A DNA stretch of 64,000 nucleotides. Origin: Bordetella parapertussis. GTDB lineage: Bacteria > Pseudomonadota > Gammaproteobacteria > Burkholderiales > Burkholderiaceae_B. The stretch spans positions 62,001 to 126,000 of the forward strand of contig CAMBFI010000006.1 in NCBI GenBank assembly GCA_945865935.1. Direction: 5' to 3'. Numbering within the stretch: position 1 is the stretch's first letter; each line of letters begins with the position of its first letter. Below the pieces are notes generated by a model. It saw only the letters and a list, made by a program, of their open reading frames with translations. It did no database searches and had not been told where the DNA came from. Made by a program: the position numbers and the translations under genes. Of this stretch, positions 1-64,000 are shown one piece after another.

Positions 1-453
1 ATTGCCACGCAAGGGCTCAATCACAAGCGTTGGGAATCGGGCACGCAACTGTGCTTCGCGACGCAAACTCGATGTGCCGACCACTGAACCGGCTGGCAGC
101 TCTGCGAGCGATGCGTACGCATTGGACACAAACGCATCGCGACAATCGGCGCGCGCCAACACCGTCGACAACTCGAACGAGGCTGCAATATCCACGGGCA
201 CATCTTTAAGGGAATGGACAGCTAAATCGGCTCGCCCATCAAGCAAAGCATTCTCGAGCTCTTTAATAAAAAGCCCTTTGCCGCCAACTTTTGCCAGGCT
301 GCGATCTAAGATCTCGTCGCCACGCGTACTGAGCTTGAGCAACTCAACCTGAGCATCTGGATACAACGCGAGCAAACGGGCTTGAACATGCTCCGCTTGC
401 CAGAGTGCAAGCCGACTGGCACGCGTCGCAATAACGAGTTTACGGGCTACCAA
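1..453 (-). CDS. hemC: Porphobilinogen deaminase (hydroxymethylbilane synthase), N-terminal part, cut by window edge
   Basis: This enzyme joins four porphobilinogens into hydroxymethylbilane in cytosolic tetrapyrrole synthesis. The 151 codons visible cover domain 1 and most of domain 2. They include [19 protein letters not shown] at the N-terminus, the KGLFIKELE block, AVHSLKDVP with the catalytic aspartate, and the GTSSLRR arginine pair. The cysteine that anchors the dipyrromethane cofactor lies beyond the left edge. No in-frame ATG precedes the conserved start; a TTG at 453-451 has an AAGAG ribosome-binding site 8 bases upstream, so I chose that TTG. It lies 11 bases downstream of a tiny membrane-peptide gene and is probably co-transcribed with it. 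Confidence 0.93.
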
Positions 454-464
454 GTTCGTTGCTC

Positions 465-572
465 TTAGCGCAAGTAGTTCAGACCGATCGTCAAAATGAT
501 GCCGATCAAGGCCAACAACATCAAGCCTTGCAGAAGAGTACGACTACCTTGAGCGGGTTTTGGCGTGTTCAT
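465..572 (-). CDS. Putative 35-residue single-pass membrane peptide upstream of hemC
   Basis: An ATG-initiated frame of 35 codons plus TAA ends 11 bases before the hemC start. The peptide has a short polar N-terminus ([15 protein letters not shown]) and then one strongly hydrophobic helix, roughly residues 15-32 ([18 protein letters not shown]), closed by LR. That is a typical single-pass architecture with a cytosolic N-terminus. The upstream Shine-Dalgarno match is weak (GGA about 9 bases before ATG). I do not recognise a family. Evidence that it is real is the clean hydrophobic segment and the tight spacing to hemC; it could still be a chance frame. Confidence 0.5.
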
Positions 573-677
573 GTTGCGTCCAATAGGTTGTAACAGTCAA
601 ATGAGCTAAACAACATCGCAAACGGCAAGACTACCCCGCTTGCTATGTTGATCGCACACGCGCCATCGCGTTTGCGC

Positions 678-1562
678 TTACTTCAATACTTGTTTAAGAA
701 GCTTACCCATTTCTGATGGATTTTTAGTCGTACGAATTCCGCAGGCTTCCATGATTTCGAGCTTGGCGTCTGCAGTGTCTGCGCCGCCAGAAATCAACGC
801 ACCTGCGTGGCCCATGCGCTTGCCTGCCGGAGCGGTGACACCTGCGATGAAGCCGACCATTGGCTTCTTCATGTTGTCCTTCGCCCACAGCGCAGCATTG
901 ACCTCATCCGGGCCACCGATCTCGCCAATCATGATCACCGCATCCGTTTCCGGATCGTCGTTAAAGAGCTTAAGCACATCGATATGCTTGAGTCCGTTGA
1001 TCGGGTCGCCACCGATACCGACAGCGCTCGATTGACCCAGACCAAGCTCGGTGACTTGCGCCACAGCTTCGTATGTCAACGTGCCGGAACGGCTCACAAT
1101 CCCCACACGACCTTTGCGATGAATGTGACCCGGCATGATGCCAATCTTAATTTCGTCGGGCGTGATCAAGCCGGGGCAATTTGGTCCAAGCAACAAGGTC
1201 TTGCTCTTACGCTCGGCCATACGGTGTTTGATTTCAAGCAGATCCCGAACAGGGATGCCTTCGGTAATGCAAATCACGAGATCTAACTCTGCTTCGATAC
1301 CTTCCCAAATCGCTGCAGCAGCCCCGGCTGGCGGCACATAAATCACCGAAACGTTTGCGCCTGTTTGCGCCTTAGCATCTTTCACCGAGGCAAAAATCGG
1401 TATGCCTTCGAAGTTCTCGCCGGCTTTTGTAGGATGCACACCCGCAACAAATGCTGCCTGGCCGTTCGCATACGCGCGCGAAGTACGTGTATGAAACTGC
1501 CCTGTTTTACCAGTAATACCCTGGGTGATAACTTTTGTATCTTTATTAATTAAGATAGACAT
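678..1562 (-). CDS. sucD: Succinate-CoA ligase [ADP-forming] subunit alpha
   Basis: This is the alpha subunit of succinyl-CoA synthetase, the TCA-cycle enzyme that makes ATP from succinyl-CoA. The 294 residues match the family length. Visible landmarks are the CoA-binding Rossmann start (TQGITGKTGQFHT, about 13-25), the LLLGPNCPGLI loop near 123-133, and RMGHAGALISGGADTA near 249-264, whose His252 is the phosphohistidine. It follows sucC in the same direction after 18 bases, the usual sucCD order, so the two are surely one operon. Confidence 0.98.
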   Translation of the reverse strand: MSILINKDTKVITQGITGKTGQFHTRTSRAYANGQAAFVAGVHPTKAGENFEGIPIFASVKDAKAQTGANVSVIYVPPAGAAAAIWEGIEAELDLVICITEGIPVRDLLEIKHRMAERKSKTLLLGPNCPGLITPDEIKIGIMPGHIHRKGRVGIVSRSGTLTYEAVAQVTELGLGQSSAVGIGGDPINGLKHIDVLKLFNDDPETDAVIMIGEIGGPDEVNAALWAKDNMKKPMVGFIAGVTAPAGKRMGHAGALISGGADTADAKLEIMEACGIRTTKNPSEMGKLLKQVLK

Positions 1563-1580
1563 GTTGGAATCCGTAACAAA

Positions 1581-2741
1581 TTATTTGGCGGCTGCGACAA
1601 CGCGAGTGGCGGCATCCGCCATCGTATCTGCGCTGATGATAGGGAGGCCTGATTCGACCAACATTTTCTTGCCCAGCTCTTCATTGGTGCCCTTCATACG
1701 TACAACCAAAGGCACACTCAGATTGACCGCCTTGCACGCAGTGATCACACCCTGAGCGATCACATCGCAACGCATGATGCCACCAAAAATGTTAACCAAA
1801 ATAGCTTTGGTTTCCTTGTTTGCCAACATGATTTTGAACGCTTCGGTCACACGCTCTGCCGTGGCGCTGCCACCGACATCGAGAAAGTTTGCGGGCTCGC
1901 CGCCAAACAGCTTGATGGCGTCCATCGTGGCCATCGCTAAGCCAGCACCATTGACTAAGCAGCCAATGTTGCCATCAAGCTGAATGTAAGCGAGCTCATG
2001 TTTGCTTGCCTCGATTTCAGCGGGATCCTCTTCATCTAAGTCGCGATAAGCAACGATCTCTGGATGACGGAATAATGCGTTGCTATCAAAGTTGAATTTT
2101 GCATCCAAGGCAATGATGTCGCCCGAGCCCGTCAAAATAAGCGGATTGATCTCTGCCAAGGAAGCATCGGTGTCCCAATAAGCTTTGTAGAGTTTCTGAA
2201 ACTCAGCCGCAGCCTTGCCGACAGACGCCTCAGGTACGCCAATGCCACGCGCGAGTGTGCTTGCCTCAGCATCTGTCAAGCCAACACCTGGGTTCACAAA
2301 TACCTTCAAAATCTTTTCTGGATGATGCTCAGCAACTTCTTCGACATCCATGCCGCCTTCGCTGGAGGCCATCACGCAGACCCGTTGTGTGCCCCGATCT
2401 GTGACGATACCCACGTAATACTCTTTCTTGATATCTGCACCCTCTTCGATTAGCAAGCGACGCACTTTTTGCCCTTGAGGACTCGTTTGGTGCGTAATCA
2501 GCTGCATGCCGAGAATCTCGGAAGAGATCTTGCGGACTTCGTCGATAGAGCGAGCGAGTTTGACCCCTCCCCCTTTTCCACGACCACCCGCATGAATCTG
2601 GGCTTTGACGACCCACACAGGCCCCCCTAGCTTTTGCGCAGCGCTCACGGCTTCGTCGACGCTAAATACAGGTATGCCTTTGGGGACAATAACGCCAAAC
2701 TGTCTTAGCAACTCTTTGCCTTGATACTCGTGGATTTTCAT
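1581..2741 (-). CDS. sucC: Succinate-CoA ligase [ADP-forming] subunit beta
   Basis: This beta subunit binds the nucleotide through an ATP-grasp fold and pairs with SucD. At 386 residues it is essentially the usual length (E. coli 388). The start [13 protein letters not shown] is the classic family N-terminus. The glycine-rich [12 protein letters not shown] loop is at about 51-62, and the C-terminal ligase domain carries [11 protein letters not shown] and [16 protein letters not shown], which contact the phosphohistidine loop of the alpha subunit. sucD follows after 18 bases. Nothing unusual was seen. Confidence 0.98.
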
Positions 2742-2807
2742 GGGATTGCTTTCCGTCCAAATAAACTAAATACGACTCCTGACCATCTAAAAACTATGCA
2801 CCAGGGC

Positions 2808-3374
2808 CTAAGTTGAAGTCTGTGTTTGTTCTGCTACATACCATTGGGGATAATGCTCTTTTGTGACAACGCCATCAAGTCGCCATGCATGGCAGCCACC
2901 CAACTGGAATGGCTTTCGCCCTGCGTTCTCGGCTTCTGAGCGTTTCATCCCTGACATACTTTGTACCGCAGCAGTGGGTAATACCGTCGCCAGCTCTGTC
3001 ATATGCGTGCAGCCCGCCGTTCGGCCAAAGCGCTCCTTGACCTGCTGTCGAAAGCTCTTGAGCAAATTCATACCAACCAAATCCTGATACGCCGTGGTCA
3101 CGGAGGTACACGGCTCGCCGAAGGGCGACGCATCGTACATGGCAAAGGCTTGCTTGATTTCATAGCTCGTATCAATCGTAATACGGATATGCATGTGGTG
3201 GAACGGTTTGCGGGCTGGCTGTTCGGTCCCGTTACGCTTGACGTATGAGTAAGACTTATCGTCGATAAGCTCAGCTTCAAGGTCCCATAAGCCATCGTCG
3301 CGTTCAAACGAATGCACTTGAATCGAGCGATTGTGCATCGGCTTGCGAGGATAGTCTGGCTTTGGCAGGGGCAT
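2808..3374 (-). CDS. DUF2889 family protein
   Basis: This 188-residue soluble protein is of unknown function. It resembles DUF2889: an N-terminal PLPKPDYPRKPMHNRSIQV stretch, then DGLWDLEAELIDDKSYSY, a HMHIRITID strand, and a C-terminal GCHAWRLDGVVTKEHYPQWY segment. No signal peptide or membrane helix is visible. It lies between recX and sucC in the same direction, with a 70-base gap on the recX side, so co-transcription with recAX is possible but unproven. Family assignment is by recollected pattern. Confidence 0.75.
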   Translation of the reverse strand: MPLPKPDYPRKPMHNRSIQVHSFERDDGLWDLEAELIDDKSYSYVKRNGTEQPARKPFHHMHIRITIDTSYEIKQAFAMYDASPFGEPCTSVTTAYQDLVGMNLLKSFRQQVKERFGRTAGCTHMTELATVLPTAAVQSMSGMKRSEAENAGRKPFQLGGCHAWRLDGVVTKEHYPQWYVAEQTQTST

Positions 3375-3444
3375 ACGAACTCAGTGTATCTTTTGACACA
3401 ATGCAGCAAAGCCACGGAGTATAGCGCAGAGGATGGGCTACGAG

Positions 3445-3921
3445 CTACAGATCCGACGGCTCCCAACCACCTAAGACCGTGCGGATCACATCGCTAGAAA
3501 ACCCACGCGAAAGTAAAAATCGGCCCTGACGGGCATATTCCGCCACATTACCGGACTGCGGGAGATTGGCAAACTTTTTTTGCCAGACATCTCTAGCACG
3601 CTCGAGCTCAGTTAACTTAAGTTGTTCTTGCACCTTGGCCACCTCTGGCGCCGATACACCGCGTTGACGAAGGTCTTGGCCAATCCTCGCAGCACCGTGC
3701 AAACTAGCCTTCCGATGCACCCAACCTTGGGTATAACGCGCATCGGATTGCCAGCCGTTTTTTGACAGTTCGTCTAAGACTACAGAGAGTTCTTCTGCCG
3801 ACTCAGCAAATGGAGCTAATTTTCTCTCTAGCTCGAACCGACTATGCTCGCGTCTAGACAGCAACCCAACAGCCCGGGCCTTGAGGGAAAGACCCGGGCC
3901 TGGCTTAGATGTCATCCTCAC
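3445..3921 (-). CDS. recX: Regulatory protein RecX
   Basis: RecX binds RecA filaments and modulates their growth and activity. The 158-residue frame has the expected three-helix repeats: [22 protein letters not shown] near 14-35, a middle [17 protein letters not shown] block, and [23 protein letters not shown] at the C-terminus. The first ATG overlaps the recA coding region by 17 bases; a second in-frame ATG at 3915 (MTSKPGPG) would reduce this to 11. The overlap implies co-transcription, and probably translational coupling, with recA and hence SOS control. Confidence 0.92.
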
Positions 3922-5026
3922 TATCGGGCTCGGCCGCCGCTAATTTTGTTGCCTTACTCGCGCTTGCTTTTGCAGAGGCAGCAGGCGCAGAACCAACCGC
4001 CGGAGCGCGGGGTACAACGCCAAGTTTCTCCCGTACCCGATTTTCAATGTCGATGGCCATGGCGGGATGCTCTCGCAAATACTCGCGCACATTATCCTTG
4101 CCCTGACCAATACGCTCACCACTGTAGCTAAACCAGGCACCCGCTTTGTCGACGATACCGGCAGTCACGCCAAGATCAATGATTTCACCTTCACGTGAGA
4201 TACCCGCGCCATACATAATGTCAAATTCAGCCTGTTTGAAGGGCGGCGCAATTTTATTCTTCACGACTTTGACGCGTGTTTCGTTACCTACGACTTCATC
4301 GCCCTTTTTAATTGCGCCAATGCGTCGGATGTCCAAGCGAACTGAGGCGTAAAACTTCAGGGCATTTCCACCCGTCGTCGTCTCTGGGTTGCCGAACATC
4401 ACGCCAATTTTCATACGAATCTGGTTAATAAAAATAACCATGCAGTTTGTTCGCTTGATACTAGCGGTGAGTTTGCGCAACGCTTGGCTCATCAGGCGGG
4501 CTTGCAGCCCAGGCAGGGAGTCACCCATTTCCCCTTCGATCTCGGCCCTAGGGACCAGGGCGGCGACCGAGTCGATCACGATCAGATCAACAGAACTCGA
4601 GCGCACTAAGGCGTCTGTAATCTCAAGTGCCTGTTCGCCCGTGTCAGGCTGAGAAATCAGCAGATCCGTCAGATTGACACCTAGCTTGGAGGCGTACTGC
4701 ACATCCAAGGCATGCTCAGCATCGATAAAGGCGCAAGTTCCCCCGACTTTTTGCATCTCAGCAATCACTTGGAGGGTGAGCGTGGTTGTACCGGAAGATT
4801 CCGGCCCGTAAATCTCAATTACCCTGCCCCTTGGCAAACCGCCTACCCCTAAGGCGATATCCAGACCCAGCGAGCCAGTCGACACAACCTGTATGTCGTG
4901 CTCAACCTGATTGTCACCGTAGCGCATGATCGAGCCTTTGCCGAACTGCTTTTCAATTTGAGACAATGCGGCAGCAAGAGCCTTACCTTTCTCTGCAGAG
5001 CCGGGCTTCAGTGATTTTTCGTCCAT
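3905..5026 (-). CDS. recA: Recombinase RecA with Walker A lysine replaced by threonine
   Basis: RecA forms ATP-dependent filaments on single-stranded DNA for strand exchange and LexA cleavage. I start it at 5026 ([10 protein letters not shown]) because AAGGA lies 7 bases upstream; an extra 15 residues would be possible from 5071. It is 373 residues and otherwise canonical: IDAEHALD with catalytic Glu104, the [14 protein letters not shown] Walker B strand, the [14 protein letters not shown] loop, and an acidic tail EPDSEDDI. The P-loop, however, reads [12 protein letters not shown]: residue 80, equivalent to E. coli Lys72, is Thr (codon 4789-4787, ACA). Lys72 is needed for ATP binding and hydrolysis in studied RecA proteins, and AAA to ACA is one base change, so this is either a real variant or a sequence error. 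Confidence 0.97.
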
Positions 5027-5116
5027 GTCTGGATCCTTGGTGGTGGTGATTACACGTTTGACAAGCAACAAAGTGTTAGATGCTTTACTGTTGCTTGAGT
5101 AAAATTATTACATTGG

Positions 5117-5144
5117 ATTGTACTGTATATAAAAACAGTGTCAA
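5117..5144 (-). promoter_or_regulatory. recA sigma-70 promoter
   Basis: Reading leftward, a perfect -35 TTGACA (5144-5139) and a -10 TACAAT (5122-5117) are separated by 16 bases. Transcription would start roughly 80 bases upstream of the chosen recA ATG. The spacer is filled exactly by a LexA box, so bound LexA would cover the promoter. Confidence 0.85.
5123..5138. promoter_or_regulatory. LexA (SOS) box of recA
   Basis: CTGT, eight A/T bases, then ACAG: a full match to the gammaproteobacterial/betaproteobacterial LexA operator pattern CTGT-N8-ACAG. It occupies the whole spacer between the -35 and -10 of the recA promoter, so SOS repression of recA (and of the overlapping recX) is the straightforward reading. 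Confidence 0.9.
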
Positions 5145-5265
5145 CAGATGTCCTGGCAAATTAAAACTAAGTGTTTACCCTTATTCGACTCGATCTATAA
5201 GCGTTTGAATCAGCCGCCATGCAAGAATATTCACACAAAATTAGGTTTCATCACTAAAAAAACGA

Positions 5266-5943
5266 ATGAGAATCTTAATTGCCGAGGATGACAGCATCTT
5301 GACCGATGGTTTGACGCGTTCTTTGCGCCAAAGCGGTTATGCCGTGGATGCCGTGAGCGACGGGGTCGCAGCAGACTCGGCACTGTCGTCTCAAGAGTTC
5401 GACTTATTGATCCTGGATTTAGGCCTGCCTCGCATGCCCGGTATCGAAGTGTTGACCAGATTACGCGCACGGAACTCGCATCTCCCGGTTTTAATTCTGA
5501 CGGCGGCTGACAGTGTCGAAGAACGGGTCCGAGGCCTCGATCGTGGGGCCGACGACTACATGGCCAAACCCTTTTCTTTGTCCGAATTAGAAGCGAGGGT
5601 GCGTGCGTTGACCCGACGCGGCGCCGGCGGCGGTGGGACCATACTCAAGCATGGTCGCTTGGAGTTCGATCAAACGGGTCGCGTGGCCTCAGTCGATCAA
5701 CACGCGCTCGAGCTCTCCGCGCGCGAGGTGAGTTTGCTCGAAATCTTATTAACGCGCACCGGTCGAATGGTTAGTAAATCTCAGATCGTTGACCACCTCT
5801 GTGAATGGGGCGACGAGGTGAGCTCAAATGCCATTGAGGTCTACGTGCACCGTCTGCGAAAGAAACTCGAGCCCAGCGGCGTGAAGATCACCACAGTCCG
5901 AGGGCTCGGCTACTGCCTCGAGCGCGACTCGGCTTCTGCGTGA
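5266..5943 (+). CDS. OmpR/PhoB-type response regulator, TctD-like
   Basis: This two-component DNA-binding regulator has 225 residues. The receiver domain (about 1-115) has the acidic pocket EDD at 7-9, phospho-acceptor Asp51 in LILDLGLPRMPG, and Lys101 in MAKPF. A winged-helix output domain fills about 128-220 (LSAREVSLLEILL, SNAIEVYVHRLRKKLE, TVRGLGYCLE). It overlaps the downstream kinase by four bases (GTGA), a standard regulator-kinase operon. The sequence style resembles TctD/QseB regulators. TctD controls tricarboxylate uptake in other bacteria, which would suit the orphan Bug receptors here, but no transporter gene is adjacent, so the ligand is unknown. Confidence 0.92.
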   Translation: MRILIAEDDSILTDGLTRSLRQSGYAVDAVSDGVAADSALSSQEFDLLILDLGLPRMPGIEVLTRLRARNSHLPVLILTAADSVEERVRGLDRGADDYMAKPFSLSELEARVRALTRRGAGGGGTILKHGRLEFDQTGRVASVDQHALELSAREVSLLEILLTRTGRMVSKSQIVDHLCEWGDEVSSNAIEVYVHRLRKKLEPSGVKITTVRGLGYCLERDSASA

Positions 5944-7409
5944 CAGCCCAGCACGCCAGCGGCAATCCTGAAGCGCTGGAGGTGCTTCGCGCTAAAGCGG
6001 ATACAACGAGTGGTGGACCGGCCCGTCGGTCGCTCCTGAGCGAAATACTAGATTGGATGCTGGCGCCATTGTTTTTGCTCTGGCCCATGAGCATTGCGAT
6101 CACGTACGTTGTGGCACAAAATCTTGCGAATACACCTTACGACCATACGTTAGCCAATGCGCTACAGGTGCTTGAACAACAGATAGAAGCAGATAACGGG
6201 CTCGTGTCACTGAGGATGTCGACCTCCGCACGACTCGCTTTGCGCACGCGCGAAAAAGACGGGATTTTTTGGAAAGCACTGAACCCCAACGGCGAGTTAA
6301 TTGGCGGGGATGGTGAACTACCAACTCCCGAACGTACAGCAATGACGCGCACGAATACTGTGTATTACGTGACGCAAACGCTGCAGGACTTTGAAATACG
6401 CCTCGCTTACCTGTGGACGGACCTCAGTACTCGAAGCGCGACGCCCATATTGCTGGTTGCCGCCGAATCGATGGATCGCCGCATCGAGCTTGCCAACAAC
6501 ATTATCAAAGGCGTGATCATTCCGCAGTTCGTGGTACTGCCGATTGCCGTGTTGCTAATCTGGTTTGGCTTGTCGCGCGGCATTGCGCCGTTAAGTGCAC
6601 TACAACGGCGTCTTAGAGCGCGCCGACCTGATGATTTTTCGCCTATCGACGTGCGAGTCGCGCCAAGCGAAATCGGCCCACTCATCGTTGCCATGAACGA
6701 ACTATTGACTCGCCTAGATTCAACCATGCTCGCACAACGTCGCTTCGTTGCAGACGCCGCCCATCAATTAAAGACGCCGTTGGCTGGCCTACGCACGCAA
6801 GCCGAACTCGCGATGCGCAACACGCCTTCCGGTGAAACACAAGCCAGTCTTGAACAAATTATTGCGGGCACCTCTCGCGCCACTCGCCTCGTGAATCAAC
6901 TATTGCTAATGGCCAATGCAGAGAATCCCAACTCGATCGCCATGCCCCCGATCAATATCGCTGAGCTCGCCCGGGAGCAAACACTCGGCTGGGTCGACAT
7001 CGCCATACAGAAGGGCATAGACCTCGGCTTTGAAGGAACGGACGCTGCGATCATGCTGCGCGGTCAACGCCTGCTTCTTGGCGAGGCGATCAACAATCTG
7101 ATCGACAATGCGATTCGGTATACGCCTGCGCCTGGGCGCATTACTGTGAGCATTACCGCTCAACGCCGTCAGCTCATACTGGCTGTGGAAGACTCTGGGC
7201 CGGGGATCCCCGTTGAGGAGCGCGAGCGTGTGTTTGATCGCTTCTATCGCGTACTCGGCTCCCAAGCCGAAGGCAGCGGCTTGGGCTTAGCGATAGTGCG
7301 TGAAATTGCGATTCGGCATCACGCCAGGATTTTAATTACGGACTCGCAGCAAAAGCCGCCTTACGATCGCGGTGCGAGAATTGAAATTCACTTTCTATCC
7401 CTATCCTAG
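5940..7409 (+). CDS. Sensor histidine kinase, TctE-like
   Basis: This 489-residue inner-membrane kinase partners the preceding regulator. It starts with GTG inside the regulator's stop region. Predicted helices at about 41-59 and 191-211 frame a periplasmic sensor region like the 2CSK_N domain of TctE kinases. A HAMP-like linker follows, then the dimerisation helix with FVADAAHQLKTPLAG (His275), the N-box NNLIDNAIRYTP, the G1 box VEDSGPGIP, and GSGLGLAIVREI. All catalytic motifs are present. A short 11-base direct repeat (7406-7416 and 7421-7431) spans its stop codon with no obvious meaning. Confidence 0.92.
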   Translation: MTAQHASGNPEALEVLRAKADTTSGGPARRSLLSEILDWMLAPLFLLWPMSIAITYVVAQNLANTPYDHTLANALQVLEQQIEADNGLVSLRMSTSARLALRTREKDGIFWKALNPNGELIGGDGELPTPERTAMTRTNTVYYVTQTLQDFEIRLAYLWTDLSTRSATPILLVAAESMDRRIELANNIIKGVIIPQFVVLPIAVLLIWFGLSRGIAPLSALQRRLRARRPDDFSPIDVRVAPSEIGPLIVAMNELLTRLDSTMLAQRRFVADAAHQLKTPLAGLRTQAELAMRNTPSGETQASLEQIIAGTSRATRLVNQLLLMANAENPNSIAMPPINIAELAREQTLGWVDIAIQKGIDLGFEGTDAAIMLRGQRLLLGEAINNLIDNAIRYTPAPGRITVSITAQRRQLILAVEDSGPGIPVEERERVFDRFYRVLGSQAEGSGLGLAIVREIAIRHHARILITDSQQKPPYDRGARIEIHFLSLS

Positions 7410-7631
7410 GCGAACCGCTTCTAGGCGAACCAGTGTCAATGGTCATGCCTTTGCTGCATTGCAAAAAAATGGTGCGCCGCACACTCATCGGTAACGGAAT
7501 TAGAGGTTTCCCGAGCGTTTGAGCTTTGTCAGATACCTGTCAGTTCCCGCTTTTAAAGTACGGGCATTAAACAAACAACATAAAATGCCTCGCCACACAT
7601 TGGTGGAAAATTTTATGAACGGAGACTTGGT

Positions 7632-7928
7632 TTGCTGCTTTTTTTAAACGCCGCGCAATTGTTGTTATACATCGGCATTCTGGCACTGCTTGGGCAGGGT
7701 TTGCTATTTATTCTGGCTGGTGCGAAGCGCGACACGAATTTGTTCTATCAACTGTTCACCGTCGTGAACAAACCGTGGACCTACATCGCAGCGCTGATCG
7801 CGCCAAAGCAAATCGCAACGAGACATCACCCTTTTGTTGCGTTCTGTGTGGTGGCCGTACTGTATCTAGCGGTGACCGTCGCAAAAATTGAACACTGCGT
7901 ATCCGTAGGCATGGCGAGTTGCAAATGA
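7632..7928 (+). CDS. Small two-helix membrane protein of unknown function
   Basis: This 98-residue protein starts at TTG (7632) with GGAGA about 7 bases upstream. It has one hydrophobic helix near 5-28 (AQLLLYIGILALLGQGLLFILAG), a polar middle with NKPWTYIAALIAPKQI, and a second helix near 68-84 (FVAFCVVAVLYLAVTVA), followed by a tail with two cysteines. Its TGA overlaps the ATG of the TPR gene (ATGA), so the two are translationally coupled and likely work together. I do not recognise the family. Confidence 0.75.
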   Translation: MLLFLNAAQLLLYIGILALLGQGLLFILAGAKRDTNLFYQLFTVVNKPWTYIAALIAPKQIATRHHPFVAFCVVAVLYLAVTVAKIEHCVSVGMASCK

Positions 7929-8491
7929 AATTTAATTTCGATTGGATGTTGCGCAAGTGGCAGGCGATTCTCTGGATCGTTGTAGGACAGCGCGCGCGTG
8001 CGATCACGGTCTTTCAAGACATGTTGCAAGTCTATCCCCATGACAGTTACGCGTTAGGCAGCTTGGCGCATCTCAAAGCCGAGCTTGGCGATAAGCAAGG
8101 CGCCATTGAAGTCTACGAAGTGCTCGTCAAGCAGCCTGAGGCTCCGGCCTACGCATGGTTTAACTTGGGGTTCTTGCATCAAGAATTAGAACATCCCCTC
8201 GAGGCGGAGACTGCGTTTCGTCGTGCCTTAGCGCTCAATGAGCAACTTGATCAAGCATGGTACGGGCTTGGGTTGGCTCTTATTCAACAGGGACGGCTTG
8301 ACGAAGCCGTTGCGGCTTTAGAGCGAAACACCCAATTGCAACCCATGAGTCCTTATGCGTGGTACCAACTCGGTCGTGTTCATATGGACCGACAGGCACC
8401 AGATGAAACCACAAAAATTATCAAACATTTGAAAGGTTTTGAACCCAAGTTTGCCGCACAACTCGCGCGCGAGACCGGTTTGGCCGTTTAA
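7925..8491 (+). CDS. Tetratricopeptide repeat protein
   Basis: This 188-residue protein is made almost entirely of TPR-like helix pairs from about residue 20 on. Clear repeat signatures include YALGSLAHLKAELGDKQGA, YAWFNLGFLHQELEHPLEA, QAWYGLGLALIQQGRLDEA and YAWYQLGRVHMDRQ. No signal peptide is evident; an N-terminal amphipathic WMLRKWQAILWIVV could associate with the membrane. I take the ATG at 7925, which overlaps the preceding stop, rather than a TTG two codons earlier. The repeats imply a protein-binding scaffold, probably acting with the coupled membrane protein. Confidence 0.85.
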   Translation: MKFNFDWMLRKWQAILWIVVGQRARAITVFQDMLQVYPHDSYALGSLAHLKAELGDKQGAIEVYEVLVKQPEAPAYAWFNLGFLHQELEHPLEAETAFRRALALNEQLDQAWYGLGLALIQQGRLDEAVAALERNTQLQPMSPYAWYQLGRVHMDRQAPDETTKIIKHLKGFEPKFAAQLARETGLAV

Positions 8492-8670
8492 CGTCTCGCC
8501 TTAGAGGCTGTACTTAGATGCAGAATCGACTTACAAGTTTTTGAGTACATATGCAGTTCCGTTCTATGCAGTTACGCAGTATCTTTTTAAGTAACGTTCT
8601 TTTTATATGACCGAGTGTGTTACCAATGGACCCAGGGGGACCTGGCCCGAAACGATGAGGAGGCATTATT

Positions 8671-8934
8671 GTGCAACTAACCGAAAAACACCAGATTTAC
8701 TGGAAAAAAAACCTAAATGTCACAGCGATTTTGCTGGCGATCTGGTTTGTTGTGACTTTTGTCGTGAGCTATTTCGCGCGCGACCTTAGCTTCAACTTCT
8801 TTGGCTGGCCGTTCAGTTTCTGGATGGGCGCTCAAGGTTCCCTGATTATCTATTGCGTGATCATTGGGTACTACGCTAGATACATGAACAAGCTCGACGT
8901 CGAACATGGCGTCAGCGAAGACGAGGAGGAATAA
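8671..8934 (+). CDS. DUF4212 small subunit of a sodium:solute symporter
   Basis: This 87-residue protein has two hydrophobic helices (about 17-38 and 46-72) and an acidic C-terminal tail ending SEDEEE. The pattern, with QIYWKKNLNVTAILLAIWF near the start and NFFGWPFSFWMGAQGS in the middle, is that of DUF4212 proteins. These are nearly always encoded directly before a large SSS-family symporter, as here. Translation starts at GTG with a strong GAGGAGG site 7 bases upstream. Its own 3' end carries the GAGGAGG that serves the symporter gene one base later, so the two are made together. Confidence 0.9.
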   Translation: MQLTEKHQIYWKKNLNVTAILLAIWFVVTFVVSYFARDLSFNFFGWPFSFWMGAQGSLIIYCVIIGYYARYMNKLDVEHGVSEDEEE

Positions 8935-8935
8935 C

Positions 8936-11053
8936 ATGGCCGGAATGACACCTAATGAAGGTGGCGTGTTTTCGTCGAATACGACGAATGCTGCGTTCAA
9001 ACAATCTTTAAACAAGGTATACACCTGGTATACCGGCGGCTTTATTGCTTTCGTGATCGTCTTAGCGATTGCTGAACAGATGGGCTTAACCCGCGCATGG
9101 ATCGGTTACATCTTCTTAGGTGCGACTGTCCTGCTTTACGCTGGAATTGGCGTGATGAGTCGCACAAGCGATGCTGCGGAATATTATGTCGCAGGGCGTC
9201 GTGTGCCTGCGCTCTATAACGGCATGGCCACTGGCGCTGACTGGATGTCGGCCGCTTCGTTTATTGGTATGGCCGGTACGCTGTACCTTACGGGCTATTC
9301 TGGCCTCGCGTTTATCATGGGTTGGACAGGCGGCTACTGTTTGGTTGCGCTGTTCCTTGCTCCATATCTTCGCAAGTTCGGTCAGTTCACCATCCCTGAC
9401 TTTCTGGGCGCACGCTATGACGGCAACTTACCCCGCCTGCTGGGTATCATTGCTGCCATTCTTTGCTCCTTCACGTACGTGGTCGCGCAGATCTACGGCG
9501 TCGGACTGATCACAACGCGCCTGTCAGGCGTGCCGTTTGAGCTTGGCATCTTCCTGGGCCTCGGTGGTATCTTGGTTTGCTCATTTTTAGGCGGCATGCG
9601 TGCCGTGACATGGACCCAAGTCGCGCAATACATCATTCTGATCATTGCCTACATGATTCCTGTGGTTTGGCTGTCAGTTAAGCAAACTGGCGTGCCGATC
9701 CCACAAGCAATCTATGGCTACCAGCTTGAGAAAGTCACGGCAAAAGAAGCACTGTTGATCAAAGATCCCAAAGAGCTTGAAGTCCGAGCGATCTTTAAAC
9801 AACGCGCCGATGAAGCCGATGCAAAGCTCAAGAATGTGCCGGCTGCCATGGCTGCTGACAAAGCTGCTGCGGAAAAAACTTTGGCTGACCTGAAGGCAGC
9901 AAATGGTTCTAAGGCTGCGATTGACGCTGCAACACGCGCCGTCTCTGCCCTACCCGCAACAGAAGCTGCTGCACGTGCTAAGTACACTGCAGATCGCAAT
10001 GCCAACAACGCCCGAACAGCTCCGCTCGCGGGTATGCCCCGGCATGCGACGCAGTTCGCAGGAGACCCCAATGGAGATGCAAAAGCACAAGCTGCCTTTG
10101 ACACCTCACGTCGCAACTTCCTAGCGTTGATTTTTTGTTTGATGGTCGGTACCGCTGCCTTACCGCATATTCTGATGCGTTATTACACGACACCGTCAGT
10201 CAAACAAGCGCGTGAGTCGGTGACTTGGTCGCTGTTCTTCATCTTCTTGCTGTACTTCACGGCGCCAGCACTGGCAGTTCTTGTCAAGTACGAAGTGTTC
10301 CACGTTCTCGTGGGCACGCCATTTGACAAACTACCCGCCTGGATTGCGCAGTGGAGTACCGTAGATCCTGGTTTGCTGTCTGTAGTTGATATCAACAAAG
10401 ACGGCATCTTGCAGCTTGCTGAGATGCGGATTGGTGGCGACATCATCGTGTTGGCAACACCTGAGATCGGTGGTCTGCCGTACGTGATTTCAGGCATGGT
10501 TGCGGCTGGCGGTTTGGCTGCAGCACTGTCAACTGCAGATGGTCTGCTTCTGACCATTGCCAACGCACTCTCACATGACCTGTACTACAAAATGATCAAT
10601 CCTAACGCGCCCACCGCGCGTCGTGTCATGATCTCCAAGGTCTTGCTGCTGGTGGTTGCACTGGCTGCGGCATACGTTGCTTCGCAAAAACCTGCTGACA
10701 TCTTGTTCTTGGTCTCGGCGGCGTTCTCTTTTGCAGCCGCTGCGTTCTTCCCCGCCTTGACACTAGGTATTTTCTGGAAGCGGGCGAACCAGTGGGGCGC
10801 GGTTGCCGGAATGATCGGTGGCCTGGGCATCACCTTCTATTACATGGTGACGACTCAACCTTGGCTGCGTGGCGTGTTCGGTGTGACTTCGCCAATCGAG
10901 CTCTGGTATGGCATCTTGCCGATTTCTGCAGGCGTGTTCGGTGTGCCACTTGGCTTTGCGCTGATTATTGGTGTGAGCTTGCTCACACCCGCTCCGCGCA
11001 AGGACATCCAAGACCTTGTGGACCACGTGCGTTACCCAACACTGCGCGCCTAA
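8936..11053 (+). CDS. Sodium:solute symporter, SSS family (VC_2705-type), with EF-hand-like loop
   Basis: This 705-residue multi-span transporter is of the acetate-permease-related type that pairs with DUF4212; substrates of such pairs are usually small carboxylates. I start at ATG 8936, which has GAGGAGG just upstream; an earlier in-frame ATG lies inside the small-subunit gene. Core SSS motifs are visible (AEYYVAGRRVPALYNGMATGAD, GGLAAALSTADGLLLTIAN). Two insertions stand out: an Ala/Lys-rich hydrophilic stretch of about 100 residues (about 260-370), and a segment near 485 reading DINKDGILQLAE, a complete match to the 12-residue EF-hand calcium loop. Confidence 0.92.
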   Translation: MAGMTPNEGGVFSSNTTNAAFKQSLNKVYTWYTGGFIAFVIVLAIAEQMGLTRAWIGYIFLGATVLLYAGIGVMSRTSDAAEYYVAGRRVPALYNGMATGADWMSAASFIGMAGTLYLTGYSGLAFIMGWTGGYCLVALFLAPYLRKFGQFTIPDFLGARYDGNLPRLLGIIAAILCSFTYVVAQIYGVGLITTRLSGVPFELGIFLGLGGILVCSFLGGMRAVTWTQVAQYIILIIAYMIPVVWLSVKQTGVPIPQAIYGYQLEKVTAKEALLIKDPKELEVRAIFKQRADEADAKLKNVPAAMAADKAAAEKTLADLKAANGSKAAIDAATRAVSALPATEAAARAKYTADRNANNARTAPLAGMPRHATQFAGDPNGDAKAQAAFDTSRRNFLALIFCLMVGTAALPHILMRYYTTPSVKQARESVTWSLFFIFLLYFTAPALAVLVKYEVFHVLVGTPFDKLPAWIAQWSTVDPGLLSVVDINKDGILQLAEMRIGGDIIVLATPEIGGLPYVISGMVAAGGLAAALSTADGLLLTIANALSHDLYYKMINPNAPTARRVMISKVLLLVVALAAAYVASQKPADILFLVSAAFSFAAAAFFPALTLGIFWKRANQWGAVAGMIGGLGITFYYMVTTQPWLRGVFGVTSPIELWYGILPISAGVFGVPLGFALIIGVSLLTPAPRKDIQDLVDHVRYPTLRA

Positions 11054-11110
11054 TACGCAGACAAATATTTCCCCCGCCGTGTGAGACTGCTGCGCTCAAA
11101 CGGCTTTACT

Positions 11111-11133
11111 GCCCCTTCGGGGGCATTTTTTTT
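11111..11133 (+). terminator. Intrinsic terminator after the symporter gene
   Basis: GCCCC (11111-11115), loop TTCG, GGGGC (11120-11124), then one A and a run of eight T residues. It lies about 57 bases after the symporter stop and before the oppositely oriented SnoaL-like gene, so it closes the rightward operon. Confidence 0.9.
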
Positions 11134-11174
11134 GTCTATAAAAAAGGGGAAGGCTTGGATTGCTATTGCAGTGC

Positions 11175-11624
11175 TTACTGAGTCCCGGGGAGAGACAACT
11201 TGCGACGCAGCACTCTCAGCACACTGCCTAAGAGTGGGATCTGTTCATATACTTGCGCGGCGGCATCCCAGTAATCTTGATGCAACACAATCAACCCATC
11301 GGTGTCGAGTTCGAATTGTGTACAGCCCTCAATGATCTGACCACGGCCTCGGCAAGTAAAAGAAAATGTCCATGTCATAAAGCCGATCGGGCCTGTTGAA
11401 GCCATCCGTGTCACAACAAACCTTGGCTGATCGAGCGTCTTAAACATGTGTTCGAATACTTGTCTGACTAACGCAACCCCTTGCAGATCATTAAATGGAT
11501 CGACAAATCTGGTACGACTTGCATACAAGGATTCGATTTCGTTGAGTGACTCAGACGTTAACTGCTCGAACCATCGAGCAATCAATTGAAACCGCTCAGT
11601 TTGATCAGGCATAGAATCAGACAT
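11175..11624 (-). CDS. SnoaL-like / nuclear transport factor 2 fold protein
   Basis: This 149-residue protein is the last gene of the leftward lipid operon. I chose ATG 11624 (MSDSMPDQ), which overlaps the SDR stop as ATGA. The pattern FQLIARWFEQLTSESLNEIESLYASRTRFVDPFND, then a beta-rich half with FMTWTFSFTCRG and LIVLHQDYWDAAAQVYEQIPLLG, is the SnoaL/NTF2 cone-shaped fold. Relatives include small isomerases, hydrolases and ligand-binding proteins, so catalysis cannot be inferred. Similar SnoaL genes accompany CFA-synthase/DUF1365 clusters in other proteobacteria (from memory). Confidence 0.82.
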   Translation of the reverse strand: MSDSMPDQTERFQLIARWFEQLTSESLNEIESLYASRTRFVDPFNDLQGVALVRQVFEHMFKTLDQPRFVVTRMASTGPIGFMTWTFSFTCRGRGQIIEGCTQFELDTDGLIVLHQDYWDAAAQVYEQIPLLGSVLRVLRRKLSLPGTQ

Positions 11625-12412
11625 CACAACCCCGTCATTTTGTGTAGTAAAGGAAACCGCAAACGATAAGGGAGTCGACTCACTAAACGCAAGGCGCACG
11701 CAAAGCCCTTCGGAAAGTTTATCTCAAACTGTCCACGCTCAAGTCCAGACACAATATGTGCTGCCGCACGCTGCGCAGAGATCAAACTTGGCATGCGGAA
11801 ATCATTTGCAGCCGTCATGGGCGTTTCAACGAAGCCCGGATTAATCAAGTAAACGTTCAAGCCCTTGGGGGCGAGCTCAAAATAGAGCGTCTCCACCAAA
11901 TTATTTAAGGCGGCCTTCGTCGCACCATAAATCAACGCCCGTGGTAACCCGGTGTATGCGGAAATGCTAGCAATGCATGCAATACCACCGGACTGGCGCG
12001 CTAAAAAGTAAGGCACTAGACAAGCTAGCGCTCGGTACACACTTACGACGTTTAGTTCGAAACTTTTTTCAACCTGCTCAATGTTGAGCTCCCAGCTATT
12101 GGTGGGATCGTAACGCGCGGCACCTAAGATCACGAGATCGATATGACCCATCGCGGCCACGGTAGCATCCAGCACAGACGGCCAAATTTTTGGATCTATA
12201 CAATCGAATGCAACAACCGATGCCTTGGGATACTGCACAGCAAACTCGCGAAGTTCTGCCTCACGCCTAGCGGATAGCGTGACGTAGGCACCCGCATCTA
12301 AAAGCGCTTTCGCAAGTGCCAAACCAATCCCACTCGATGCACCGACGATCCACACTCTTTTTTCGCGCCAATCATGAATAGGTTGATTCAACGGCGACCA
12401 TAAATTTCTCAT
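11624..12412 (-). CDS. Short-chain dehydrogenase/reductase
   Basis: This 262-residue NAD(P)-dependent oxidoreductase has the Rossmann motif VGASSGIGLALAKAL at about 23-37, a catalytic Ser region ASISAYTGLP, and the active-site YGATKAALNNL (Tyr-x3-Lys). The C-terminus is basic and hydrophobic (FACALRLVSRLPYRLRFPLLHKMTGL), which suggests a membrane-associated or lipid substrate. It sits 11 bases after the DUF3833 lipoprotein gene and overlaps the SnoaL-like gene by an ATGA, placing it in the same operon. The substrate is unknown; by context it is a modified fatty acyl chain. Confidence 0.9.
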   Translation of the reverse strand: MRNLWSPLNQPIHDWREKRVWIVGASSGIGLALAKALLDAGAYVTLSARREAELREFAVQYPKASVVAFDCIDPKIWPSVLDATVAAMGHIDLVILGAARYDPTNSWELNIEQVEKSFELNVVSVYRALACLVPYFLARQSGGIACIASISAYTGLPRALIYGATKAALNNLVETLYFELAPKGLNVYLINPGFVETPMTAANDFRMPSLISAQRAAAHIVSGLERGQFEINFPKGFACALRLVSRLPYRLRFPLLHKMTGL

Positions 12413-12423
12413 TGTTAACCGCC

Positions 12424-12957
12424 TCAGGTCCGCTTCTTGAAAAACAGCGTCACCTCACCGAGGTCGACGCCAAACTTTGACATCACCGATCGATTCATCA
12501 TGGACTGCTCATCGAGTAGCCACATCCAGTCGTCGAAATTAACTAAATATTCTTTCCCGTCAACGGGCAAACGTAGAACATATTTCCAATGCAAGGCATT
12601 ACCCGCCACTTTACCGATCGCGACTCCCACCACATCATCAGCCGTTCCTTGCCAGGTGCCGTCGGGCTGACGCTTGAGCGTCCAGACTCTACGCTGGGTC
12701 TCGCCGTCAGAGTAGGTGAAACGCTCATCGAGTACGCCCTCAGATGGACTCTTCCACGTACCCTCGATCACCACATGAAAACGGCGAGCAACCGTGCCGC
12801 CACGTTTCTGAAAGATTCCCCAAGCGTCAAGCGTGCCATTAAAATATGTTGATAACTCCAACTCTGGTTTTTCAGACGCATAGTGATTAACTTCTACACT
12901 GCCACACGCGGTCAAGAGGGCCGCACTCATTGAAGCGATGAGAACTTTAAGTTTCAT
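12424..12957 (-). CDS. DUF3833 lipoprotein
   Basis: This 177-residue protein begins with a lipoprotein signal, MKLKVLIASMSAALLTACGS, whose lipobox LTAC places the lipidated cysteine at residue 18. The mature part is beta-rich (ELSTYFNGTLDAWGIFQKRGGTVARRF, DGTWQGTADDVVGVA, GNALHWKYVLRLPVDGKEY) and fits DUF3833. It overlaps the MFS gene by four bases. It would sit at the periplasmic face of a membrane, the side opposite the soluble enzymes of the operon. Its function is unknown. Confidence 0.88.
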   Translation of the reverse strand: MKLKVLIASMSAALLTACGSVEVNHYASEKPELELSTYFNGTLDAWGIFQKRGGTVARRFHVVIEGTWKSPSEGVLDERFTYSDGETQRRVWTLKRQPDGTWQGTADDVVGVAIGKVAGNALHWKYVLRLPVDGKEYLVNFDDWMWLLDEQSMMNRSVMSKFGVDLGEVTLFFKKRT

Positions 12958-14231
12958 GACGATTGTTCCTTGCTCGAGAGTTCGTCACCGACAGACGCCG
13001 GTGGCGGGAAGCGAAGCAGCACTAGCGCTGCAATGGCTTTTAAAAAAATGGGAAGGCCAACATACAAGACAATCAGAGGTGTCGCTGTCGCTGGGGTACC
13101 AGGCTGGTAATCAAACCAGCTCAGCAAGGGCAATGTCACACCCGCCGCGATAGCCAAGGCGAGCTTGCCAAGTAACACCCAAACGCCTATGTATAGACCC
13201 GTGTTATGCCGCTGGTCGCTAGGAATCGCGTCTGCCAACATCGCACCTGGTAAAGCTATATCGGCACCCAGCGCAGCGCCGGCCATCAAACACACAAAAC
13301 TATACAGCCAGACATCGCCTTCACCCACCGCACTCGCACCGAATAACGCAAGCGCGGCGAGCACACTGCCACTCAACCACGCCAAACGCTTCCCGTAACG
13401 ATCGGCCAGCGCCACCCAAAGCGGCAGTGCAAGAAGACCGGCGATAAAATAAGTGCCCAAAAATAAACCCGCATCTTTCGGTCGCTGCACAACGTCACTA
13501 ATAAAAAACAGCACCAATGTGGCAGGCACTGCAACAGCGACGGCGTTCAATAGATAAAAACCATACACCTGCCTAACAGGCCGATGCGCAAGCGCAGCTC
13601 GCCATCCCGCTGTGAGGGCTGTCAGTTTCTCTTTAGGTCGTGGTGACCATAATAGGGTCGTCGCTAAGCCGATGAACAACGACGCTGCAAACAGGTAGGC
13701 AAACAACCGATAGCCTGGCCCTGCCCCGTATTCCTCGACCAATACGACAGGGACCACGGAAGCTAAAATCACACCGAGCAATCCAAGCCCTTCGCGCCAG
13801 GCGACAACACGCGAGCGAATCAGCGGTTCATCACTTAGCCGCGTACCCCACGTGACATAGCAAATACTCAAGAGACTATGGGCCGCATAAAGTAGAACTA
13901 GGCAGCAGGTCAGCCACACCATCAAGCCGAGATGTGACCAGTCGGGGGGTGAGAACAGCATGACAAAGCTTACAGCTAGCAGGATGCTCCCAAATACCGA
14001 CAGTACAGACCAACCAAACCGCGACGCTTGGAACGCATCAACGACCCGCCCTAAAAATGGATCCTGCGCGGTATCCAACAACCGAGTGCAGAATAATATC
14101 GCTCCCAAGGCGGCTAAATTCAAGCCGAGGTTTTCACCGTAGTACTTGGGCGAAATCATATAAATTGGCATCAAGGCCATCGCGAGCGGTAACCCGAGAG
14201 CCCCATACGCGGCTAGACGATAAGGGCTCAC
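12954..14231 (-). CDS. MFS transporter in the lipid-modification operon
   Basis: This 425-residue protein is almost entirely hydrophobic, with about 12 predicted helices. The beginning YRLAAYGALGLPLAMALMPIYMISPKYYGENLGL and the loop TRLLDTAQDPFLGRVVDAF, with Asp/Arg-rich cytosolic turns, resemble the glycoside-pentoside-hexuronide (MFS_2) subgroup. It overlaps both neighbours by four bases (chalcone-isomerase-like upstream, DUF3833 downstream). Similar transporters occur in CFA-containing clusters in other proteobacteria. Given that context a lipid or lipid-precursor substrate is more likely than a sugar, but this is inference. Confidence 0.88.
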   Translation of the reverse strand: MSPYRLAAYGALGLPLAMALMPIYMISPKYYGENLGLNLAALGAILFCTRLLDTAQDPFLGRVVDAFQASRFGWSVLSVFGSILLAVSFVMLFSPPDWSHLGLMVWLTCCLVLLYAAHSLLSICYVTWGTRLSDEPLIRSRVVAWREGLGLLGVILASVVPVVLVEEYGAGPGYRLFAYLFAASLFIGLATTLLWSPRPKEKLTALTAGWRAALAHRPVRQVYGFYLLNAVAVAVPATLVLFFISDVVQRPKDAGLFLGTYFIAGLLALPLWVALADRYGKRLAWLSGSVLAALALFGASAVGEGDVWLYSFVCLMAGAALGADIALPGAMLADAIPSDQRHNTGLYIGVWVLLGKLALAIAAGVTLPLLSWFDYQPGTPATATPLIVLYVGLPIFLKAIAALVLLRFPPPASVGDELSSKEQSS

Positions 14232-14746
14232 GGCTTAACACCTAACAACGCCTGCCTCAGTGATGGCTCGCTTGTGCGGGGATCCAACCAAATTGCAAAG
14301 AATGCACGCGCTAGATTGTCATCAATGCGCCCCGTTAATTTACCTTGATGGTAAAAGGTCGCTCCCTCTGCGGGCTGATACACCCCTGTGAGCGTGTCGC
14401 CCGGGGCGACATCGGGCAATACACGGGCCAACTGATCTCGCCATTGTGGATGCGCACCAATCGGCACACCGAGCTTTGCCATTTCGTCCAGCGATGCCTG
14501 AACAATCCGAGCACCGTCAATCGACCGCTGATAGGTCAGGGACAACGCAAACGGCAGATGCGGCACGTAACGTCCGCTAGGCGCCCAAAGGCGTGCCTCA
14601 TACACGCGAAAACCAAAGCGAGAGAACTGGCCGCGACCGACCTCCCCGACCTCAGGAATTCCTGCAGGAGGCTCGGCTGCACTCGCACTTGGCCACAACA
14701 AGAACGAGCAAGCAAAAGATAGTGCTAAGCGTGTGATAAGACCCAT
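14228..14746 (-). CDS. Exported chalcone-isomerase-fold protein
   Basis: This 172-residue protein has a clear Sec signal (MGLITRLALSFACSFLLWPSASA, cleavage near 23-24). The mature part matches bacterial chalcone-isomerase-like proteins: FGFRVYEARLWAPSG, LSLTYQRSIDG, SLDEMAKLG, WRDQLARVLPDVAPGDTLTGVY, GATFYHQGKL and AFFAIWLDPRT...LRQALLG. It shares this entire order with the cytosolic 18042-18590 protein, so they are paralogues at different cellular sites. True chalcone isomerase activity is unlikely in such proteins; the related fungal/bacterial fold binds fatty acids. It overlaps the CFA-like gene by 22 bases and the MFS gene by 4. Confidence 0.85.
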   Translation of the reverse strand: MGLITRLALSFACSFLLWPSASAAEPPAGIPEVGEVGRGQFSRFGFRVYEARLWAPSGRYVPHLPFALSLTYQRSIDGARIVQASLDEMAKLGVPIGAHPQWRDQLARVLPDVAPGDTLTGVYQPAEGATFYHQGKLTGRIDDNLARAFFAIWLDPRTSEPSLRQALLGVKP

Positions 14747-15954
14747 TGTTTTACGTCCGTACGTCCATAACGAAAGCCTACTTCGCAGTAAGCGAGATAC
14801 ATTTTCCAGATGCGTATGAACGCAGTGTCAAATCCTTGCTCAGAGATCGCAGCGGTGTTGCGATCAAACGCGATCCCCCACCGCCTCAGCGTCTCGGCGT
14901 AGTCCAATCCAAAGGAAAACGATGCGCGCACTGCTAAAGCGGCAGCCGAGCTCTCTTTTGCGAAACGACTGGCAGAGGGCAACATTCCACCAGGAAAAAT
15001 GTACTGTTGGATAAAGTCTGTTCCATGCCGGTAGGCATCAAACTTAGCTTCAGAAATATCGATTGCTTGAATCACCGCCCTACCATTTGGCTTCAAACAT
15101 CGGGCAAGGACTTTGAAATAGCTTGGCCAGTGCAGCAAGCCGACTGCTTCGAACATTTCAATCGAGACAATGTGATCGAACTGTTCAGGGATGTCACGAT
15201 AGTCTTGCAGCCTAAGCTCCACCATCGAACTCAGCCCCGCTTGCGCCATCCGCGCCAGACCGTACTCGAGTTGAGCGTCTGAGATAGTGACGCCGACAAC
15301 TTTCAGGCCCCGGCGTGCGGCACGCTCGGCGAAACCACCCCAGCCACAACCGATTTCCAGAATGGTCTGGCCAGGCTGCGCATCGAGTTGATCCAGAATG
15401 TGGTCGTACTTTTGGTTCTGCGCAACTTCGAGGTCAAGCGACAGATCACCGGCAAAGTATGCCGAGGAATAAGACATACTCGGATCGAGCCACAGCTGAT
15501 AGAAACTGTTCCCCACATCATAGTGACTCAAAATGTTACGACGACTGCCAGACCGACTGTTGTCCTTAAACACCCAATGGGACAGGCGTTTCAATAGCAA
15601 CGCCCACCACTGTCCGTCAACAGCCTGTGCCACTTGTTGATTCAACAATGCGATAGAAAACAGTGCGACTAAATCGTCGCACCCGATCCACCCGCGACGC
15701 AAGCTCTCGGCAAAGCCCACATCCCCTTGTCGCAAAATAAGTGTCGCCGCTCGCCAATCGTGCACATCTAACTGCGCTTCATGCACGTCTCTTTGCGTAT
15801 CTTCTGTACGCTGACCAAAACTGCGCACGAGTCCATCAGGCTGCACCAAGCGCAAACATCCGACCGAGATTCGCTCAAGCATTCGAATCAAAATTCGACC
15901 AGCTAAGGGCACCGCGCGACGCGATACTCCAACGGGATGATCATTCAGCCTCAT
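14725..15954 (-). CDS. Cyclopropane-fatty-acyl-phospholipid synthase family methyltransferase
   Basis: This 409-residue SAM-dependent enzyme acts on unsaturated acyl chains of membrane phospholipids. Landmarks are GWIGCDDLVALF, RNILSHYDVGNSFYQLWLD, the tyrosine motif MSYSSAYF, the SAM-binding ILEIGCGWGGFAERAA near 195-210, VSIEMFEAVG, and the C-terminal MYLAYCEVGFRYGRTD. The family contains true cyclopropane synthases and others, such as UfaM, that methylate acyl chains en route to furan fatty acids. The presence of DUF1365, an amine-oxidase-like flavoprotein and DUF3833 suggests the second kind of system, but that is inference. It overlaps DUF1365 by four bases. Confidence 0.93.
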   Translation of the reverse strand: MRLNDHPVGVSRRAVPLAGRILIRMLERISVGCLRLVQPDGLVRSFGQRTEDTQRDVHEAQLDVHDWRAATLILRQGDVGFAESLRRGWIGCDDLVALFSIALLNQQVAQAVDGQWWALLLKRLSHWVFKDNSRSGSRRNILSHYDVGNSFYQLWLDPSMSYSSAYFAGDLSLDLEVAQNQKYDHILDQLDAQPGQTILEIGCGWGGFAERAARRGLKVVGVTISDAQLEYGLARMAQAGLSSMVELRLQDYRDIPEQFDHIVSIEMFEAVGLLHWPSYFKVLARCLKPNGRAVIQAIDISEAKFDAYRHGTDFIQQYIFPGGMLPSASRFAKESSAAALAVRASFSFGLDYAETLRRWGIAFDRNTAAISEQGFDTAFIRIWKMYLAYCEVGFRYGRTDVKQWVLSHA

Positions 15955-16757
15955 CCTCGGCCTCCTGCATCATTTGTCGTGGTTTCGCGTTCAGGTAAAG
16001 GTGGAACGGAATGATAGCGAGCGCCTTGCCGCCAAAGTTTAAACGCTTGTAGGTGAATACGCATGATGACTCCCACTGTCATCATCGGCATACCCAGCAG
16101 AAAGCGAAACAATGCACGAGTGGAAAACTGACCGTGTCTCGTCACAATCGCCGTTCGCAGTAATGGTTCTTCCGTGTCTAACGGATCGTGATAGTCAATC
16201 GCTAGCCGATGCAACCCCGCCATACTCGTCGTCCTAAATCGATAACCGCCGCGCACGGCACAAAACGGTGACACATGAAACTCCTTCGCACAACTGAGTT
16301 CGGTGGTATCAGTAATTTCAGCCATCCCAGGCGCGACCAGAACGTACTGATGGCGTTGACCAAAGGTATTGTTCACTTCAGCCACCAACACACGGAGTGA
16401 GCCGGCTTCATCATGGACAAACCAGAAGCTCACTGGGTTAAAAACATAACCAAAAACACGCGGAAAACACTGTAGCCAGACAGCGCCTGTCCGAATATCT
16501 ATTTGACTGTTTGTCAGTAGCTCACTGAGCCAATGCTGTAAATTACCCCCATCGCGCGCGCCATGGTCTGCAGAGAAAAAACTGACAGGTCGACGTTTCT
16601 CAACGCCAAAGAGCCAGCTATTAAAGCTAGCCAGCTCGGGCAAGCGATCAATGCGTAATCTCAAGCAGAAGACCCGATACACAAAACGATGCACGAAAGG
16701 TCTTAAGCGAGCGTGCATCACTCGGCCAGCGCATAATTCAATTCCAGCATTAGTCAT
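15951..16757 (-). CDS. DUF1365 family protein
   Basis: This 268-residue protein has the DUF1365 pattern: AGRVMHARLRPFVHRFVYRVFCLRL at the N-terminus, RPVSFFSADHGARDGG in the middle, then VFGYVFNPVSFWFVHDEAG and FHVSPFCAVRGGYRFR. It always travels with amine-oxidase-like flavoproteins and CFA-type enzymes (COG3496 next to COG2907 and COG2230), as here. No catalytic mechanism is established to my knowledge. It overlaps the flavoprotein gene by 8 bases and the CFA-like gene by 4, so the three are translationally coupled. Confidence 0.92.
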   Translation of the reverse strand: MTNAGIELCAGRVMHARLRPFVHRFVYRVFCLRLRIDRLPELASFNSWLFGVEKRRPVSFFSADHGARDGGNLQHWLSELLTNSQIDIRTGAVWLQCFPRVFGYVFNPVSFWFVHDEAGSLRVLVAEVNNTFGQRHQYVLVAPGMAEITDTTELSCAKEFHVSPFCAVRGGYRFRTTSMAGLHRLAIDYHDPLDTEEPLLRTAIVTRHGQFSTRALFRFLLGMPMMTVGVIMRIHLQAFKLWRQGARYHSVPPLPERETTTNDAGGRG

Positions 16758-18045
16758 AAACCGCCCCCCAGGGTATCTCTACCCCAAAGTCACGCACGAC
16801 TCGCAGTGCTGACTTCAAACCGTCTTCGTGGAAACCATAGCCGGCCCAAGCACCACAAAACCAAACACGATCTAAGCCTTGGATAGAGGGAAGTCTCGTT
16901 TGTGCTTGAGCAGCCGCAGCATCGAGAATCGGATGCTCGTAGGTCAGTTCCTTCACCACCAAGTCAGGTAACGGTTCGATATGTGGATTGAGTGTCACGA
17001 TGACGGGCTGAGTAAAAGGCAAGGCCTGCAACTGATTCAGCAGATAACTGACTGCGACGGGTTGCTCTTGGCTCGCACCACCGAGAGAAAGATAGTTCCA
17101 AGCTGACCATACTTTCTTTCGCCGGGGTAACAGCCGAATATCTGTATGCAATACCGCCCTATTCTCTTGATAACGGAAGGCTTGGAGTACCTCTCTTTCT
17201 TTTGGAGCTGCATCGAGCAGGGCCAAGCTTGTCGGTGCATGACAGGCCAGGACCACCGCATCAAAATTCTCTACACCGCTCGCGTTATGGACCGCCACAG
17301 AATCCGGGAGCCGCTGAATGCGGTGCACCGGGGCATTGAGTCGCACGTCAGACAACTGCTCGACCAATTTCTGAACATAGCACCGCGAACCACCCACAAC
17401 TGTCTTCCATTGAGGGCGCTCTTGAATCTGCAGCAAGCGATGATTCAAGCAAAACGTTAGAAAGTGAGCTGCCGGGAATCCTAGGATGTCTTTGACCGGC
17501 GCAGACCAGATGGCGGCAGCCATCGGTAACAAATACCAATCGCGCATCGTTTGACCAAAGCGCTCTCGATCCAAGAGCTGCGCAAGCGAAATCGGATTTG
17601 AGTGTGTCTCGGTCAGGTAGCGTTGTGCGTTCTTATTGAAACGCAAAATATCCCGCAACATTGCGAGAAACGCAGGCCGAATGAGGTTGCGGCGCTGAGC
17701 AAATACTGTCGATAAATCGGTACCTGCCCATTCAATATCCGGCTCTGCAATCGACACGCCAAAAGACATATCGCTCGCATGCACGTCGACCTTCAAGTAC
17801 CTGAAGAGCTCGATGAGGTTGGGATAGGTTAAGTCGTTATGCACGAGAAACCCTGTATCCACCGGATGTGTCATGCCGTTTAACGTGACATCCACCGTAT
17901 TGGAATGACCGCCAAAATAACTCCCCGCCTCGATCAGGCTCACCTGATAGCTATCCTTGAGCAACCAGGCCGCAGCAAGTCCGGAGATACCAGAACCCAC
18001 CACGGCAATTCGGGCGCCACGCGGGGGAACGCTAGGCTGGCTCAC
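16750..18045 (-). CDS. FAD-dependent amine-oxidase-like oxidoreductase (COG2907)
   Basis: This 431-residue flavoprotein has an N-terminal FAD-binding IAVVGSGISGLAAAWLL (GxGxxG at 17-22), then YFGGHSNTVDVTLNGMTHPVDTGFLVHND, which is characteristic of COG2907 proteins. The C-terminus carries DRVWFCGAWAGYGFHEDGLKSALRV, the second FAD contact. Despite the family name no amine substrate is implied; these proteins cluster with DUF1365 and CFA-type methyltransferases and probably oxidise or desaturate acyl chains. It overlaps the upstream chalcone-isomerase-like gene by 4 bases. Confidence 0.92.
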   Translation of the reverse strand: MSQPSVPPRGARIAVVGSGISGLAAAWLLKDSYQVSLIEAGSYFGGHSNTVDVTLNGMTHPVDTGFLVHNDLTYPNLIELFRYLKVDVHASDMSFGVSIAEPDIEWAGTDLSTVFAQRRNLIRPAFLAMLRDILRFNKNAQRYLTETHSNPISLAQLLDRERFGQTMRDWYLLPMAAAIWSAPVKDILGFPAAHFLTFCLNHRLLQIQERPQWKTVVGGSRCYVQKLVEQLSDVRLNAPVHRIQRLPDSVAVHNASGVENFDAVVLACHAPTSLALLDAAPKEREVLQAFRYQENRAVLHTDIRLLPRRKKVWSAWNYLSLGGASQEQPVAVSYLLNQLQALPFTQPVIVTLNPHIEPLPDLVVKELTYEHPILDAAAAQAQTRLPSIQGLDRVWFCGAWAGYGFHEDGLKSALRVVRDFGVEIPWGAVYD

Positions 18046-18590
18046 GACAGCACCTCTCTAAGCGGAGAGGTCTGTGGTTGTCCTAACAGAGCCTCGCGCA
18101 ATGCGCTCGCGCGCGTGGCTGGGTCAAGCCAAATAGAAAGAAATGCCGAGGCGAACGCTGGCTCTTGAATTGCCCCTAGTGGTGCATGGTCTGAATAAAA
18201 GTTTGCACCACGCGTTGGATCAAAATACCCGACTAACCGATCGCCCGCTTTCACATCCGGGATGATCTGCGCGAGCGCGTCACGCCACGCTTGGCCGCGG
18301 TCAGAGTGTTCGGGATGCAGTCGCAGCATCTCATCGATCGAAATCAAAATAGTCTGCTCTTTTGAAAGCGTTCGTAAGTAACTCAAATCAAGAATCGCGG
18401 GTAGTTCCTCTTCAAACCTTCCGGACTGCGTATATAGACTCGCCCAATAACACCGGAAGACCGTCCAGACGAAGATGCCTCTGCCGCATAATTGCCAGGC
18501 ATTTCCATGCGTCTGGACGACGCACTCGGGGAGTGCCGTCTGGTACGCCTGCGTTGCCGCCGCTAGTTTCGGATTGATGGGAGTGGTCAT
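18042..18590 (-). CDS. Cytosolic chalcone-isomerase-fold protein, first gene of lipid operon
   Basis: This 182-residue protein has no signal peptide. It shares the motif order of the exported protein at 14228-14746: GRGIFVWTVFRCYWASLYT, LDLSYLRTLSK, SIDEMLRL, WRDALAQIIPDVKAGDRLVGYFDP, GANFYSD and AFLSIWLDPAT...LREALLG. It is the promoter-proximal gene of the nine-gene leftward operon and faces the divergent TetR gene across 123 bases. Its fold family includes fatty-acid-binding members, which suits the lipid context. The exact role is unknown. Confidence 0.85.
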   Translation of the reverse strand: MTTPINPKLAAATQAYQTALPECVVQTHGNAWQLCGRGIFVWTVFRCYWASLYTQSGRFEEELPAILDLSYLRTLSKEQTILISIDEMLRLHPEHSDRGQAWRDALAQIIPDVKAGDRLVGYFDPTRGANFYSDHAPLGAIQEPAFASAFLSIWLDPATRASALREALLGQPQTSPLREVLS

Positions 18591-18644
18591 ATTTGTGTTC
18601 GTAAGACTTTTAAGTAATAACTATACGTTCGTTTATTTATACAT

Positions 18645-18670
18645 ATTAGTCTATTTTATGACTAATTAGT
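18645..18670. promoter_or_regulatory. A/T-rich inverted repeats between lipid operon and TetR gene
   Basis: ATTAGTC (18645-18651), 8 bases, then GACTAAT (18660-18666) is a perfect 7-base inverted repeat. It runs into ACTAATTAGT (18661-18670), a perfect 10-base palindrome. The sites lie centrally in the 123-base divergent intergenic region, where a TetR-type dimer would be expected to bind. Confidence 0.5.
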
Positions 18671-18675
18671 ATAAA

Positions 18676-18701
18676 CTTAGGTTCATGCACGTGCACCTAA
18701 G
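18676..18701. promoter_or_regulatory. Palindromic candidate operator before the TetR gene
   Basis: CTTAGGT (18676-18682) and ACCTAAG (18695-18701) form a perfect inverted repeat with a 12-base spacer, and TGCACGTGCA (18686-18695) inside it is a perfect 10-base palindrome. The repeat ends directly at the Shine-Dalgarno of the TetR gene, so binding would block its own transcription or translation. It is a candidate autoregulatory operator. Confidence 0.5.
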
Positions 18702-18713
18702 AGGTGAAATCCC

Positions 18714-19349
18714 ATGGTTCAAACAAGTCTCGCGTCCAACTCCGCTGCCCCAAAAAAACACTCGTTTAAACAGCAGCAGCTGTTGTTTAGAGAAGCGGCC
18801 ATCCTCGATACGGTCAACCAATTGCTGTCGCAAAAGGGGTTTGATCTTATGACGATGGATGAGGTCGCCGCAAATGTAGGCATTGCTAAGGCAAGTCTGT
18901 ATAAACACTTCGCCTCGAAAGAGGCGTTGGCCGCGGCGTCGATGGCGCGTCTACTTGAACACGCACTTGAGGTGATAGCCAACCTGCCAGAGGCGGACTC
19001 ATCGGTCGACAAACTCAAAGCGGTCGTCAGATGGTCCGTGAGCACCCATCTGCAAGGCGTGATGCCCCTACTCCCCTCAACGCGCTCCACGATTCAGACG
19101 GCCCTGCAGAACCACGCGCCGTATATGGACTGTTTAGGGCGTTTGATCGAGCAACTGGGTGCGTGGATCCAGCAGGCACAGTCGAGCGGTGAGTTGTCAG
19201 CAGATTTGCCCGGTGAAGTCATGCTCTACACAATTTTTGCCCGCTCATGCGATCCGGTCGCCGATTTTTTAAAACAAGGCGGTGCCTTCACGGATCAAGA
19301 AATTACAGAGATGATTGTCAGGACAACCTTCCAAGGAATGATGGGATAA
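18714..19349 (+). CDS. TetR/AcrR family transcriptional regulator
   Basis: This 211-residue regulator starts at ATG 18714, with AGAGGTG 7 bases upstream. After a polar leader of about 20 residues, the DNA-binding domain reads ILDTVNQLLSQKGFDLMTMDEVAANVGIAKASLYKHFASKEAL (helix-turn-helix about 43-70). The remainder is the helical ligand-binding and dimerisation domain. It is transcribed divergently from the lipid operon and is the obvious candidate regulator of it. The ligand may be a fatty acyl compound, as for several TetR proteins of lipid genes, but this is only inferred. Confidence 0.92.
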   Translation: MVQTSLASNSAAPKKHSFKQQQLLFREAAILDTVNQLLSQKGFDLMTMDEVAANVGIAKASLYKHFASKEALAAASMARLLEHALEVIANLPEADSSVDKLKAVVRWSVSTHLQGVMPLLPSTRSTIQTALQNHAPYMDCLGRLIEQLGAWIQQAQSSGELSADLPGEVMLYTIFARSCDPVADFLKQGGAFTDQEITEMIVRTTFQGMMG

Positions 19350-19416
19350 ATCAGACCTGCTTACCTGTGAAGACCTGCTACCTCAGCTAGAATCGATCTC
19401 TTTTGTCGGATCTGCT

Positions 19417-20331
19417 ATGTGGTTCAAAAATCTTAAGCTTTTTCGCCTCTCACCTGAGTGGGCTTGGACCTTCGATCAGATCGAAGACTTTTTAAATAAA
19501 GAACGATTTGCCCAGGCTGACGCCAGCGCAGCTAGCTCTGTCGGTTGGGTCGCTGTGCGTGAGCAAGACCAACGTCTGGCTTACCCTATCGGTAAACAAA
19601 TCATTTGTGCTTTTCGCTCAGAAAAAAAACTACTCCCAGCGTCAGTCATCAACCAGTTTGTTAAAGCGCGCGCTCAAGATCTGGAGGAACAACAGGGGTT
19701 TAAGGCTGGCCGTAAACAGCGCCGCGATCTCAAAGAGGAAGTCACAAGCAGCCTTCTGCCGCGCGCCTTTAGCCTGATCCGTGACACACGGGTATGGATT
19801 GACCCGATCAACCACTGGCTTGCCATCGACACCGCTTCCACATCGAAAGCAGAAGAGGTCATCTCCGCGTTAGGCAAGGCCATTTACCCATTCCCCGTCG
19901 AGCCAATACAAGTGACGATTAGCCCGGCGGTTGCCATGACCACCTGGATCTCGGCAGGCGCGCCTCCCAGTCATTTCACCATTGATCAAGACGCCGAGTT
20001 TCGCGCGGGTGGGGATAAAGCGGCGGCTATCCGATATGTCAAGCATGTGCTCGACTCCGAAGACATCGACAAACATATCAAGAACGGTAAGCAATGCACA
20101 CGCTTAGCGCTCACCTGGAATGATCGCGTGTCGTTCGTACTGACCGAAAATTTAGATATCAAAAGAGTGGCGCCGCAGGATGTCCTCGATGAGACCGAAC
20201 AGTCCGCCATCGATCATGAGGCCGAAAATTTCGATAGCGACATGACCTTAATGTGCGCGGAGCTCAATCAATTACTCAGCGCCCTCCTGAATGCTCTAGA
20301 AGAAAAAACAACGATCCAAAAGGTGAAGTGA
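19417..20331 (+). CDS. rdgC: Recombination-associated protein RdgC
   Basis: RdgC is a nucleoid-associated ring-shaped dimer that binds double-stranded DNA and restrains RecA-promoted exchange. The 304 residues match the family (E. coli 303). The N-terminus MWFKNLKLFRLSPEWAW, the GWVAVREQDQRLAYPIGKQIICAFRSEKKLLPASVI segment, the CRxxR-like region KAGRKQRRDLKEEVTSSLLPRAF, and the C-terminal TRLALTWNDRVSFVLTENLDIKRV are diagnostic. It is followed after one base by a small gene of unknown function. Its presence is interesting beside a RecA with an altered P-loop. Confidence 0.95.
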   Translation: MWFKNLKLFRLSPEWAWTFDQIEDFLNKERFAQADASAASSVGWVAVREQDQRLAYPIGKQIICAFRSEKKLLPASVINQFVKARAQDLEEQQGFKAGRKQRRDLKEEVTSSLLPRAFSLIRDTRVWIDPINHWLAIDTASTSKAEEVISALGKAIYPFPVEPIQVTISPAVAMTTWISAGAPPSHFTIDQDAEFRAGGDKAAAIRYVKHVLDSEDIDKHIKNGKQCTRLALTWNDRVSFVLTENLDIKRVAPQDVLDETEQSAIDHEAENFDSDMTLMCAELNQLLSALLNALEEKTTIQKVK

Positions 20332-20332
20332 T

Positions 20333-20653
20333 ATGGACCTCATGATCCAAAGTAGTGTTCAAGAAACAATTGAGGGCGGGCTCGTGCTCGGCATTACGAT
20401 CGAAGACCTCCACGTGCAGGCCTACATCGTCATCTCAAAAATTGACATCTATGTCGTGGAAAAAATCATTCCGCAAACAATCTTTGAAAGCAATGCGCAA
20501 ATCCACGTTGCTGGAATCGCGAAAGGAACGGATGTCACCGAAGAAATCGTGCAGATTCTTGAAAACATGGACAACGGTGATGTCGTCGCTTTTTTATGCG
20601 AAGACGCTGTCACGTACGGCGAAGCCCTCGCCGTACTAGGTCTCAAGCACTAA
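20333..20653 (+). CDS. Hypothetical 106-residue protein behind rdgC
   Basis: This frame starts one base after the rdgC stop, with AAGGTGAAG as ribosome-binding site; translation may begin at Met1 or Met4 (MIQSSVQE). It is a small acidic protein with alternating beta-like segments (GGLVLGITIEDLHVQAYIVI, KIDIYVVEKIIPQTIF) and a helix EEIVQILENMDNGDVVAFLCEDAVTYGEALAVLGL. No signal peptide or membrane helix is visible. I do not recognise a family. Tight spacing argues for co-expression with RdgC. Confidence 0.75.
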   Translation: MDLMIQSSVQETIEGGLVLGITIEDLHVQAYIVISKIDIYVVEKIIPQTIFESNAQIHVAGIAKGTDVTEEIVQILENMDNGDVVAFLCEDAVTYGEALAVLGLKH

Positions 20654-20658
20654 AGGCT

Positions 20659-21999
20659 TCAGATTTTTTTTCGCAACTGCATGAGCAGCAGTGCCACAAT
20701 ACCAAGCCCCATGACCCATAAGGACACATCCACCGCATTTTTACTCACAGCATAGGTAATGCTCGAGTAGGTTAAATAGGCGCAAGTCAGGCAAAACAAA
20801 ATGGGTGTAAACGGATAGAGAGGAACCTTGAAGGGACGATCTGCCGACGGATCTTTCACTCGCATCACGAACAAGGATACGCCCACCAAAAACAAGAAAA
20901 ACCAAAACACAGGTGCCGTGAATTCCACCATTGCACCAAAACCATCAGTCTGCCACAAACCAAAAATGACCAGCACGAGACTAATAGCGGACTGCACCCA
21001 TAACGCTCGCGTCGGGGATCCTCGACCACCCTCCCAATGCCCCATAAATGACAAGGCGGGCCAATCTTTTCCCAACGCATAATTGGTACGTGCGCCCACA
21101 ATCATGGTTGCATTGATGCTTGTCAGCGCTGCCATTGCCACAAACACACCGAGTACACGTTCACCCGCCGGGCCAAACGCCTGTCCCATCAAGTCAGCGG
21201 CTGCCGCGTTACTGCTCGCCAACCCCTTCAAACCCAAGCCTGAAAGTAAGGCGAAATTCACAACCACATAAATAATGGTCAAAACAAAAATACTAATGAC
21301 GATGACCGGGACGATCGCTCTGCGTCCGCCGTGCACCTCAGCAGAAATATATGCCGCTTCATTCCAGCCACCGTACGTCAGCAGCACGAACACCATCGCC
21401 AAACCAAACATCCCGAGACTTGGTGTTGATGAAAAATAAGCAGGCGATGCAGGCGCATCACTTGCAACATAAAACCCAGCCACTGCCACTAGAATCAACC
21501 CAAACACCTCGGTTAGCGTCAGCAGCGTCTGCACCCAAGACGAAGCATAAATGCCGATCAAGTTCACGATTGTCAAAACAAGTACAACACCAATCGCCCA
21601 AATCGCGGTCGAGTACGGCCCGAGGTTTAGCGCCTTACTCATATAGTCGCCAAACACGAAGGCTAGCAAGGCAATGGATCCCGTATTGATGACCATTGCC
21701 TTGGCCCACGCGTAAAGAAACGAAATCGGCTTACCGAAGGCGCGCGCTAGAAAATGATAATCGCCCCCTGCATGCGGGTAGGTCGTCGCGAGTTCTGCAT
21801 AGCACAGCGCCCCCGCGAGCGAAATAAGCCCACCTGCCAACCACGCTATGAGCAGCCACCCCGCGTCTCCCGTTACCCCCGCCACCATCGAGGGGGTTTT
21901 GAAGATACCTGCACCAATAACAATGCCAACAATAATTGCGATCGCACTGAAAGGTGATAGTCTTTTTGAAGGTTCGTTATTGTTTGCAGGCGCGTTCAT
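20659..21999 (-). CDS. Amino acid permease, APC superfamily
   Basis: This 446-residue inner-membrane transporter has about 12 helices. The first helix carries the unwound substrate-binding motif IAIIVGIVIGAGIFKTPS, and the second YAELATTYPHAGGDYHFLARAFG is the consensus APC segment. An internal EVHGGRRAIVPVIVISIF loop is typical of LAT-like members. It is convergent with the small gene behind rdgC (5 bases apart). Substrate specificity cannot be told from sequence alone. Confidence 0.92.
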   Translation of the reverse strand: MNAPANNNEPSKRLSPFSAIAIIVGIVIGAGIFKTPSMVAGVTGDAGWLLIAWLAGGLISLAGALCYAELATTYPHAGGDYHFLARAFGKPISFLYAWAKAMVINTGSIALLAFVFGDYMSKALNLGPYSTAIWAIGVVLVLTIVNLIGIYASSWVQTLLTLTEVFGLILVAVAGFYVASDAPASPAYFSSTPSLGMFGLAMVFVLLTYGGWNEAAYISAEVHGGRRAIVPVIVISIFVLTIIYVVVNFALLSGLGLKGLASSNAAAADLMGQAFGPAGERVLGVFVAMAALTSINATMIVGARTNYALGKDWPALSFMGHWEGGRGSPTRALWVQSAISLVLVIFGLWQTDGFGAMVEFTAPVFWFFLFLVGVSLFVMRVKDPSADRPFKVPLYPFTPILFCLTCAYLTYSSITYAVSKNAVDVSLWVMGLGIVALLLMQLRKKI

Positions 22000-22019
22000 A
22001 GAGGATCAAACTTTTGTTG

Positions 22020-22877
22020 TTAACTACGGGTACCCGAAACTTCGTACAAGGGCGAATTCTCGAGCACATTGCCTGTCAAGGCGTTGCCCTTGATTTCGAC
22101 ATCAAAAATACGTGATTGACCGTTCTGGTCAACGAAGCTGAACTTCAAACGATTGCCCGTTAGGACTCCACCAAGAATGGGCTGTGACTTACCCTTCATC
22201 GTGAGCGTACCGCCCACTTTTTGGTAACGCTGAGTTAATTCAAGAACGTCGCCCTGACCACCATCGATGCCTTTGATTGTCCATTTGCCCGCTGCATTGC
22301 CGGGAACGACCCAAAAGTAACCCTGGGTGTAGCCCGTCCCAATCACTTGATCAGGTTCCCAGTCACCCATATTGAAGGAGTTGGTCGCGACACGGGTGCC
22401 AGGGGCCATCTTAAGAATCGTAGGACGTAACTTCAAATTGAGATCAGGCAACAAATACATCGTCAGCACATTGGCCTTGGAGAAGTCCTCCACAAAAATG
22501 TCACCGTGGATAATCTTGACTTTGTCTGAGACACCAGCGCGTTCCGCATTGCGGGTTGCAAGCGCTGCCATATCTTTGTTGTATTCAATACCGACTGATC
22601 GGGCACCATAATTTTTTGCTGCGGCAATCGCGATCTTCCCATCACCCGCCCCCAGATCAAACACAAGATCATTCGGTCCAACATTCGCAGCCTTGAGCAT
22701 GGCATCTGCCACGGCATCGTTAGTCGGTACCCAGATCACATCTTTGCCGCTTTGCCCGACGGAGGGCTGATACTTGTCGTCACCCAAGGTCGTGCCATAC
22801 GCAATCTGCGCATAAGCCTGCGTGACGGTTAATCCAAGGGCAAGAGCCGTTGTGGATAGCACTAAACGAATATTCAT
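22020..22877 (-). CDS. Exported class I SAM-dependent methyltransferase with C-terminal beta domain
   Basis: I start at ATG 22877 (MNIRLVLSTTALALGLTVTQ), which has GAGGT about 7 bases upstream and gives a clear Sec signal, cleaved after AYA near residue 23. The mature protein contains a Rossmann methyltransferase core: VFDLGAGDGKIAIAAAKNYG (motif I), SVGIEYNKDM, VKIIHGDIF, and NVLTMYLLPDLNLKLRP. This resembles the FAM173/ANTKMT-like lysine methyltransferases. The last 110 residues are beta-rich (WTIKGIDGGQGDVLELTQ, QPILGGVLTGNRLKFSFVD). A signal peptide is odd because SAM is made in the cytosol; non-catalytic or membrane-tethered function is possible. It is preceded on the same strand by the LLM gene's promoter side (128 bases away). 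Confidence 0.85.
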   Translation of the reverse strand: MNIRLVLSTTALALGLTVTQAYAQIAYGTTLGDDKYQPSVGQSGKDVIWVPTNDAVADAMLKAANVGPNDLVFDLGAGDGKIAIAAAKNYGARSVGIEYNKDMAALATRNAERAGVSDKVKIIHGDIFVEDFSKANVLTMYLLPDLNLKLRPTILKMAPGTRVATNSFNMGDWEPDQVIGTGYTQGYFWVVPGNAAGKWTIKGIDGGQGDVLELTQRYQKVGGTLTMKGKSQPILGGVLTGNRLKFSFVDQNGQSRIFDVEIKGNALTGNVLENSPLYEVSGTRS

Positions 22878-23004
22878 GGTTGACCTCGCTGATCCGTGTG
22901 GAAAGTATGACTGCAGTGTAATTACAAAATCAGAGCGCAAAATTTAGCATTTGGCGGCAAAAAAAACAGCTAATTCTCGTACGGACTTGACGATGGCTTG
23001 AAAA

Positions 23005-24207
23005 TTACTCATCGAGAGGCGATTTGCCGGTGTGGAGCCTCAGCCGCATATGGTCGGGCACATCCTGTCCAGCGTCTGTAAAAGCCTTGCGCAAGGCCCC
23101 CATTTGAGGACCAAAAATGCCGCTGCGATTGTCGCTTGCCCACTGTCTCGAGGTCTGGAGTGTCGTCAGACTCCCTTGAAAACGCGGCATCACCCAGCGC
23201 GCGAAAAGCTCATAGCTCCTTAAGGTCTGCTCGCGTGTGGCCCACTCGTGCGAGCGGAACAATACGGCGCCTGCACCGCCATCGGTAAAAGATAACAGAC
23301 GCTCTATTCCTGCCGCAACGGTCTCGGGCGAACCAACAATGGTTGTCCCCGCCTTCAACCCTTCGGCCAACGGATTCTCGCTGCGCATCGGCGGGCGCCC
23401 CAAGGTTTCACTAAAGTAGCTCAAGGTCTCGAGCCGCTCGCCTTTGCGCACTTCAGCGACAGCCTGCTCATCGTCTTCGGCCACATGGATATTGACGACC
23501 AAGCGCCAGTCATCACGCCGCATTGTCTTCCCGAACTTGGCGGCCTCGGCCTCACCTAGCTTCCATTGTTCAGCCAACTTTTGTGGCCCACCCGGTAAGC
23601 CCGCCCCCAAGGAAATCAAGCCCACGCCATGCTTCGCAGCCGTCAGTACCCCGGAAGGGGTGGTCGAACTTGCCACCGCAACCGGAAAGCCACCTTTGGT
23701 ATACGGCGCAAGATGTAAGCGCGCATCATTGAGTTCGAACCAGTCTGTCTTTAAGTTGACCGGTTCCTCGCAGGAGAGCAAACGCATGATCGCACCCAGC
23801 GACTCGTCCATCATGGGGCGCTGCCGCTCGGCCTGAATTCCCATCATGTAGGCATCCGATACCAAAGCTCCGGGACCGCAGCCCAACATGACACGCCCAC
23901 GCGTCATGTGATCGAGCTGTACAAATCTTTGCGCCACCAGAAACGGATGGTGATAAGGCAGACTTGTCACGCCAGAACCCAACATAATCCGACGTGTTCT
24001 GTCGGCGGCCACGCCAATAAATATCTCTGGCGATGCGATCGTCTCCCACCCGGCTGAATGATGCTCACCGATCCAAGCCTCGTCGTAGCCGAGATGATCC
24101 AGCCATTCGATGAGTTCTAAATCGCGGGCAAGCGCGAGTGTCGGATTGTCCCCTAAGCGATGAAACGGAGCCAAAAAGATTCCGAACCTCAACCCTGCGT
24201 GCGCCAT
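23005..24207 (-). CDS. LLM-class flavin-dependent monooxygenase (limonene-monooxygenase-like)
   Basis: This luciferase-like TIM-barrel enzyme uses reduced flavin and oxygen. ATG 24207 has AGGTG upstream, so I prefer it to a GTG three codons earlier; the product is 400 residues. Visible features are the strand RFGIFLAPFHRLGDNP, GYDEAWIGEHHSAGWETIASPEI, LGSGVTSLPYHHPF, GRVMLGCGPGALVSDAYMMG and the C-terminal ELFARWVMPRFQGS. The EHHSAGWE pattern is like that of limonene monooxygenase and F420/FMN LLM relatives. No flavin reductase gene is adjacent, so reduced flavin must come from elsewhere. The real substrate is unknown. Confidence 0.87.
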   Translation of the reverse strand: MAHAGLRFGIFLAPFHRLGDNPTLALARDLELIEWLDHLGYDEAWIGEHHSAGWETIASPEIFIGVAADRTRRIMLGSGVTSLPYHHPFLVAQRFVQLDHMTRGRVMLGCGPGALVSDAYMMGIQAERQRPMMDESLGAIMRLLSCEEPVNLKTDWFELNDARLHLAPYTKGGFPVAVASSTTPSGVLTAAKHGVGLISLGAGLPGGPQKLAEQWKLGEAEAAKFGKTMRRDDWRLVVNIHVAEDDEQAVAEVRKGERLETLSYFSETLGRPPMRSENPLAEGLKAGTTIVGSPETVAAGIERLLSFTDGGAGAVLFRSHEWATREQTLRSYELFARWVMPRFQGSLTTLQTSRQWASDNRSGIFGPQMGALRKAFTDAGQDVPDHMRLRLHTGKSPLDE

Positions 24208-24278
24208 CAATGTCACCTGTCTTCGTCTTATTTCCCGCTTTTATAGCACGGGGTTACTTATGCAATCCCCTCTATCTC

Positions 24279-25730
24279 TTAGGATGCGTCCGGCTCATCG
24301 CCAATCCACGCAATGCGCAACAAGTTGGTCGAGCCCGGCACGCCAAACGGCGTTCCGGCGATGATCAACAACGCTTGCCCAGGGCGACCAAATCCGTGTT
24401 TTTCTGCGGCCTGCGTCGCACGCATCACGATTTCTTCTGTGCTGTCTACATCGGCCGCTTGTATGGAATGAACTCCCCACACCAAGGAAAGTCTGCGCGC
24501 CGCAGCCGCCACTGGCGTCATACTCAAAATTGGCGCGCGTGGACGCTCGTGGGCAACACGCAACGTCGTCGCACCTGAGGAGGTATAGGCAACCGTGGCA
24601 GCAACCGGCAAGGTTTCGGCAACCGTTCGAATAGCGGCCGATATTGCATCACGCGCGTCGTTCTTTCTGTGCGAATGCACGGCATCCATCATGATCCGCT
24701 GCAGGGGATCAGATTCAGTACTTTTAAGGATGCGATCCATCATCGTGACGGCCTCGATCGGATATGACCCCGAGGCGGACTCCGCAGACAACATCACGGC
24801 ATCCACGCCATCATAGACAGCCGTCGCAACATCGCTAACCTCTGCGCGCGTCGGCACCGGTGAAGTGATCATCGACTCCAGCATTTGCGTTGCGACGATG
24901 ACTGGTTTTCCGGCCTGCCGGCAGGCCCGCACAATCCGCTTCTGAATCACTGGGACGTCCTCTGGCGGTAACTCAACCCCCAGATCGCCTCTTGCCACCA
25001 TCACACCATCTGCCGCAGCAACGATGGCCTCGAGCGAATCGATCGCCGAGGGTTTCTCGAGTTTGGCCATCACCCAGGCACGATTACCAACAATCGCTTT
25101 AAGCTCCGAAATATCTTCGGGGCGCTGGACAAAGGACAAGGCAATCCAATCCACCCCAATACTCAAACCGAAATCAAGATCTTCTCTATCCTTTGTGGTC
25201 AATGCGGACAAGGGCAGAATGGCACCGGGCACATTAACGCCCTTCCGATCAGAGATCACACCCGCGTTCAAGGCCTCAACGTCTGCAAAGGTAGGACCAG
25301 ACGCCAGCACACGCAAACGCACCTTCCCATCATCGATCAACAAGTCATCGCCCGGCTTGATGGCCGCAAAAATTTCGGGGTGCAGCAAAGGCACACGGCT
25401 TAACGTGCCAGGTGTGGGGTCCAAATCTAGGCGGAGTTTCTGGCCGATGGCGAGTGATAGCTTTCCGTCGACAATCTTACCTAGACGCAGTTTTGGTCCT
25501 TGTAGGTCCATCAAAATTCCGACGGGGCGACCCACATCGGCCTCAATCTGACGAATCGCGTTGTAGCGTGCCTGATGATCCGCGTGGGTACCGTGGCTGA
25601 AGTTCAGCCGAAACACGTCGACGCCTGCGTCGAACAGGTGTCGGATCATGGCTGGTTCGCTACTGGCAGGCCCAAGAGTGGCTACAATTTTGGTGTTACG
25701 GTCGCGGTGCGAGATCGCATCGAGTTTCAT
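24279..25730 (-). CDS. pyk: Pyruvate kinase
   Basis: This enzyme makes pyruvate and ATP from phosphoenolpyruvate in glycolysis. The 483-residue protein carries RNTKIVATLGPASSEP at the start, FRLNFSHGTHADH, GILMDLQGPKLRLG, the catalytic AKLEKPSAIDSLEAIV, VMVARGDLGVELP and VIVATQMLESM, then the AMLSAESASGSYPIEAV region and an allosteric C-domain. It lies divergent to the M20 amidase gene across 123 bases. Together with pckG in this window it controls the PEP/pyruvate node. Confidence 0.97.
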   Translation of the reverse strand: MKLDAISHRDRNTKIVATLGPASSEPAMIRHLFDAGVDVFRLNFSHGTHADHQARYNAIRQIEADVGRPVGILMDLQGPKLRLGKIVDGKLSLAIGQKLRLDLDPTPGTLSRVPLLHPEIFAAIKPGDDLLIDDGKVRLRVLASGPTFADVEALNAGVISDRKGVNVPGAILPLSALTTKDREDLDFGLSIGVDWIALSFVQRPEDISELKAIVGNRAWVMAKLEKPSAIDSLEAIVAAADGVMVARGDLGVELPPEDVPVIQKRIVRACRQAGKPVIVATQMLESMITSPVPTRAEVSDVATAVYDGVDAVMLSAESASGSYPIEAVTMMDRILKSTESDPLQRIMMDAVHSHRKNDARDAISAAIRTVAETLPVAATVAYTSSGATTLRVAHERPRAPILSMTPVAAAARRLSLVWGVHSIQAADVDSTEEIVMRATQAAEKHGFGRPGQALLIIAGTPFGVPGSTNLLRIAWIGDEPDAS

Positions 25731-25853
25731 GTATTAGGGCCTTTAACGAATCGGTTTATTTTGCTGAATTCATTCGGTCAGGGATGTGATTTCAGGCATA
25801 CTATTGCCACCATAATACCTGCCCCCAAAGATAAACACTATTGGAGTCTTACT

Positions 25854-27110
25854 ATGTCTGTCGCCACCCAGAACTCATCGGCCACCTTGCGTGTAAACGG
25901 CACCCGCCTCTGGGACTCTTTAATGGAACTCGCCAAGATTGGTGCCACGCCCAAAGGTGGGGTGTGCCGTCTTGCGCTGACGGATCTGGATCGGCAGGGG
26001 CGAGACTTTTTTGTGGCACAGGCTAAAGCCGCGGGCTGCACGATCCGTATCGATGCGGTTGGCAATATCTTTGCTCGACGAGCAGGCCGTAATAACGCCC
26101 TGCCCGCGATTTCAACCGGCAGTCACATCGACACGCAGCCAACCGGTGGGAGATTCGACGGAAACTATGGCGTCTTGGCGGGCATAGAAGTCATACAAAC
26201 ACTCAATGATGCGGGTATCGAGACGGAAGCACCCCTCGAGGTAATCGTCTGGACGAATGAGGAAGGATCGCGCTTTGTCCCGGTCATGATGGGCTCGGGT
26301 GCCTTTATCGGCGAATTTAAAACCGCTGACATTCTGGCGCAAAAAGACAAGGAAGGCACGACCGTTGGCGAAGCGCTCGCCGCCATCGGTTACGCGGGAA
26401 AGGATGTCCTTGATCCAAAAACTTTTGGAGCGTATTTCGAAGCGCATATCGAGCAAGGCCCTGTTTTGGAGGCCAATGACATCACAATTGGCGTGGTCAC
26501 GGGTGCGCTCGGCCAGCGTTGGTTTGACGTCGTCGTGACCGGCTCAGAAGCTCACGCAGGCCCGACCCCAATGGCCTTGAGACAAGACGCATTGCTCGCG
26601 GCCTCGCGTGTCATCCAAGCGGTGAACCAGATCGCGCTAGACTACGCTCCCAATGCACGAGGTACGGTTGGGATGTTAGATAACTATCCAAACTCACGTA
26701 ACGTGATTCCAGGTACGGTTAAGTTTTCCGTGGATTTCCGCGCAGATACGGATGCAACACTCACAAAAATGGTTGACAGCCTTCAGGCTCAAGCCAAGAG
26801 CATCGCGACACAAGGGAAAGTCAGCATCGACATTAAGCAAGTGGTGTATTTCCCTCCGCAAGCGTTCGCAGCAGAACTTGTCAATGCCGTGCGCAGTGGG
26901 GCACGAACTATCGGCTTAAGCGAAATGGACGTGGTGAGTGGTGCGGGACACGATGCGGTATATATGGCGCGTGTCGCGCCCACAGCAATGATCTTTGTTC
27001 CGTGCAAAGACGGTATCAGTCACAATGAAATCGAAGATGCTCGCCCCGAGCATCTCGAGGCGGGCTGCAACGTTCTGTTGCATGCGATGCTTGATCGCGC
27101 CCGCCGCTGA
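25854..27110 (+). CDS. M20-family hydantoinase/carbamoylase amidase
   Basis: This zinc amidohydrolase (418 residues from ATG 25854) is of the type that cleaves N-carbamoyl-amino acids, ureidoglycolate, beta-ureidopropionate or allantoate. The metal motif GSHIDTQPTGGRFDGNYGVLAG is near residue 90, EVIVWTNEEGSRF supplies further ligands, EAHIEQGPVLE follows, and GAGHDAVYMARVAPTAMIFVP is the C-terminal histidine region. The dimerisation lid sits between about 215 and 325. It has no hydantoinase partner nearby; possible users include carbamoyl intermediates of pyrimidine or purine breakdown. It ends 4 bases from the converging pckG. Confidence 0.93.
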   Translation: MSVATQNSSATLRVNGTRLWDSLMELAKIGATPKGGVCRLALTDLDRQGRDFFVAQAKAAGCTIRIDAVGNIFARRAGRNNALPAISTGSHIDTQPTGGRFDGNYGVLAGIEVIQTLNDAGIETEAPLEVIVWTNEEGSRFVPVMMGSGAFIGEFKTADILAQKDKEGTTVGEALAAIGYAGKDVLDPKTFGAYFEAHIEQGPVLEANDITIGVVTGALGQRWFDVVVTGSEAHAGPTPMALRQDALLAASRVIQAVNQIALDYAPNARGTVGMLDNYPNSRNVIPGTVKFSVDFRADTDATLTKMVDSLQAQAKSIATQGKVSIDIKQVVYFPPQAFAAELVNAVRSGARTIGLSEMDVVSGAGHDAVYMARVAPTAMIFVPCKDGISHNEIEDARPEHLEAGCNVLLHAMLDRARR

Positions 27111-27114
27111 AAGC

Positions 27115-28971
27115 CTAGCTCAGTCGTGATTCGAACGCAGCTCTGATTTTCAAGAGATGCGCTGGAAGACCATGGGCTAATTTTTCGAACAGCTCGTCGT
27201 GCAGCTTGAACTCTTGCTTCCAGGCTCCGACGTCGATCGACGTGATCTTCTTGAACTTATCTGCTGAAAAATCCATCCCGGACCAGTCGATGTCTTCGTA
27301 GCGAGGGGTGATGCCGAACACGTGCTCGCTGCCTTGCGCGTCGCCTTCGATGCGACCCAACATCCATTTCAGGACGCGTGTGTTGTCGCTAAACCCAGGC
27401 CACACAAATTTACCGTTCTCATCGGTGCGGAACCAGTTCACACAGAAAATCTTCGGCAACTTTGTACCAGTGCTTTGCAGTCGGTTACCCAAGGACAACC
27501 AATGTTCAAAATACTCAGCCATGTTGTAACCACAGAACGGTAGCATCGCAAACGGATCACGACGCACAATACCCTGTTGCCCAACCGCCGCCGCTGTGGT
27601 TTCTGAACCCATGGTGGCGGCCATGTACACGCCTTCGGCCCAGTCACGCGCTTCAGTGACAAGCGGCACAGTCGTCGAGCGACGACCACCAAAGATAAAC
27701 GCATCGATCACAACACCCGCGGGGTTATCCCACTCGGAATCTAGAACCGGGTTCTGTGTCGCAGAGACCGTAAAGCGAGCATTCGGATGCGCTGCCTTGA
27801 CGCCTTTCTCTTTAGCAGACTCAGGGGTCCAGTCGCGACCCTGCCAATCAATGCAGTGAGCAGGAGGCACCTTGGTCATGCCTTCCCACCAGACATCGCC
27901 GTCGTCAGTCAGCGCGACGTTCGTAAAAATTGTGTCTTTCTTAAGCGTGGCCATGCAGTTGAAGTTCGACTGCTCGTTGGTGCCAGGCGCCACACCGAAG
28001 TAGCCGGCCTCGGGATTAATTGCCCTGAGGTTGCCCTGTGCGTCAGGCTTAATCCAAGCAATGTCATCACCAATCGTCGTAATCCTCCAACCCTGCTGAG
28101 CAAGCCCGGCAGGTGGGATCAGCATGGCAAAGTTTGTTTTTCCACACGCGGACGGGAAAGCCGCGGCAACATGGTATTTTTTACCCCACGGCGCTTGCAC
28201 GCCCAAGATCAACATGTGCTCAGCCAGCCAGCCTACTGATTTTTCGTTGGCCTCACTACGTCCCATTGTGGACGCAATGCGCAACGCGAAACACTTCTTG
28301 CCCAGTAAGGCGTTTCCACCATAGCCTGAGCCATACGACCAGATTTCGCGTGTTTCAGGGAAGTGCACGATGTATTTCGTTTCGTTACAGGGCCAAACCA
28401 CGTCTTTCTGCCCCGCCGACAGGGGTGCGCCAACGGTATGCACACATGGGACGAACTCCCCGTCTGTACCGAGAACGTCATACACCTTCTTGCCCATGCG
28501 CGTCATCATGCGCATGTTCACAACAACATAAGGGGAGTCGGACAGTTCAATGCCAATCTGCGCAATCGGAGAGCCCAATGGCCCCATCGAGAACGGAATG
28601 ACATACAAGGTGCGTCCCTGCATGGCCCCTTCGAACAACTCATCAAGCTTGGTGCGCATTTCAGCAGGCGCGATCCAGTTATTGGTTGGTCCGGCGGCGT
28701 TTTTGTCCTGGCTGCAAATGAAAGTGCGATCTTCGACGCGAGCAACGTCGTCTGGCGACGAGCGTGCCAAAAACGAATTGGGGCGCTTGGCGGGGTTGAG
28801 CTTGAGAAGCATCCCAGTCTGTACCATCTCCGCACATAAGCGGTCATATTCCTCTTGGGATCCGTCACACCACACTACGTTGGCGGGCTTAACTTTGGCG
28901 GCAATTGCCGCAACCCAATCTTTTAAGCCTTGATGACGGACGTATTCAGGAGCATTCAATGAAGGATTCAT
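27115..28971 (-). CDS. pckG: Phosphoenolpyruvate carboxykinase (GTP)
   Basis: This enzyme converts oxaloacetate and GTP to phosphoenolpyruvate at the start of gluconeogenesis. The 618-residue length is right for the GTP form. Diagnostic pieces are [34 protein letters not shown], the P-loop [13 protein letters not shown] near 270-285, [10 protein letters not shown], and [14 protein letters not shown]. It converges on the M20 amidase gene (4-base gap). The combination with sucCD and pyk suits growth on organic and amino acids. Confidence 0.97.
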
Positions 28972-29201
28972 GTCAGTGTTTCAAAATGGTGACAGGATTA
29001 AAACTCGATAACCTGCAATGGTAGCACCGTAGAGGACCATCACGAGCCCATTCCCTGCCTTAATGTGTGCATTTCCGCGCCGCAACATCATTTGTTACGA
29101 TCGAGGCACGTTAAGAGCGTTTTAGCTACAATATGACAGAACTTGCGGCAGGATAGCCCTCTTTCATCAAGAGCTAAATAAGTCTTTTTAGGAGAAACTA
29201 C

Positions 29202-29528
29202 ATGCTACGAATCTCTGCTCGCACAATCGTTGCACTGTCGCTGACAACGATGGCACTCACGCTCCTCCCGCTGCAGGGTCAGGCACAGCAACCTTTGAAC
29301 AAAGTCGGATCCTGTCCAAGCGGCTATCACACCAGTGGGAACTACTGCACCCCCTCCTCGGCCAGCACAAAACCAGCCATCACCAAAGTGGGGGCATGCC
29401 CTTCTGGCTACCACACGAGCGGAAACTATTGCTTGGCGAGTCGCGCCTCCGCCAAGCCAGCCGTCATTAAGTCGGGGAGTTGTCCGAGTGGTTATCACAC
29501 GAGTGGGGCTTATTGTTTGCGGAATTAA
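29202..29528 (+). CDS. Small exported protein with three cysteine repeats
   Basis: This 108-residue protein starts at ATG 29202 with AGGAGA upstream. Residues 1-29 form a Sec signal (MLRISARTIVALSLTTMALT, cleaved near QGQAQ). The mature part is almost only three tandem copies of a block of about 27-29 residues: K-V/S-G-S/A-CPSGYHTSG-N/A-YC followed by a Ser/Ala/Lys/Pro spacer. Each copy carries two cysteines 10 residues apart, suggesting three disulfide-closed loops in the periplasm or outside the cell. I recognise no family. Its own ribosome-binding site and wide upstream gap (230 bases) indicate an independent transcript. Confidence 0.8.
   Translation: MLRISARTIVALSLTTMALTLLPLQGQAQQPLNKVGSCPSGYHTSGNYCTPSSASTKPAITKVGACPSGYHTSGNYCLASRASAKPAVIKSGSCPSGYHTSGAYCLRN
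29338..29518 (+). repeat. Internal CPSGYHTSGxYC tandem repeat region (DNA level of the exported protein)
   Basis: Three in-frame copies of CPSGYHTSG followed by one residue and YC, spaced about 28 codons apart. Codon choices differ among the copies although the amino acids are nearly the same, which suggests an old duplication held by selection on the protein, not a recent DNA-level expansion. Boundaries are approximate. Confidence 0.7.
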
Positions 29529-29531
29529 TCG

Positions 29532-29568
29532 CCGCAGGGCGACTTCGAGGCATTCAGTGCCTCTGCGG
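29532..29568. terminator. Possible stem-loop after the repeat protein
   Basis: CCGCA (29532-29536) pairs with TGCGG (29564-29568), enclosing GAGGCA (29547-29552), loop TTCAG, and TGCCTC (29558-29563). The stem is strong but is not followed by a T-run, so termination is uncertain; it could also stabilise the 3' end of the mRNA. Confidence 0.35.
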
Positions 29569-29658
29569 AGTATATTTACCAGCAAGCCAAAGAATAAAAT
29601 TGCACTGACAAAAATAAATGACACACGCGTTTAAAACACGAGCGCTGGAGATAACCAT

Positions 29659-30537
29659 ATGACCTTGCACTTCAAGAAACTGCATCCAAGCTTCATGGCT
29701 GAAGTCAGCCCAGTGGATTTAAGAACCTTGACGGACCAAGGGACGCTTGCGTCTATCAGAGCAGCCATGACAGAGTTTGGCGTCTTAGTTTTCCATGACC
29801 AGCACTTTAGCTACGACGATCAAATTGAGTTCGCGCAACGCCTCGACGGCGTGCTGCACAGCAAAACATCCTCTTCCGTTCTAAGTAAGAACCGCTTTGG
29901 TAACGAAGCCTTGACTGACATTTCGAACGTTGGGCAGGATGGCAACATCCTTGAGGCGGCAGACCGCAGAAGGATGAATGGCATTAGCAACCGCATCTGG
30001 CACACCGATGCCTCGTTTGAAGAACCGGCAGGTCGTTACTCAATGCTCTATGCCCGAAACATTCCACCGGTGCGTGCCGACACAGAGTTTGCCGATATGC
30101 GTGCAGCCTACGACGCGCTCGATGCGGGGACGAAGGCGACAATCGAAGATCTTCACGCCTATCATTCGATCGTGTACTCCCGCCACACCATGGGTTTTGA
30201 TTTTTCGCCCGAAGAGAGTGCAAAGCTGCCTGGCGCAACACATCCACTCGTCAGAAAGTTTGCTGACTCACACAGAAAGTCTCTGTACCTCGCCTCACAT
30301 GCCGCACACATCACGGAATGGCCCGTCCCAGAGGGGCGCTTACTGCTCAAGGACCTAATCGAGCACGCGACGCGCAGAGAGTTTCTGTATAGCCACGAGT
30401 GGGCGCTCGGTGATCTGGTTATCTGGGACAACCGGACCACTATGCATCGGGCTCGACCCTTCGATGACAAGGCTTACAAGCGTGAGCTCACACGAGTCAC
30501 CACGCTTGATCTACCTCTTGCTATGTCCCAACCTTAA
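29659..30537 (+). CDS. TauD/TfdA-family Fe(II)/2-oxoglutarate dioxygenase
   Basis: This 292-residue non-haem iron enzyme couples oxidation of 2-oxoglutarate to hydroxylation of a substrate. The iron triad is visible: His115 and Asp117 in NRIWHTDASFEEP, and His263 in TTMHRARPFD, followed by a 2-oxoglutarate-binding Arg in KRELTRVT. The family includes taurine and 2,4-D dioxygenases, and the substrate is often an aromatic or sulfonated acid. The 3' end overlaps the converging aspartate-dehydrogenase-like gene by 17 bases. No substrate-binding partner is adjacent. Confidence 0.92.
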   Translation: MTLHFKKLHPSFMAEVSPVDLRTLTDQGTLASIRAAMTEFGVLVFHDQHFSYDDQIEFAQRLDGVLHSKTSSSVLSKNRFGNEALTDISNVGQDGNILEAADRRRMNGISNRIWHTDASFEEPAGRYSMLYARNIPPVRADTEFADMRAAYDALDAGTKATIEDLHAYHSIVYSRHTMGFDFSPEESAKLPGATHPLVRKFADSHRKSLYLASHAAHITEWPVPEGRLLLKDLIEHATRREFLYSHEWALGDLVIWDNRTTMHRARPFDDKAYKRELTRVTTLDLPLAMSQP

Positions 30538-31348
30538 AGCCAGACTGCATCTTGCGCAGCAGAGCAATCACGCTCTGCGCAACAATTCGACCAGTCTTTG
30601 GGTTCTCAGAGGGAATGTTCTCCATCGTCATGGTGAATTTCGCTGAATCGGAATCCACGACGATCGTATGCGTATTGCGTACCACACCCGGGTCAGCCCA
30701 GATTTCGAGCAAGGTCTTTTCTGGGCCCACTCCGGCTAACGCCAGCGCCACCACCACATTCAGGTTTGCAGGGAAGCCCTTGGCCGCATCCCGTGCATTG
30801 CCCTCGAAGACCTTCTTGGCTTCGGTTAAGCCCTCGATGCTGATCTTGTTCTCAATCAAGTGAGGTGCGCCCGCCAGGCCGTTCGGGGGCTTGCGCGTGA
30901 CCATGCGTACGGTGTGAATCGTGCCCTCGGCTGCAGCGATCATGGCGTCTAAGCCGATCAAGGCGCCGGTAGGAACATGAATCACACCGCCCTGCGTCTT
31001 GGCGGCCTCGATGAGCTCTGGATGAAACAGCAGCGCACCCACAGACAACACCACCACCTGCTTCTTGGCCTTGAGAAATGGCGTGACGATCTCAGACAAC
31101 AACGCCGCGGGTGCACACTCGATCACCAAATCAGCCTCAGGCTCTAGCTGGGCAATGGTCAATACCTTGACGGGATGCGCAAGCGAGGAAACAAAACTCG
31201 CCGCCTTGACATGATCCTTTGCCGAGACCGCAGTCAAGACCACCCCCGGCACTTTGCCGGCAGCTAGACTTTGTGCGATCGACTTACCGATGGCGCCCAG
31301 ACCTGCGATGGCAACACGCAATGGCTTCGAGGCTTGTGTTTGAGACAT
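30521..31348 (-). CDS. Aspartate dehydrogenase family protein (NadX-like)
   Basis: This 275-residue NAD(P)-dependent enzyme has the Rossmann start RVAIAGLGAIGKSIAQSLA, then DLVIECAPAALLSEI, VVVLSVGALLFHPEL, GVIHVPTGALIGLDAM, and the conserved GFPANLNVVVALALAGVG. NadX oxidises L-aspartate to iminosuccinate; in catabolic clusters the family may instead act on other 2-amino dicarboxylates. It is the last gene of the leftward set LeuC/LeuD/methyltransferase/PrpD/Bug, 51 bases after the Bug gene, and overlaps the converging dioxygenase by 17 bases. Confidence 0.85.
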   Translation of the reverse strand: MSQTQASKPLRVAIAGLGAIGKSIAQSLAAGKVPGVVLTAVSAKDHVKAASFVSSLAHPVKVLTIAQLEPEADLVIECAPAALLSEIVTPFLKAKKQVVVLSVGALLFHPELIEAAKTQGGVIHVPTGALIGLDAMIAAAEGTIHTVRMVTRKPPNGLAGAPHLIENKISIEGLTEAKKVFEGNARDAAKGFPANLNVVVALALAGVGPEKTLLEIWADPGVVRNTHTIVVDSDSAKFTMTMENIPSENPKTGRIVAQSVIALLRKMQSGFKVGT

Positions 31349-31399
31349 AGTTTTACAACCTAAAGAAAAAATGAGACATGAAATTTTTATCCAAACAAT

Positions 31400-32428
31400 C
31401 TAATCAATCTTCATATTTGAAGACTTCACAATCTGCGCATATTTTGCCACCTCTGCACGGATGTGCTCACCAAATGCAGCGGGAGTGCCTCCGATAATCT
31501 CAATGCCGCGCTCGGCTAGATTTTTCTTGATAGCAGGATCCTGCAACACTTTATTCAGTGCCGTATTCATGGTGGAAATTGCAAGCGGCGCGGTCCCCAC
31601 CGGTGCGATGATCCCGTACCAAGAGTCCGTCTCAAACTTCGGGAGACCTTGCTCAGCAATCGTTGGGATTTCTGGCGCGAGGGGTGCTCGAGTCAAATAG
31701 GTGGTTCCAAGCGCCTTTAGTTTGCCGCTGCGAATGTGTGCGATGAAATCCGGCAGATTCCCGAACATCAAATCGATGTTGCCCGCCAACAAGTCAGTCA
31801 GCGCAGGACCCTGTGCCTTGTAAGGCACATGCACCATATCGATTCCAGCCATCGTTTTGAGCATCTCGCCCGCAAAGTGCGGAGTCGTGCCATTACCGAA
31901 AGATCCGTAGGAAAGTTTGCCAGGATTCTTCTTGGCATACGCGATCAACTCTTGCAGATTATTAATGCCCAAGCTAGGCTTGATTGCGAGCACGTTGGCT
32001 GTCTTTGCCAGCAAAATCACTGGCGCTAAATCATCCAGCGTCTTGTAAGGCAACGCCTTGACGAGCGTCTGGTTAACGGTGAAGCTATTGGCCACGCCAC
32101 CAAAGGTGTGCTGATCAGTAGCCTTGGCCACCGCATCGACGCCGATGACTGTTCCAGCGCCAGGCTTATTCTCTACGATCACTGGATTGGCGAGATCGCG
32201 CCCAACTTCAACAGACAACAGTCGCACCACCGCATCGAGGGTGCTCGCGCCACCCGGGAACGGAACAATCATGCGGATCGGCTGAGTGGGCCAAGCTTTC
32301 GCCGGGGCCGTCTGTGCCTGGGCTGTGACAGCAGGCGCCAGCACCGCGGCGCAAACAGTCAGCGCCGAACCAAGCAAACACCGACGACGTAACACGGACC
32401 AAATAAAACCTGAGCGAACAATTGACAT
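31400..32428 (-). CDS. Bug-family (TctC-like) periplasmic solute receptor
   Basis: This 342-residue tripartite tricarboxylate receptor binds small carboxylates or related solutes. I start at ATG 32428 because AAGGAG lies 6 bases upstream. The N-terminal leader is long, with RRRCLLGSAL and an AQAQTAPAKA cleavage region, so a Tat-type leader is possible. The mature protein shows WPTQPIRMIVPFPGG, VENKPGAGTVIG, KPSLGINNLQELIAYAKKNPGKLSYGSFGNG and VPYKAQGPALTDLLAGNIDLMF. No TctA/TctB membrane genes are near. It is in the organic-acid set between PrpD and the aspartate dehydrogenase, so it probably captures that pathway's substrate. Confidence 0.93.
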   Translation of the reverse strand: MSIVRSGFIWSVLRRRCLLGSALTVCAAVLAPAVTAQAQTAPAKAWPTQPIRMIVPFPGGASTLDAVVRLLSVEVGRDLANPVIVENKPGAGTVIGVDAVAKATDQHTFGGVANSFTVNQTLVKALPYKTLDDLAPVILLAKTANVLAIKPSLGINNLQELIAYAKKNPGKLSYGSFGNGTTPHFAGEMLKTMAGIDMVHVPYKAQGPALTDLLAGNIDLMFGNLPDFIAHIRSGKLKALGTTYLTRAPLAPEIPTIAEQGLPKFETDSWYGIIAPVGTAPLAISTMNTALNKVLQDPAIKKNLAERGIEIIGGTPAAFGEHIRAEVAKYAQIVKSSNMKID

Positions 32429-32438
32429 GACCAACTCC

Positions 32439-33812
32439 TTAAGCTTTTCCAGAAACAAACGTCATCAACGCGCCGGCATCACGTGCACGATCCAGCGACC
32501 ATACCGCATCAATCAAAGGTTCAACCTGAACGCCTGATTTCCCATACGCACAGAGTGTGCGCAATTTTTCTTCAATCTGTTTATCCGTTAGCGGCTTACC
32601 GGTCGAGCCTTGCGGCACCTCCACGGTACGGCTCAAGACAAAACCGTCTGCCCAGTGGACTCTCACTGTCGCTGCTTCGACACCATACGCGCTATCTTCG
32701 ATAAAGCAAACCTTTTGACCCAGCGCCTGGAGAGCGGGATCGGCAACAGCCTCATCACTAAACTCAGCCAGCCCTGCCCGCCCTCGAACGAGCGAAACCG
32801 GCACCGCATGCTGCGCACTCACTTGCGACTCTCGACCCGTTCGGATACCAAGGCGATCGGTACGCTGCTTCAGTAAGGGGCGACCCACTAATTCAATGCG
32901 GGAAATGTTCTGCACCGAACGCTGAACAAACTGTGCATCGCTGGCGATGTCCAAACAGGCATCGATCACAGGGTTAAGCACAACCCCACAAGGATAAGGT
33001 TTGTAGGTGTTCTGTAATAGCTCCCATCGACTTCCTAAGTCTGACACCACCGCATCAAAATCCGGCACATCGCAAGTCACCGGCATGAATCCACGCACCC
33101 CTTCAATCGGGGCCTTAGGTCCATCAAAATTCTGCTGGGCAAGCAGTGCTGCAATCATTCCGTTTCGCGCTGCGTTACCCATACTCACGCTTTTAGCCAT
33201 CGTTCCAAGCGACTCAACCAAGCCCCCGGCTTGTACAGAGGCGGACCCAAGCGCCCAAAGAGACTGTTGCTCTGTCAGGCCTAGCAAGCGGGCGGATGCA
33301 CATGCCGCACCAAATACTCCGCAGGTCGAGGTAATGTGCCAGCCGCGCGCGTAGTGGCCAGGCGAGACTCCGTTCCCAATCCGACACTCTACTTCTGCCC
33401 CAACGATGAAGCTCAAGAGTGCCTCAGCACCCGTGACCGTGTGCGCTTGTGCCCAAGCAAACACTGGGGACGCCACCGGGGCCGTTGGATGAATAATCGT
33501 GGGGATATGTGTATCGTCAAAATCAAAAACGTTTGCAGCGATCGTATTCATCGCTGCGGCAGTAAGCACATCCATCCGCTCGACACGCCCAATAATCGTT
33601 GCTTGTGGCGAATTGGAAAACGCGCCATACACACGCAGCGCTTTCTCAATCGTGGGGTCATAACAGGCCGAAAGCGCGGTTGCAAAGTAGTTCAATAACG
33701 AACGCTTCGCTTCATGTCGTACCTGTTCGGGAACGTCATTCCATTCAAACTCAGCGGTGAATTTCGCTAGTTGGCGCGAGACATCTGGAACCACCTTAGA
33801 TGCGGGACTCAT
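32439..33812 (-). CDS. MmgE/PrpD family protein
   Basis: This enzyme of the 2-methylcitrate dehydratase / cis-aconitate decarboxylase / iminodisuccinate epimerase superfamily is 457 residues when started at MSPASK (33812). Typical pieces are NTIAANVFDFDDTHIPTIIHPTAPV, the catalytic-region YARGWHITSTCGVFGAACASARLLGLT, GTMAKSVSMGNAARNGMIAALLA and YPCGVVLNPVIDACL. It precedes the Bug receptor gene by about 10 bases. The reaction is uncertain; the neighbouring aconitase-like LeuC/LeuD pair suggests a tricarboxylic or related acid. Confidence 0.9.
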   Translation of the reverse strand: MSPASKVVPDVSRQLAKFTAEFEWNDVPEQVRHEAKRSLLNYFATALSACYDPTIEKALRVYGAFSNSPQATIIGRVERMDVLTAAAMNTIAANVFDFDDTHIPTIIHPTAPVASPVFAWAQAHTVTGAEALLSFIVGAEVECRIGNGVSPGHYARGWHITSTCGVFGAACASARLLGLTEQQSLWALGSASVQAGGLVESLGTMAKSVSMGNAARNGMIAALLAQQNFDGPKAPIEGVRGFMPVTCDVPDFDAVVSDLGSRWELLQNTYKPYPCGVVLNPVIDACLDIASDAQFVQRSVQNISRIELVGRPLLKQRTDRLGIRTGRESQVSAQHAVPVSLVRGRAGLAEFSDEAVADPALQALGQKVCFIEDSAYGVEAATVRVHWADGFVLSRTVEVPQGSTGKPLTDKQIEEKLRTLCAYGKSGVQVEPLIDAVWSLDRARDAGALMTFVSGKA

Positions 33813-33881
33813 CAGCATTCTTCTTTTCTTCGTTATTCAAACTTTTAGACCACAGCGTGCATTCAAACTAGAGCCAAGGCG

Positions 33882-34613
33882 TCATGACTTCGCGACAGCA
33901 GAGATCACAAGCTGTCGTCCATAGACAACCTGATCCGACAAGGCCTGCGACCACAACGTACGTATGCTCTCGGAATCCGCCTTGCGAAACTGACGTCGGG
34001 CATAGTTTTTCACAATCCAACCCAAGCCACGTTCCCAGACTCGACGCGGCTTTGGTTCATCCACCTCATGTACAGAAATTTCTTCGAAACCATTTAGACC
34101 CAACAACAACCAGAGCTGGAAAAGCCCGAGACTCAGCCAAGGCATATGGGGTTCGGGCGTATCGTTTTGCGCAAACCAAGAGTAAGACCTGGGATAGCCT
34201 TGGATCATATGATTGACCCGTGCACCGACATAGTTCGGATTAGGTACGGACAGCACGAAACGTCCACGAGGATTTAAATGTTGCCGTACGCTTTGGACAA
34301 AACTGCCTGGATTCTGCAGATACCCCATTGCCTCGCAGCAAACAATCGCATCGTAACGTCCAAGTTCGTTAGGGACGCCAGCGTTGAAATCTGCATGAAC
34401 GAATAAGCCATACCCCTGGGGAGCCGGTGAGTAAAAATCGATTCCATCTATAACGACGGGATGTGCCAGCGCATTGAGCAACCATCCGTCACCACAACAT
34501 ATGTCCAACACTCTGCGAGGAGCAAAGACATTCAACGCATCCGCGACGGCACGCCGATGCGCCTTGCTACCCGTCATTGCATGCGTCAGAGTATCTTTCG
34601 AGACATCAACCAT
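33882..34613 (-). CDS. Class I SAM-dependent methyltransferase in the organic-acid cluster
   Basis: This 243-residue soluble methyltransferase has a SAM motif VLDICCGDGWLLNALA near 35-50, YDAIVCCEAMGYLQNPGSFVQ, and RGRFVLSVPNPNYVGARVNHM. It overlaps LeuD-like by 8 bases and is followed by PrpD after about 69 bases. Its position among aconitase-family genes makes a carboxylate methyltransferase (in the way Tam methylates trans-aconitate) plausible, yet DNA, rRNA or quinone targets cannot be excluded by sequence. Confidence 0.85.
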   Translation of the reverse strand: MVDVSKDTLTHAMTGSKAHRRAVADALNVFAPRRVLDICCGDGWLLNALAHPVVIDGIDFYSPAPQGYGLFVHADFNAGVPNELGRYDAIVCCEAMGYLQNPGSFVQSVRQHLNPRGRFVLSVPNPNYVGARVNHMIQGYPRSYSWFAQNDTPEPHMPWLSLGLFQLWLLLGLNGFEEISVHEVDEPKPRRVWERGLGWIVKNYARRQFRKADSESIRTLWSQALSDQVVYGRQLVISAVAKS

Positions 34614-35097
34614 GCTTGCTCTTGTTCACAATGTAAGGGACGAGTCCTTGCGCATCGACAATCGCCTGAATGACAGGCGGCAATGGCGGCGTGTCAAAGC
34701 GCTTGCCACCTAAGACAAATGCACCCGCAGCGAGGTCCACATCAATACGATCCCCTGTACTCACCGAGGCGACAAGCTCAGGACACTCAAACACCGGCAG
34801 TCCAATGTTGATCGCATTGCGATAAAAAATGCGCGCGAAACTCGTTGCCACCACGCAAGAGATTCCGGCTGCCCGAATCGCGATGGGCGCGTGCTCTCGG
34901 GACGACCCGGAACCAAAGTTTCGACCCGCCACAATAATGTCACCCGCCTTGACACGCTGCACAAAGTCCGGATCCAGTCCCTCCATGCAGTGTCCAGCAA
35001 GCTCTTCAGGGCGCCTTAACGTGAGGTAGCGGCCAGGAATAATCGTATCGGTATCGACATTGTCACCATAACGATGCACACAAACGGATGAAATCAT
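34606..35097 (-). CDS. LeuD-like small subunit of 3-isopropylmalate dehydratase family
   Basis: This 163-residue swivelling-domain subunit has YGDNVDTDTIIPGRYLTLRRPEELAGHCMEG near the start and the signature AGRNFGSGSSREHAPIAI, plus CVVATSFARIFYRNAINIGLPV. It follows the LeuC-like gene at 14 bases and overlaps the methyltransferase. No leuA or leuB is nearby; therefore this is more likely a catabolic dehydratase (homoaconitase-like or for a dimethylmalate/citramalate-type acid) than the leucine enzyme. The length is that of archaeal-type LeuD. Confidence 0.9.
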   Translation of the reverse strand: MISSVCVHRYGDNVDTDTIIPGRYLTLRRPEELAGHCMEGLDPDFVQRVKAGDIIVAGRNFGSGSSREHAPIAIRAAGISCVVATSFARIFYRNAINIGLPVFECPELVASVSTGDRIDVDLAAGAFVLGGKRFDTPPLPPVIQAIVDAQGLVPYIVNKSKHG

Positions 35098-35111
35098 GAA
35101 CTGTGACCTAT

Positions 35112-36368
35112 TTAGATAACCGCAAGCATACTTGGATCAACGATCTCGCCGTTGATGGCTGCCGCTGCAGCAACCCAAGCATTGGAGAGATAGACACGCG
35201 AATTAGGATGTCCCATTCTGCCTTTGAAATTTCGGTTTGTCGTAGCAATTGCCGTTTCACCTTCCGCAAGCACCCCCATATGGCCGCCAAAGCAGGCGCC
35301 GCATGTAGGCAAAGACACTGCAGCACCTGCCGCGGCAAACACCTCGAGCAACCCCTCTGCTGCCGCTTCGCGGTAAATCGCATTGGTGGCTGGCACAATA
35401 ATGACCCTGACGTCACGACTCACCTTGCGGCCTCGCAAAATCGAAGCTGCCTGTCGTAAATCGGTCAGGGTTCCGTTGGAACAATTCCCGATGTACACCT
35501 GATCGACTTTCGTACCGACCAATTTAGACAGCACCGTTCCATTTGCGGGGGATGGCGGCACGGCCACCAGCGGTTCCAGCGTATCCAAGTCAATCACCCG
35601 GGTCGACTGATAGCGTGCATCAGCATCCGGCGCTACCGCTGCGCGTGCTCGCCAGCCATGCGCAGCTGCAAAGGCATGCACTTGCTCATCGGCCTCAAAA
35701 ACACAGGTCTCGGCACCGGCTTCCACGGCCATGTTCGCGACAGCCATCCGTTCATCGACGTTTAAATGACACAGCCCTGGCCCACCAAACTCAATCGACA
35801 AATTGGCCGCACCATCCGAGCCAATGGCAGCAATCAACGACAGGATGATGTCCTTGCCCGTCACGTACGGCCGAGGCGAACCAACGATATCGATGCGCAT
35901 TGATTCTGGCACCTTGACCCATAACTCACCGAGCGCCATGGCAGCAGCCAAGTCGGTCGAACCAAAGCCCATTCCTGATGCATTGAACGCGCCCGCGGTG
36001 CAGGTGTGGGAATCGGCGCCAAAGACTATTCCCCCTGGCCCGATCATGCCAATCTCTGGCAACAAGGTGTGTTCAATCCCCCCGTTACCCGCGTCGTAGT
36101 AGTGCTCAATCCCAAATTGGCGTCCAAACTGCCTGAGCAAGCGAATGGACTGGGCGCTAATGATGTCCTTTGCAGGCGAAAAATGATCGGCAACAAGCAC
36201 GACCCGCTCGGGATACCGCGGGCCAGTCACTTGCATGCGCGCAAGCTGCTCAATCGTAATGGTGCCACTCACATCATTAATTAATACAACATCCGGAGAC
36301 ACCATCACGATGTCCCCTGCCTTCGCAGCACCCGACTCCGTGTGCGCTGCATAAAGCTTTTCGGTCAT
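35112..36368 (-). CDS. LeuC-like large subunit of 3-isopropylmalate dehydratase / aconitase family
   Basis: This iron-sulfur hydro-lyase large subunit is 418 residues from ATG 36368 ([11 protein letters not shown]); an ATG four codons earlier is possible. Cluster ligands are visible in [15 protein letters not shown] and [12 protein letters not shown] (CxxC); [30 protein letters not shown] and [11 protein letters not shown] support the archaeal-type LeuC subfamily. It heads the leftward set and is divergent from garD, with about 105 bases between starts. Biosynthetic leu partners are absent, so the substrate is inferred to be a catabolic hydroxy-diacid. Confidence 0.93.
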
Positions 36369-36473
36369 GGTTTGACCCATATTTGTCCCCAAAAGGTTAA
36401 GCTCACAGCTAACCAAGCCTCCCATTCAACCAAACAACGGCCCGCAAAACAAGCCGTTTTGACATCTTTGAAC

Positions 36474-38042
36474 ATGACAGCCCCAAAGCCGCCAAGTAAG
36501 CCTCACCTTATCCGCATGCATCCCCAGGACAACGTAGCCATTGTTGGCAACGACGGTGGGCTCGCTGCAGGCACAACGATACCTGATGGCCCCACGCTTA
36601 AAGACAAGGTGCCGCAAGCGCACAAAGTCGCCTTAATAGACCTGGCCGCCGGTCAGCCCGTTATCCGCTATGGGGTGACGATCGGCTATGCGCTCAAGGA
36701 TATCCCAGTAGGAAGCTGGGTGCATGAAAAACTATTACAGATGCCGCCGGCCAGAAATTTTGAGAATCTGCCGATTGCCACGATCAAACCCCATCAAACC
36801 GAACCCCTGATGGGCTTTACCTTCGAGGGCTATCGCAACGACGACGGTTCGGTTGGCACTCGCAACCTATTGGGCATCACAACCACCGTGCAGTGCGTCG
36901 CCGGCGTGGTCGAGTTTGCCGTGCAGCGCATCCGCAACGAGTTGTTACCACGATACAAAAATGTGGACGATGTGGTGGGACTGGAGCATAGCTACGGCTG
37001 TGGCGTAGCGATTGACGCCGCTGAAGCAATCATCCCGATTCGCACCGTAAGAAACATTAGCTTGAATCCAAACTTTGGTGGTGAAGTCATGGTGGTGAGT
37101 CTTGGGTGCGAGAAACTGCAGCCAGACCGTCTGCTGCCTCCCGGAAGCTTCCCGATCAAAGACGATCGAGGCACGAGCGTCAACACGGTGTGCTTACAAG
37201 ACGCCGAGCACGTTGGGTTTATGTCGATGATCGAAGCCATCATGCGCGAGGCAGAGATTCATTTAAAGCGACTGAATCAACGCACGCGAGAGACCGTACC
37301 GGCCAGTGCGCTTGTCGTGGGCATGCAATGCGGCGGAAGCGACGCTTTGAGTGGCGTGACGGCAAACCCTGCCCTCGGCATTGCGGCAGATTTATTAGTG
37401 CGCGCTGGTGCGACGGTCATGTTTAGTGAAAACACCGAAGTGCGCGATGGCGTCGATCAACTGACTGCTCGCGCGGCAAATCCTGACGTTGCGCAGGCAA
37501 TCATCGACCAGCTCGAGTGGTATGACCACTATTTGGCACGAGGAAAAGTCGACCGTAGTGCGAACACCACTCCAGGGAACAAGGCGGGCGGTCTATCCAA
37601 TATTGTTGAAAAAGCAATGGGTTCCATTATCAAAAGTGGGTCCGCGCAGATCTCAAGCGTCTTGGCACCCGGTGAAAAACTTGCCCCTGGGCAACGCGGC
37701 CTTGTCTACGCGGCCACTCCAGCGAGTGATTTCATTTGTGGCACGCTACAACTCGCGGCAGGCATGAACCTCCACATCTTTACAACGGGGCGTGGCACCC
37801 CCTATGGGCTGGCTGAGTGCCCTGTGATTAAGGTTGCGACCCGAAGCGATCTCGCACGGCGTTGGCACGACTTGATGGATGTAAATGCAGGTCGCGTGGC
37901 CGATGGCGAACTATCGATCGAAGCGCTGGGCATGGAGATATTCAAACTCATGCTTGAGGTCGCAAGCGGACGCAAAACCTGGGCTGAGCAATGGAAGATC
38001 CACAATGCACTGGTCTTGTTTAACCCAGCACCGATCACCTGA
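36474..38042 (+). CDS. garD: D-galactarate dehydratase
   Basis: This UxaA/GarD-family hydro-lyase turns galactarate into 5-dehydro-4-deoxyglucarate. From ATG 36474 it is 522 residues, one less than E. coli GarD, and aligns with my memory of it from end to end. Matching pieces include GYTFEGYRN-like [77 protein letters not shown], and the C-terminal [17 protein letters not shown]. An SAF-like N-domain occupies about 1-100. It is 3 bases from a MocA-like gene and divergent from LeuC-like. Relatives such as altronate or glucarate dehydratases are the alternative. Confidence 0.9.
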
Positions 38043-38045
38043 ACC

Positions 38046-38702
38046 ATGATGACCACTCCGCAACCCCCGCACGTCGCAGCCGTTTTATTAACGGGCGGGC
38101 AAGGTTCGCGGCTTGGTGGCTGCGCAAAAAGCCTCGTGCAGGTCAATGGCAAGCCTCTGGTCCTGCGCCAACTTGAGGCGCTGCATGCGACCGGCATCCA
38201 ACAGATTGTCGTCGTCACGGGCTTCTATCATGCAGAGGTCGAAACCTTACTCAGGGCTTCAGCCGCCAACGCAGCGTGGACGCAGACCGTAAAAATTGTT
38301 CGAAATCCGGCACCTGAAAACGGCCAGCAGTCCTCTGTTCTGCACGGTCTCACTGCGTTGGCTGCGCCTTACGACCTCACCTTAGTGGTGTTGGTTGATC
38401 AACCACTCATGACCGCACATGATTATCAAGAGTGTATCGATGCCTACGCCGGTCGACCTCTTGGCACCTCAATCGCCTATCCAAGAGTCGACGGCAAGCG
38501 CGGCAACCCTGTTGCCTTGGGTCATGCGGCGGTGCAGGCCGTGCTTGCCTCGGGTGAGACATGCCGAGCGTACATCGAGGGCCACCGAGCGCTCGTTCAT
38601 CAATATCCTAGCCAAAACGGCCATTTTCTGGCTGATATGGACACCCTGTCGGACATTGAAAACCTCCGACAGCAAACCGGTATAAACCTCCAATTACCTT
38701 AG
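38046..38702 (+). CDS. MocA-like nucleotidyltransferase
   Basis: This 218-residue NTP-transferase fold protein has VAAVLLTGGQGSRLGGCAKSLVQVNGKPLVLRQ, then VVLVDQPLMTAHDY, GKRGNPVALGHAAVQAVL and ADMDTLSDIENLRQQTG, all as in molybdenum cofactor cytidylyltransferase (MocA) and CoxL-maturation proteins. It lies 3 bases after garD, so it is co-expressed with a sugar-acid dehydratase. No molybdoenzyme is encoded in this window. It might mature a xanthine-oxidase-type enzyme elsewhere, or use another nucleotide-sugar-like substrate. Confidence 0.85.
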   Translation: MMTTPQPPHVAAVLLTGGQGSRLGGCAKSLVQVNGKPLVLRQLEALHATGIQQIVVVTGFYHAEVETLLRASAANAAWTQTVKIVRNPAPENGQQSSVLHGLTALAAPYDLTLVVLVDQPLMTAHDYQECIDAYAGRPLGTSIAYPRVDGKRGNPVALGHAAVQAVLASGETCRAYIEGHRALVHQYPSQNGHFLADMDTLSDIENLRQQTGINLQLP

Positions 38703-38764
38703 TGTTTTAGCCCCTCGCAGCGTCACATTGTGGTAATTTTCCCCCTATTCTCGTAGGAGCAAAC

Positions 38765-39979
38765 ATGCTTAAGCTTAACTTTCATCCGACTGGCCGCCAC
38801 TTTCTGCAGATCCCGGGTCCCAGCCCTGTGCCGGATCGTATCTTGCGCGCCATCAGCTTGCCGACCATCGACCATCGCGGGCCAGAATTTGGTGCCCTTG
38901 GTCTGAAGGTGTTGCAAGGCATGCAGGATATTTTTAAGACCAAGCATCCGGTCGTGATCTACCCCGCTTCAGGTACGGGCGCGTGGGAAGCGGCGCTAAC
39001 CAATACGCTGAGCCCCGGCGACCACATTTTGATGTTTGAGACAGGTCAATTCGCCTCGTTGTGGAATAAGCTCGCCACACGTCTCGGCCTCAAGACCGAG
39101 ATTTTGTCATGGCAAGGCACCGATGAGCATCTGCCCAACGCACCAGGCTGGAGACGTGGCGTGCAAGCGGACTTGATTCATGCACGCCTGCTGCAAGACA
39201 AGAACCATGAGATCAAAGCCGTCTGTGTCGTACACAACGAGACCTCCACGGGCGTGACTTCCAACATCGCGGCTGTTCGCAAAGCGATGGATGATGCTAA
39301 GCACCCTGCTCTGTTGATGGTCGACACGATCTCGGGGCTTGCAAGTGCAGACTTCCAGCATGATCAATGGGGCATCGACGTCTCCATCAGTGGCTCGCAG
39401 AAAGGCCTGATGTTGCCTCCTGGCATTAGCTTTAACGCTGTATCACCTCGTGCGATTGAGGCCTCGAAGACAGCAACACTTCCCCGCGCTTTTTGGGCTT
39501 GGGACGAGATCATCGAAATGAATAAAGATGGTTACTGGCCTTACACCTCGAGCACTAATCTGCTCTATGGTTTATCAGAGGCGCAGGACATGCTGGCCGA
39601 AGAAGGAATGGAAAAGGTTTTCGCGCGCCATCAACGCTGGGCAGCTGGTGTTCGCGCAGCGGTCACTGCGTGGGGCTTGCCGATTCAGTGTGCTGACCCT
39701 GCTGTGTATTCACCTATTTTGACGGGTGTGATCACCCCTGTCGGTGTTGATGCAGATGCGATTCGCAAACTTATTCAACAGCGTTTTGATCTGTCGTTAG
39801 GCACGGGCCTGGGCAAGCTAAAAGGTCGGATGTTCCGTATCGGTCACTTGGGTGACAGCAACGACCTCACCCTGTTAGCCACTCTCGCTGGTGTAGAGAT
39901 GGGGATGAAGTTGGCGGGAGTCAAACTTGCTGGACGTGGCGTGAACGCTGGCATGGACTATTTTGCAAAGAACGTATGA
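38765..39979 (+). CDS. Class V aminotransferase (serine/alanine-glyoxylate type)
   Basis: This 404-residue PLP enzyme is like serine-glyoxylate aminotransferase. It starts at ATG 38765 with AGGAG 6 bases upstream. Visible are FLQIPGPSPVPDRI, TIDHRGPEFGALG, IYPASGTGAWEAALTNTLSPGD, MVDTISGLASADF, the PLP-lysine SISGSQKGLMLPPGI, and a C-terminal FRIGHLGDSND. It makes glycine from glyoxylate with serine, alanine or aspartate. The next gene, a YdiJ-like dehydrogenase, overlaps by four bases. This pair suggests glyoxylate or C2/hydroxy-acid metabolism; aspartate-glyoxylate aminotransferase (BhcA) is in the same family and is an alternative. Confidence 0.92.
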   Translation: MLKLNFHPTGRHFLQIPGPSPVPDRILRAISLPTIDHRGPEFGALGLKVLQGMQDIFKTKHPVVIYPASGTGAWEAALTNTLSPGDHILMFETGQFASLWNKLATRLGLKTEILSWQGTDEHLPNAPGWRRGVQADLIHARLLQDKNHEIKAVCVVHNETSTGVTSNIAAVRKAMDDAKHPALLMVDTISGLASADFQHDQWGIDVSISGSQKGLMLPPGISFNAVSPRAIEASKTATLPRAFWAWDEIIEMNKDGYWPYTSSTNLLYGLSEAQDMLAEEGMEKVFARHQRWAAGVRAAVTAWGLPIQCADPAVYSPILTGVITPVGVDADAIRKLIQQRFDLSLGTGLGKLKGRMFRIGHLGDSNDLTLLATLAGVEMGMKLAGVKLAGRGVNAGMDYFAKNV

Positions 39980-42900
39980 GCGCAGTTCTCGCACCGCAGC
40001 CCCCAAAGCCGATCGTCTTTCATCGAAAGCAAACGGCTAGCACCTCAGCGCTTGCGACGCGCCTCGCCAAGGAAATTCGTGGTGACGTATTGTTTGATGC
40101 GGCGAGCCGAGGGCGCTACTCGACCGATGCCTCGATCTATCAGATCACACCCACTGGGGTGGTCGTGCCGCGCGATCAAGCCGATGTGTTGTGTGCCCTA
40201 GATATCGCGCGTGATCTCGGCGCAGCCGTTTTGGCGCGTGGAGCTGGCACGAGCCAATGCGGTCAGACGGTAGGCGAAGCGCTGATCATCGACAACAGTC
40301 GATGGCTTTGTAACGTGATCGATTTTGACCTTGAAGCACGCACTGTCACGGTAGAACCTGGGGTCGTTCTTGACCATCTGAACGCATGGCTAAAGCCACA
40401 TGGTCTGTGGTTCCCGGTTGATGTCTCGACAAGTGCCCAGTGCACGATCGGCGGTATGACGGGGAATAATTCCTGCGGCTCGCGATCCATCGAATATGGC
40501 AACATGGTTCATAACGTGTTGGGCATTGATGCCATTCTGCCCGATGGCACGCAAGCGTACTTTGGGTCCTTGAAGTCGCCTGTGTCGGGCTCTCGGATGC
40601 AGGGCATCCTAGAGCAACTCAAACAGATCGCAACAAGGGAGCGTGGTGAGCTCGCCGAGCGCATTCCAAAAGTGTTGCGCCGCGTTGCGGGTTACAACCT
40701 CGACTTATTTGATTGCCAAAATCCGCGTGCGTACACCGACGATGGCATTGCCAACCTGTCTCATCTCTTGGTTGGTTCCGAAGGCACGCTCGCCTATAGC
40801 CGTCAAATTACGCTCAAGCTAAGCCCTCTGCCTGTGCATAAAACCTTGGGCGTCGTGAACTTCCAAAGCTTTTATCAGGCAATGGATTCAGCACAGCACA
40901 TCGTGAAACTCAAGCCAACGGCGGTCGAGCTCGTTGACCGCACGATGATTGAGCTCGCTCTTGAGAACCCAGCATTCCGACCGGTGATCGAGAAAGCACT
41001 GATTGGAAAACCTGCAGCCATCTTGCTCGTCGAATTTGCGGGGGAAGAACAGTCTGGTTTGATTAAGAAACTTGATGAGCTCGACACGCTGCTGTCCGAT
41101 CATGGTTTACCTAATTGTGTCGTCAAGATGCCCGAGGCCAACGCACAAAAAGCCTTGTGGGATGTGCGCAAGGCTGGTCTGAACATCATGATGAGTATGA
41201 AAGGAGACGGAAAACCCGTTTCTTTCGTCGAAGACTGTGCGGTCCCTCTCGAAAATCTGGCCGAGTACACGAACAGGCTCACAGAGGTGTTTCATCGTTA
41301 CGGCACTGAAGGCACTTGGTATGCCCACGCGAGCGTTGGCACCCTGCACGTGAGACCTATTTTAGATATGCGACGCGATGGCGCACAGAAGATGCGTGCC
41401 ATCGCAGAAGAAACCGCCGCCTTAGTGCGGGAATACAAAGGTGCGCTGTCGGGCGAGCATGGCGACGGCTTGTGCCGAGGCGAATGGGTGTCGTGGCAAT
41501 ATGGTCCACGGATCCACCAGGCGTTTGCTGAAATCAAAACTCTTTTTGATCCGGATAATCGCTTCAGCCCAAACAAAATGATTCATCCACCCAGAATGGA
41601 TGATCGTTCTAATTTCCGTTTTGCGCCGGGCTATGGGGTCGCAAACATCTCAACCGCACTCGACTGGTCTAACTGGAACGTATTGCGCGACCCACTGACT
41701 GGCGTCGAGACTGCACCTGGCACCGGAGTCGATCCAAGCAATGGCCTGGCCTCTGCAATTGAGATGTGTAATAACAACGGGCATTGCCGCAAATTCGATG
41801 CCGGCACAATGTGTCCAAGTTACCGAATCACCAAAGATGAGCAGCACGTCACCAGAGGACGCGCCAACACCTTGCGTCTAGCTCTATCAGGACAACTCGG
41901 GTCTGATGGCTTAGCTAGTGTTGAAGTGAAAGAAGCCTTAGATCTGTGCGTATCCTGTAAGGGCTGCAAACGCGACTGCCCCACGGGCGTCGATATGGCC
42001 AAGATGAAAATCGAAGCCCGAGCCGCGTGGGGAGCACGATACGGCATCAGCCTGCGCGAACGCTTGGTTGCCTATATGCCACGTTATGCAGGGTTTGCGG
42101 GACATATCGGTGGCGTATTACACACCCTTGAACACACACCCGTGCTTGGGGCAGCTGTCAAAAAATTACTCGGTTTTTCCGCTGAGCGGTCGCTTCCCGT
42201 GTTTCGAAAAAGTTTTCTGAAATCGGTACCGGCGCAAGCTAACCCAGTCGTTGCATCGAGCCCTTCGTCGATCGGCAAAGAAGTTTTATTATTTGTCGAC
42301 ACCTTCAACAACAGTATTGATGTCGAGAACGCCCGGGCGGCTCAACAAGTGCTTGAAGCGGCTGGTTATACCGTTCACTTTAATACGGTCGCGGGACAAA
42401 GGCCTCTGTGTTGTGGACGAACATTTCTGTCAGCAGGGCTTGTCGAACAAGCCAAGCAGGAAGCGCGCCGTGCACTGGATGCGCTAACGCCTTTTGTAAA
42501 GCGTGGCGTGCCAATTGTTGGGCTTGAGCCGTCGTGTCTGCTCACCATGCGGGACGAATTCTTACAATATGGCTGGGGCCAAGAGGCCCAGGCCTTAAAC
42601 GACAGCGCGTTGTTGTTCGAAGAGTTCCTCGTGCGCGAGCAAAAAGCGAATCGACTCAATCTACCCTTGTCAGCCATACAAACAGACACGGTGCTGTTGC
42701 ATGGGCATTGTCATCAAAAAGCATTTGATGCGTTGACCCCCGTGCAAACGGTGTTGAGTTGGATTCCGGGCCTAAAGGTCTCAACCGTCGAGTCATCGTG
42801 CTGTGGCATGGCCGGAAGCTTTGGGTACGAAGCAGAACATCATGAAGCGTCACTGGCGATGGCTGAGATTTCCCTTCTGCCCGCCGTGCGCAAGCGTCAA

Positions 42901-43020
42901 CCCAATACGGTCGTGGTCGCAGATGGTACGAGTTGCCGTCATCAGATAAAGGACGGCGCCCAAGCAGACGCCATTCATACGGCTCGACTGCTGGCTCAGG
43001 CTTTAACCCCCCGCATTTGA
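39976..43020 (+). CDS. FAD-binding and iron-sulfur D-2-hydroxyacid dehydrogenase, YdiJ-like
   Basis: This single 1014-residue polypeptide fuses a GlcD-type flavoprotein and a GlpC/HdrD-type iron-sulfur half, the same arrangement and length as E. coli YdiJ (1018 residues), reported as a D-2-hydroxyglutarate dehydrogenase. FAD-binding segment: AAVLARGAGTSQCGQTVGEALIID and TIGGMTGNNSCGSRSIEYGN. FAD-oxidase C-domain: up to about 530. 4Fe-4S motifs lie near 598 (CNNNGHCRKFDAGTMCP) and 657 (CVSCKGCKRDCP), and two CCG domains near 812 and 941. It is coupled to the aminotransferase by a four-base overlap. D-lactate or glycolate are alternative substrates. Confidence 0.9.
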   Translation: MSAVLAPQPPKPIVFHRKQTASTSALATRLAKEIRGDVLFDAASRGRYSTDASIYQITPTGVVVPRDQADVLCALDIARDLGAAVLARGAGTSQCGQTVGEALIIDNSRWLCNVIDFDLEARTVTVEPGVVLDHLNAWLKPHGLWFPVDVSTSAQCTIGGMTGNNSCGSRSIEYGNMVHNVLGIDAILPDGTQAYFGSLKSPVSGSRMQGILEQLKQIATRERGELAERIPKVLRRVAGYNLDLFDCQNPRAYTDDGIANLSHLLVGSEGTLAYSRQITLKLSPLPVHKTLGVVNFQSFYQAMDSAQHIVKLKPTAVELVDRTMIELALENPAFRPVIEKALIGKPAAILLVEFAGEEQSGLIKKLDELDTLLSDHGLPNCVVKMPEANAQKALWDVRKAGLNIMMSMKGDGKPVSFVEDCAVPLENLAEYTNRLTEVFHRYGTEGTWYAHASVGTLHVRPILDMRRDGAQKMRAIAEETAALVREYKGALSGEHGDGLCRGEWVSWQYGPRIHQAFAEIKTLFDPDNRFSPNKMIHPPRMDDRSNFRFAPGYGVANISTALDWSNWNVLRDPLTGVETAPGTGVDPSNGLASAIEMCNNNGHCRKFDAGTMCPSYRITKDEQHVTRGRANTLRLALSGQLGSDGLASVEVKEALDLCVSCKGCKRDCPTGVDMAKMKIEARAAWGARYGISLRERLVAYMPRYAGFAGHIGGVLHTLEHTPVLGAAVKKLLGFSAERSLPVFRKSFLKSVPAQANPVVASSPSSIGKEVLLFVDTFNNSIDVENARAAQQVLEAAGYTVHFNTVAGQRPLCCGRTFLSAGLVEQAKQEARRALDALTPFVKRGVPIVGLEPSCLLTMRDEFLQYGWGQEAQALNDSALLFEEFLVREQKANRLNLPLSAIQTDTVLLHGHCHQKAFDALTPVQTVLSWIPGLKVSTVESSCCGMAGSFGYEAEHHEASLAMAEISLLPAVRKRQPNTVVVADGTSCRHQIKDGAQADAIHTARLLAQALTPRI

Positions 43021-43069
43021 TTTCCAAATCGCTTGCCGATCATTTCAAACTATTTTTATCGAGTCACTT

Positions 43070-43687
43070 ATGCACAGCACCATCAAATCACTTTTAGAAG
43101 AACGCGTTTCGGCAAACTGGTTCGACGCAGCACGCAGTCTGAGCCAACAACAGATCGAAGAGCTTGTACGCCTCGCGACACTTGCCCCCACTGCGTTCAA
43201 CTATCAAAACTGGAAGTTCATCGCGGTTCAATCGAAAGAAGCTAAAGAGCGCCTCAAAGCAGTCTCTTACCGACAGCAAAAGATCGTCGATGCAGCCGTG
43301 ACATTTATCGTCTGTGGCAAACTACAAGCGCACAAGGGCTTGGCTCATTCGATCGCACCTACCGTTGCGGCTGGAATTATTGATCAAACGATGGCTGACT
43401 CATGGGTGGCGATGGCGCACGGTAGCTTAGACAACAATCCTGAGCGCCAACGTGACGAAGCAATACGCTCCGCCTCGATGGCTGCGATGACACTTATGCT
43501 TGCAGCACAGGGAATGGGACTGGTCACTGGTCCGATGATTGGCTTTGATCCCGCTGGCGTAGCGAAAGAATTTAATCTGTCAGCCGATGATATTCCGGCA
43601 ATGCTCGTCGCCGTGGGCTACAGCGCACCAGGCAACTGGTCACAAAAACCTCGACTTCCCGTCAAGGAAGTACTGTCAATCGTTTAA
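43070..43687 (+). CDS. Nitroreductase-family FMN oxidoreductase (205 residues)
   Basis: This small flavoenzyme is of the nitroreductase superfamily. It has FDAARSLSQQQIEELVRLATLAPTAFNYQNWKFIAVQ at the N-terminus, with Arg/Ser contacts for FMN, a central helical part, MAAMTLMLAAQGMGLVTGPMIGFDPAGVAKEF, and IPAMLVAVGYSAPGNW. It follows the FAD/Fe-S gene after 49 bases in the same direction, and may belong to the same transcript. It probably reduces a nitro or quinone compound using NAD(P)H; the real substrate is unknown. Confidence 0.9.
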   Translation: MHSTIKSLLEERVSANWFDAARSLSQQQIEELVRLATLAPTAFNYQNWKFIAVQSKEAKERLKAVSYRQQKIVDAAVTFIVCGKLQAHKGLAHSIAPTVAAGIIDQTMADSWVAMAHGSLDNNPERQRDEAIRSASMAAMTLMLAAQGMGLVTGPMIGFDPAGVAKEFNLSADDIPAMLVAVGYSAPGNWSQKPRLPVKEVLSIV

Positions 43688-43697
43688 GGCTACTTGC

Positions 43698-45386
43698 TCA
43701 GGCTGCAAACGAGTCAATCACGTGGCCAGGCCCTTCTGCCAGCTCAACGTAATTTTTACCGTCATGCACCAGACAGCCGTTGACCCAAACGCCATGTATC
43801 CCGTGCGCCGAACGGAGCTTGCGCGCACCTCCGCCTGGCAGATCATTCGCAGTCTCTAGCTTGGACATCCCAACCGTCGCGGGATCAAACAGCAAGAGAT
43901 CGGCAGGCGAGCCCTCAAGCAAGCGCCCACGGTTTGGGATCTTAAAACGATCAGCCGGTTGACTCGTCAAGCGCCGAACGCCCTCCTCCAGCGTAAAGTG
44001 TCCAGTCTCCCGGACCCAGTGTGCCAAAAAGTGCAATCCAAAGGCTGCATCACACATATAAATCAAGTGCGCACCGGCATCAGATAAGGTAACTACTGAG
44101 GATGAATGCTTGAGCAGAGGTGCCACGCCCTCATCAATATGATTAAAGAACTTTCCGATCACATGATTTTGCAAATCTTCTTTAATCGCGAGATCAAAGA
44201 AGGCATCGAGTGGATCGACGCCCCAGCGGCACCCGAGCTCTTTGAAGCTGAGGCCCTCAAGTTCTTTGTGCTCTGGCTTGAACACCTCCCCGACTTCGAG
44301 GTATTGCCAGTCACCCAGAAATAAAATTCCAGGCTTGAGATTCTTTAGATCATTGCGAAAGGTATCGCGAAACGCTGCATCGCGATAGGCACGTAAGATC
44401 TCATCACGGGGTTTGTTCTTGACCGCATCGAATGCTGAGTGACTAAAAAGTGGATAGGGTTCTTCGAGTGTGAAGTCAAAGGACAGAGGCTGACAACTTG
44501 TGAGGATGTAGACCTCATTGCCGCGCGAACGCGCCTGTGCGGTTTTTTCGTAGTAGGTTAAGGCGAGATCAGGTGTCGCAGGGTTATACATTGACAACAC
44601 CGTTGAGATGAAAGCCGGCCTGCCGCTATTTGAGGCAACCTTCTCCATGACCTCAGGCGTCGCGCGCGCACCCGTCGCCATCATGAAAACACCGCGATCA
44701 AACTCCCGCATGACCCCGGTTAACGCCAGCAGCTCTTCTTCAGAGGCAATCGTCGACGGCATAGGGCGACCACCGTAGCCGCTGTGGTTCGGCGAGAACG
44801 AGGAGGCAAAGCCAATCGCACCGTCTCGCATCGCCTCACGCACCAACTGGCACATCGCTTCGAGCTGCTCCGTAGTCGGCGTGGCATTCTCAGAGCCGGC
44901 TTCACCCATCACCGCCGTACGCACGACGGAATGCCCCACAAACAGAGCTGTATTCAGATAAGGTTTAGTCGCCCTTAACTGATCCATATATTCTTTGAAG
45001 GATTCGAAGTTCCAGTTAATGCCGCTCATTAAGGCGTTGAGGTCCATCCCTTCGACGACAGAAAGATTCTTCATCATGGTTTCACGATGCTCTGCCGGAC
45101 AGGGCGTAATACCAAAACCGCAGTTACCCATGACGACCGTCGTCACACCCAGTCCTGGCGAGGGAGACAACGTGGGATCCCACGTAACCTGCGCATCGAA
45201 ATGGGTGTGCAGGTCTACGATGCCAGGCATCAACGCTAGTCCCTTTGCATCAACAACCTTAGTGGCTGATCCGTCAACGCTTCCGATCTTAGTGACCACT
45301 CCATCTTTGACGGCAACGTCTGCGATGCGCCCTGCATTGCCTAAGCCATCAAATACTTGTGCCTGACGAATAATCAAGTCGTACAT
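43698..45386 (-). CDS. N-acyl-D-amino-acid deacylase family amidohydrolase
   Basis: This 562-residue metal-dependent amidohydrolase starts at ATG 45386 (MYDLIIRQAQVFDGLG). Metal ligands are visible in PGIVDLHTHFDAQVTWDP (His60, His62), and VVMGNCGFGITPC follows; late in the protein SVVTLSDAGAHL gives the catalytic-region Asp. It is the D-aminoacylase/dihydroorotase-like family and should remove acyl groups from D-amino acids or related amides. It lies 22 bases after the CoA-transferase gene, so both are one operon. Context of a CoA transferase is unusual for a D-aminoacylase. Confidence 0.88.
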   Translation of the reverse strand: MYDLIIRQAQVFDGLGNAGRIADVAVKDGVVTKIGSVDGSATKVVDAKGLALMPGIVDLHTHFDAQVTWDPTLSPSPGLGVTTVVMGNCGFGITPCPAEHRETMMKNLSVVEGMDLNALMSGINWNFESFKEYMDQLRATKPYLNTALFVGHSVVRTAVMGEAGSENATPTTEQLEAMCQLVREAMRDGAIGFASSFSPNHSGYGGRPMPSTIASEEELLALTGVMREFDRGVFMMATGARATPEVMEKVASNSGRPAFISTVLSMYNPATPDLALTYYEKTAQARSRGNEVYILTSCQPLSFDFTLEEPYPLFSHSAFDAVKNKPRDEILRAYRDAAFRDTFRNDLKNLKPGILFLGDWQYLEVGEVFKPEHKELEGLSFKELGCRWGVDPLDAFFDLAIKEDLQNHVIGKFFNHIDEGVAPLLKHSSSVVTLSDAGAHLIYMCDAAFGLHFLAHWVRETGHFTLEEGVRRLTSQPADRFKIPNRGRLLEGSPADLLLFDPATVGMSKLETANDLPGGGARKLRSAHGIHGVWVNGCLVHDGKNYVELAEGPGHVIDSFAA

Positions 45387-45408
45387 TGTTATCTCCTCAA
45401 CCTTGTTT

Positions 45409-46632
45409 TTATACGATGCCTTGCGCTTTAAGGGCGGCAACCTGTTCGCTTGTCTTATTCAAGACCTTAGTCAAAATTTCATCTGTGTGCTGCCCTAAAG
45501 CCGGCGGCGGAACCTCGTGCACAAGAGGCGTCTCAGAAAACTTCATCGGGCTACCCACTAACGAAACCTTACCTGCCACGGCGTGGGGCAACTCGATCTT
45601 CATGCCACGCGCTAACACCTGCGGCTCTTCAAAGACTTGGGCAACGGTATTGATCGGCCCGTTCGCCACGCCGGCTTGATCAAGCAGTTTGACCCAATCG
45701 CGGGTGGTGTGCGTTAAAAATATTTCATTTAACAAAGCTGTGATCGCTTCACGATTTTTCACCCGAGCACCATTTGTCGAATACAGCGGATCCTTGGCTA
45801 AGTGCATACAGTCAGCGACTTCACAAAACTTATTAAATAAATTGTCATTGCCACACGCCAAAATCAAAGCACCATCAGACGTCTTGAATGTTTGATACGG
45901 CACGATATTGGGATGCGCGTTGCCAATGGCCTTAGGCGATTCGCCCGTGGCGAAATAGTTCATCGCCTGATTTGATAGGAATGCCACGCATGAATCCAAC
46001 AGCGATACGTCAATCCATTGCCCTTTTCCAGTCACCGCACGGTTCGCAATCGCAGCACAGATTGCAATACTGGCATACATACCTGCAGTCAGATCAATGA
46101 TAGGTACCCCAACGCGCTGAGGGCCACCACCGGGCAGATCATCACGCTCACCCGTCACGCTCATGAGTCCGCCCATTCCCTGCGCCATGAAGTCGTAGCC
46201 GGGACGATCTTTTTCAGGACCTGTTTGCCCAAAGCCTGTCACTGAACAATAAATAATCGCCGGGTTGATCGCTTTGATGTCCTCGTAGCCTAAGCCGTAG
46301 CGCGCGAGATCCCCTACTTTGTAGTTTTCTAGGATCACATCGACATCTCGTGCCAAGTCTCTTACCAATTGTTGCCCTTCAGGCTTGGAGAGATCCACTG
46401 TAATCGACCGCTTGCCACGATTGGCTGCGCAGTAATAGGCCGACTCGCGGGTGACGTTGCCTTCCGTATCCTTTAAAAACGGCGGGGCAAACGCGCGGGA
46501 GTCATCGCCCTTGACTGGACGCTCGACTTTGATGACATCAGCGCCCAAATCGGCCAAGTTTTGAGCGGCCCAAGGGGCAGCCAACACGCGCGAAAGATCA
46601 AGCACCTTGATATGGGAAAGCGGTCCAGACAT
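45409..46632 (-). CDS. CaiB/BaiF family III CoA-transferase
   Basis: This 407-residue enzyme moves CoA between carboxylates. ATG 46632 begins MSGPLSHIKVLDLSRVLAAP. The signatures are LADLGADVIKVERPVKGDDSR, NRGKRSITVDLSKPEGQQL, ENYKVGDLARYGLGYEDI, GYDFMAQGMGGLMSVTG with the catalytic Asp147, and VGVPIIDLTAGMYAS. The acid substrate cannot be predicted. The downstream neighbour is the D-aminoacylase-like gene; another CoA transferase of the same family is at 52938-54167. Confidence 0.93.
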   Translation of the reverse strand: MSGPLSHIKVLDLSRVLAAPWAAQNLADLGADVIKVERPVKGDDSRAFAPPFLKDTEGNVTRESAYYCAANRGKRSITVDLSKPEGQQLVRDLARDVDVILENYKVGDLARYGLGYEDIKAINPAIIYCSVTGFGQTGPEKDRPGYDFMAQGMGGLMSVTGERDDLPGGGPQRVGVPIIDLTAGMYASIAICAAIANRAVTGKGQWIDVSLLDSCVAFLSNQAMNYFATGESPKAIGNAHPNIVPYQTFKTSDGALILACGNDNLFNKFCEVADCMHLAKDPLYSTNGARVKNREAITALLNEIFLTHTTRDWVKLLDQAGVANGPINTVAQVFEEPQVLARGMKIELPHAVAGKVSLVGSPMKFSETPLVHEVPPPALGQHTDEILTKVLNKTSEQVAALKAQGIV

Positions 46633-46718
46633 GTTGTGATTCCAAATAGCGTGCAAAAGCAATATTGTAGAGGGACGAATACTCAGGAGGCCGCCGTTTG
46701 TCGGAGACTAAGCGAGCC

Positions 46719-47312
46719 CTAAGACGGTTTTTTTACCTTAGGAATACGGCCTAATAAATAAAACTCATCATTGGGCCGCATCGAGAACGCGTTTGCCATT
46801 CGGTTGGACATACCAAAGAATCCGGTAATCGCTACGATATCCCAGATGTCTTCGTCGTCAAATCCATGCGCATGCAACGCCACATAATCAGCGTCGCCGA
46901 CCGCCTGCGCGTCAAGGCAAACCTTCACCGCGAAGTCCAGCATGGCGTGTTGACGAGGTGTAATGTCCGCTTTTAAATAATTGGTCGCCACTTGATCTGC
47001 AACATAGGGATCCTTTGCATAGATCCTAAGAATCGCACCGTGCGCGACCACGCAATAGAGGCAGTCATTCTTGGCACTCGTGGTGGTGACGATCATTTCA
47101 CGATCGGCCTTGGTTAGGCTACCCGTCTCTTTGATCATCAACGCATCGTGATAGGCAAAAAATGCCCGAAACTCTGCGGGCCGGCGCGACAAGACTAGAA
47201 ATACGTTTGGAACAAAGCCAGATTTTTCCTGGACCTCGAGGATGCATTGTCGGATGTCCTCAGGCAAGTCCTTCAGCTCCGGAACTGGATAACGCGCGAT
47301 AGGCTTAGTCAA
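46719..47312 (-). CDS. AhpD-like peroxidase-related protein (carboxymuconolactone decarboxylase fold)
   Basis: This 197-residue helical protein matches the uncharacterised peroxidase-related (TIGR01926-like) family. The redox CxxC is in NDCLYCVVAHGAIL, with the nearby His as the AhpD-type proton relay, and a Glu earlier (KADREMIVTTTSAKN). Translation starts at TTG 47312, with GGGAG 6 bases upstream. It stands before the CoA-transferase operon (about 86 bases) and could share it. It is likely to act in peroxide defence or as a decarboxylase-fold helper; the substrate is unknown. Confidence 0.88.
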   Translation of the reverse strand: MTKPIARYPVPELKDLPEDIRQCILEVQEKSGFVPNVFLVLSRRPAEFRAFFAYHDALMIKETGSLTKADREMIVTTTSAKNDCLYCVVAHGAILRIYAKDPYVADQVATNYLKADITPRQHAMLDFAVKVCLDAQAVGDADYVALHAHGFDDEDIWDIVAITGFFGMSNRMANAFSMRPNDEFYLLGRIPKVKKPS

Positions 47313-47516
47313 GCTGAACTCCCAAAGATTTCATACGTCTCTCCTGATTCTTGTGTGACTATAAAGCGTAATCTGTCGTCTGCCTGGGAACGCTAGGGCA
47401 TACCACTAGATCCGTCAGCGTCCAGCTATAGTAAAACAATGGAAGTTGGTGATGCGATCTTGTCGCAGCGATTGCCAACAATTTGAGACAAACTAACACT
47501 TTACGAATGCATAAAA

Positions 47517-48485
47517 ATGAAACTTAGCCTCTTACGCAATATCGTTGCCATTTCTTTTCTGTCGGTACTTTGTGGCTTCGCAAACGCACAGACATGGCCG
47601 AACAAGCCTGTTCGCATCGTTTTACAGTTCCCGCCCGGAGGCTCAACTGATGTCGTTGCGCGCATTCTGGCGCAATCCATGACTACAGCGCTGGGACAGC
47701 CCGTCGTCGTAGAAAACAAGCCGGGTGCAGATGGCGCGATTGCCGCCGAATACGTCATGCGTTCCGACCCAGACGGCTACACCTTCTTTCTTGCATCAAA
47801 TACGCCGATGATGCAGGTTCCGCTCCTGCGTAAAAAACCGCCCTACGACCCAGTTAAAAACTTTACCCCTATTTCCATGGTGGGGCGCTATGTGTATGTG
47901 TTGGTCGCTAACCCGAACGTCCCGGCAAAAAATGCCAAGGAGCTGCTTGAGTTCGCGAGTAAGAATCCTGGCAAACTCAATTACGGAAGCTACAGCGGCG
48001 TGACGCAACTGATGCACACTAAACTGACGAAAGAAGCCAAGATTGATACTAACCTGATCCCCTATAAAGGAGAGGGTCCAACCATCAACGATATGCTTGG
48101 CGGACATGTACAGTTCACCTTCGCCACGCCGACCAGCACGCTCTCTCACATCAGCGCGGAAAAGCTTCGTGCGATGGCAGTGCTGCTCCCCAAGCGCTCC
48201 GCACTGCTTCCTGACGTCCCTACAGCTGCCGAAGCCGGTATCCCAACACTTGAGGCGGGTACGTGGGCCGCACTGTTTGGCCCCGCAAACATGCCAGCCG
48301 AACTCGCAAACAAAATGAGCGAAGCGATCAATGCAGCGATGGCTAGGCCGGACGTGCGTGACCGCATCGCCAAGCAGGGTTTCGATCTAGGTGGATCAAC
48401 GCCCAAAGCTCTGGGAAGCTTTGTTCAAGAACAGCTCAAAGCTTGGGCGCAGGCGTTTGCCGAAGCCGGCTTAAAGCCTGAATAA
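47517..48485 (+). CDS. Bug-family (TctC-like) periplasmic solute receptor
   Basis: This 322-residue receptor has a Sec signal (MKLSLLRNIVAISFLSVLCG, ending FANAQ). It shows WPNKPVRIVLQFPPGGSTDVVARI, VENKPGADGAIAAEYVMRSDPDGYT, KKPPYDPVKNFTPI, NPGKLNYGSYSGV and IPYKGEGPTINDMLGG, the canonical Bug pattern. It is an orphan: no TctAB genes adjacent. The stop codon sits immediately against the stop of the convergent Bug gene. The ligand is presumably a carboxylate. Confidence 0.94.
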   Translation: MKLSLLRNIVAISFLSVLCGFANAQTWPNKPVRIVLQFPPGGSTDVVARILAQSMTTALGQPVVVENKPGADGAIAAEYVMRSDPDGYTFFLASNTPMMQVPLLRKKPPYDPVKNFTPISMVGRYVYVLVANPNVPAKNAKELLEFASKNPGKLNYGSYSGVTQLMHTKLTKEAKIDTNLIPYKGEGPTINDMLGGHVQFTFATPTSTLSHISAEKLRAMAVLLPKRSALLPDVPTAAEAGIPTLEAGTWAALFGPANMPAELANKMSEAINAAMARPDVRDRIAKQGFDLGGSTPKALGSFVQEQLKAWAQAFAEAGLKPE

Positions 48486-49454
48486 CTATTGATCCAGCTT
48501 GATGTTGTATTCCTTTGCGACGCGCTGCCATTTGCTGATTTCAGCGCGTCGGAAGGACTCCAGCTCTTGTGGCGATGAAGCAATGATTTCACCGCTGAAC
48601 GCTGCAATGCCAGTGATCACTGAAGGCTGTTTCATCACATTTGCTAATGCTTGATTCAAACGTGTGATGACAGCTGCCGGTGTCGCTGCTGGCGCGAAGA
48701 TTGCATTCCACTCATAACTCGAATAGCCCGCAACTCCGCTTTCGATCATTGTTGGTACGTCAGGCAGAACAGCTGAACGTTTCTCTCCGCCCGAAGCAAG
48801 CACGCGCAGCTTGCCGGACTTCACATGCGGCAGAATCGTGCCTACCGTCGCAAAGGCCAATGGCACTTGTCCTGACAGCACATCCGTAATCGCAAGCGCT
48901 CCGCCCTTGTAGTTCACTGCTTCTAAATGTGTGCCGGCCAAGGCGTTAAATAAGGCGCCCGCTAAGTGCTGCGCACTGCCTGCCCCCGACGTCCCATAGT
49001 GCACAACCGACGTTTTGGGCTTTGTGAGAGTAATCAACTCTGCAACGGTCTTGGGTGCAAAACCAGGATTAGCGACCAAGACGTTTGGCACGCGCTGCAA
49101 CAACATCACGGAGGCAAAGTCTTTCAGCGTATCGAACTGCATGGACGCACGTAGGGCTGGATTTTGCACATGGTTCGCGGCGTCAAGCATGATCGTGTAA
49201 CCATCGGCTGGCGCCTTGGCCACATAGGCTGCGCCAATCATGCCGCCAGCACCGCCCCGATTATCCACCACCACATTCTGTCCAAGTTCTTTAGCCAGCT
49301 CGGGTGCTACGAGCCGCGCCACGCGATCAGCTGTCCCACCGGGGGGATATGTCACCACTAACGTGATGGGCCGCTCTGGATACGCAGCATGGACCGCTGT
49401 GACGGCACAGAACCCTACAGCTCCCAAAATTGTTTTTAGCGTTTTATGCAACAT
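48486..49454 (-). CDS. Bug-family (TctC-like) periplasmic solute receptor
   Basis: This second 322-residue receptor runs toward the previous one. It has a signal MLHKTLKTILGAVGFCAVTA ending VHA, then YPERPITLVVTYPPGGTADRVARLV, VDNRGGAGGMIGAAYVAKAPADGYT, FDTLKDFASVMLLQRV and VNYKGGALAITDVLSGQVPLAF. The substrate-facing loops differ from the neighbour, so it likely binds a different ligand. Stop codons of both genes touch (48485/48486), and any terminator between them has to lie within coding DNA. Confidence 0.94.
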   Translation of the reverse strand: MLHKTLKTILGAVGFCAVTAVHAAYPERPITLVVTYPPGGTADRVARLVAPELAKELGQNVVVDNRGGAGGMIGAAYVAKAPADGYTIMLDAANHVQNPALRASMQFDTLKDFASVMLLQRVPNVLVANPGFAPKTVAELITLTKPKTSVVHYGTSGAGSAQHLAGALFNALAGTHLEAVNYKGGALAITDVLSGQVPLAFATVGTILPHVKSGKLRVLASGGEKRSAVLPDVPTMIESGVAGYSSYEWNAIFAPAATPAAVITRLNQALANVMKQPSVITGIAAFSGEIIASSPQELESFRRAEISKWQRVAKEYNIKLDQ

Positions 49455-49538
49455 CGCGTGTCTCTATGAAAAATTATTTGATTGGTGCTACTTTAAACCA
49501 TTGCGTCAACTACACACCGAAGGCAAGGAACGATAACC

Positions 49539-50201
49539 ATGGAATTGCTGCACGGCATCAACACTCGACAGAGCATCAGAGGTTTTCAATCAACACCCGT
49601 TCCTGAGGCGTTGCTGCGAGAAGTTCTCAGTGCGGCGGGCCGCAGCCCCTCTTACAAAAACACCCAACCCTGGGAAATCGCGATTGTGTCAGGCGCTAAG
49701 CGCGACGCACTCAGTAAAGTTCTTTATGAACTTGCCAGCACCAATACGCGCCCAGATTACGATATCCCAGACCCACCCACTTGGCCTGAAGCCTTAGATT
49801 TTCGTGCCAAAGATCACGGAACACGGCGATTCAATGCCTTGGGGATTGGTCGGGATGATGCGGCATTGCGCAACCAATTGCGCCTGAGAAACTTTGAATT
49901 CTTTGATGCCCCAGTTGCCATTTTCTTTTTTATGGATGATTCACTAACGCCTTGGTCCACACTAGACATGGGTTTATTTTTACAAACCTTCACCCTCGCG
50001 GCACACGGAGCAGGTCTTGGCACCTGTATGCAAGCGTCGGTGTCTGGCTACCCAAACGCCATTCGAAACTTCTTGGGTGTCCCTTCGACTAAACGGCTCA
50101 TTGTCAGCATGTCACTCGGCTACCCAGACATGCAGGCACCACTCAATAGTTACAAGAGCACGCGTATGGATGTTGATGCTTTCACAACCTGGCACAAGTA
50201 A
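49539..50201 (+). CDS. Nitroreductase-family FMN oxidoreductase (220 residues)
   Basis: A second nitroreductase-like flavoenzyme. NTRQSIRGFQSTPVPEALLREVLSAAGRSPSYKNTQPWEIAIVSG gives the FMN-binding Arg-x-Ser and Asn; then FFMDDSLTPWSTLDMGLFLQTFTLAAHGAGLGTCMQASVSGYPNAIRNFLGVP and IVSMSLGYPDMQAPLNSYKSTR complete the fold. It is like the oxygen-insensitive quinone/nitro-compound reductases. It converges on the racemase-like gene (50218) and is preceded by 84 bases from the divergent Bug gene. Substrate unknown. Confidence 0.92.
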   Translation: MELLHGINTRQSIRGFQSTPVPEALLREVLSAAGRSPSYKNTQPWEIAIVSGAKRDALSKVLYELASTNTRPDYDIPDPPTWPEALDFRAKDHGTRRFNALGIGRDDAALRNQLRLRNFEFFDAPVAIFFFMDDSLTPWSTLDMGLFLQTFTLAAHGAGLGTCMQASVSGYPNAIRNFLGVPSTKRLIVSMSLGYPDMQAPLNSYKSTRMDVDAFTTWHK

Positions 50202-50217
50202 TCACGACGCACGCTCG

Positions 50218-50940
50218 CTAAATTGCAGTAATCGAAAATAGCGAGCCAAAGCCTGGCTGATTGTTTTCAATCGCATTCTTTCTTAATGCATACCAAACCA
50301 TGGCCTGGTTGCTGGTGATCACCGGACAACCAACCAGTGCCTCAATCTCCTCAATCACCTCGGCGGAACGCACTGCGGTGCAGCTTATAAAGTAAGCGTC
50401 CGCATCTGCGCATTGATGCTTGCGCGCAAGATCGACCCAGACCTGCGGAGAAAGTTTTGCCATCTCTGCGTTGGTGTTCACGCCAAGACCGACCTCCTCA
50501 AGCACTTCAAAACCATGATGTTCAAGGAAGGCGACTTCTCGCGCATTCACAGAGTCGATATAGGGTGTGAGCAACACAATTTTCTTTGCGTTTAGCGCGC
50601 GCAACGCAGTCAAAATCGCTTCAGAAGTTGATATGGCTGGCAAGCCACTGGCCCTGGCAATGCGCCCTTCAATATCTTCACCCATGCTCGGACTAAAGGT
50701 GCTGACAGCCGTGCAATGAAACACCACCGCATCGACTTGTGCATCGGCCAATAACTTAGCGCCTGACTCTACATGCCGGCTCATTTCAAGCAGCTCCGGC
50801 TCCGAGCTGCCTCTAAGTTCGAGGCGGGTCATGTACGCCACGACCCCCTCTGGCAACATCGCATGGATTTGTGGCTCAGCAATCACATTGCCTGACGGTA
50901 CGATCACACCGAGCCGTAAACGAGAGCCATAATCAATCAC
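50218..50940 (-). CDS. Asp/Glu racemase / maleate isomerase-like protein
   Basis: This 240-residue protein has the two-domain alpha/beta fold of maleate cis-trans isomerase and arylmalonate decarboxylase: LGVIVPSGNVIAEPQIHAMLPEGV at the start, VDAVVFHCTAVSTFSPSMG with one catalytic Cys, and DADAYFISCTAVRSAEVIEEIEALVG with the other Cys. GTG 50940 is the chosen start because it overlaps the preceding stop (GTGA); a longer frame from 51033 is non-homologous. It is translationally coupled to the short MetE-like gene. The substrate is unknown; maleate- or malonate-type acids are possible. Confidence 0.87.
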   Translation of the reverse strand: MIDYGSRLRLGVIVPSGNVIAEPQIHAMLPEGVVAYMTRLELRGSSEPELLEMSRHVESGAKLLADAQVDAVVFHCTAVSTFSPSMGEDIEGRIARASGLPAISTSEAILTALRALNAKKIVLLTPYIDSVNAREVAFLEHHGFEVLEEVGLGVNTNAEMAKLSPQVWVDLARKHQCADADAYFISCTAVRSAEVIEEIEALVGCPVITSNQAMVWYALRKNAIENNQPGFGSLFSITAI

Positions 50941-51962
50941 TTGGCATATTCCTTGCGCAGCATGTGGGCCGCTTGCACCATAGACTTCAGCTTGCCGTCT
51001 GCAACCTCGCGCGGCAAATACTTCATCCCACAATCTGGCGCCAGGATCACCTGCTCGGGCTTAATGTGCTTGAGCGCACGACGGATACGCATGGCGACGA
51101 GTTCAGCCGATTCCACTTTCATGTCACTCAAATCGAGGCAACCAACCATTACTTGCTTATCACCAAGGGTTTCAAGAATTTTGCAATCCAGATTCGATTG
51201 TGCTGTTTCGATAGACACCTGATTGCAGGAGCACTGTGCAAGCTCGGGTAAGAAATCATAGCCAGAGGGACGCGCGTGTATGACGGCTGCGTAGCCAAAA
51301 CATATATGCACAGCTGTTTGGCCCTTGACCCCCTCCAACGCACGATTCAAGGCGTTAATGCCGTACTGACGTGCTTTCTCAGGCCGTGCCTGCATGTAGG
51401 GCTCATCAATCTGCACAACATCTGCACCATTGGCGAATAAATCTTGAATCTCTTCGTTCAGCGCAATGGCATAATCCATCGCCGCCTCTTCTTCAGAAGC
51501 ATAAAAATCATTTTGCGCCTGCTGCAACATCGTATAGGGGCCAGGCACAGTGATCTTCACCTTGCGATCCGTATGCGCTTTTAAAAAAAGAAGATCCTCG
51601 ACTTCAATCGGCTTGATACGTTTAATTTTCCCAACAATACGTGGCACAGGATTTGGGTGACCGGAGCGATCTAACGCTGTTCCTGGATTATCAATATCCA
51701 CACCGGCGAGTGCCGTTGCAATGCGGTTGGAATAACTCTCACGGCGAATCTCTCCGTCGGTGATGATGTCTAGGCCCGCTTGTTCTTGCGCACGAATCGC
51801 TAAGATCGTCGCATCTTCCATGGCTTGCTGCAAATACGGCTCTTGCACACGCCACAATTCTTTGGCTCTAACGCGGGGAGGAAATCGTCCGGCGAGCTTC
51901 TCGCGGTCAATCAGCCAATCAGGTTGGGGATAACTGCCAACGATTGTCGTGGGAAAAAGCAT
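50937..51962 (-). CDS. Short cobalamin-independent methionine-synthase-like protein (MetE C-domain type)
   Basis: This 341-residue protein starts at ATG 51962 (MLFPTTIVGSYPQPDWL). It holds only the catalytic barrel of MetE. Zinc ligands are recognisable in VHICFGYA (His, Cys) and ILAPDCGMKYLPR (Cys); also VDIVQIDEP-like GADVVQIDEPYMQARPEKA and VMVGCLDLSD. Such short forms use unusual methyl donors or homocysteine-like thiols in catabolic settings. It is coupled to the racemase-like gene by GTGA, and divergent from the HpcH aldolase (151 bases). True methionine synthesis is not the most likely job here. Confidence 0.87.
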   Translation of the reverse strand: MLFPTTIVGSYPQPDWLIDREKLAGRFPPRVRAKELWRVQEPYLQQAMEDATILAIRAQEQAGLDIITDGEIRRESYSNRIATALAGVDIDNPGTALDRSGHPNPVPRIVGKIKRIKPIEVEDLLFLKAHTDRKVKITVPGPYTMLQQAQNDFYASEEEAAMDYAIALNEEIQDLFANGADVVQIDEPYMQARPEKARQYGINALNRALEGVKGQTAVHICFGYAAVIHARPSGYDFLPELAQCSCNQVSIETAQSNLDCKILETLGDKQVMVGCLDLSDMKVESAELVAMRIRRALKHIKPEQVILAPDCGMKYLPREVADGKLKSMVQAAHMLRKEYAK

Positions 51963-52112
51963 GTTGGTTCTCCGTGATAAGTGTGTAAACCTTAGCACCT
52001 TTAGACACCTATGCCTAGAAATCCCGCGCAAAAGGGCGGTACTCAAAAGCTCCGTTCTGGACTACCATATTCGACATACCCCTTCACCTAATCGACCAAG
52101 AGCCCCTCCGCT

Positions 52113-52892
52113 ATGCTCAAGCCCAACACCCTCAAACTCGCCCTCCATCACAAGCAAATCCAACTTGGCTTGTGGTGCGCGTTATCTAACTCCTATTCGA
52201 CAGAGATCGTGGCGGGATCCGGCTACGACTGGCTCACGCTAGACATGGAGCACTCGCCCAACGACTTGAATAGCGTGCTGACGCAGCTGCAAATGCTCGG
52301 TGCGTACTCACTTGAACCTGCTGTCAGACTTGTTAAGTTTGACAAGGATCTGGTCAAACAATATCTGGACATGGGCGTGCGCACACTCATCCTGCCCAAT
52401 GTCGATTCCCCCGAACTGGCCAAAGAAATTGTGCTCGCAACCCGCTACCCGCAACAAGGCATCCGAGGTGTGGCTGGTCAACATCGGGCCAACCGCTGGG
52501 GTCGTATCGCAGACTATGCGCAAACAGCGTCTGAACAAATCTGCGTCTTGGTCCAAATTGAATCCGCTGAGGGCGTGAAATTTTTTGACAGCATCATCGC
52601 CGTCGACGGTGTAGATGGCGCATTTATTGGCCCCAATGACATGGCTGCAAGCATGGGATTCTTGGGCCAACAACATCACCCAGACGTTCAGCGTGCAATA
52701 CAGACTTTGCCTGGCATTGCTGCAAAACATGGCAAGTCGATCGGGATCCTCGCGGCAAACGAGGCGGATGTACAGCGCTACCTTGAGTGGGGCTACAAAA
52801 TGGTGGGCCTAGGCTCAGACCAAGGATTGCTCGCCAAAGCGAGCGACACAATCCTCGGAAACTGTCGTCAGTTCGTTAAAACGCTCAAGTAA
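52113..52892 (+). CDS. HpcH/HpaI family aldolase
   Basis: This 259-residue class II pyruvate-aldolase has LGLWCALSNSYSTEIVAGSGYDWLTLDMEHSPND, then RYPQQGIRGVAGQHRANRWG, CVLVQIESAEGVKFFDSIIAVDGVDGAFIGPNDMAASMG and HGKSIGILAANEADVQRYLEWGYKMVGLGSDQGLL. The metal-binding Glu and Asp and the Arg near RGVAG are present. It could be the 2-dehydro-3-deoxyglucarate aldolase (GarL) needed after GarD, 14 kb away, or a 4-hydroxy-2-oxoheptanedioate aldolase. It stands divergent from the MetE-like operon. Confidence 0.92.
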   Translation: MLKPNTLKLALHHKQIQLGLWCALSNSYSTEIVAGSGYDWLTLDMEHSPNDLNSVLTQLQMLGAYSLEPAVRLVKFDKDLVKQYLDMGVRTLILPNVDSPELAKEIVLATRYPQQGIRGVAGQHRANRWGRIADYAQTASEQICVLVQIESAEGVKFFDSIIAVDGVDGAFIGPNDMAASMGFLGQQHHPDVQRAIQTLPGIAAKHGKSIGILAANEADVQRYLEWGYKMVGLGSDQGLLAKASDTILGNCRQFVKTLK

Positions 52893-52937
52893 TACAAGAC
52901 GCTTTAACCGAACGGTCGGGATTCCACAACGTTAGCT

Positions 52938-54167
52938 CTACGAGGCGTCCAGTACGACCTTATCGCTCACGAGATCTGTGATTTCGTCATCACGAAAGCC
53001 AAATTCGCGTAACACTTGTACCGTGTGCTGTCCGAGCCCAGGCGCTGGAGTCGCTGCGGTGCGAGGCTGCTCAGAAAACTTCACGGGGAAACCGACACCC
53101 TTGACCAACCCTGCTTGTGGATGAACCGATTCAACAACCATTTCACGCGCTAACGCTTGCGGGTGCGTGAGCGCTTCTTCAATAGTGTGCACAGGCCCCG
53201 CCGGTACACCCGTCTTATCGAATGTCGCAATCCACTCCGCGGTTGTTTTGTGAACCAGTTCCGCTTCGATCAAGCGCTCAAGCACTTCTCGGTTAGCGAG
53301 CCTGATCGTATTGTTTTCGAAGCGCGGGTCCGTCTTCCACTCGGGATGCCCAAGCGTCTCTGCGACCCGTTCCCAGTTGGCTTGATTCGCGCCGCCAATA
53401 TTGAGATAACCGTTCGCTGTTTTGAAGGCCTGATACGGTGCGGTCAAGGGATGCGCAGACCCACCAGGACCTGCCGATACCCCCGTTGCAAAAAACATCG
53501 CAGCCTGCCAATAGGTCTGCTGCATCGCCGCTTCCATCAGCGAGGTATCAACAATCTGCCCTCTTCCTGATTTTCCTCGCTCGATCAGCGCAGCGAGCAC
53601 GCCGACGCAAGACAAAATGCCTGCATTGATGTCCGAGACCGGATTGCCCGTCTTAGCGGGCGGACCACCTGGGTGGCCCGTGATACTCATCAAGCCACCG
53701 AATCCTTGAGCGATTAAGTCAAACCCACCTTTGTCAGCCAGTGGCCCTGTGCGTCCGTAACCCGAGACAACCGCATAAATCAATCCTGGATTCACCGTCT
53801 TGAGAACGTCGTACCCCACACCGAGCTTTTCCATGGTGCCGCGTCGATAGTTCTCGGTGAGTACGTCCGTTTTGGCGACCATGCGCTTTAGGACGTCAGC
53901 ACCCTTTGGATTCTTTAGATCCAATCCCATGCCACGTTTGTTGCGATTCAAAATCAAAAAGGGAGCCGATACGCCGTTGATCTGTGGATCTTGATAACCA
54001 CGCGAATCATCACCCTTCGGGAGTTTCTCGATTTTGATGACATCGGCACCCATATCAGCCAACATCAAACCGCAGGTCGGGCCCGCCATGATTTGTGCAA
54101 GCTCGAGTACGCGAACGCCTGCAAGCGGGCCAGTGGGTGTCGTGCTGTTCACATCGGTCTTAGGCAT
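52938..54167 (-). CDS. CaiB/BaiF family III CoA-transferase
   Basis: This 409-residue CoA transferase carries LAQIMAGPTCGLMLADMGADVIKIEKLPKGDDSRG, NRNKRGMGLDLKNPKGADVL, ENYRRGTMEKLGVGYDVLK, GGFDLIAQGFGGLMSITGHPGG with catalytic Asp150, and SDINAGILSCVGVLAALIERG. It sits 4 bases after the enoyl-CoA hydratase gene, forming a CoA-activation/hydration pair. Together they likely degrade an unsaturated or branched acid. Confidence 0.93.
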   Translation of the reverse strand: MPKTDVNSTTPTGPLAGVRVLELAQIMAGPTCGLMLADMGADVIKIEKLPKGDDSRGYQDPQINGVSAPFLILNRNKRGMGLDLKNPKGADVLKRMVAKTDVLTENYRRGTMEKLGVGYDVLKTVNPGLIYAVVSGYGRTGPLADKGGFDLIAQGFGGLMSITGHPGGPPAKTGNPVSDINAGILSCVGVLAALIERGKSGRGQIVDTSLMEAAMQQTYWQAAMFFATGVSAGPGGSAHPLTAPYQAFKTANGYLNIGGANQANWERVAETLGHPEWKTDPRFENNTIRLANREVLERLIEAELVHKTTAEWIATFDKTGVPAGPVHTIEEALTHPQALAREMVVESVHPQAGLVKGVGFPVKFSEQPRTAATPAPGLGQHTVQVLREFGFRDDEITDLVSDKVVLDAS

Positions 54168-54171
54168 GAGG

Positions 54172-54951
54172 TTATCGACCTACAAATTTTGGAGTCTGCT
54201 TGGCGAGAAACGATTTGTAGCCAATACGAAAATCTTCGGTATCAAAACAATCAAAACATTCTTCTCTCTCTTTGTCGGTCAGCGGCGCGGCGTCCTTGAG
54301 GCGCTGCGCAAACTGCTTGTGCCAACGAGCCACCAACGGCGCACCGGCAGCAATCCGCTGCGCTGTGGCGAATGCTTCAGCCGCAACCTGCTCATCGGGC
54401 ACCACGCGCGACACGAGACCAATTCGCAACGCTTCCTGCGCATCAATGATGCGACCTTCCAGCAAGAGCTCTAAGGCTTTAGACGAGCCGATCAAGGAGG
54501 CAATCGGCTCCATTTCGTCGTAGGCCATCACGAGACCAAGATTTTTAATAGGTGCACCAAAGCGGCTCGATGCACCACAAATACGCATATCGGCCAAGGC
54601 AGCAATCTCCATGCCACCCCCCACACAAATTCCATGTATCTGCGCCACAACGGGATGACGACAACTCTTTATTTTTTTAACGGTCTGATGCATAAAATGA
54701 CCGTACTCTGTTGCTTGCGCCTTGTTGGAGCGCTGCGTCTCAAACTCGCTAATGTCGTTACCTGGTGAAAAGGCCTTCTCGCCTGCCCCACGCAAAATAA
54801 TGCAACGCACATCATCTTGAGCGGACAACGCAACCATGGCATCGCCCAACTCTCCCCAAAGGGGTTTGGTCATCGCGTTTAATTTTTCTGGGCGATTGAT
54901 CGTCAGCGTAACGATGTCACCTTCACGAGATTGCAATAAGATTTCCGACAT
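54172..54951 (-). CDS. Enoyl-CoA hydratase/isomerase family protein
   Basis: This 259-residue crotonase-fold enzyme shows VTLTINRPEKLNAMTKPLWGEL, GAGEKAFSPGNDISEFE with the first oxyanion-hole region, HGICVGGGMEIAALADMRICGASSRFGAPIKNLGLV with the second, and EALRIGLVSRVVPDEQV. Hydratase, isomerase or hydrolase functions are all possible because the catalytic Glu pair is not obvious in the visible motifs. It precedes the CoA transferase by 4 bases and follows the OYE gene by 44 bases in the same direction. Confidence 0.92.
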   Translation of the reverse strand: MSEILLQSREGDIVTLTINRPEKLNAMTKPLWGELGDAMVALSAQDDVRCIILRGAGEKAFSPGNDISEFETQRSNKAQATEYGHFMHQTVKKIKSCRHPVVAQIHGICVGGGMEIAALADMRICGASSRFGAPIKNLGLVMAYDEMEPIASLIGSSKALELLLEGRIIDAQEALRIGLVSRVVPDEQVAAEAFATAQRIAAGAPLVARWHKQFAQRLKDAAPLTDKEREECFDCFDTEDFRIGYKSFLAKQTPKFVGR

Positions 54952-54995
54952 GTCATTTTTCCGTGGTTAGTTTGAACAATACATTAGCAAAATTA

Positions 54996-56087
54996 TCAGT
55001 CTAAGGACGGGTAATCCACATACCCTTTTGCGCCACCGCCATAGAACGTGGCACGATCATACGGTGTAAGTGCAACGCCGGTCTCCAAACGCTTTGGCAA
55101 ATCAGGGTTAGAAATAAAGAACCTACCGAAAGCAACCGCATCTGCCTGGCCCCCTACCAACGCAGTCTCAGCCCCCGCCTGGTCATACCCACCGGCCGCA
55201 AGAATTTTCCCCGAAAAATGGGGACGAAACAGCACCGAAGCACTTGGTTGATCCGCTTTAATCTTGTCCGATCCGCCCGCCATCGTCGAGCGGGGTTCGA
55301 TCAAATGCAAATAGGCTAGATTCAATTTATCCAACGCCTGAGTGACGTAGGTGAACAGTCCGATTGTGTCTTGATCAGACATATCGTTGAACGTGCCGTA
55401 AGGCGACAAGCGCACGCCAATGCGATCTGCCGGCCACACGCCTGCAACCGCTTGCATCACTTCTAACAATAAACGCGCTCTGTTCTCAATGGAACCACCA
55501 TATTGATCCGTGCGTTTGTTGGATCCTTCGTGCAAAAACTGGTCGAGTAGATAGCCATTTGCGCCATGCACTTCGACCCCATCGAATCCAGCGGCCTTGG
55601 CTTGCTTGGCTGCATGGACGTAGCTAGCGATCAACGTGGGGAGCTCTGCAAGTGTCAGCGCACGCGGGGTCTCATACGGTGCGAGCTCCCAGCTTGCCGT
55701 GTAGACCTTGCCTTGGGGCGCGACCGCAGAAGGCGCTACGGGTAAACCCTCTGTCGGATGCAGCGAAGAATGCGAAATTCGACCAACATGCCACAACTGA
55801 CAAACGATTTGCCCACCCTCGACATGCACAGCCTTGGTCACTTTCTGCCATCCGGCAACCTGAGCGTCAGAATAAATACCCGGTGTGGCTGGATATCCCT
55901 TGCCTTGCGCAGAGATTTGCGCTGCCTCGGAAATGATCAGACCAGCACTCGCGCGCTGCGCATAATATTGCGCCGCGAGGTCGCCGGGAACGTCCTCTGC
56001 CCCTGCACGCATGCGGGTCAAGGGTGCCATCACTACTCTATTTTTGAGTGCGAGTGCACCGAGCGAAACGGGGGATAACAGCTTCAT
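54996..56087 (-). CDS. Old Yellow Enzyme family alkene reductase (NemA-like)
   Basis: This 363-residue FMN TIM barrel reduces activated carbon-carbon double bonds. It has LGALALKNRVVMAPLTRMRAGAEDVPGDLAAQYYAQRASAGLIISEA, VCQLWHVGRISHSSLHPTEG, FDGVEVHGANGYLLDQFLHEGSNKRTDQYGGSIENRARLLLEV (His/Asn pair contacting the substrate) and VAFGRFFISNPDLPKRLETG. It is 44 bases upstream of the enoyl-CoA hydratase and is likely co-transcribed with the acyl-CoA genes, so the real substrate may be an unsaturated acid or its ester. Confidence 0.93.
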   Translation of the reverse strand: MKLLSPVSLGALALKNRVVMAPLTRMRAGAEDVPGDLAAQYYAQRASAGLIISEAAQISAQGKGYPATPGIYSDAQVAGWQKVTKAVHVEGGQIVCQLWHVGRISHSSLHPTEGLPVAPSAVAPQGKVYTASWELAPYETPRALTLAELPTLIASYVHAAKQAKAAGFDGVEVHGANGYLLDQFLHEGSNKRTDQYGGSIENRARLLLEVMQAVAGVWPADRIGVRLSPYGTFNDMSDQDTIGLFTYVTQALDKLNLAYLHLIEPRSTMAGGSDKIKADQPSASVLFRPHFSGKILAAGGYDQAGAETALVGGQADAVAFGRFFISNPDLPKRLETGVALTPYDRATFYGGGAKGYVDYPSLD

Positions 56088-56235
56088 GTGAACCCTATTT
56101 GAGTCTTGCCACTTAGAACAACTAAATACAATAATTTGATTCTACCCTCGGGCAAACCATTGGTCATATCGCTTGTAACAGCGCATTGCAGCCGCTATAG
56201 TTCATGTTGTTATTTAATCTATTCAGGAAATCGCC

Positions 56236-57864
56236 ATGACGACAGTCAAGTCACATACAAACGGATTTAACGGCTTACGCCGCGGTCTGCTCAGTTTAGC
56301 GCTGCTGGGATCGCTCACCCTCGCCGGTTGGAGCGTAACGACGTTGGCTCAGACCAAAGACCTGACCATTGCCTTGTCGACCCCGGTTACGACGGTTGAT
56401 CCCCATTTTCATAATCTGTCACCCAATAACGCAATGGCCGCGCACGTGTTTGAAACGCTGGTCAAAGCCGACGCAAGCCTAAAAACCTATCCCGGACTCG
56501 CAGAGTCATGGAAAGCCTTATCGGATACCGAATGGGAATTTAAACTGCGTAAAGGCGTCAAGTGGCACAACGGCGAGCCCTTCACTGCAGAAGACGTAGC
56601 AGCCACCATTAAGCGTATTCCTAACGTGCCAAACAGCCCCGCCTCGTTTGCGGTGTTTGTTCGAGCGATTAAAGAGGTCAAAATAATAGACCCGCACACC
56701 ATTCGTTTCACAACTGCCACCACCTATCCATTGTTGCCCACGGACATGGTTTCCGTCGCGATCGTTCCTAAGTCAGTGGCCGAGACTGCAAAAACAGAGG
56801 AATTTAATTCTGGCAAAGCAATGATTGGAACCGGTCCATTCCGCTTTCAAGAATATGTCTCCGGTGATCGAATCATTTTGGTACGCAATAAAGATTATTA
56901 CGGCGCCCAACAGAGCTGGGACAAGGTCACTTTCCGCATCATTACCAGCGCGCCTGCACGTGTTGCGGCGCTACTTTCAGGCGATGTGCAAATGATTGAA
57001 GGTGTACCGACCGCTGACGCAGCAAAACTCAGCAAGGATGCTCGGGTCACTGTTTCCAATGCCGTATCAAACCGCATGATCTACCTGCATCTAGACAGCA
57101 ATCGCGAGAAGAACTCGCCTTTTGTAACCATGGCCGATGGCAAGCCACTCGAAGCCAATCCCCTTCGTGATGCGCGTGTACGTCGTGCGATCAGCAAGAT
57201 GATCGATCGCAATGCCATTGTGTCGCGCGTCATGGAAGGGCAAGCGATTGCGGCGGGCCAGTTGCTCGACGAGTCGTTTTTTGGAACGAGTAAAAAGCTC
57301 AAGCCCGACGCCTACGACCCGGCAGGTGCAAAAAAGCTGATGGCGGAAGCAGGCTACCCCAATGGATTCGGCGTAACCTTGCACTCACCCAACAATCGCT
57401 ACATTAACGACGGTGCGACTGCACAAGCGGTTGCCCAGTTTCTCTCTCGCAATGGCGTCCCAACGAAAGTAGACACCATGCCTTCCAATATATTTTTTAC
57501 ACGGGCAAGTAAACTAGAGTTCTCGTTCATTTTAGCTGGCTGGGGAGCCGCCTCTGGCGACACCTCATCACCCTTGCGATCACTTTTAGCTACGTATAAC
57601 GCGAAAGCGGGGATGGGCGCCGCCAACCGGGGCCGTTTTTCTAGCCCAGAACTTGATGCGCTCATCGCCAAAGCTGTTGTGATTATTGATGATAAGCAAC
57701 GCGACGCTGCACTGGCGCTTGCAAGTGAAAAAGCCATCGAGCTCATGGGACTCATTCCATTGCATTACGAGGTCAGCACCTGGGCAACGCGCAAAGGGAT
57801 CAACTACACGGGACGCGCCGATCAATATACGTTAGCCCAAGATGCCAAGCTCGCCGGCAAGTAA
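56236..57864 (+). CDS. Peptide/opine-type ABC transporter substrate-binding protein (family 5)
   Basis: This 542-residue periplasmic binding protein has a signal (residues about 1-38, GSLTLAGWSVTTLAQT). Family 5 hallmarks are TKDLTIALSTPVTTVDPHFHNLSPNNAMAAHVFETLV, WEFKLRKGVKWHNGEPFTAEDVAATIKRI, GTGPFRFQEYVSGDRIILVRNKDYYG and RVRRAISKMIDRNAIV. It heads a five-gene transporter operon plus a deacylase. The ligand is a peptide or N-acyl amino acid; the deacylase supports the latter. Confidence 0.94.
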   Translation: MTTVKSHTNGFNGLRRGLLSLALLGSLTLAGWSVTTLAQTKDLTIALSTPVTTVDPHFHNLSPNNAMAAHVFETLVKADASLKTYPGLAESWKALSDTEWEFKLRKGVKWHNGEPFTAEDVAATIKRIPNVPNSPASFAVFVRAIKEVKIIDPHTIRFTTATTYPLLPTDMVSVAIVPKSVAETAKTEEFNSGKAMIGTGPFRFQEYVSGDRIILVRNKDYYGAQQSWDKVTFRIITSAPARVAALLSGDVQMIEGVPTADAAKLSKDARVTVSNAVSNRMIYLHLDSNREKNSPFVTMADGKPLEANPLRDARVRRAISKMIDRNAIVSRVMEGQAIAAGQLLDESFFGTSKKLKPDAYDPAGAKKLMAEAGYPNGFGVTLHSPNNRYINDGATAQAVAQFLSRNGVPTKVDTMPSNIFFTRASKLEFSFILAGWGAASGDTSSPLRSLLATYNAKAGMGAANRGRFSSPELDALIAKAVVIIDDKQRDAALALASEKAIELMGLIPLHYEVSTWATRKGINYTGRADQYTLAQDAKLAGK

Positions 57865-57914
57865 TCAACCAGTCGTTTGAGCTTGTAACTATTATCAAGA
57901 AAAGGCATTGATCC

Positions 57915-58892
57915 GTGACAGCTTTCGTCATTCGTCGTTTGGCTCAAGCCGTATTTGTTCTGTTTATCACATCAATTTTGGTATTTGGAGGCTTGTATCT
58001 CGTTGGAGACCCCATCGAGATACTCGTCCACCCCGAAGCAGATCAAATTGAAAGAGACCGTGCACGTGTCGCCCTGGGACTAGACAAACCTCTGGTTGAG
58101 CAATACCTGACGTTTCTCAAAGGGGCGGTAACGGGCAACCTAGGCAAATCCTTTGTCTACGCGCGTCCTGCACTCGATGTTATTTTCGAACGTATGCCAG
58201 CCACGATGGAGCTTGCCGTATTGGCAATGCTGATATCGATCGTGCTGGGCATTCCTCTTGGACTCTATGCGGGGCTTAGGCCAAACTCGTTCATATCCCG
58301 CGGTATCATGACGGGGTCCATTGTTTGTTTCTCGTTACCCACTTTTTGGGTGGGTTTATTGCTGATCTTGTTATTTGCGGTAACGCTCGGTTGGCTACCC
58401 TCAACAGGACGAGGTCCCACCGAAGATATTTTCGGCCTTCAGCTTTCTATTTTTAGTCTCGAGGGTTTGAAATACGCGTTACTCCCTGCTTTGAATTTAG
58501 CCCTCTTGAAACTCGCGCTGATTATTCGACTCACACGCGCACAGACACGCGAACAAAGCCTGCTTGATTACATTAAGTTTGCTCGAGCGAAAGGCTTGAG
58601 AACCTCTCGTGTGATCGGGGTCCATCTCCTGAAAAATATTCTGATTCCTTTAGTCACCGTCATTGGACTAGAGCTTGGCTCCGTGATTGCTTACGCGATT
58701 GTGACAGAGACGATTTTTGCGTGGCCCGGAATGGGCAAACTCGTCATCGACTCTATCTTTCAGCTCGACCGACCGATTGTGGTGGCTTACCTTTTAGTGG
58801 TCGTTTGCATGTACATCATCATTAACCTTGTCGTCGACATCCTCTACTCCTTGCTCGATCCGCGCGTTCGCATATCGGAGCAACACGGATGA
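57915..58892 (+). CDS. ABC transporter permease (DppB/OppB-type)
   Basis: This 325-residue inner-membrane permease starts at GTG 57915. It has an N-terminal helix VFVLFITSILVFGGLYLVG, a periplasmic loop, then five more helices with the EAA-like loop FARAKGLRTSRVIGVHLLKNILIPLVTVIG, which docks the ATPases. It lies 50 bases after the binding-protein gene and overlaps the DppC-type gene by four bases, with ATGA. Confidence 0.93.
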   Translation: MTAFVIRRLAQAVFVLFITSILVFGGLYLVGDPIEILVHPEADQIERDRARVALGLDKPLVEQYLTFLKGAVTGNLGKSFVYARPALDVIFERMPATMELAVLAMLISIVLGIPLGLYAGLRPNSFISRGIMTGSIVCFSLPTFWVGLLLILLFAVTLGWLPSTGRGPTEDIFGLQLSIFSLEGLKYALLPALNLALLKLALIIRLTRAQTREQSLLDYIKFARAKGLRTSRVIGVHLLKNILIPLVTVIGLELGSVIAYAIVTETIFAWPGMGKLVIDSIFQLDRPIVVAYLLVVVCMYIIINLVVDILYSLLDPRVRISEQHG

Positions 58893-59791
58893 CCGAATCA
58901 GTACAAAAAATAGCAAAGGTTCAAACGCCTTTCAAACGCCTTTGCAGTCAGTTTGCCGAAAGCCCCGTCGCGTTAGTTGGCCTAGTCGTTCTGCTTGCGG
59001 TGATCTTTGTTGCGGTGTTTGCGCCGCTCATCTCTCCACAGAATCCCTATGATCTATCCAAACTAGATCTCATGGATGCTCGCTTGGCTCCTGGTGAAAT
59101 CGGTTTAGGAGGGCAACACTATTTGCTCGGAACCGATGGTCAAGGACGCGATATGGTGTCCGCTATTTTTTACGGGCTCCGCGTGTCGCTATATGTCGGT
59201 TTAACGAGCGGCATCATTGCGCTCGTGATTGGCAGTGTGCTGGGGGTACTGGCTGCTCATCTCGGTGGGCGGTTTGAGCAAATCATCATGCGAATAGTCG
59301 ATATTCAACTTGGTTTCCCAGCCATACTCGTCGCCCTTGTATTACTTGCAGTGCTGGGCAAAGGTGTAGATAAGATCATCATCGCTTTGGTAAGCGTGCA
59401 ATGGGCCTACTACGCGCGAACCGCTCGCTCAGCCGCTCTGGTCGAACGAGGCAAAGAGTATGTCGAGGCCGCACGTTCACTGGGTCTCAAAGGTTCGCGC
59501 ATTGTGTTGCGGCACTTGCTTCCCAACGCCATGGCTCCTCTGATCGTTGTTGGCACAGTCCAAGTCGCGCATGCCATCGCTCTAGAGGCCACCCTTTCCT
59601 TCCTGGGCCTTGGATTGCCCGCAACGGAACCCTCTTTAGGTTTATTGATTTCGAACGGCTATGAATATTTGTTATCCGGAAAATACTGGATCAGCGTTTA
59701 TCCTGGGATCGCCTTGTTGATAACAATCCTTGCGATCAATCTCGTTGGTGATCAGTTACGTGACATCCTGAATCCGAGGCTCTCACGATGA
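58889..59791 (+). CDS. ABC transporter permease (DppC/OppC-type)
   Basis: This 300-residue second permease has the usual N-terminal helix (LVGLVVLLAVIFVAVFAPLISP), the characteristic LGTDGQGRDMVSAIFYGLRVSLYVGL segment, and an EAA loop EAARSLGLKGSRIVLRHLLPNAMAPLIV. It forms the channel with the 57915 gene product. Four-base overlaps on both sides show tight coupling. Confidence 0.93.
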   Translation: MTESVQKIAKVQTPFKRLCSQFAESPVALVGLVVLLAVIFVAVFAPLISPQNPYDLSKLDLMDARLAPGEIGLGGQHYLLGTDGQGRDMVSAIFYGLRVSLYVGLTSGIIALVIGSVLGVLAAHLGGRFEQIIMRIVDIQLGFPAILVALVLLAVLGKGVDKIIIALVSVQWAYYARTARSAALVERGKEYVEAARSLGLKGSRIVLRHLLPNAMAPLIVVGTVQVAHAIALEATLSFLGLGLPATEPSLGLLISNGYEYLLSGKYWISVYPGIALLITILAINLVGDQLRDILNPRLSR

Positions 59792-60783
59792 CAAACTTAC
59801 TCTCCATTAAAAATCTGCGAACGGAATTTGATACCCGCAACGGCTTACTCCCTGCGGTCGCGGATGTCTCGATCGAGCTCGCGCGTGGTCAAGTACTTGG
59901 ACTGGTGGGCGAATCAGGCTCAGGCAAATCGGTAACAGGCTTTTCTATTCTCGGACTAGTGGATCTGCCTGGACGTATCGCCTCAGGCAGCGTTATCTTT
60001 GACGGACAAGAACTTGTAGGGTGTGATCAAGAGTCTCTGAGGAAGTTGCGTGGCAAGCGTATCGCCATGATTTTTCAAGATCCGATGATGACACTCAATC
60101 CTGTTCTGACCGTCGAGACGCAGATGGTCGAAACCGTGCTCGCGCACGAAGCTGTCAGTAAGGCGGTTGCCCGCAGCCGTGCGGTTGAAGTCTTGGGTAA
60201 AGTGGGCATTGCCTCGCCCTCCGAGCGAATTGGACAATATCCTCATCAGTTTTCGGGCGGGATGCGGCAACGCGTTGCGATCGCAATTGCAATGCTCCAT
60301 CGCCCAGACCTCATCATCGCCGACGAGCCAACGACAGCGTTGGATGTCACGGTGCAAGGCCAAATTCTGTACGAGATGCAACAACTGGTTAGCAACTCCG
60401 GCACAGCCCTGATTTGGATTACACACGATCTCGCTGTGGTGGCTGGCTTGGCCGACCATATTGCCGTGATGTACGCGGGTCGAATTGTCGAATACGGCAC
60501 GGCTGAAGCCGTATTAAATGATCCGCGCCATCCCTATACGCGTGGACTTCTTGACTCCGTACCCACCACGACCACACCTGGCATGCGCTTAAGACAAATT
60601 CCTGGTGCGACACCTTCCATCACCGAGCTGGGTGCCTCGTGCGCCTTTGCTGCACGCTGTAACTATGTTCAAGCTGCTTGCACTCAGATGCCAGACATGT
60701 CATCGCTTGGTGCACATCAGGTGCGCTGTTGGCACCCTTTGATGCCTGGGCATGTGACTAAGCACAGCGAGGTTTCGCGATGA
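59788..60783 (+). CDS. ABC transporter ATP-binding protein (DppD/OppD-type)
   Basis: This 331-residue ATPase has Walker A LVGESGSGKSVTG near 38-50, Q-loop FQDPMMTLNPVLTV, signature HQFSGGMRQRVAIAIAML, Walker B LIIADEPTTALDVT and the switch His in WITHDLAVV. The C-terminal CAFAARCNYVQAAC region is the oligopeptide-type (Fe-S-capable) tail. It overlaps both neighbours by four bases. Confidence 0.95.
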   Translation: MTNLLSIKNLRTEFDTRNGLLPAVADVSIELARGQVLGLVGESGSGKSVTGFSILGLVDLPGRIASGSVIFDGQELVGCDQESLRKLRGKRIAMIFQDPMMTLNPVLTVETQMVETVLAHEAVSKAVARSRAVEVLGKVGIASPSERIGQYPHQFSGGMRQRVAIAIAMLHRPDLIIADEPTTALDVTVQGQILYEMQQLVSNSGTALIWITHDLAVVAGLADHIAVMYAGRIVEYGTAEAVLNDPRHPYTRGLLDSVPTTTTPGMRLRQIPGATPSITELGASCAFAARCNYVQAACTQMPDMSSLGAHQVRCWHPLMPGHVTKHSEVSR

Positions 60784-61763
60784 CTGAGTTATTAACGTTT
60801 GAAAAGGTGTCAAAGCGCTTTGGTCGAAAGCTGGATATTTTTGAAAAAATTGCACGAACAATTGGCGCAGATATTCAAGCCCACACCGTGCACGCCGTCG
60901 ATCACGTGTCATTCAGTATTCATGATGGGGAAGTCGTTGGTCTTGTGGGAGAGTCTGGCTGCGGCAAGTCAACGCTGGGCAGATTAGGTTGCGGCTTGCA
61001 CACTCCAACCGAGGGCACGGTGCGCTACCGCGGATTGCCACTCGAAACACATAGCGGGATTCGTCGACCCATTCAACTTATTTTTCAAGATCCCTTTGCC
61101 TCGCTTAACCCGCGCATGCGTGTGCTTGATATTGTTGGAGAAGCACCGCGCGTACACGGTTTGATTGACCGAGCAGAGGTCAGTGATTACGTGGCGAATT
61201 TACTTAAACAAGTCGGTTTAGATCCCACGTATATGCAACGCTATCCGCATCAGTTTTCTGGCGGACAGCGCGCGCGCATCGGTATCGCTCGCGCCCTAGC
61301 GGTGAAGCCTGAGTTCTTGGTGTGCGACGAAGCTGTCGCAGCGCTTGATGTATCGATCCAGGCACAAGTACTGAATCTCTTTATGGATTTGCGTGATGAC
61401 TTGGGCTTAACCTACATGTTCATCAGCCACGATTTGGGCGTGGTCAGACACCTCTCGAATCGTGTGGTGGTGATGTATCTTGGTCGCGTAGCAGAAATCG
61501 CTCCAACCGAAGAGCTGTTTGCCGAGCCAAACCATCCCTACACACAAGCCTTGCTGCAAGAGATCCCTCGTATTGATCGCACGCATCGTACCTTTGTGCC
61601 GATCCGCGGCGAAATCCCCTCGCCGCTTGCACCACCCTCTGGCTGTCATTTCCACCCGCGCTGCCCGCACGCGATGCCGCGCTGCGCCCAGGAAGCACCG
61701 ACCCTTCGCGAAATTAGCCCCGGGCGACTCTCCGCCTGTCACCTTAACGATCCTGCCACCTGA
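60780..61763 (+). CDS. ABC transporter ATP-binding protein (DppF/OppF-type)
   Basis: This 327-residue second ATPase has Walker A LVGESGCGKSTLGRL, Q-loop FQDPFASLNPRMRVLD, signature FSGGQRARIGIARAL, Walker B FLVCDEAVAALDVS, in which Ala replaces the usual Pro and the Ser of the D-loop region is altered, and switch ISHDLGVVRHL. The C-terminal PSGCHFHPRCPHAMPRCAQ is the typical Cys-rich tail. It overlaps the DppD-type gene by four bases and precedes the deacylase by 3 bases. Confidence 0.95.
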   Translation: MTELLTFEKVSKRFGRKLDIFEKIARTIGADIQAHTVHAVDHVSFSIHDGEVVGLVGESGCGKSTLGRLGCGLHTPTEGTVRYRGLPLETHSGIRRPIQLIFQDPFASLNPRMRVLDIVGEAPRVHGLIDRAEVSDYVANLLKQVGLDPTYMQRYPHQFSGGQRARIGIARALAVKPEFLVCDEAVAALDVSIQAQVLNLFMDLRDDLGLTYMFISHDLGVVRHLSNRVVVMYLGRVAEIAPTEELFAEPNHPYTQALLQEIPRIDRTHRTFVPIRGEIPSPLAPPSGCHFHPRCPHAMPRCAQEAPTLREISPGRLSACHLNDPAT

Positions 61764-61766
61764 CAC

Positions 61767-62732
61767 ATGAAACGAAGCCATTCTGTTGAATTACAAGCCC
61801 CAGACTTAAGCGCGTGGGAAAACTCCAATACGGATGTGCCCTTTGTTTGGAGCTTCGACTCCGGCAAACCCGGTCCGCATGTGATGGTCCAAGCCCTCAC
61901 GCACGGTAACGAGATTTGTGGCGCGATCGTGGTTGATTGGCTGATGCAGCAAAAGGTACGACCCAAGGCAGGACGTTTAACAATTGCTTTCGCCAACATG
62001 CTGGCCTACGCAAATTGGGATCCGTTAAACCCCAGCAAAAGTCGTTTTGTAGACGAAGATTACAACCGCGTCTGGGGTGATGACGTCCTTCTGGGTAGTC
62101 GTGATTCCGCAGAGCTACGGCGTGCTCGCACTCTGCGCCCTTTTGTGGATAGCTGCGATTACCTGCTGGATATTCACTCGATGTCAGAGCCCTGCGCCCC
62201 CATCATGGTTTGTGGTGCAACCGGACAAGGAGGCGAGAAAAGCGCCGCGCTTTCTAAGCTGCTTGGCCTACCAGAGAACCTACTCATCGACACCGGACAC
62301 CCTGCCGGTCTACGCATGATCGAACGCGGCGGTTTCGGCAAACCGAATGATCCGCGCACGGGTCTGCTCATTGAGTGCGGTCAGCATTGGGAGAAGTCAT
62401 CGGTTGATGTGGCCAACGACTCACTGTTACTGTTTCTCAAACACTTCAGTGTGATCGATGCGGCCTTCGCGCAAGCCCACTTGCGGCAACCGCTACCCGC
62501 TAGACAACGCATCATCCGTGTAACAGAGGCCGTTGTCGCTAAATCTACGGGTTTCAGCTTTAACAAGCCCTACACTGGTTTGGAAGTGATCACGAAGAAA
62601 GGCGATTTAATCGCCACGGATGGGGATCAACGTATCGTCGCCCCCTACGACAACACCGTGCTCGTGATGCCATCCACGTCCAACGTACGTGTGGGAGCAA
62701 CCACAGTACGTTTTGGACGTTTCGAAGACTGA
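61767..62732 (+). CDS. Succinylglutamate desuccinylase/aspartoacylase family deacylase
   Basis: This 321-residue zinc carboxypeptidase-fold enzyme has VQALTHGNEICG with zinc ligands His46 and Glu49, DYLLDIHSMSEPCAPIM with His137, and a C-terminal beta domain with GLEVITKKGDLIA. The family removes acyl groups (succinyl, acetyl or aspartyl) from N-acyl amino acids. It starts 3 bases after the last ATPase, so it is expressed with the importer and very likely hydrolyses the imported ligand. Confidence 0.9.
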   Translation: MKRSHSVELQAPDLSAWENSNTDVPFVWSFDSGKPGPHVMVQALTHGNEICGAIVVDWLMQQKVRPKAGRLTIAFANMLAYANWDPLNPSKSRFVDEDYNRVWGDDVLLGSRDSAELRRARTLRPFVDSCDYLLDIHSMSEPCAPIMVCGATGQGGEKSAALSKLLGLPENLLIDTGHPAGLRMIERGGFGKPNDPRTGLLIECGQHWEKSSVDVANDSLLLFLKHFSVIDAAFAQAHLRQPLPARQRIIRVTEAVVAKSTGFSFNKPYTGLEVITKKGDLIATDGDQRIVAPYDNTVLVMPSTSNVRVGATTVRFGRFED

Positions 62733-62742
62733 GTTCTGTGTC

Positions 62743-63723
62743 TTATTGCTGAACGGTGATCTTACGATCACGAATGATTTTGCCCCAAGTGTCTGACTCC
62801 TTAGCAATATATTTTGCTAAGTCGTCACGCGTGCCTGGAGTAAGCGTCAGGCCTTTGTCCCGCAGTTCTTTTGAGGTGACGGGATCCGTGATGACCTTGA
62901 TCAACTCTTTGTTCCAGCGATCCAGTATTGTTGGTGGTGTTTTTGCCGAGGCGACAAACGCGTACCAGTTGTCAGCGTCAAAACCTGGGTAGCCCGACTC
63001 GGCGATAGTCGGGATCTCTGGAAAAATATCGACGCGTTTGCTGCTCGTCTGCGCCAAGGCAACTAGCTTGCCCGAACGGATGTGAGGTGCAGCAGATGGT
63101 AGAGCTGCATAGTAGACCGTGACACGATTACCCATCACATCGACGGTTGCAGCCCCACCCCCTTTGTATGGTACGTGGACGATATCAACACCGGCACGCT
63201 GGTTAAATAACTCACCCTGGAGGTGCGAGGCCGAACCAGAACCCGTCGAGGCGAACGTCAATTTGCCCGGTTCTTTTTTGGCAAGATCCACCAAGTCCTT
63301 TAGGCTCTTGATTCCGGATTCAGGTGATACCAACAGGACATTCGGAAAACTACCGCCCATTGCAAGCGGTGCGATATCCTTGACGGGGTCGTAAGGAATT
63401 TTCATCAAGTGCGAAGCAATCGACAGCGGACCGATCGAACCAAGCATAATCACCGAGCCATCAGCGGGGCCGGTCACAACGGTGTTCGTTGCGATATTGC
63501 CCCCCGCCCCGGGCTTATTGTCCACAACGACTTTAATCCCAAGGTTCTCTGACAACTTCTTACCGATCACGCGCGCGGCGATGTCATTCGCACCGCCTGG
63601 AGGGAATCCTACATAGAGCGTCACGCCTTTCGAGGGCGGAAACTCCTGCGCAACAACTTGCGTTGCCATGCAACCTAGTGAAACGGCCGTCGCTGTTAGC
63701 ACGGTCAAAAAAGTTTTTTTCAT
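62743..63723 (-). CDS. Bug-family (TctC-like) periplasmic solute receptor
   Basis: This 326-residue receptor starts at ATG 63723 (MKKTFLTVLTATAVSLGCMA, cleaved near VVAQ); a longer upstream frame has no homology. The mature part shows KGVTLYVGFPPGGANDIAARVIG, VVDNKPGAGGNIATNTVVTGPADG, MKIPYDPVKDIAPLAMG, KKEPGKLTFASTGSGSASHLQGELFN and VPYKGGGAATVDVMGN. It converges on the deacylase gene (10 bases). It is the fourth orphan Bug receptor in the window. Confidence 0.94.
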   Translation of the reverse strand: MKKTFLTVLTATAVSLGCMATQVVAQEFPPSKGVTLYVGFPPGGANDIAARVIGKKLSENLGIKVVVDNKPGAGGNIATNTVVTGPADGSVIMLGSIGPLSIASHLMKIPYDPVKDIAPLAMGGSFPNVLLVSPESGIKSLKDLVDLAKKEPGKLTFASTGSGSASHLQGELFNQRAGVDIVHVPYKGGGAATVDVMGNRVTVYYAALPSAAPHIRSGKLVALAQTSSKRVDIFPEIPTIAESGYPGFDADNWYAFVASAKTPPTILDRWNKELIKVITDPVTSKELRDKGLTLTPGTRDDLAKYIAKESDTWGKIIRDRKITVQQ

Positions 63724-63748
63724 GTTTTGTCCCAGTTCAAATGTATCG

Positions 63749-64000
63749 CTATTGAATCTCTGGCATCTTAACGCCAATATGAGATTTATTTCTAGTCTCT
63801 GCAAGTTCGCACTGCCGCTGTCGTTCCCGTGCCGTTTTTTTTTGCTCAGAGGTTGTCCGATCAAAACATCTTGGACAACTGACGCCAAGCTCAAATTTAT
63901 CTGACTCAACAGCGCTCAGGGGAAAGGGCTGACGACAACACCGGCACAGACGGCTTTCACCCCGCTGCAGGCCGTGTGTCACGGCCACACGCTCGTCAAA
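63749..64000 (-). CDS. TrhO/YceA-like rhodanese-domain protein, C-terminal end, cut by window edge
   Basis: The last 83 codons before the stop (63749-63751) are visible, running past the right edge. The FDERVAVTHGLQRGE segment followed by a CRCC pair and GVSCPRCFD, plus KKTARERQRQCELAETRNKSHIG, match the C-terminal tail of the UPF0176/TrhO family of tRNA uridine hydroxylases, whose rhodanese core would lie outside. The four Cys suggest a zinc-binding tail. The start and catalytic Cys cannot be checked here. Confidence 0.7.
   Translation of the reverse strand, partial: FDERVAVTHGLQRGESRLCRCCRQPFPLSAVESDKFELGVSCPRCFDRTTSEQKKTARERQRQCELAETRNKSHIGVKMPEIQ

What the first reader, a model, noticed from the sequence alone, without database searches (positions are those of the whole stretch)
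11175..18590. Nine-gene leftward lipid-modification operon of overlapping genes
From 18590 to 11175 the order is chalcone-isomerase-like, COG2907 flavoprotein, DUF1365, CFA-like methyltransferase, exported chalcone-isomerase-like, MFS, DUF3833 lipoprotein, SDR, SnoaL-like. Seven of eight junctions overlap (4 to 22 bases); the eighth is 11 bases. Related CFA/DUF1365/COG2907 groups sit in ChrR-sigmaE (singlet-oxygen) regulons and furan-fatty-acid systems elsewhere. Here neither sigma factor nor anti-sigma nor photolyase is near; a TetR gene takes that position. The mix of cytosolic, membrane and periplasmic parts suggests a route for modifying and then moving or repairing acyl chains.
Basis: partly seen in the sequence, partly recalled or inferred. 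Interest (0 to 1): 0.65.

Follow-up and report, generated by a model that had tools for sequence, protein, structure and literature searches.

The report
Furan fatty acid operon with TetR
A freshwater bacterium carries, in one nine-gene block, the genes for making furan fatty acids that protect membranes from singlet oxygen, and the switch beside them appears to be a different kind of regulator from those known to control these genes elsewhere.

Summary
In detail: nine same-strand genes, seven of eight junctions overlapping, with a divergent TetR gene. Genes 2-3-4 are UfaD, UfaO and UfaM, the enzymes shown elsewhere to make a furan fatty acid, in the order of R. palustris RPA2571-2570-2569. 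Gene 4 is not a cyclopropane synthase: His266 of E. coli Cfa, a bicarbonate ligand, is Gln here, as in 101 of 101 UfaO-adjacent homologues and 10 of 10 photolyase-linked ones. Genes 6-7-8 parallel R. sphaeroides RSP1089-1088-1087, and parts of the set recur beside ECF-ChrR or MerR-B12 regulators across the phylum. What differs is regulation: no ChrR over its cut-off, no MerR-B12 protein beyond a 30-bit match, and one TetR operator, unique in the genome and conserved in 21 of 25 TetR-type loci against 1 of 93 others. In five relatives a photolyase gene directly follows TetR. The genome also holds a rhodopsin gene. The roles of genes 1 and 5-9 stay inferred; gene 7 models as a calycin-like barrel lipoprotein. 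A new variant of a known kind; the inducer of TetR is the open question.

The parts
18042..18590 (-). Gene 1: chalcone-isomerase-like protein without signal peptide (PF16036), paralogue of gene 5
   Evidence: Pfam 49 bits, cut-off 27. Detected in 12 of 21 same-family TetR-type loci and in none of the 8 MerR-type, 2 ChrR-type and 9 other same-family loci, nor in the 18 same-order loci.
16750..18045 (-). Gene 2: UfaD-type flavoprotein (COG2907), fatty acyl desaturase
   Evidence: Amine-oxidase Pfam 71.9 bits; same order relative to UfaO and UfaM as in R. palustris (PMC7380195); a UfaD and a UfaO match are both present in 118 of 118 fetched loci, which were chosen by UfaO.
15951..16757 (-). Gene 3: UfaO (DUF1365), O2-dependent furan-forming enzyme
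   Evidence: PF07103 at 239.9 bits; the only match in the genome; order as RPA2570 (PMC7380195).
14725..15954 (-). Gene 4: UfaM-class SAM methyltransferase of acyl chains, not a cyclopropane synthase
   Evidence: CMAS 278.8 bits; E. coli Cfa Cys139 is Ser and His266 is Gln here; below the NCBIfam cut-offs for CFA synthases (259 against 400 bits for PRK11705); only CMAS match over the cut-off in the genome.
14228..14746 (-). Gene 5: exported chalcone-isomerase-like protein
   Evidence: PF16036 36.2 bits; N-terminal signal-peptide-like stretch, by eye.
12954..14231 (-). Gene 6: MFS_2 / GPH-type transporter, counterpart of RSP_1089
   Evidence: PF13347 202 bits; RSP_1089 is annotated as GPH-family symporter in PMC7074977 (table passage).
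12424..12957 (-). Gene 7: DUF3833 lipoprotein, calycin-like barrel, probable counterpart of RSP_1088
   Evidence: PF12915 231.3 bits; LTAC lipobox by eye; model pLDDT 95.8; best natural-protein fold matches BFA1 Z 15.6, OssO 15.1, nitrobindin about 14, FABPs about 10.
11624..12412 (-). Gene 8: short-chain dehydrogenase, counterpart of RSP_1087
   Evidence: PF00106 132.1 bits; SDR beside UfaD-UfaO also in ChrR-linked loci.
11175..11627 (-). Gene 9: SnoaL-like protein
   Evidence: PF12680 53 bits; ATG start at 11627 preferred, giving a 4-base overlap.
18714..19349 (+). Divergent TetR-family regulator
   Evidence: PF00440 52.8 bits, cut-off 24; the 26 best named-genome relatives (58% identity or more, L191-L216) all lie divergent from gene 1 or UfaD.
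18640..18671 (.). Candidate TetR operator, on the - strand TACTAATTAGTCATAAAATAGACTAATATGTA: two similar sites 20 bp centre to centre
   Evidence: Only place in the genome with up to 2 mismatches; motif conserved in TetR-type loci and not in other types.

Best explanation
This is a furan-fatty-acid and photo-oxidative-protection operon. UfaM (gene 4) methylates a cis-vaccenoyl chain of a phospholipid, UfaD (gene 2) introduces a second double bond, and UfaO (gene 3) uses O2 to close the furan ring, which then scavenges singlet oxygen in the membrane. Genes 5-9 (and gene 1) are the accessory set that travels with this pathway; most likely they bind, move or clear acyl chains or their oxidation products across the envelope. 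A divergent TetR protein binds a paired operator in the shared intergenic region and represses the operon until a ligand or oxidation signal releases it. Shown by sequence: gene content, order, the UfaM active-site signature, no ChrR over cut-off and no MerR-B12 protein found in a 97.4% complete genome, conserved operator. Inferred: the product in this organism, repression, the inducer, and the role of genes 1 and 5-9.
For: Families and order. [quoted passage not shown] palustris (PMC7380195, passages). Gene 4 signature: Gln at E. coli Cfa position 266 in 101 of 101 CMAS nearest to UfaO on its strand, His in the 14 lower-scoring copies and in the second copy of L176 (one search had counted that copy by mistake as 1 His of 103). 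In ten genomes of family f56 the best CMAS is beside a photolyase and has Ser139/Gln266 in 10 of 10; the 3 second CMAS there have Cys139/His266. ECF-ChrR is linked in 20 of 20 f56 loci, and 10 of these 20 hold genes 2, 3, 6, 7 and 8 together. Operator: best score 12 or more of 16 in 21 of 25 TetR-type loci, against 1 of 15 MerR, 0 of 44 ChrR, 0 of 34 other; one of 119 loci was too short. Unique in the genome. Photolyase gene 24-26 bases after TetR on the same strand in five TetR-type loci (distances between profile matches). Host carries a rhodopsin gene followed by carotenoid-type frames (named by eye).
Against: No lipid or transcript data. The operator consensus was first read from some of the loci it was tested on, and the later set shares at least six genomes with the first. 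Four of 25 TetR-type loci score no better than background. TetR relatives of 48-56% identity in 52 other loci show no operon gene beside them, 3 of these at contig ends, so the TetR subfamily is wider than this job. RSP1087-1089 deletions had no effect on fatty acids (PMC7380195). Two TetR-type loci (L058, L064) also hold an ECF sigma match.
Confidence: 0.78

Rival explanations
1. The operon makes cyclopropane or plain methyl-branched chains for general membrane homeostasis, and the furan link is only by homology.
For: Gene 4 is a CMAS-family protein and its best solved-structure matches are cyclopropane synthases; UfaM alone gives a methyl-branched chain (PMC7380195).
Against: The bicarbonate-ligand His266 is Gln, CFA-synthase NCBIfam cut-offs are not reached, and UfaD and UfaO are adjacent as in the proven pathway.
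Confidence: 0.1
2. The TetR gene is a neighbour that does not control the operon; the operon is read from a light- or sigma-dependent promoter, and the paired motif is only the TetR gene's own autoregulatory site.
For: TetR relatives of 48-56% identity occur without the operon. The motif lies between two divergent genes and cannot by itself say which one is controlled.
Against: No ChrR over its cut-off and no MerR-B12 protein (one 30-bit match to the N-terminal third) is found in the genome. TetR sits where ECF-ChrR or MerR-B12 genes sit in sister loci and follows the UfaD tree.
Confidence: 0.15
3. Genes 1 and 5-9 are a separate lipid-trafficking or detoxification module that merely shares the promoter with the furan genes.
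For: RSP1087, RSP1088 and RSP1089 were each dispensable for furan synthesis (PMC7380195). Some loci show only UfaD-UfaO-CFA of the nine (L117, L128, L130, L184, L190).
Against: The accessory genes recur with UfaD-UfaO in distant families in different orders, and RSP_1087-1091 rise together in the photo-oxidative stress table of PMC7074977 (passage).
Confidence: 0.3

Closest known systems
RSP_1091-1087 operon with rpoE-chrR, and phrA-ufaM (RSP_2143-2144), Rhodobacter sphaeroides
   Same: UfaD, UfaO, GPH transporter, lipoprotein-type protein and SDR in that order (annotations in passages of PMC7074977, PMC5507510, PMC7380195).
   Different: Here UfaM is inside the operon, two chalcone-isomerase-like genes and a SnoaL gene are added, no photolyase is in the window, and TetR stands in place of ECF-ChrR.
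RPA2571-2570-2569 (ufaD-ufaO-ufaM), Rhodopseudomonas palustris
   Same: Same three genes in the same order; [quoted passage not shown]
   Different: The passages read describe the triad, not the accessory set or a TetR.
pmlR1 / PplR (class II LitR) light regulon of Pseudomonas
   Same: SDR, FAD oxidoreductase and ufaM in a light-induced region with a LitR regulator (PMC9758184, passages).
   Different: LitR-type regulator and phrB there; neither is in the window here.
MerR-B12 form of the same operon in sister loci (L051, L054, L055, L057, L059, L061, L065, L077)
   Same: Genes 2 to 9 in the same order in 8 of 8.
   Different: Regulator is MerR_1 plus B12-binding (two of the eight checked by Pfam, L059 and L077); no gene 1; TetR operator motif absent from MerR-type loci but for one weak score of 12 in 15.

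Membership tests
Furan fatty acid biosynthesis (UfaM-UfaD-UfaO) | All three enzymes encoded | tested here: met
   Genes 4, 2, 3 by Pfam and by order. The R. sphaeroides and R. palustris sequences themselves were not aligned; the link is through family, order and signature.
Furan fatty acid biosynthesis (UfaM-UfaD-UfaO) | UfaM-type rather than Cfa-type active site (criterion derived here) | tested here: met
   Ser139/Gln266 as in 10 of 10 photolyase-linked homologues; 3 of 3 second copies there have Cys/His.
Furan fatty acid biosynthesis (UfaM-UfaD-UfaO) | Product detected in lipids | not testable with these tools
   Needs GC-MS.
Cyclopropane fatty acid synthase | Bicarbonate ligands Glu239, His266, Tyr317 | tested here: not met
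   Glu and Tyr kept, His266 is Gln; ligands as named in PMC11387697 (passage).
Cyclopropane fatty acid synthase | NCBIfam equivalog cut-off | tested here: not met
   259 bits against 400 for PRK11705.
SigmaE-ChrR (ECF11) regulon | ECF-ChrR pair beside the operon, ChrR in the genome | tested here: not met
   None in the window; best ChrR match in the genome 41.3 bits, cut-off 124.5, positions 85-191 of 216. The genome is 97.4% complete, so a miss is possible. ECF sigma factors were not searched genome-wide.
SigmaE-ChrR (ECF11) regulon | SigmaE promoter upstream | not tested
   No scan with a sigmaE model was run.
LitR/CarH regulon | MerR-B12 regulator | tested here: not met
   Best match in the genome 30.4 bits over residues 13-111 of 321.
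TetR-controlled divergent operon | TetR-family protein divergent from the operon | tested here: met
   also in 21 of 40 same-family loci.
TetR-controlled divergent operon | Conserved repeat operator in the shared intergenic region | tested here: met
TetR-controlled divergent operon | Binding and derepression by an inducer | not testable with these tools
   Needs EMSA and reporter assays.

The most novel reading that the evidence does not exclude
The TetR is a membrane-lipid-damage sensor: a furan fatty acid, its singlet-oxygen breakdown product or another lipid electrophile reacts at or binds near the invariant Cys179 and releases the operator, so that the cell reads photo-oxidation through the lipid itself rather than through ChrR zinc chemistry or a B12 regulator. 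This would be a third wiring of the same protective genes, with photolyase under the same TetR in some relatives, here in a rhodopsin-bearing bacterium.
Probability: 0.2. Interest if true: 0.7.

Novelty: new variant of a known kind. Interest (0 to 1): 0.45.

Why it matters
Three unrelated regulator types (ECF-ChrR, MerR-B12, TetR) sit on one conserved set of singlet-oxygen protection genes, a natural experiment on how bacteria sense photo-oxidative damage. The paired TetR operator and the His-to-Gln signature that separates UfaM-type proteins from cyclopropane synthases are concrete and cheap to test, and the second could be used to correct annotation of proteins now named cyclopropane synthases.

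Tried and rejected
Cysteine as proof of a redox switch: Cys179 is invariant in 53 of 53 operon-linked TetR proteins but also in 52 of 52 unlinked relatives, so it does not mark this role. Sigma-70 promoter scan: 3 sites against 6.2 expected, no use. A first operator control used single-base shuffles; dinucleotide shuffles and other locus types followed. Neighbours of 53 TetR relatives without the divergent operon gave no shared lipid gene; the commonest were a universal-stress-like protein (16 loci) and LysR-like regulators (12 and 11 loci) (named by eye). The UfaO model (pLDDT 94.7) has no clear solved relative: no Foldseek match at E 0.001, best Z 7.7 (OlmO, 3.9 A over 130), within what models without a clear match give. 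No solved structure matches gene 5 by sequence at E 0.1; UfaD's only solved relatives at E 1e-5 are entries of the amine oxidase LkcE. Literature: one paper holds two of DUF1365, DUF3833, COG2907 and chalcone isomerase, on Aeromonas riboflavin genes (listing only); by the listing none of the six hits is about a TetR on furan genes; the 8 of 3,462 papers listed have no 'ufam'; of the 24 papers with ufam and bicarbonate the ten listed are on other subjects and the other 14 were not seen. So I know of no print on the operator or the His-to-Gln point within these searches of an open-access library; subscription papers, among them the 2008 core-regulon and 2014 furan papers, were not read. PMC3818230 (passage) holds RSP_1089-1087 to be limited to Rhodobacteraceae in its comparison; the loci here show wider counterparts, by profile only.
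Full report
Observation. Pfam supports the family names. The divergent TetR gene is real. No ECF sigma, ChrR or photolyase homologue is in the window by profiles built here; the genome's photolyase matches lie on contigs C5 and C19, the window on C6.

What it is. PMC7380195 (passages read) shows that UfaM, UfaD and UfaO turn cis-vaccenoyl chains into 9M5-FuFA, that R. palustris has them as RPA2569, 2571 and 2570, and that 9M5-FuFA disappears on singlet-oxygen exposure, which kills cells unable to make it. That UfaO is the DUF1365 protein and UfaD the COG2907 flavoprotein follows from order, size and the paper's description of UfaD as an FAD-type enzyme; the paper does not use these family names in the passages I saw. 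The window has the same three in the same order. PMC7074977 (table passage) names RSP_1089 a GPH-family symporter and RSP_1087 an SDR; PMC5507510 (table passage) names the RSP_1088 counterpart in P. syringae a lipoprotein. Window genes 6, 7 and 8 fit these in order and kind. I did not align the R. sphaeroides proteins themselves.

Gene 4. Against E. coli Cfa, gene 4 has Ser for Cys139 and Gln for His266, and keeps Glu239, Ile268 and Tyr317. Taking in each fetched locus the CMAS nearest to UfaO on its strand, Gln stands at 266 in 101 of 101; the 14 lower-scoring CMAS copies in these loci, and the second copy of L176, have His (mending, where that second copy had been counted among 103). In ten genomes of family f56, chosen because their furan locus has no CMAS, ECF-ChrR lies beside UfaD-UfaO with MFS and SDR in 10 of 10 and DUF3833 in 7 of 10. 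Their best CMAS is beside a photolyase in 10 of 10 and has Ser139/Gln266 in 10 of 10; three of these genomes hold a second CMAS, all with Cys139/His266. This is the arrangement of RSP_2143 (phrA) and RSP_2144 (ufaM). PMC11387697 (passages) says that the catalytic bicarbonate is held by Glu239, His266 and Tyr317. Loss of the His ligand fits an enzyme that does not close the cyclopropane ring; that step is inference. Gene 4 is the only CMAS match over the cut-off in this genome, so the prediction is furan but no cyclopropane chains.

Distribution. DUF1365 is found in 47 of 151 same-family genomes and 153 of 398 genomes across the phylum, own genome included in both. I read 40 and 78 contexts of these; UfaD and UfaO matches are present in 118 of 118. 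Regulator type in the fetched stretch, same family: TetR 21, MerR-B12 8, ChrR 2, other 9 of 40. Same order: TetR 3, MerR 4, ChrR 3, other 8 of 18. Family f56: ChrR 20 of 20. Remaining phylum loci: ChrR 19, MerR 3, other 18 of 40. 'Other' means none of these three, some with an ECF sigma match alone. Profiles of ChrR, ECF sigma, MerR-B12 and photolyase were made from these loci; one or two members of each were checked by Pfam. No ChrR-type locus has genes 2 to 9 in the window's order (0 of 44); they hold parts of the set. In five TetR-type loci (L048, L053, L056, L060, L063) a photolyase match starts 24-26 bases after the TetR match on the same strand, which ties this branch to light damage.

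Regulator. Of the 80 best TetR relatives in named genomes, the 26 best (58% identity or more, L191-L216) lie divergent from gene 1 or UfaD; L263 (53%) does too; L225 (53%) has UfaD, UfaO and CFA around it in another arrangement; the other 52 (48-56%) show none of these beside them, 3 of them at contig ends. Nearest named organisms are uncultured betaproteobacteria, Zwartia hollandica and Jezberella montanilacus. A tree of UfaD from 59 loci of the same order puts 24 of 25 TetR-type loci in one group of 27 (SH-aLRT 93; quick tree, midpoint root), the MerR-type loci in a group of 22 (94), and the ECF/ChrR loci in a third, weakly supported (47). One exchange of regulator in the ancestor of the TetR group is the simplest reading; one TetR locus (L115) lies in the MerR group, and two loci without a tested regulator and one with ECF alone lie in the TetR group.

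Operator. The intergenic region holds TACTAATTAGT-N10-ACTAATATGTA at 18640-18671, - strand. With the consensus ACTNATNAGT-N10-ACTNATNAGT (16 fixed bases) the best score in the 360 bases upstream is 12 or more in 21 of 25 TetR-type loci, 1 of 15 MerR-type, 0 of 44 ChrR-type and 0 of 34 others (118 of 119 loci, one too short). In the intergenic regions loci, 21 of 26 score 12 or more, against 7 of 520 dinucleotide shuffles; a 27th (L202) was too short. In the whole genome a close form of the pattern with up to two mismatches occurs only here, so this TetR looks like a local regulator with one target region.

Host. The genome has a rhodopsin gene, followed by frames that read as geranylgeranyl synthase, phytoene desaturase, phytoene synthase, lycopene cyclase and a Blh-like protein (named by eye). 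Eight of 21 genomes of the genus, own included, have a rhodopsin match. Life in light makes a singlet-oxygen role plausible.

Accessory genes. Gene 7 models with high confidence (pLDDT 95.8) as a ten-stranded calycin-like barrel behind a lipobox. The top fold match is a designed barrel (Z 15.8); natural ones are BFA1 (15.6, 3.2 A, 140 residues), OssO (15.1, 2.5 A, 133), a DUF3598 protein (14.9), nitrobindin mutants (about 14) and fatty-acid-binding proteins (about 10). That suits a hydrophobic ligand in the envelope but shows no function. Single deletions of RSP1087-1089 left the fatty acids unchanged, so the accessory genes act after or beside synthesis. A carrier, clearance or repair role for furan oxidation products is my best guess.

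Verdict. A furan-fatty-acid operon of known kind, in a full form, with a TetR wiring not found in the papers searched (listings). The inducer is unknown.

Noticed in passing
G000:C18 about 18869-25190 (L290:5870-12191), outside the window: Rhodopsin gene followed by crtE-, crtI-, crtB-, crtY- and blh-like frames: a complete-looking rhodopsin photosystem in the window's genome (names by eye except the rhodopsin).
   Followed up: partly
L114, L116, L122, L129: Small genomes of 1.7-2.1 Mb in the same order (genus g48) carry a reduced UfaD-UfaO-CFA-SDR set with no regulator of the tested types in the fetched stretch.
   Followed up: no
L217-L224, L226-L262, L264-L270: TetR relatives 48-56% identical to the window's TetR, with the same invariant Cys, lie away from the furan genes, in 16 loci near a universal-stress-like gene; in L217 two photolyase-type matches share the locus.
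   Followed up: partly
L042-L047: Same-family loci with UfaD-UfaO-CFA, a second CMAS with His266 (6 of 6) and an ECF sigma match (6 of 6); in four (L043, L044, L045, L047) a desaturase-like gene ends 6 bases before the UfaD match.
   Followed up: partly
G000:C14:49131-49781: Two partial matches to the ChrR profile, well below the family cut-off.
   Followed up: no
window about 18676-18701: A second inverted repeat, CTTAGGT-N12-ACCTAAG, lies between the operator and the TetR start; conservation not tested.
   Followed up: no
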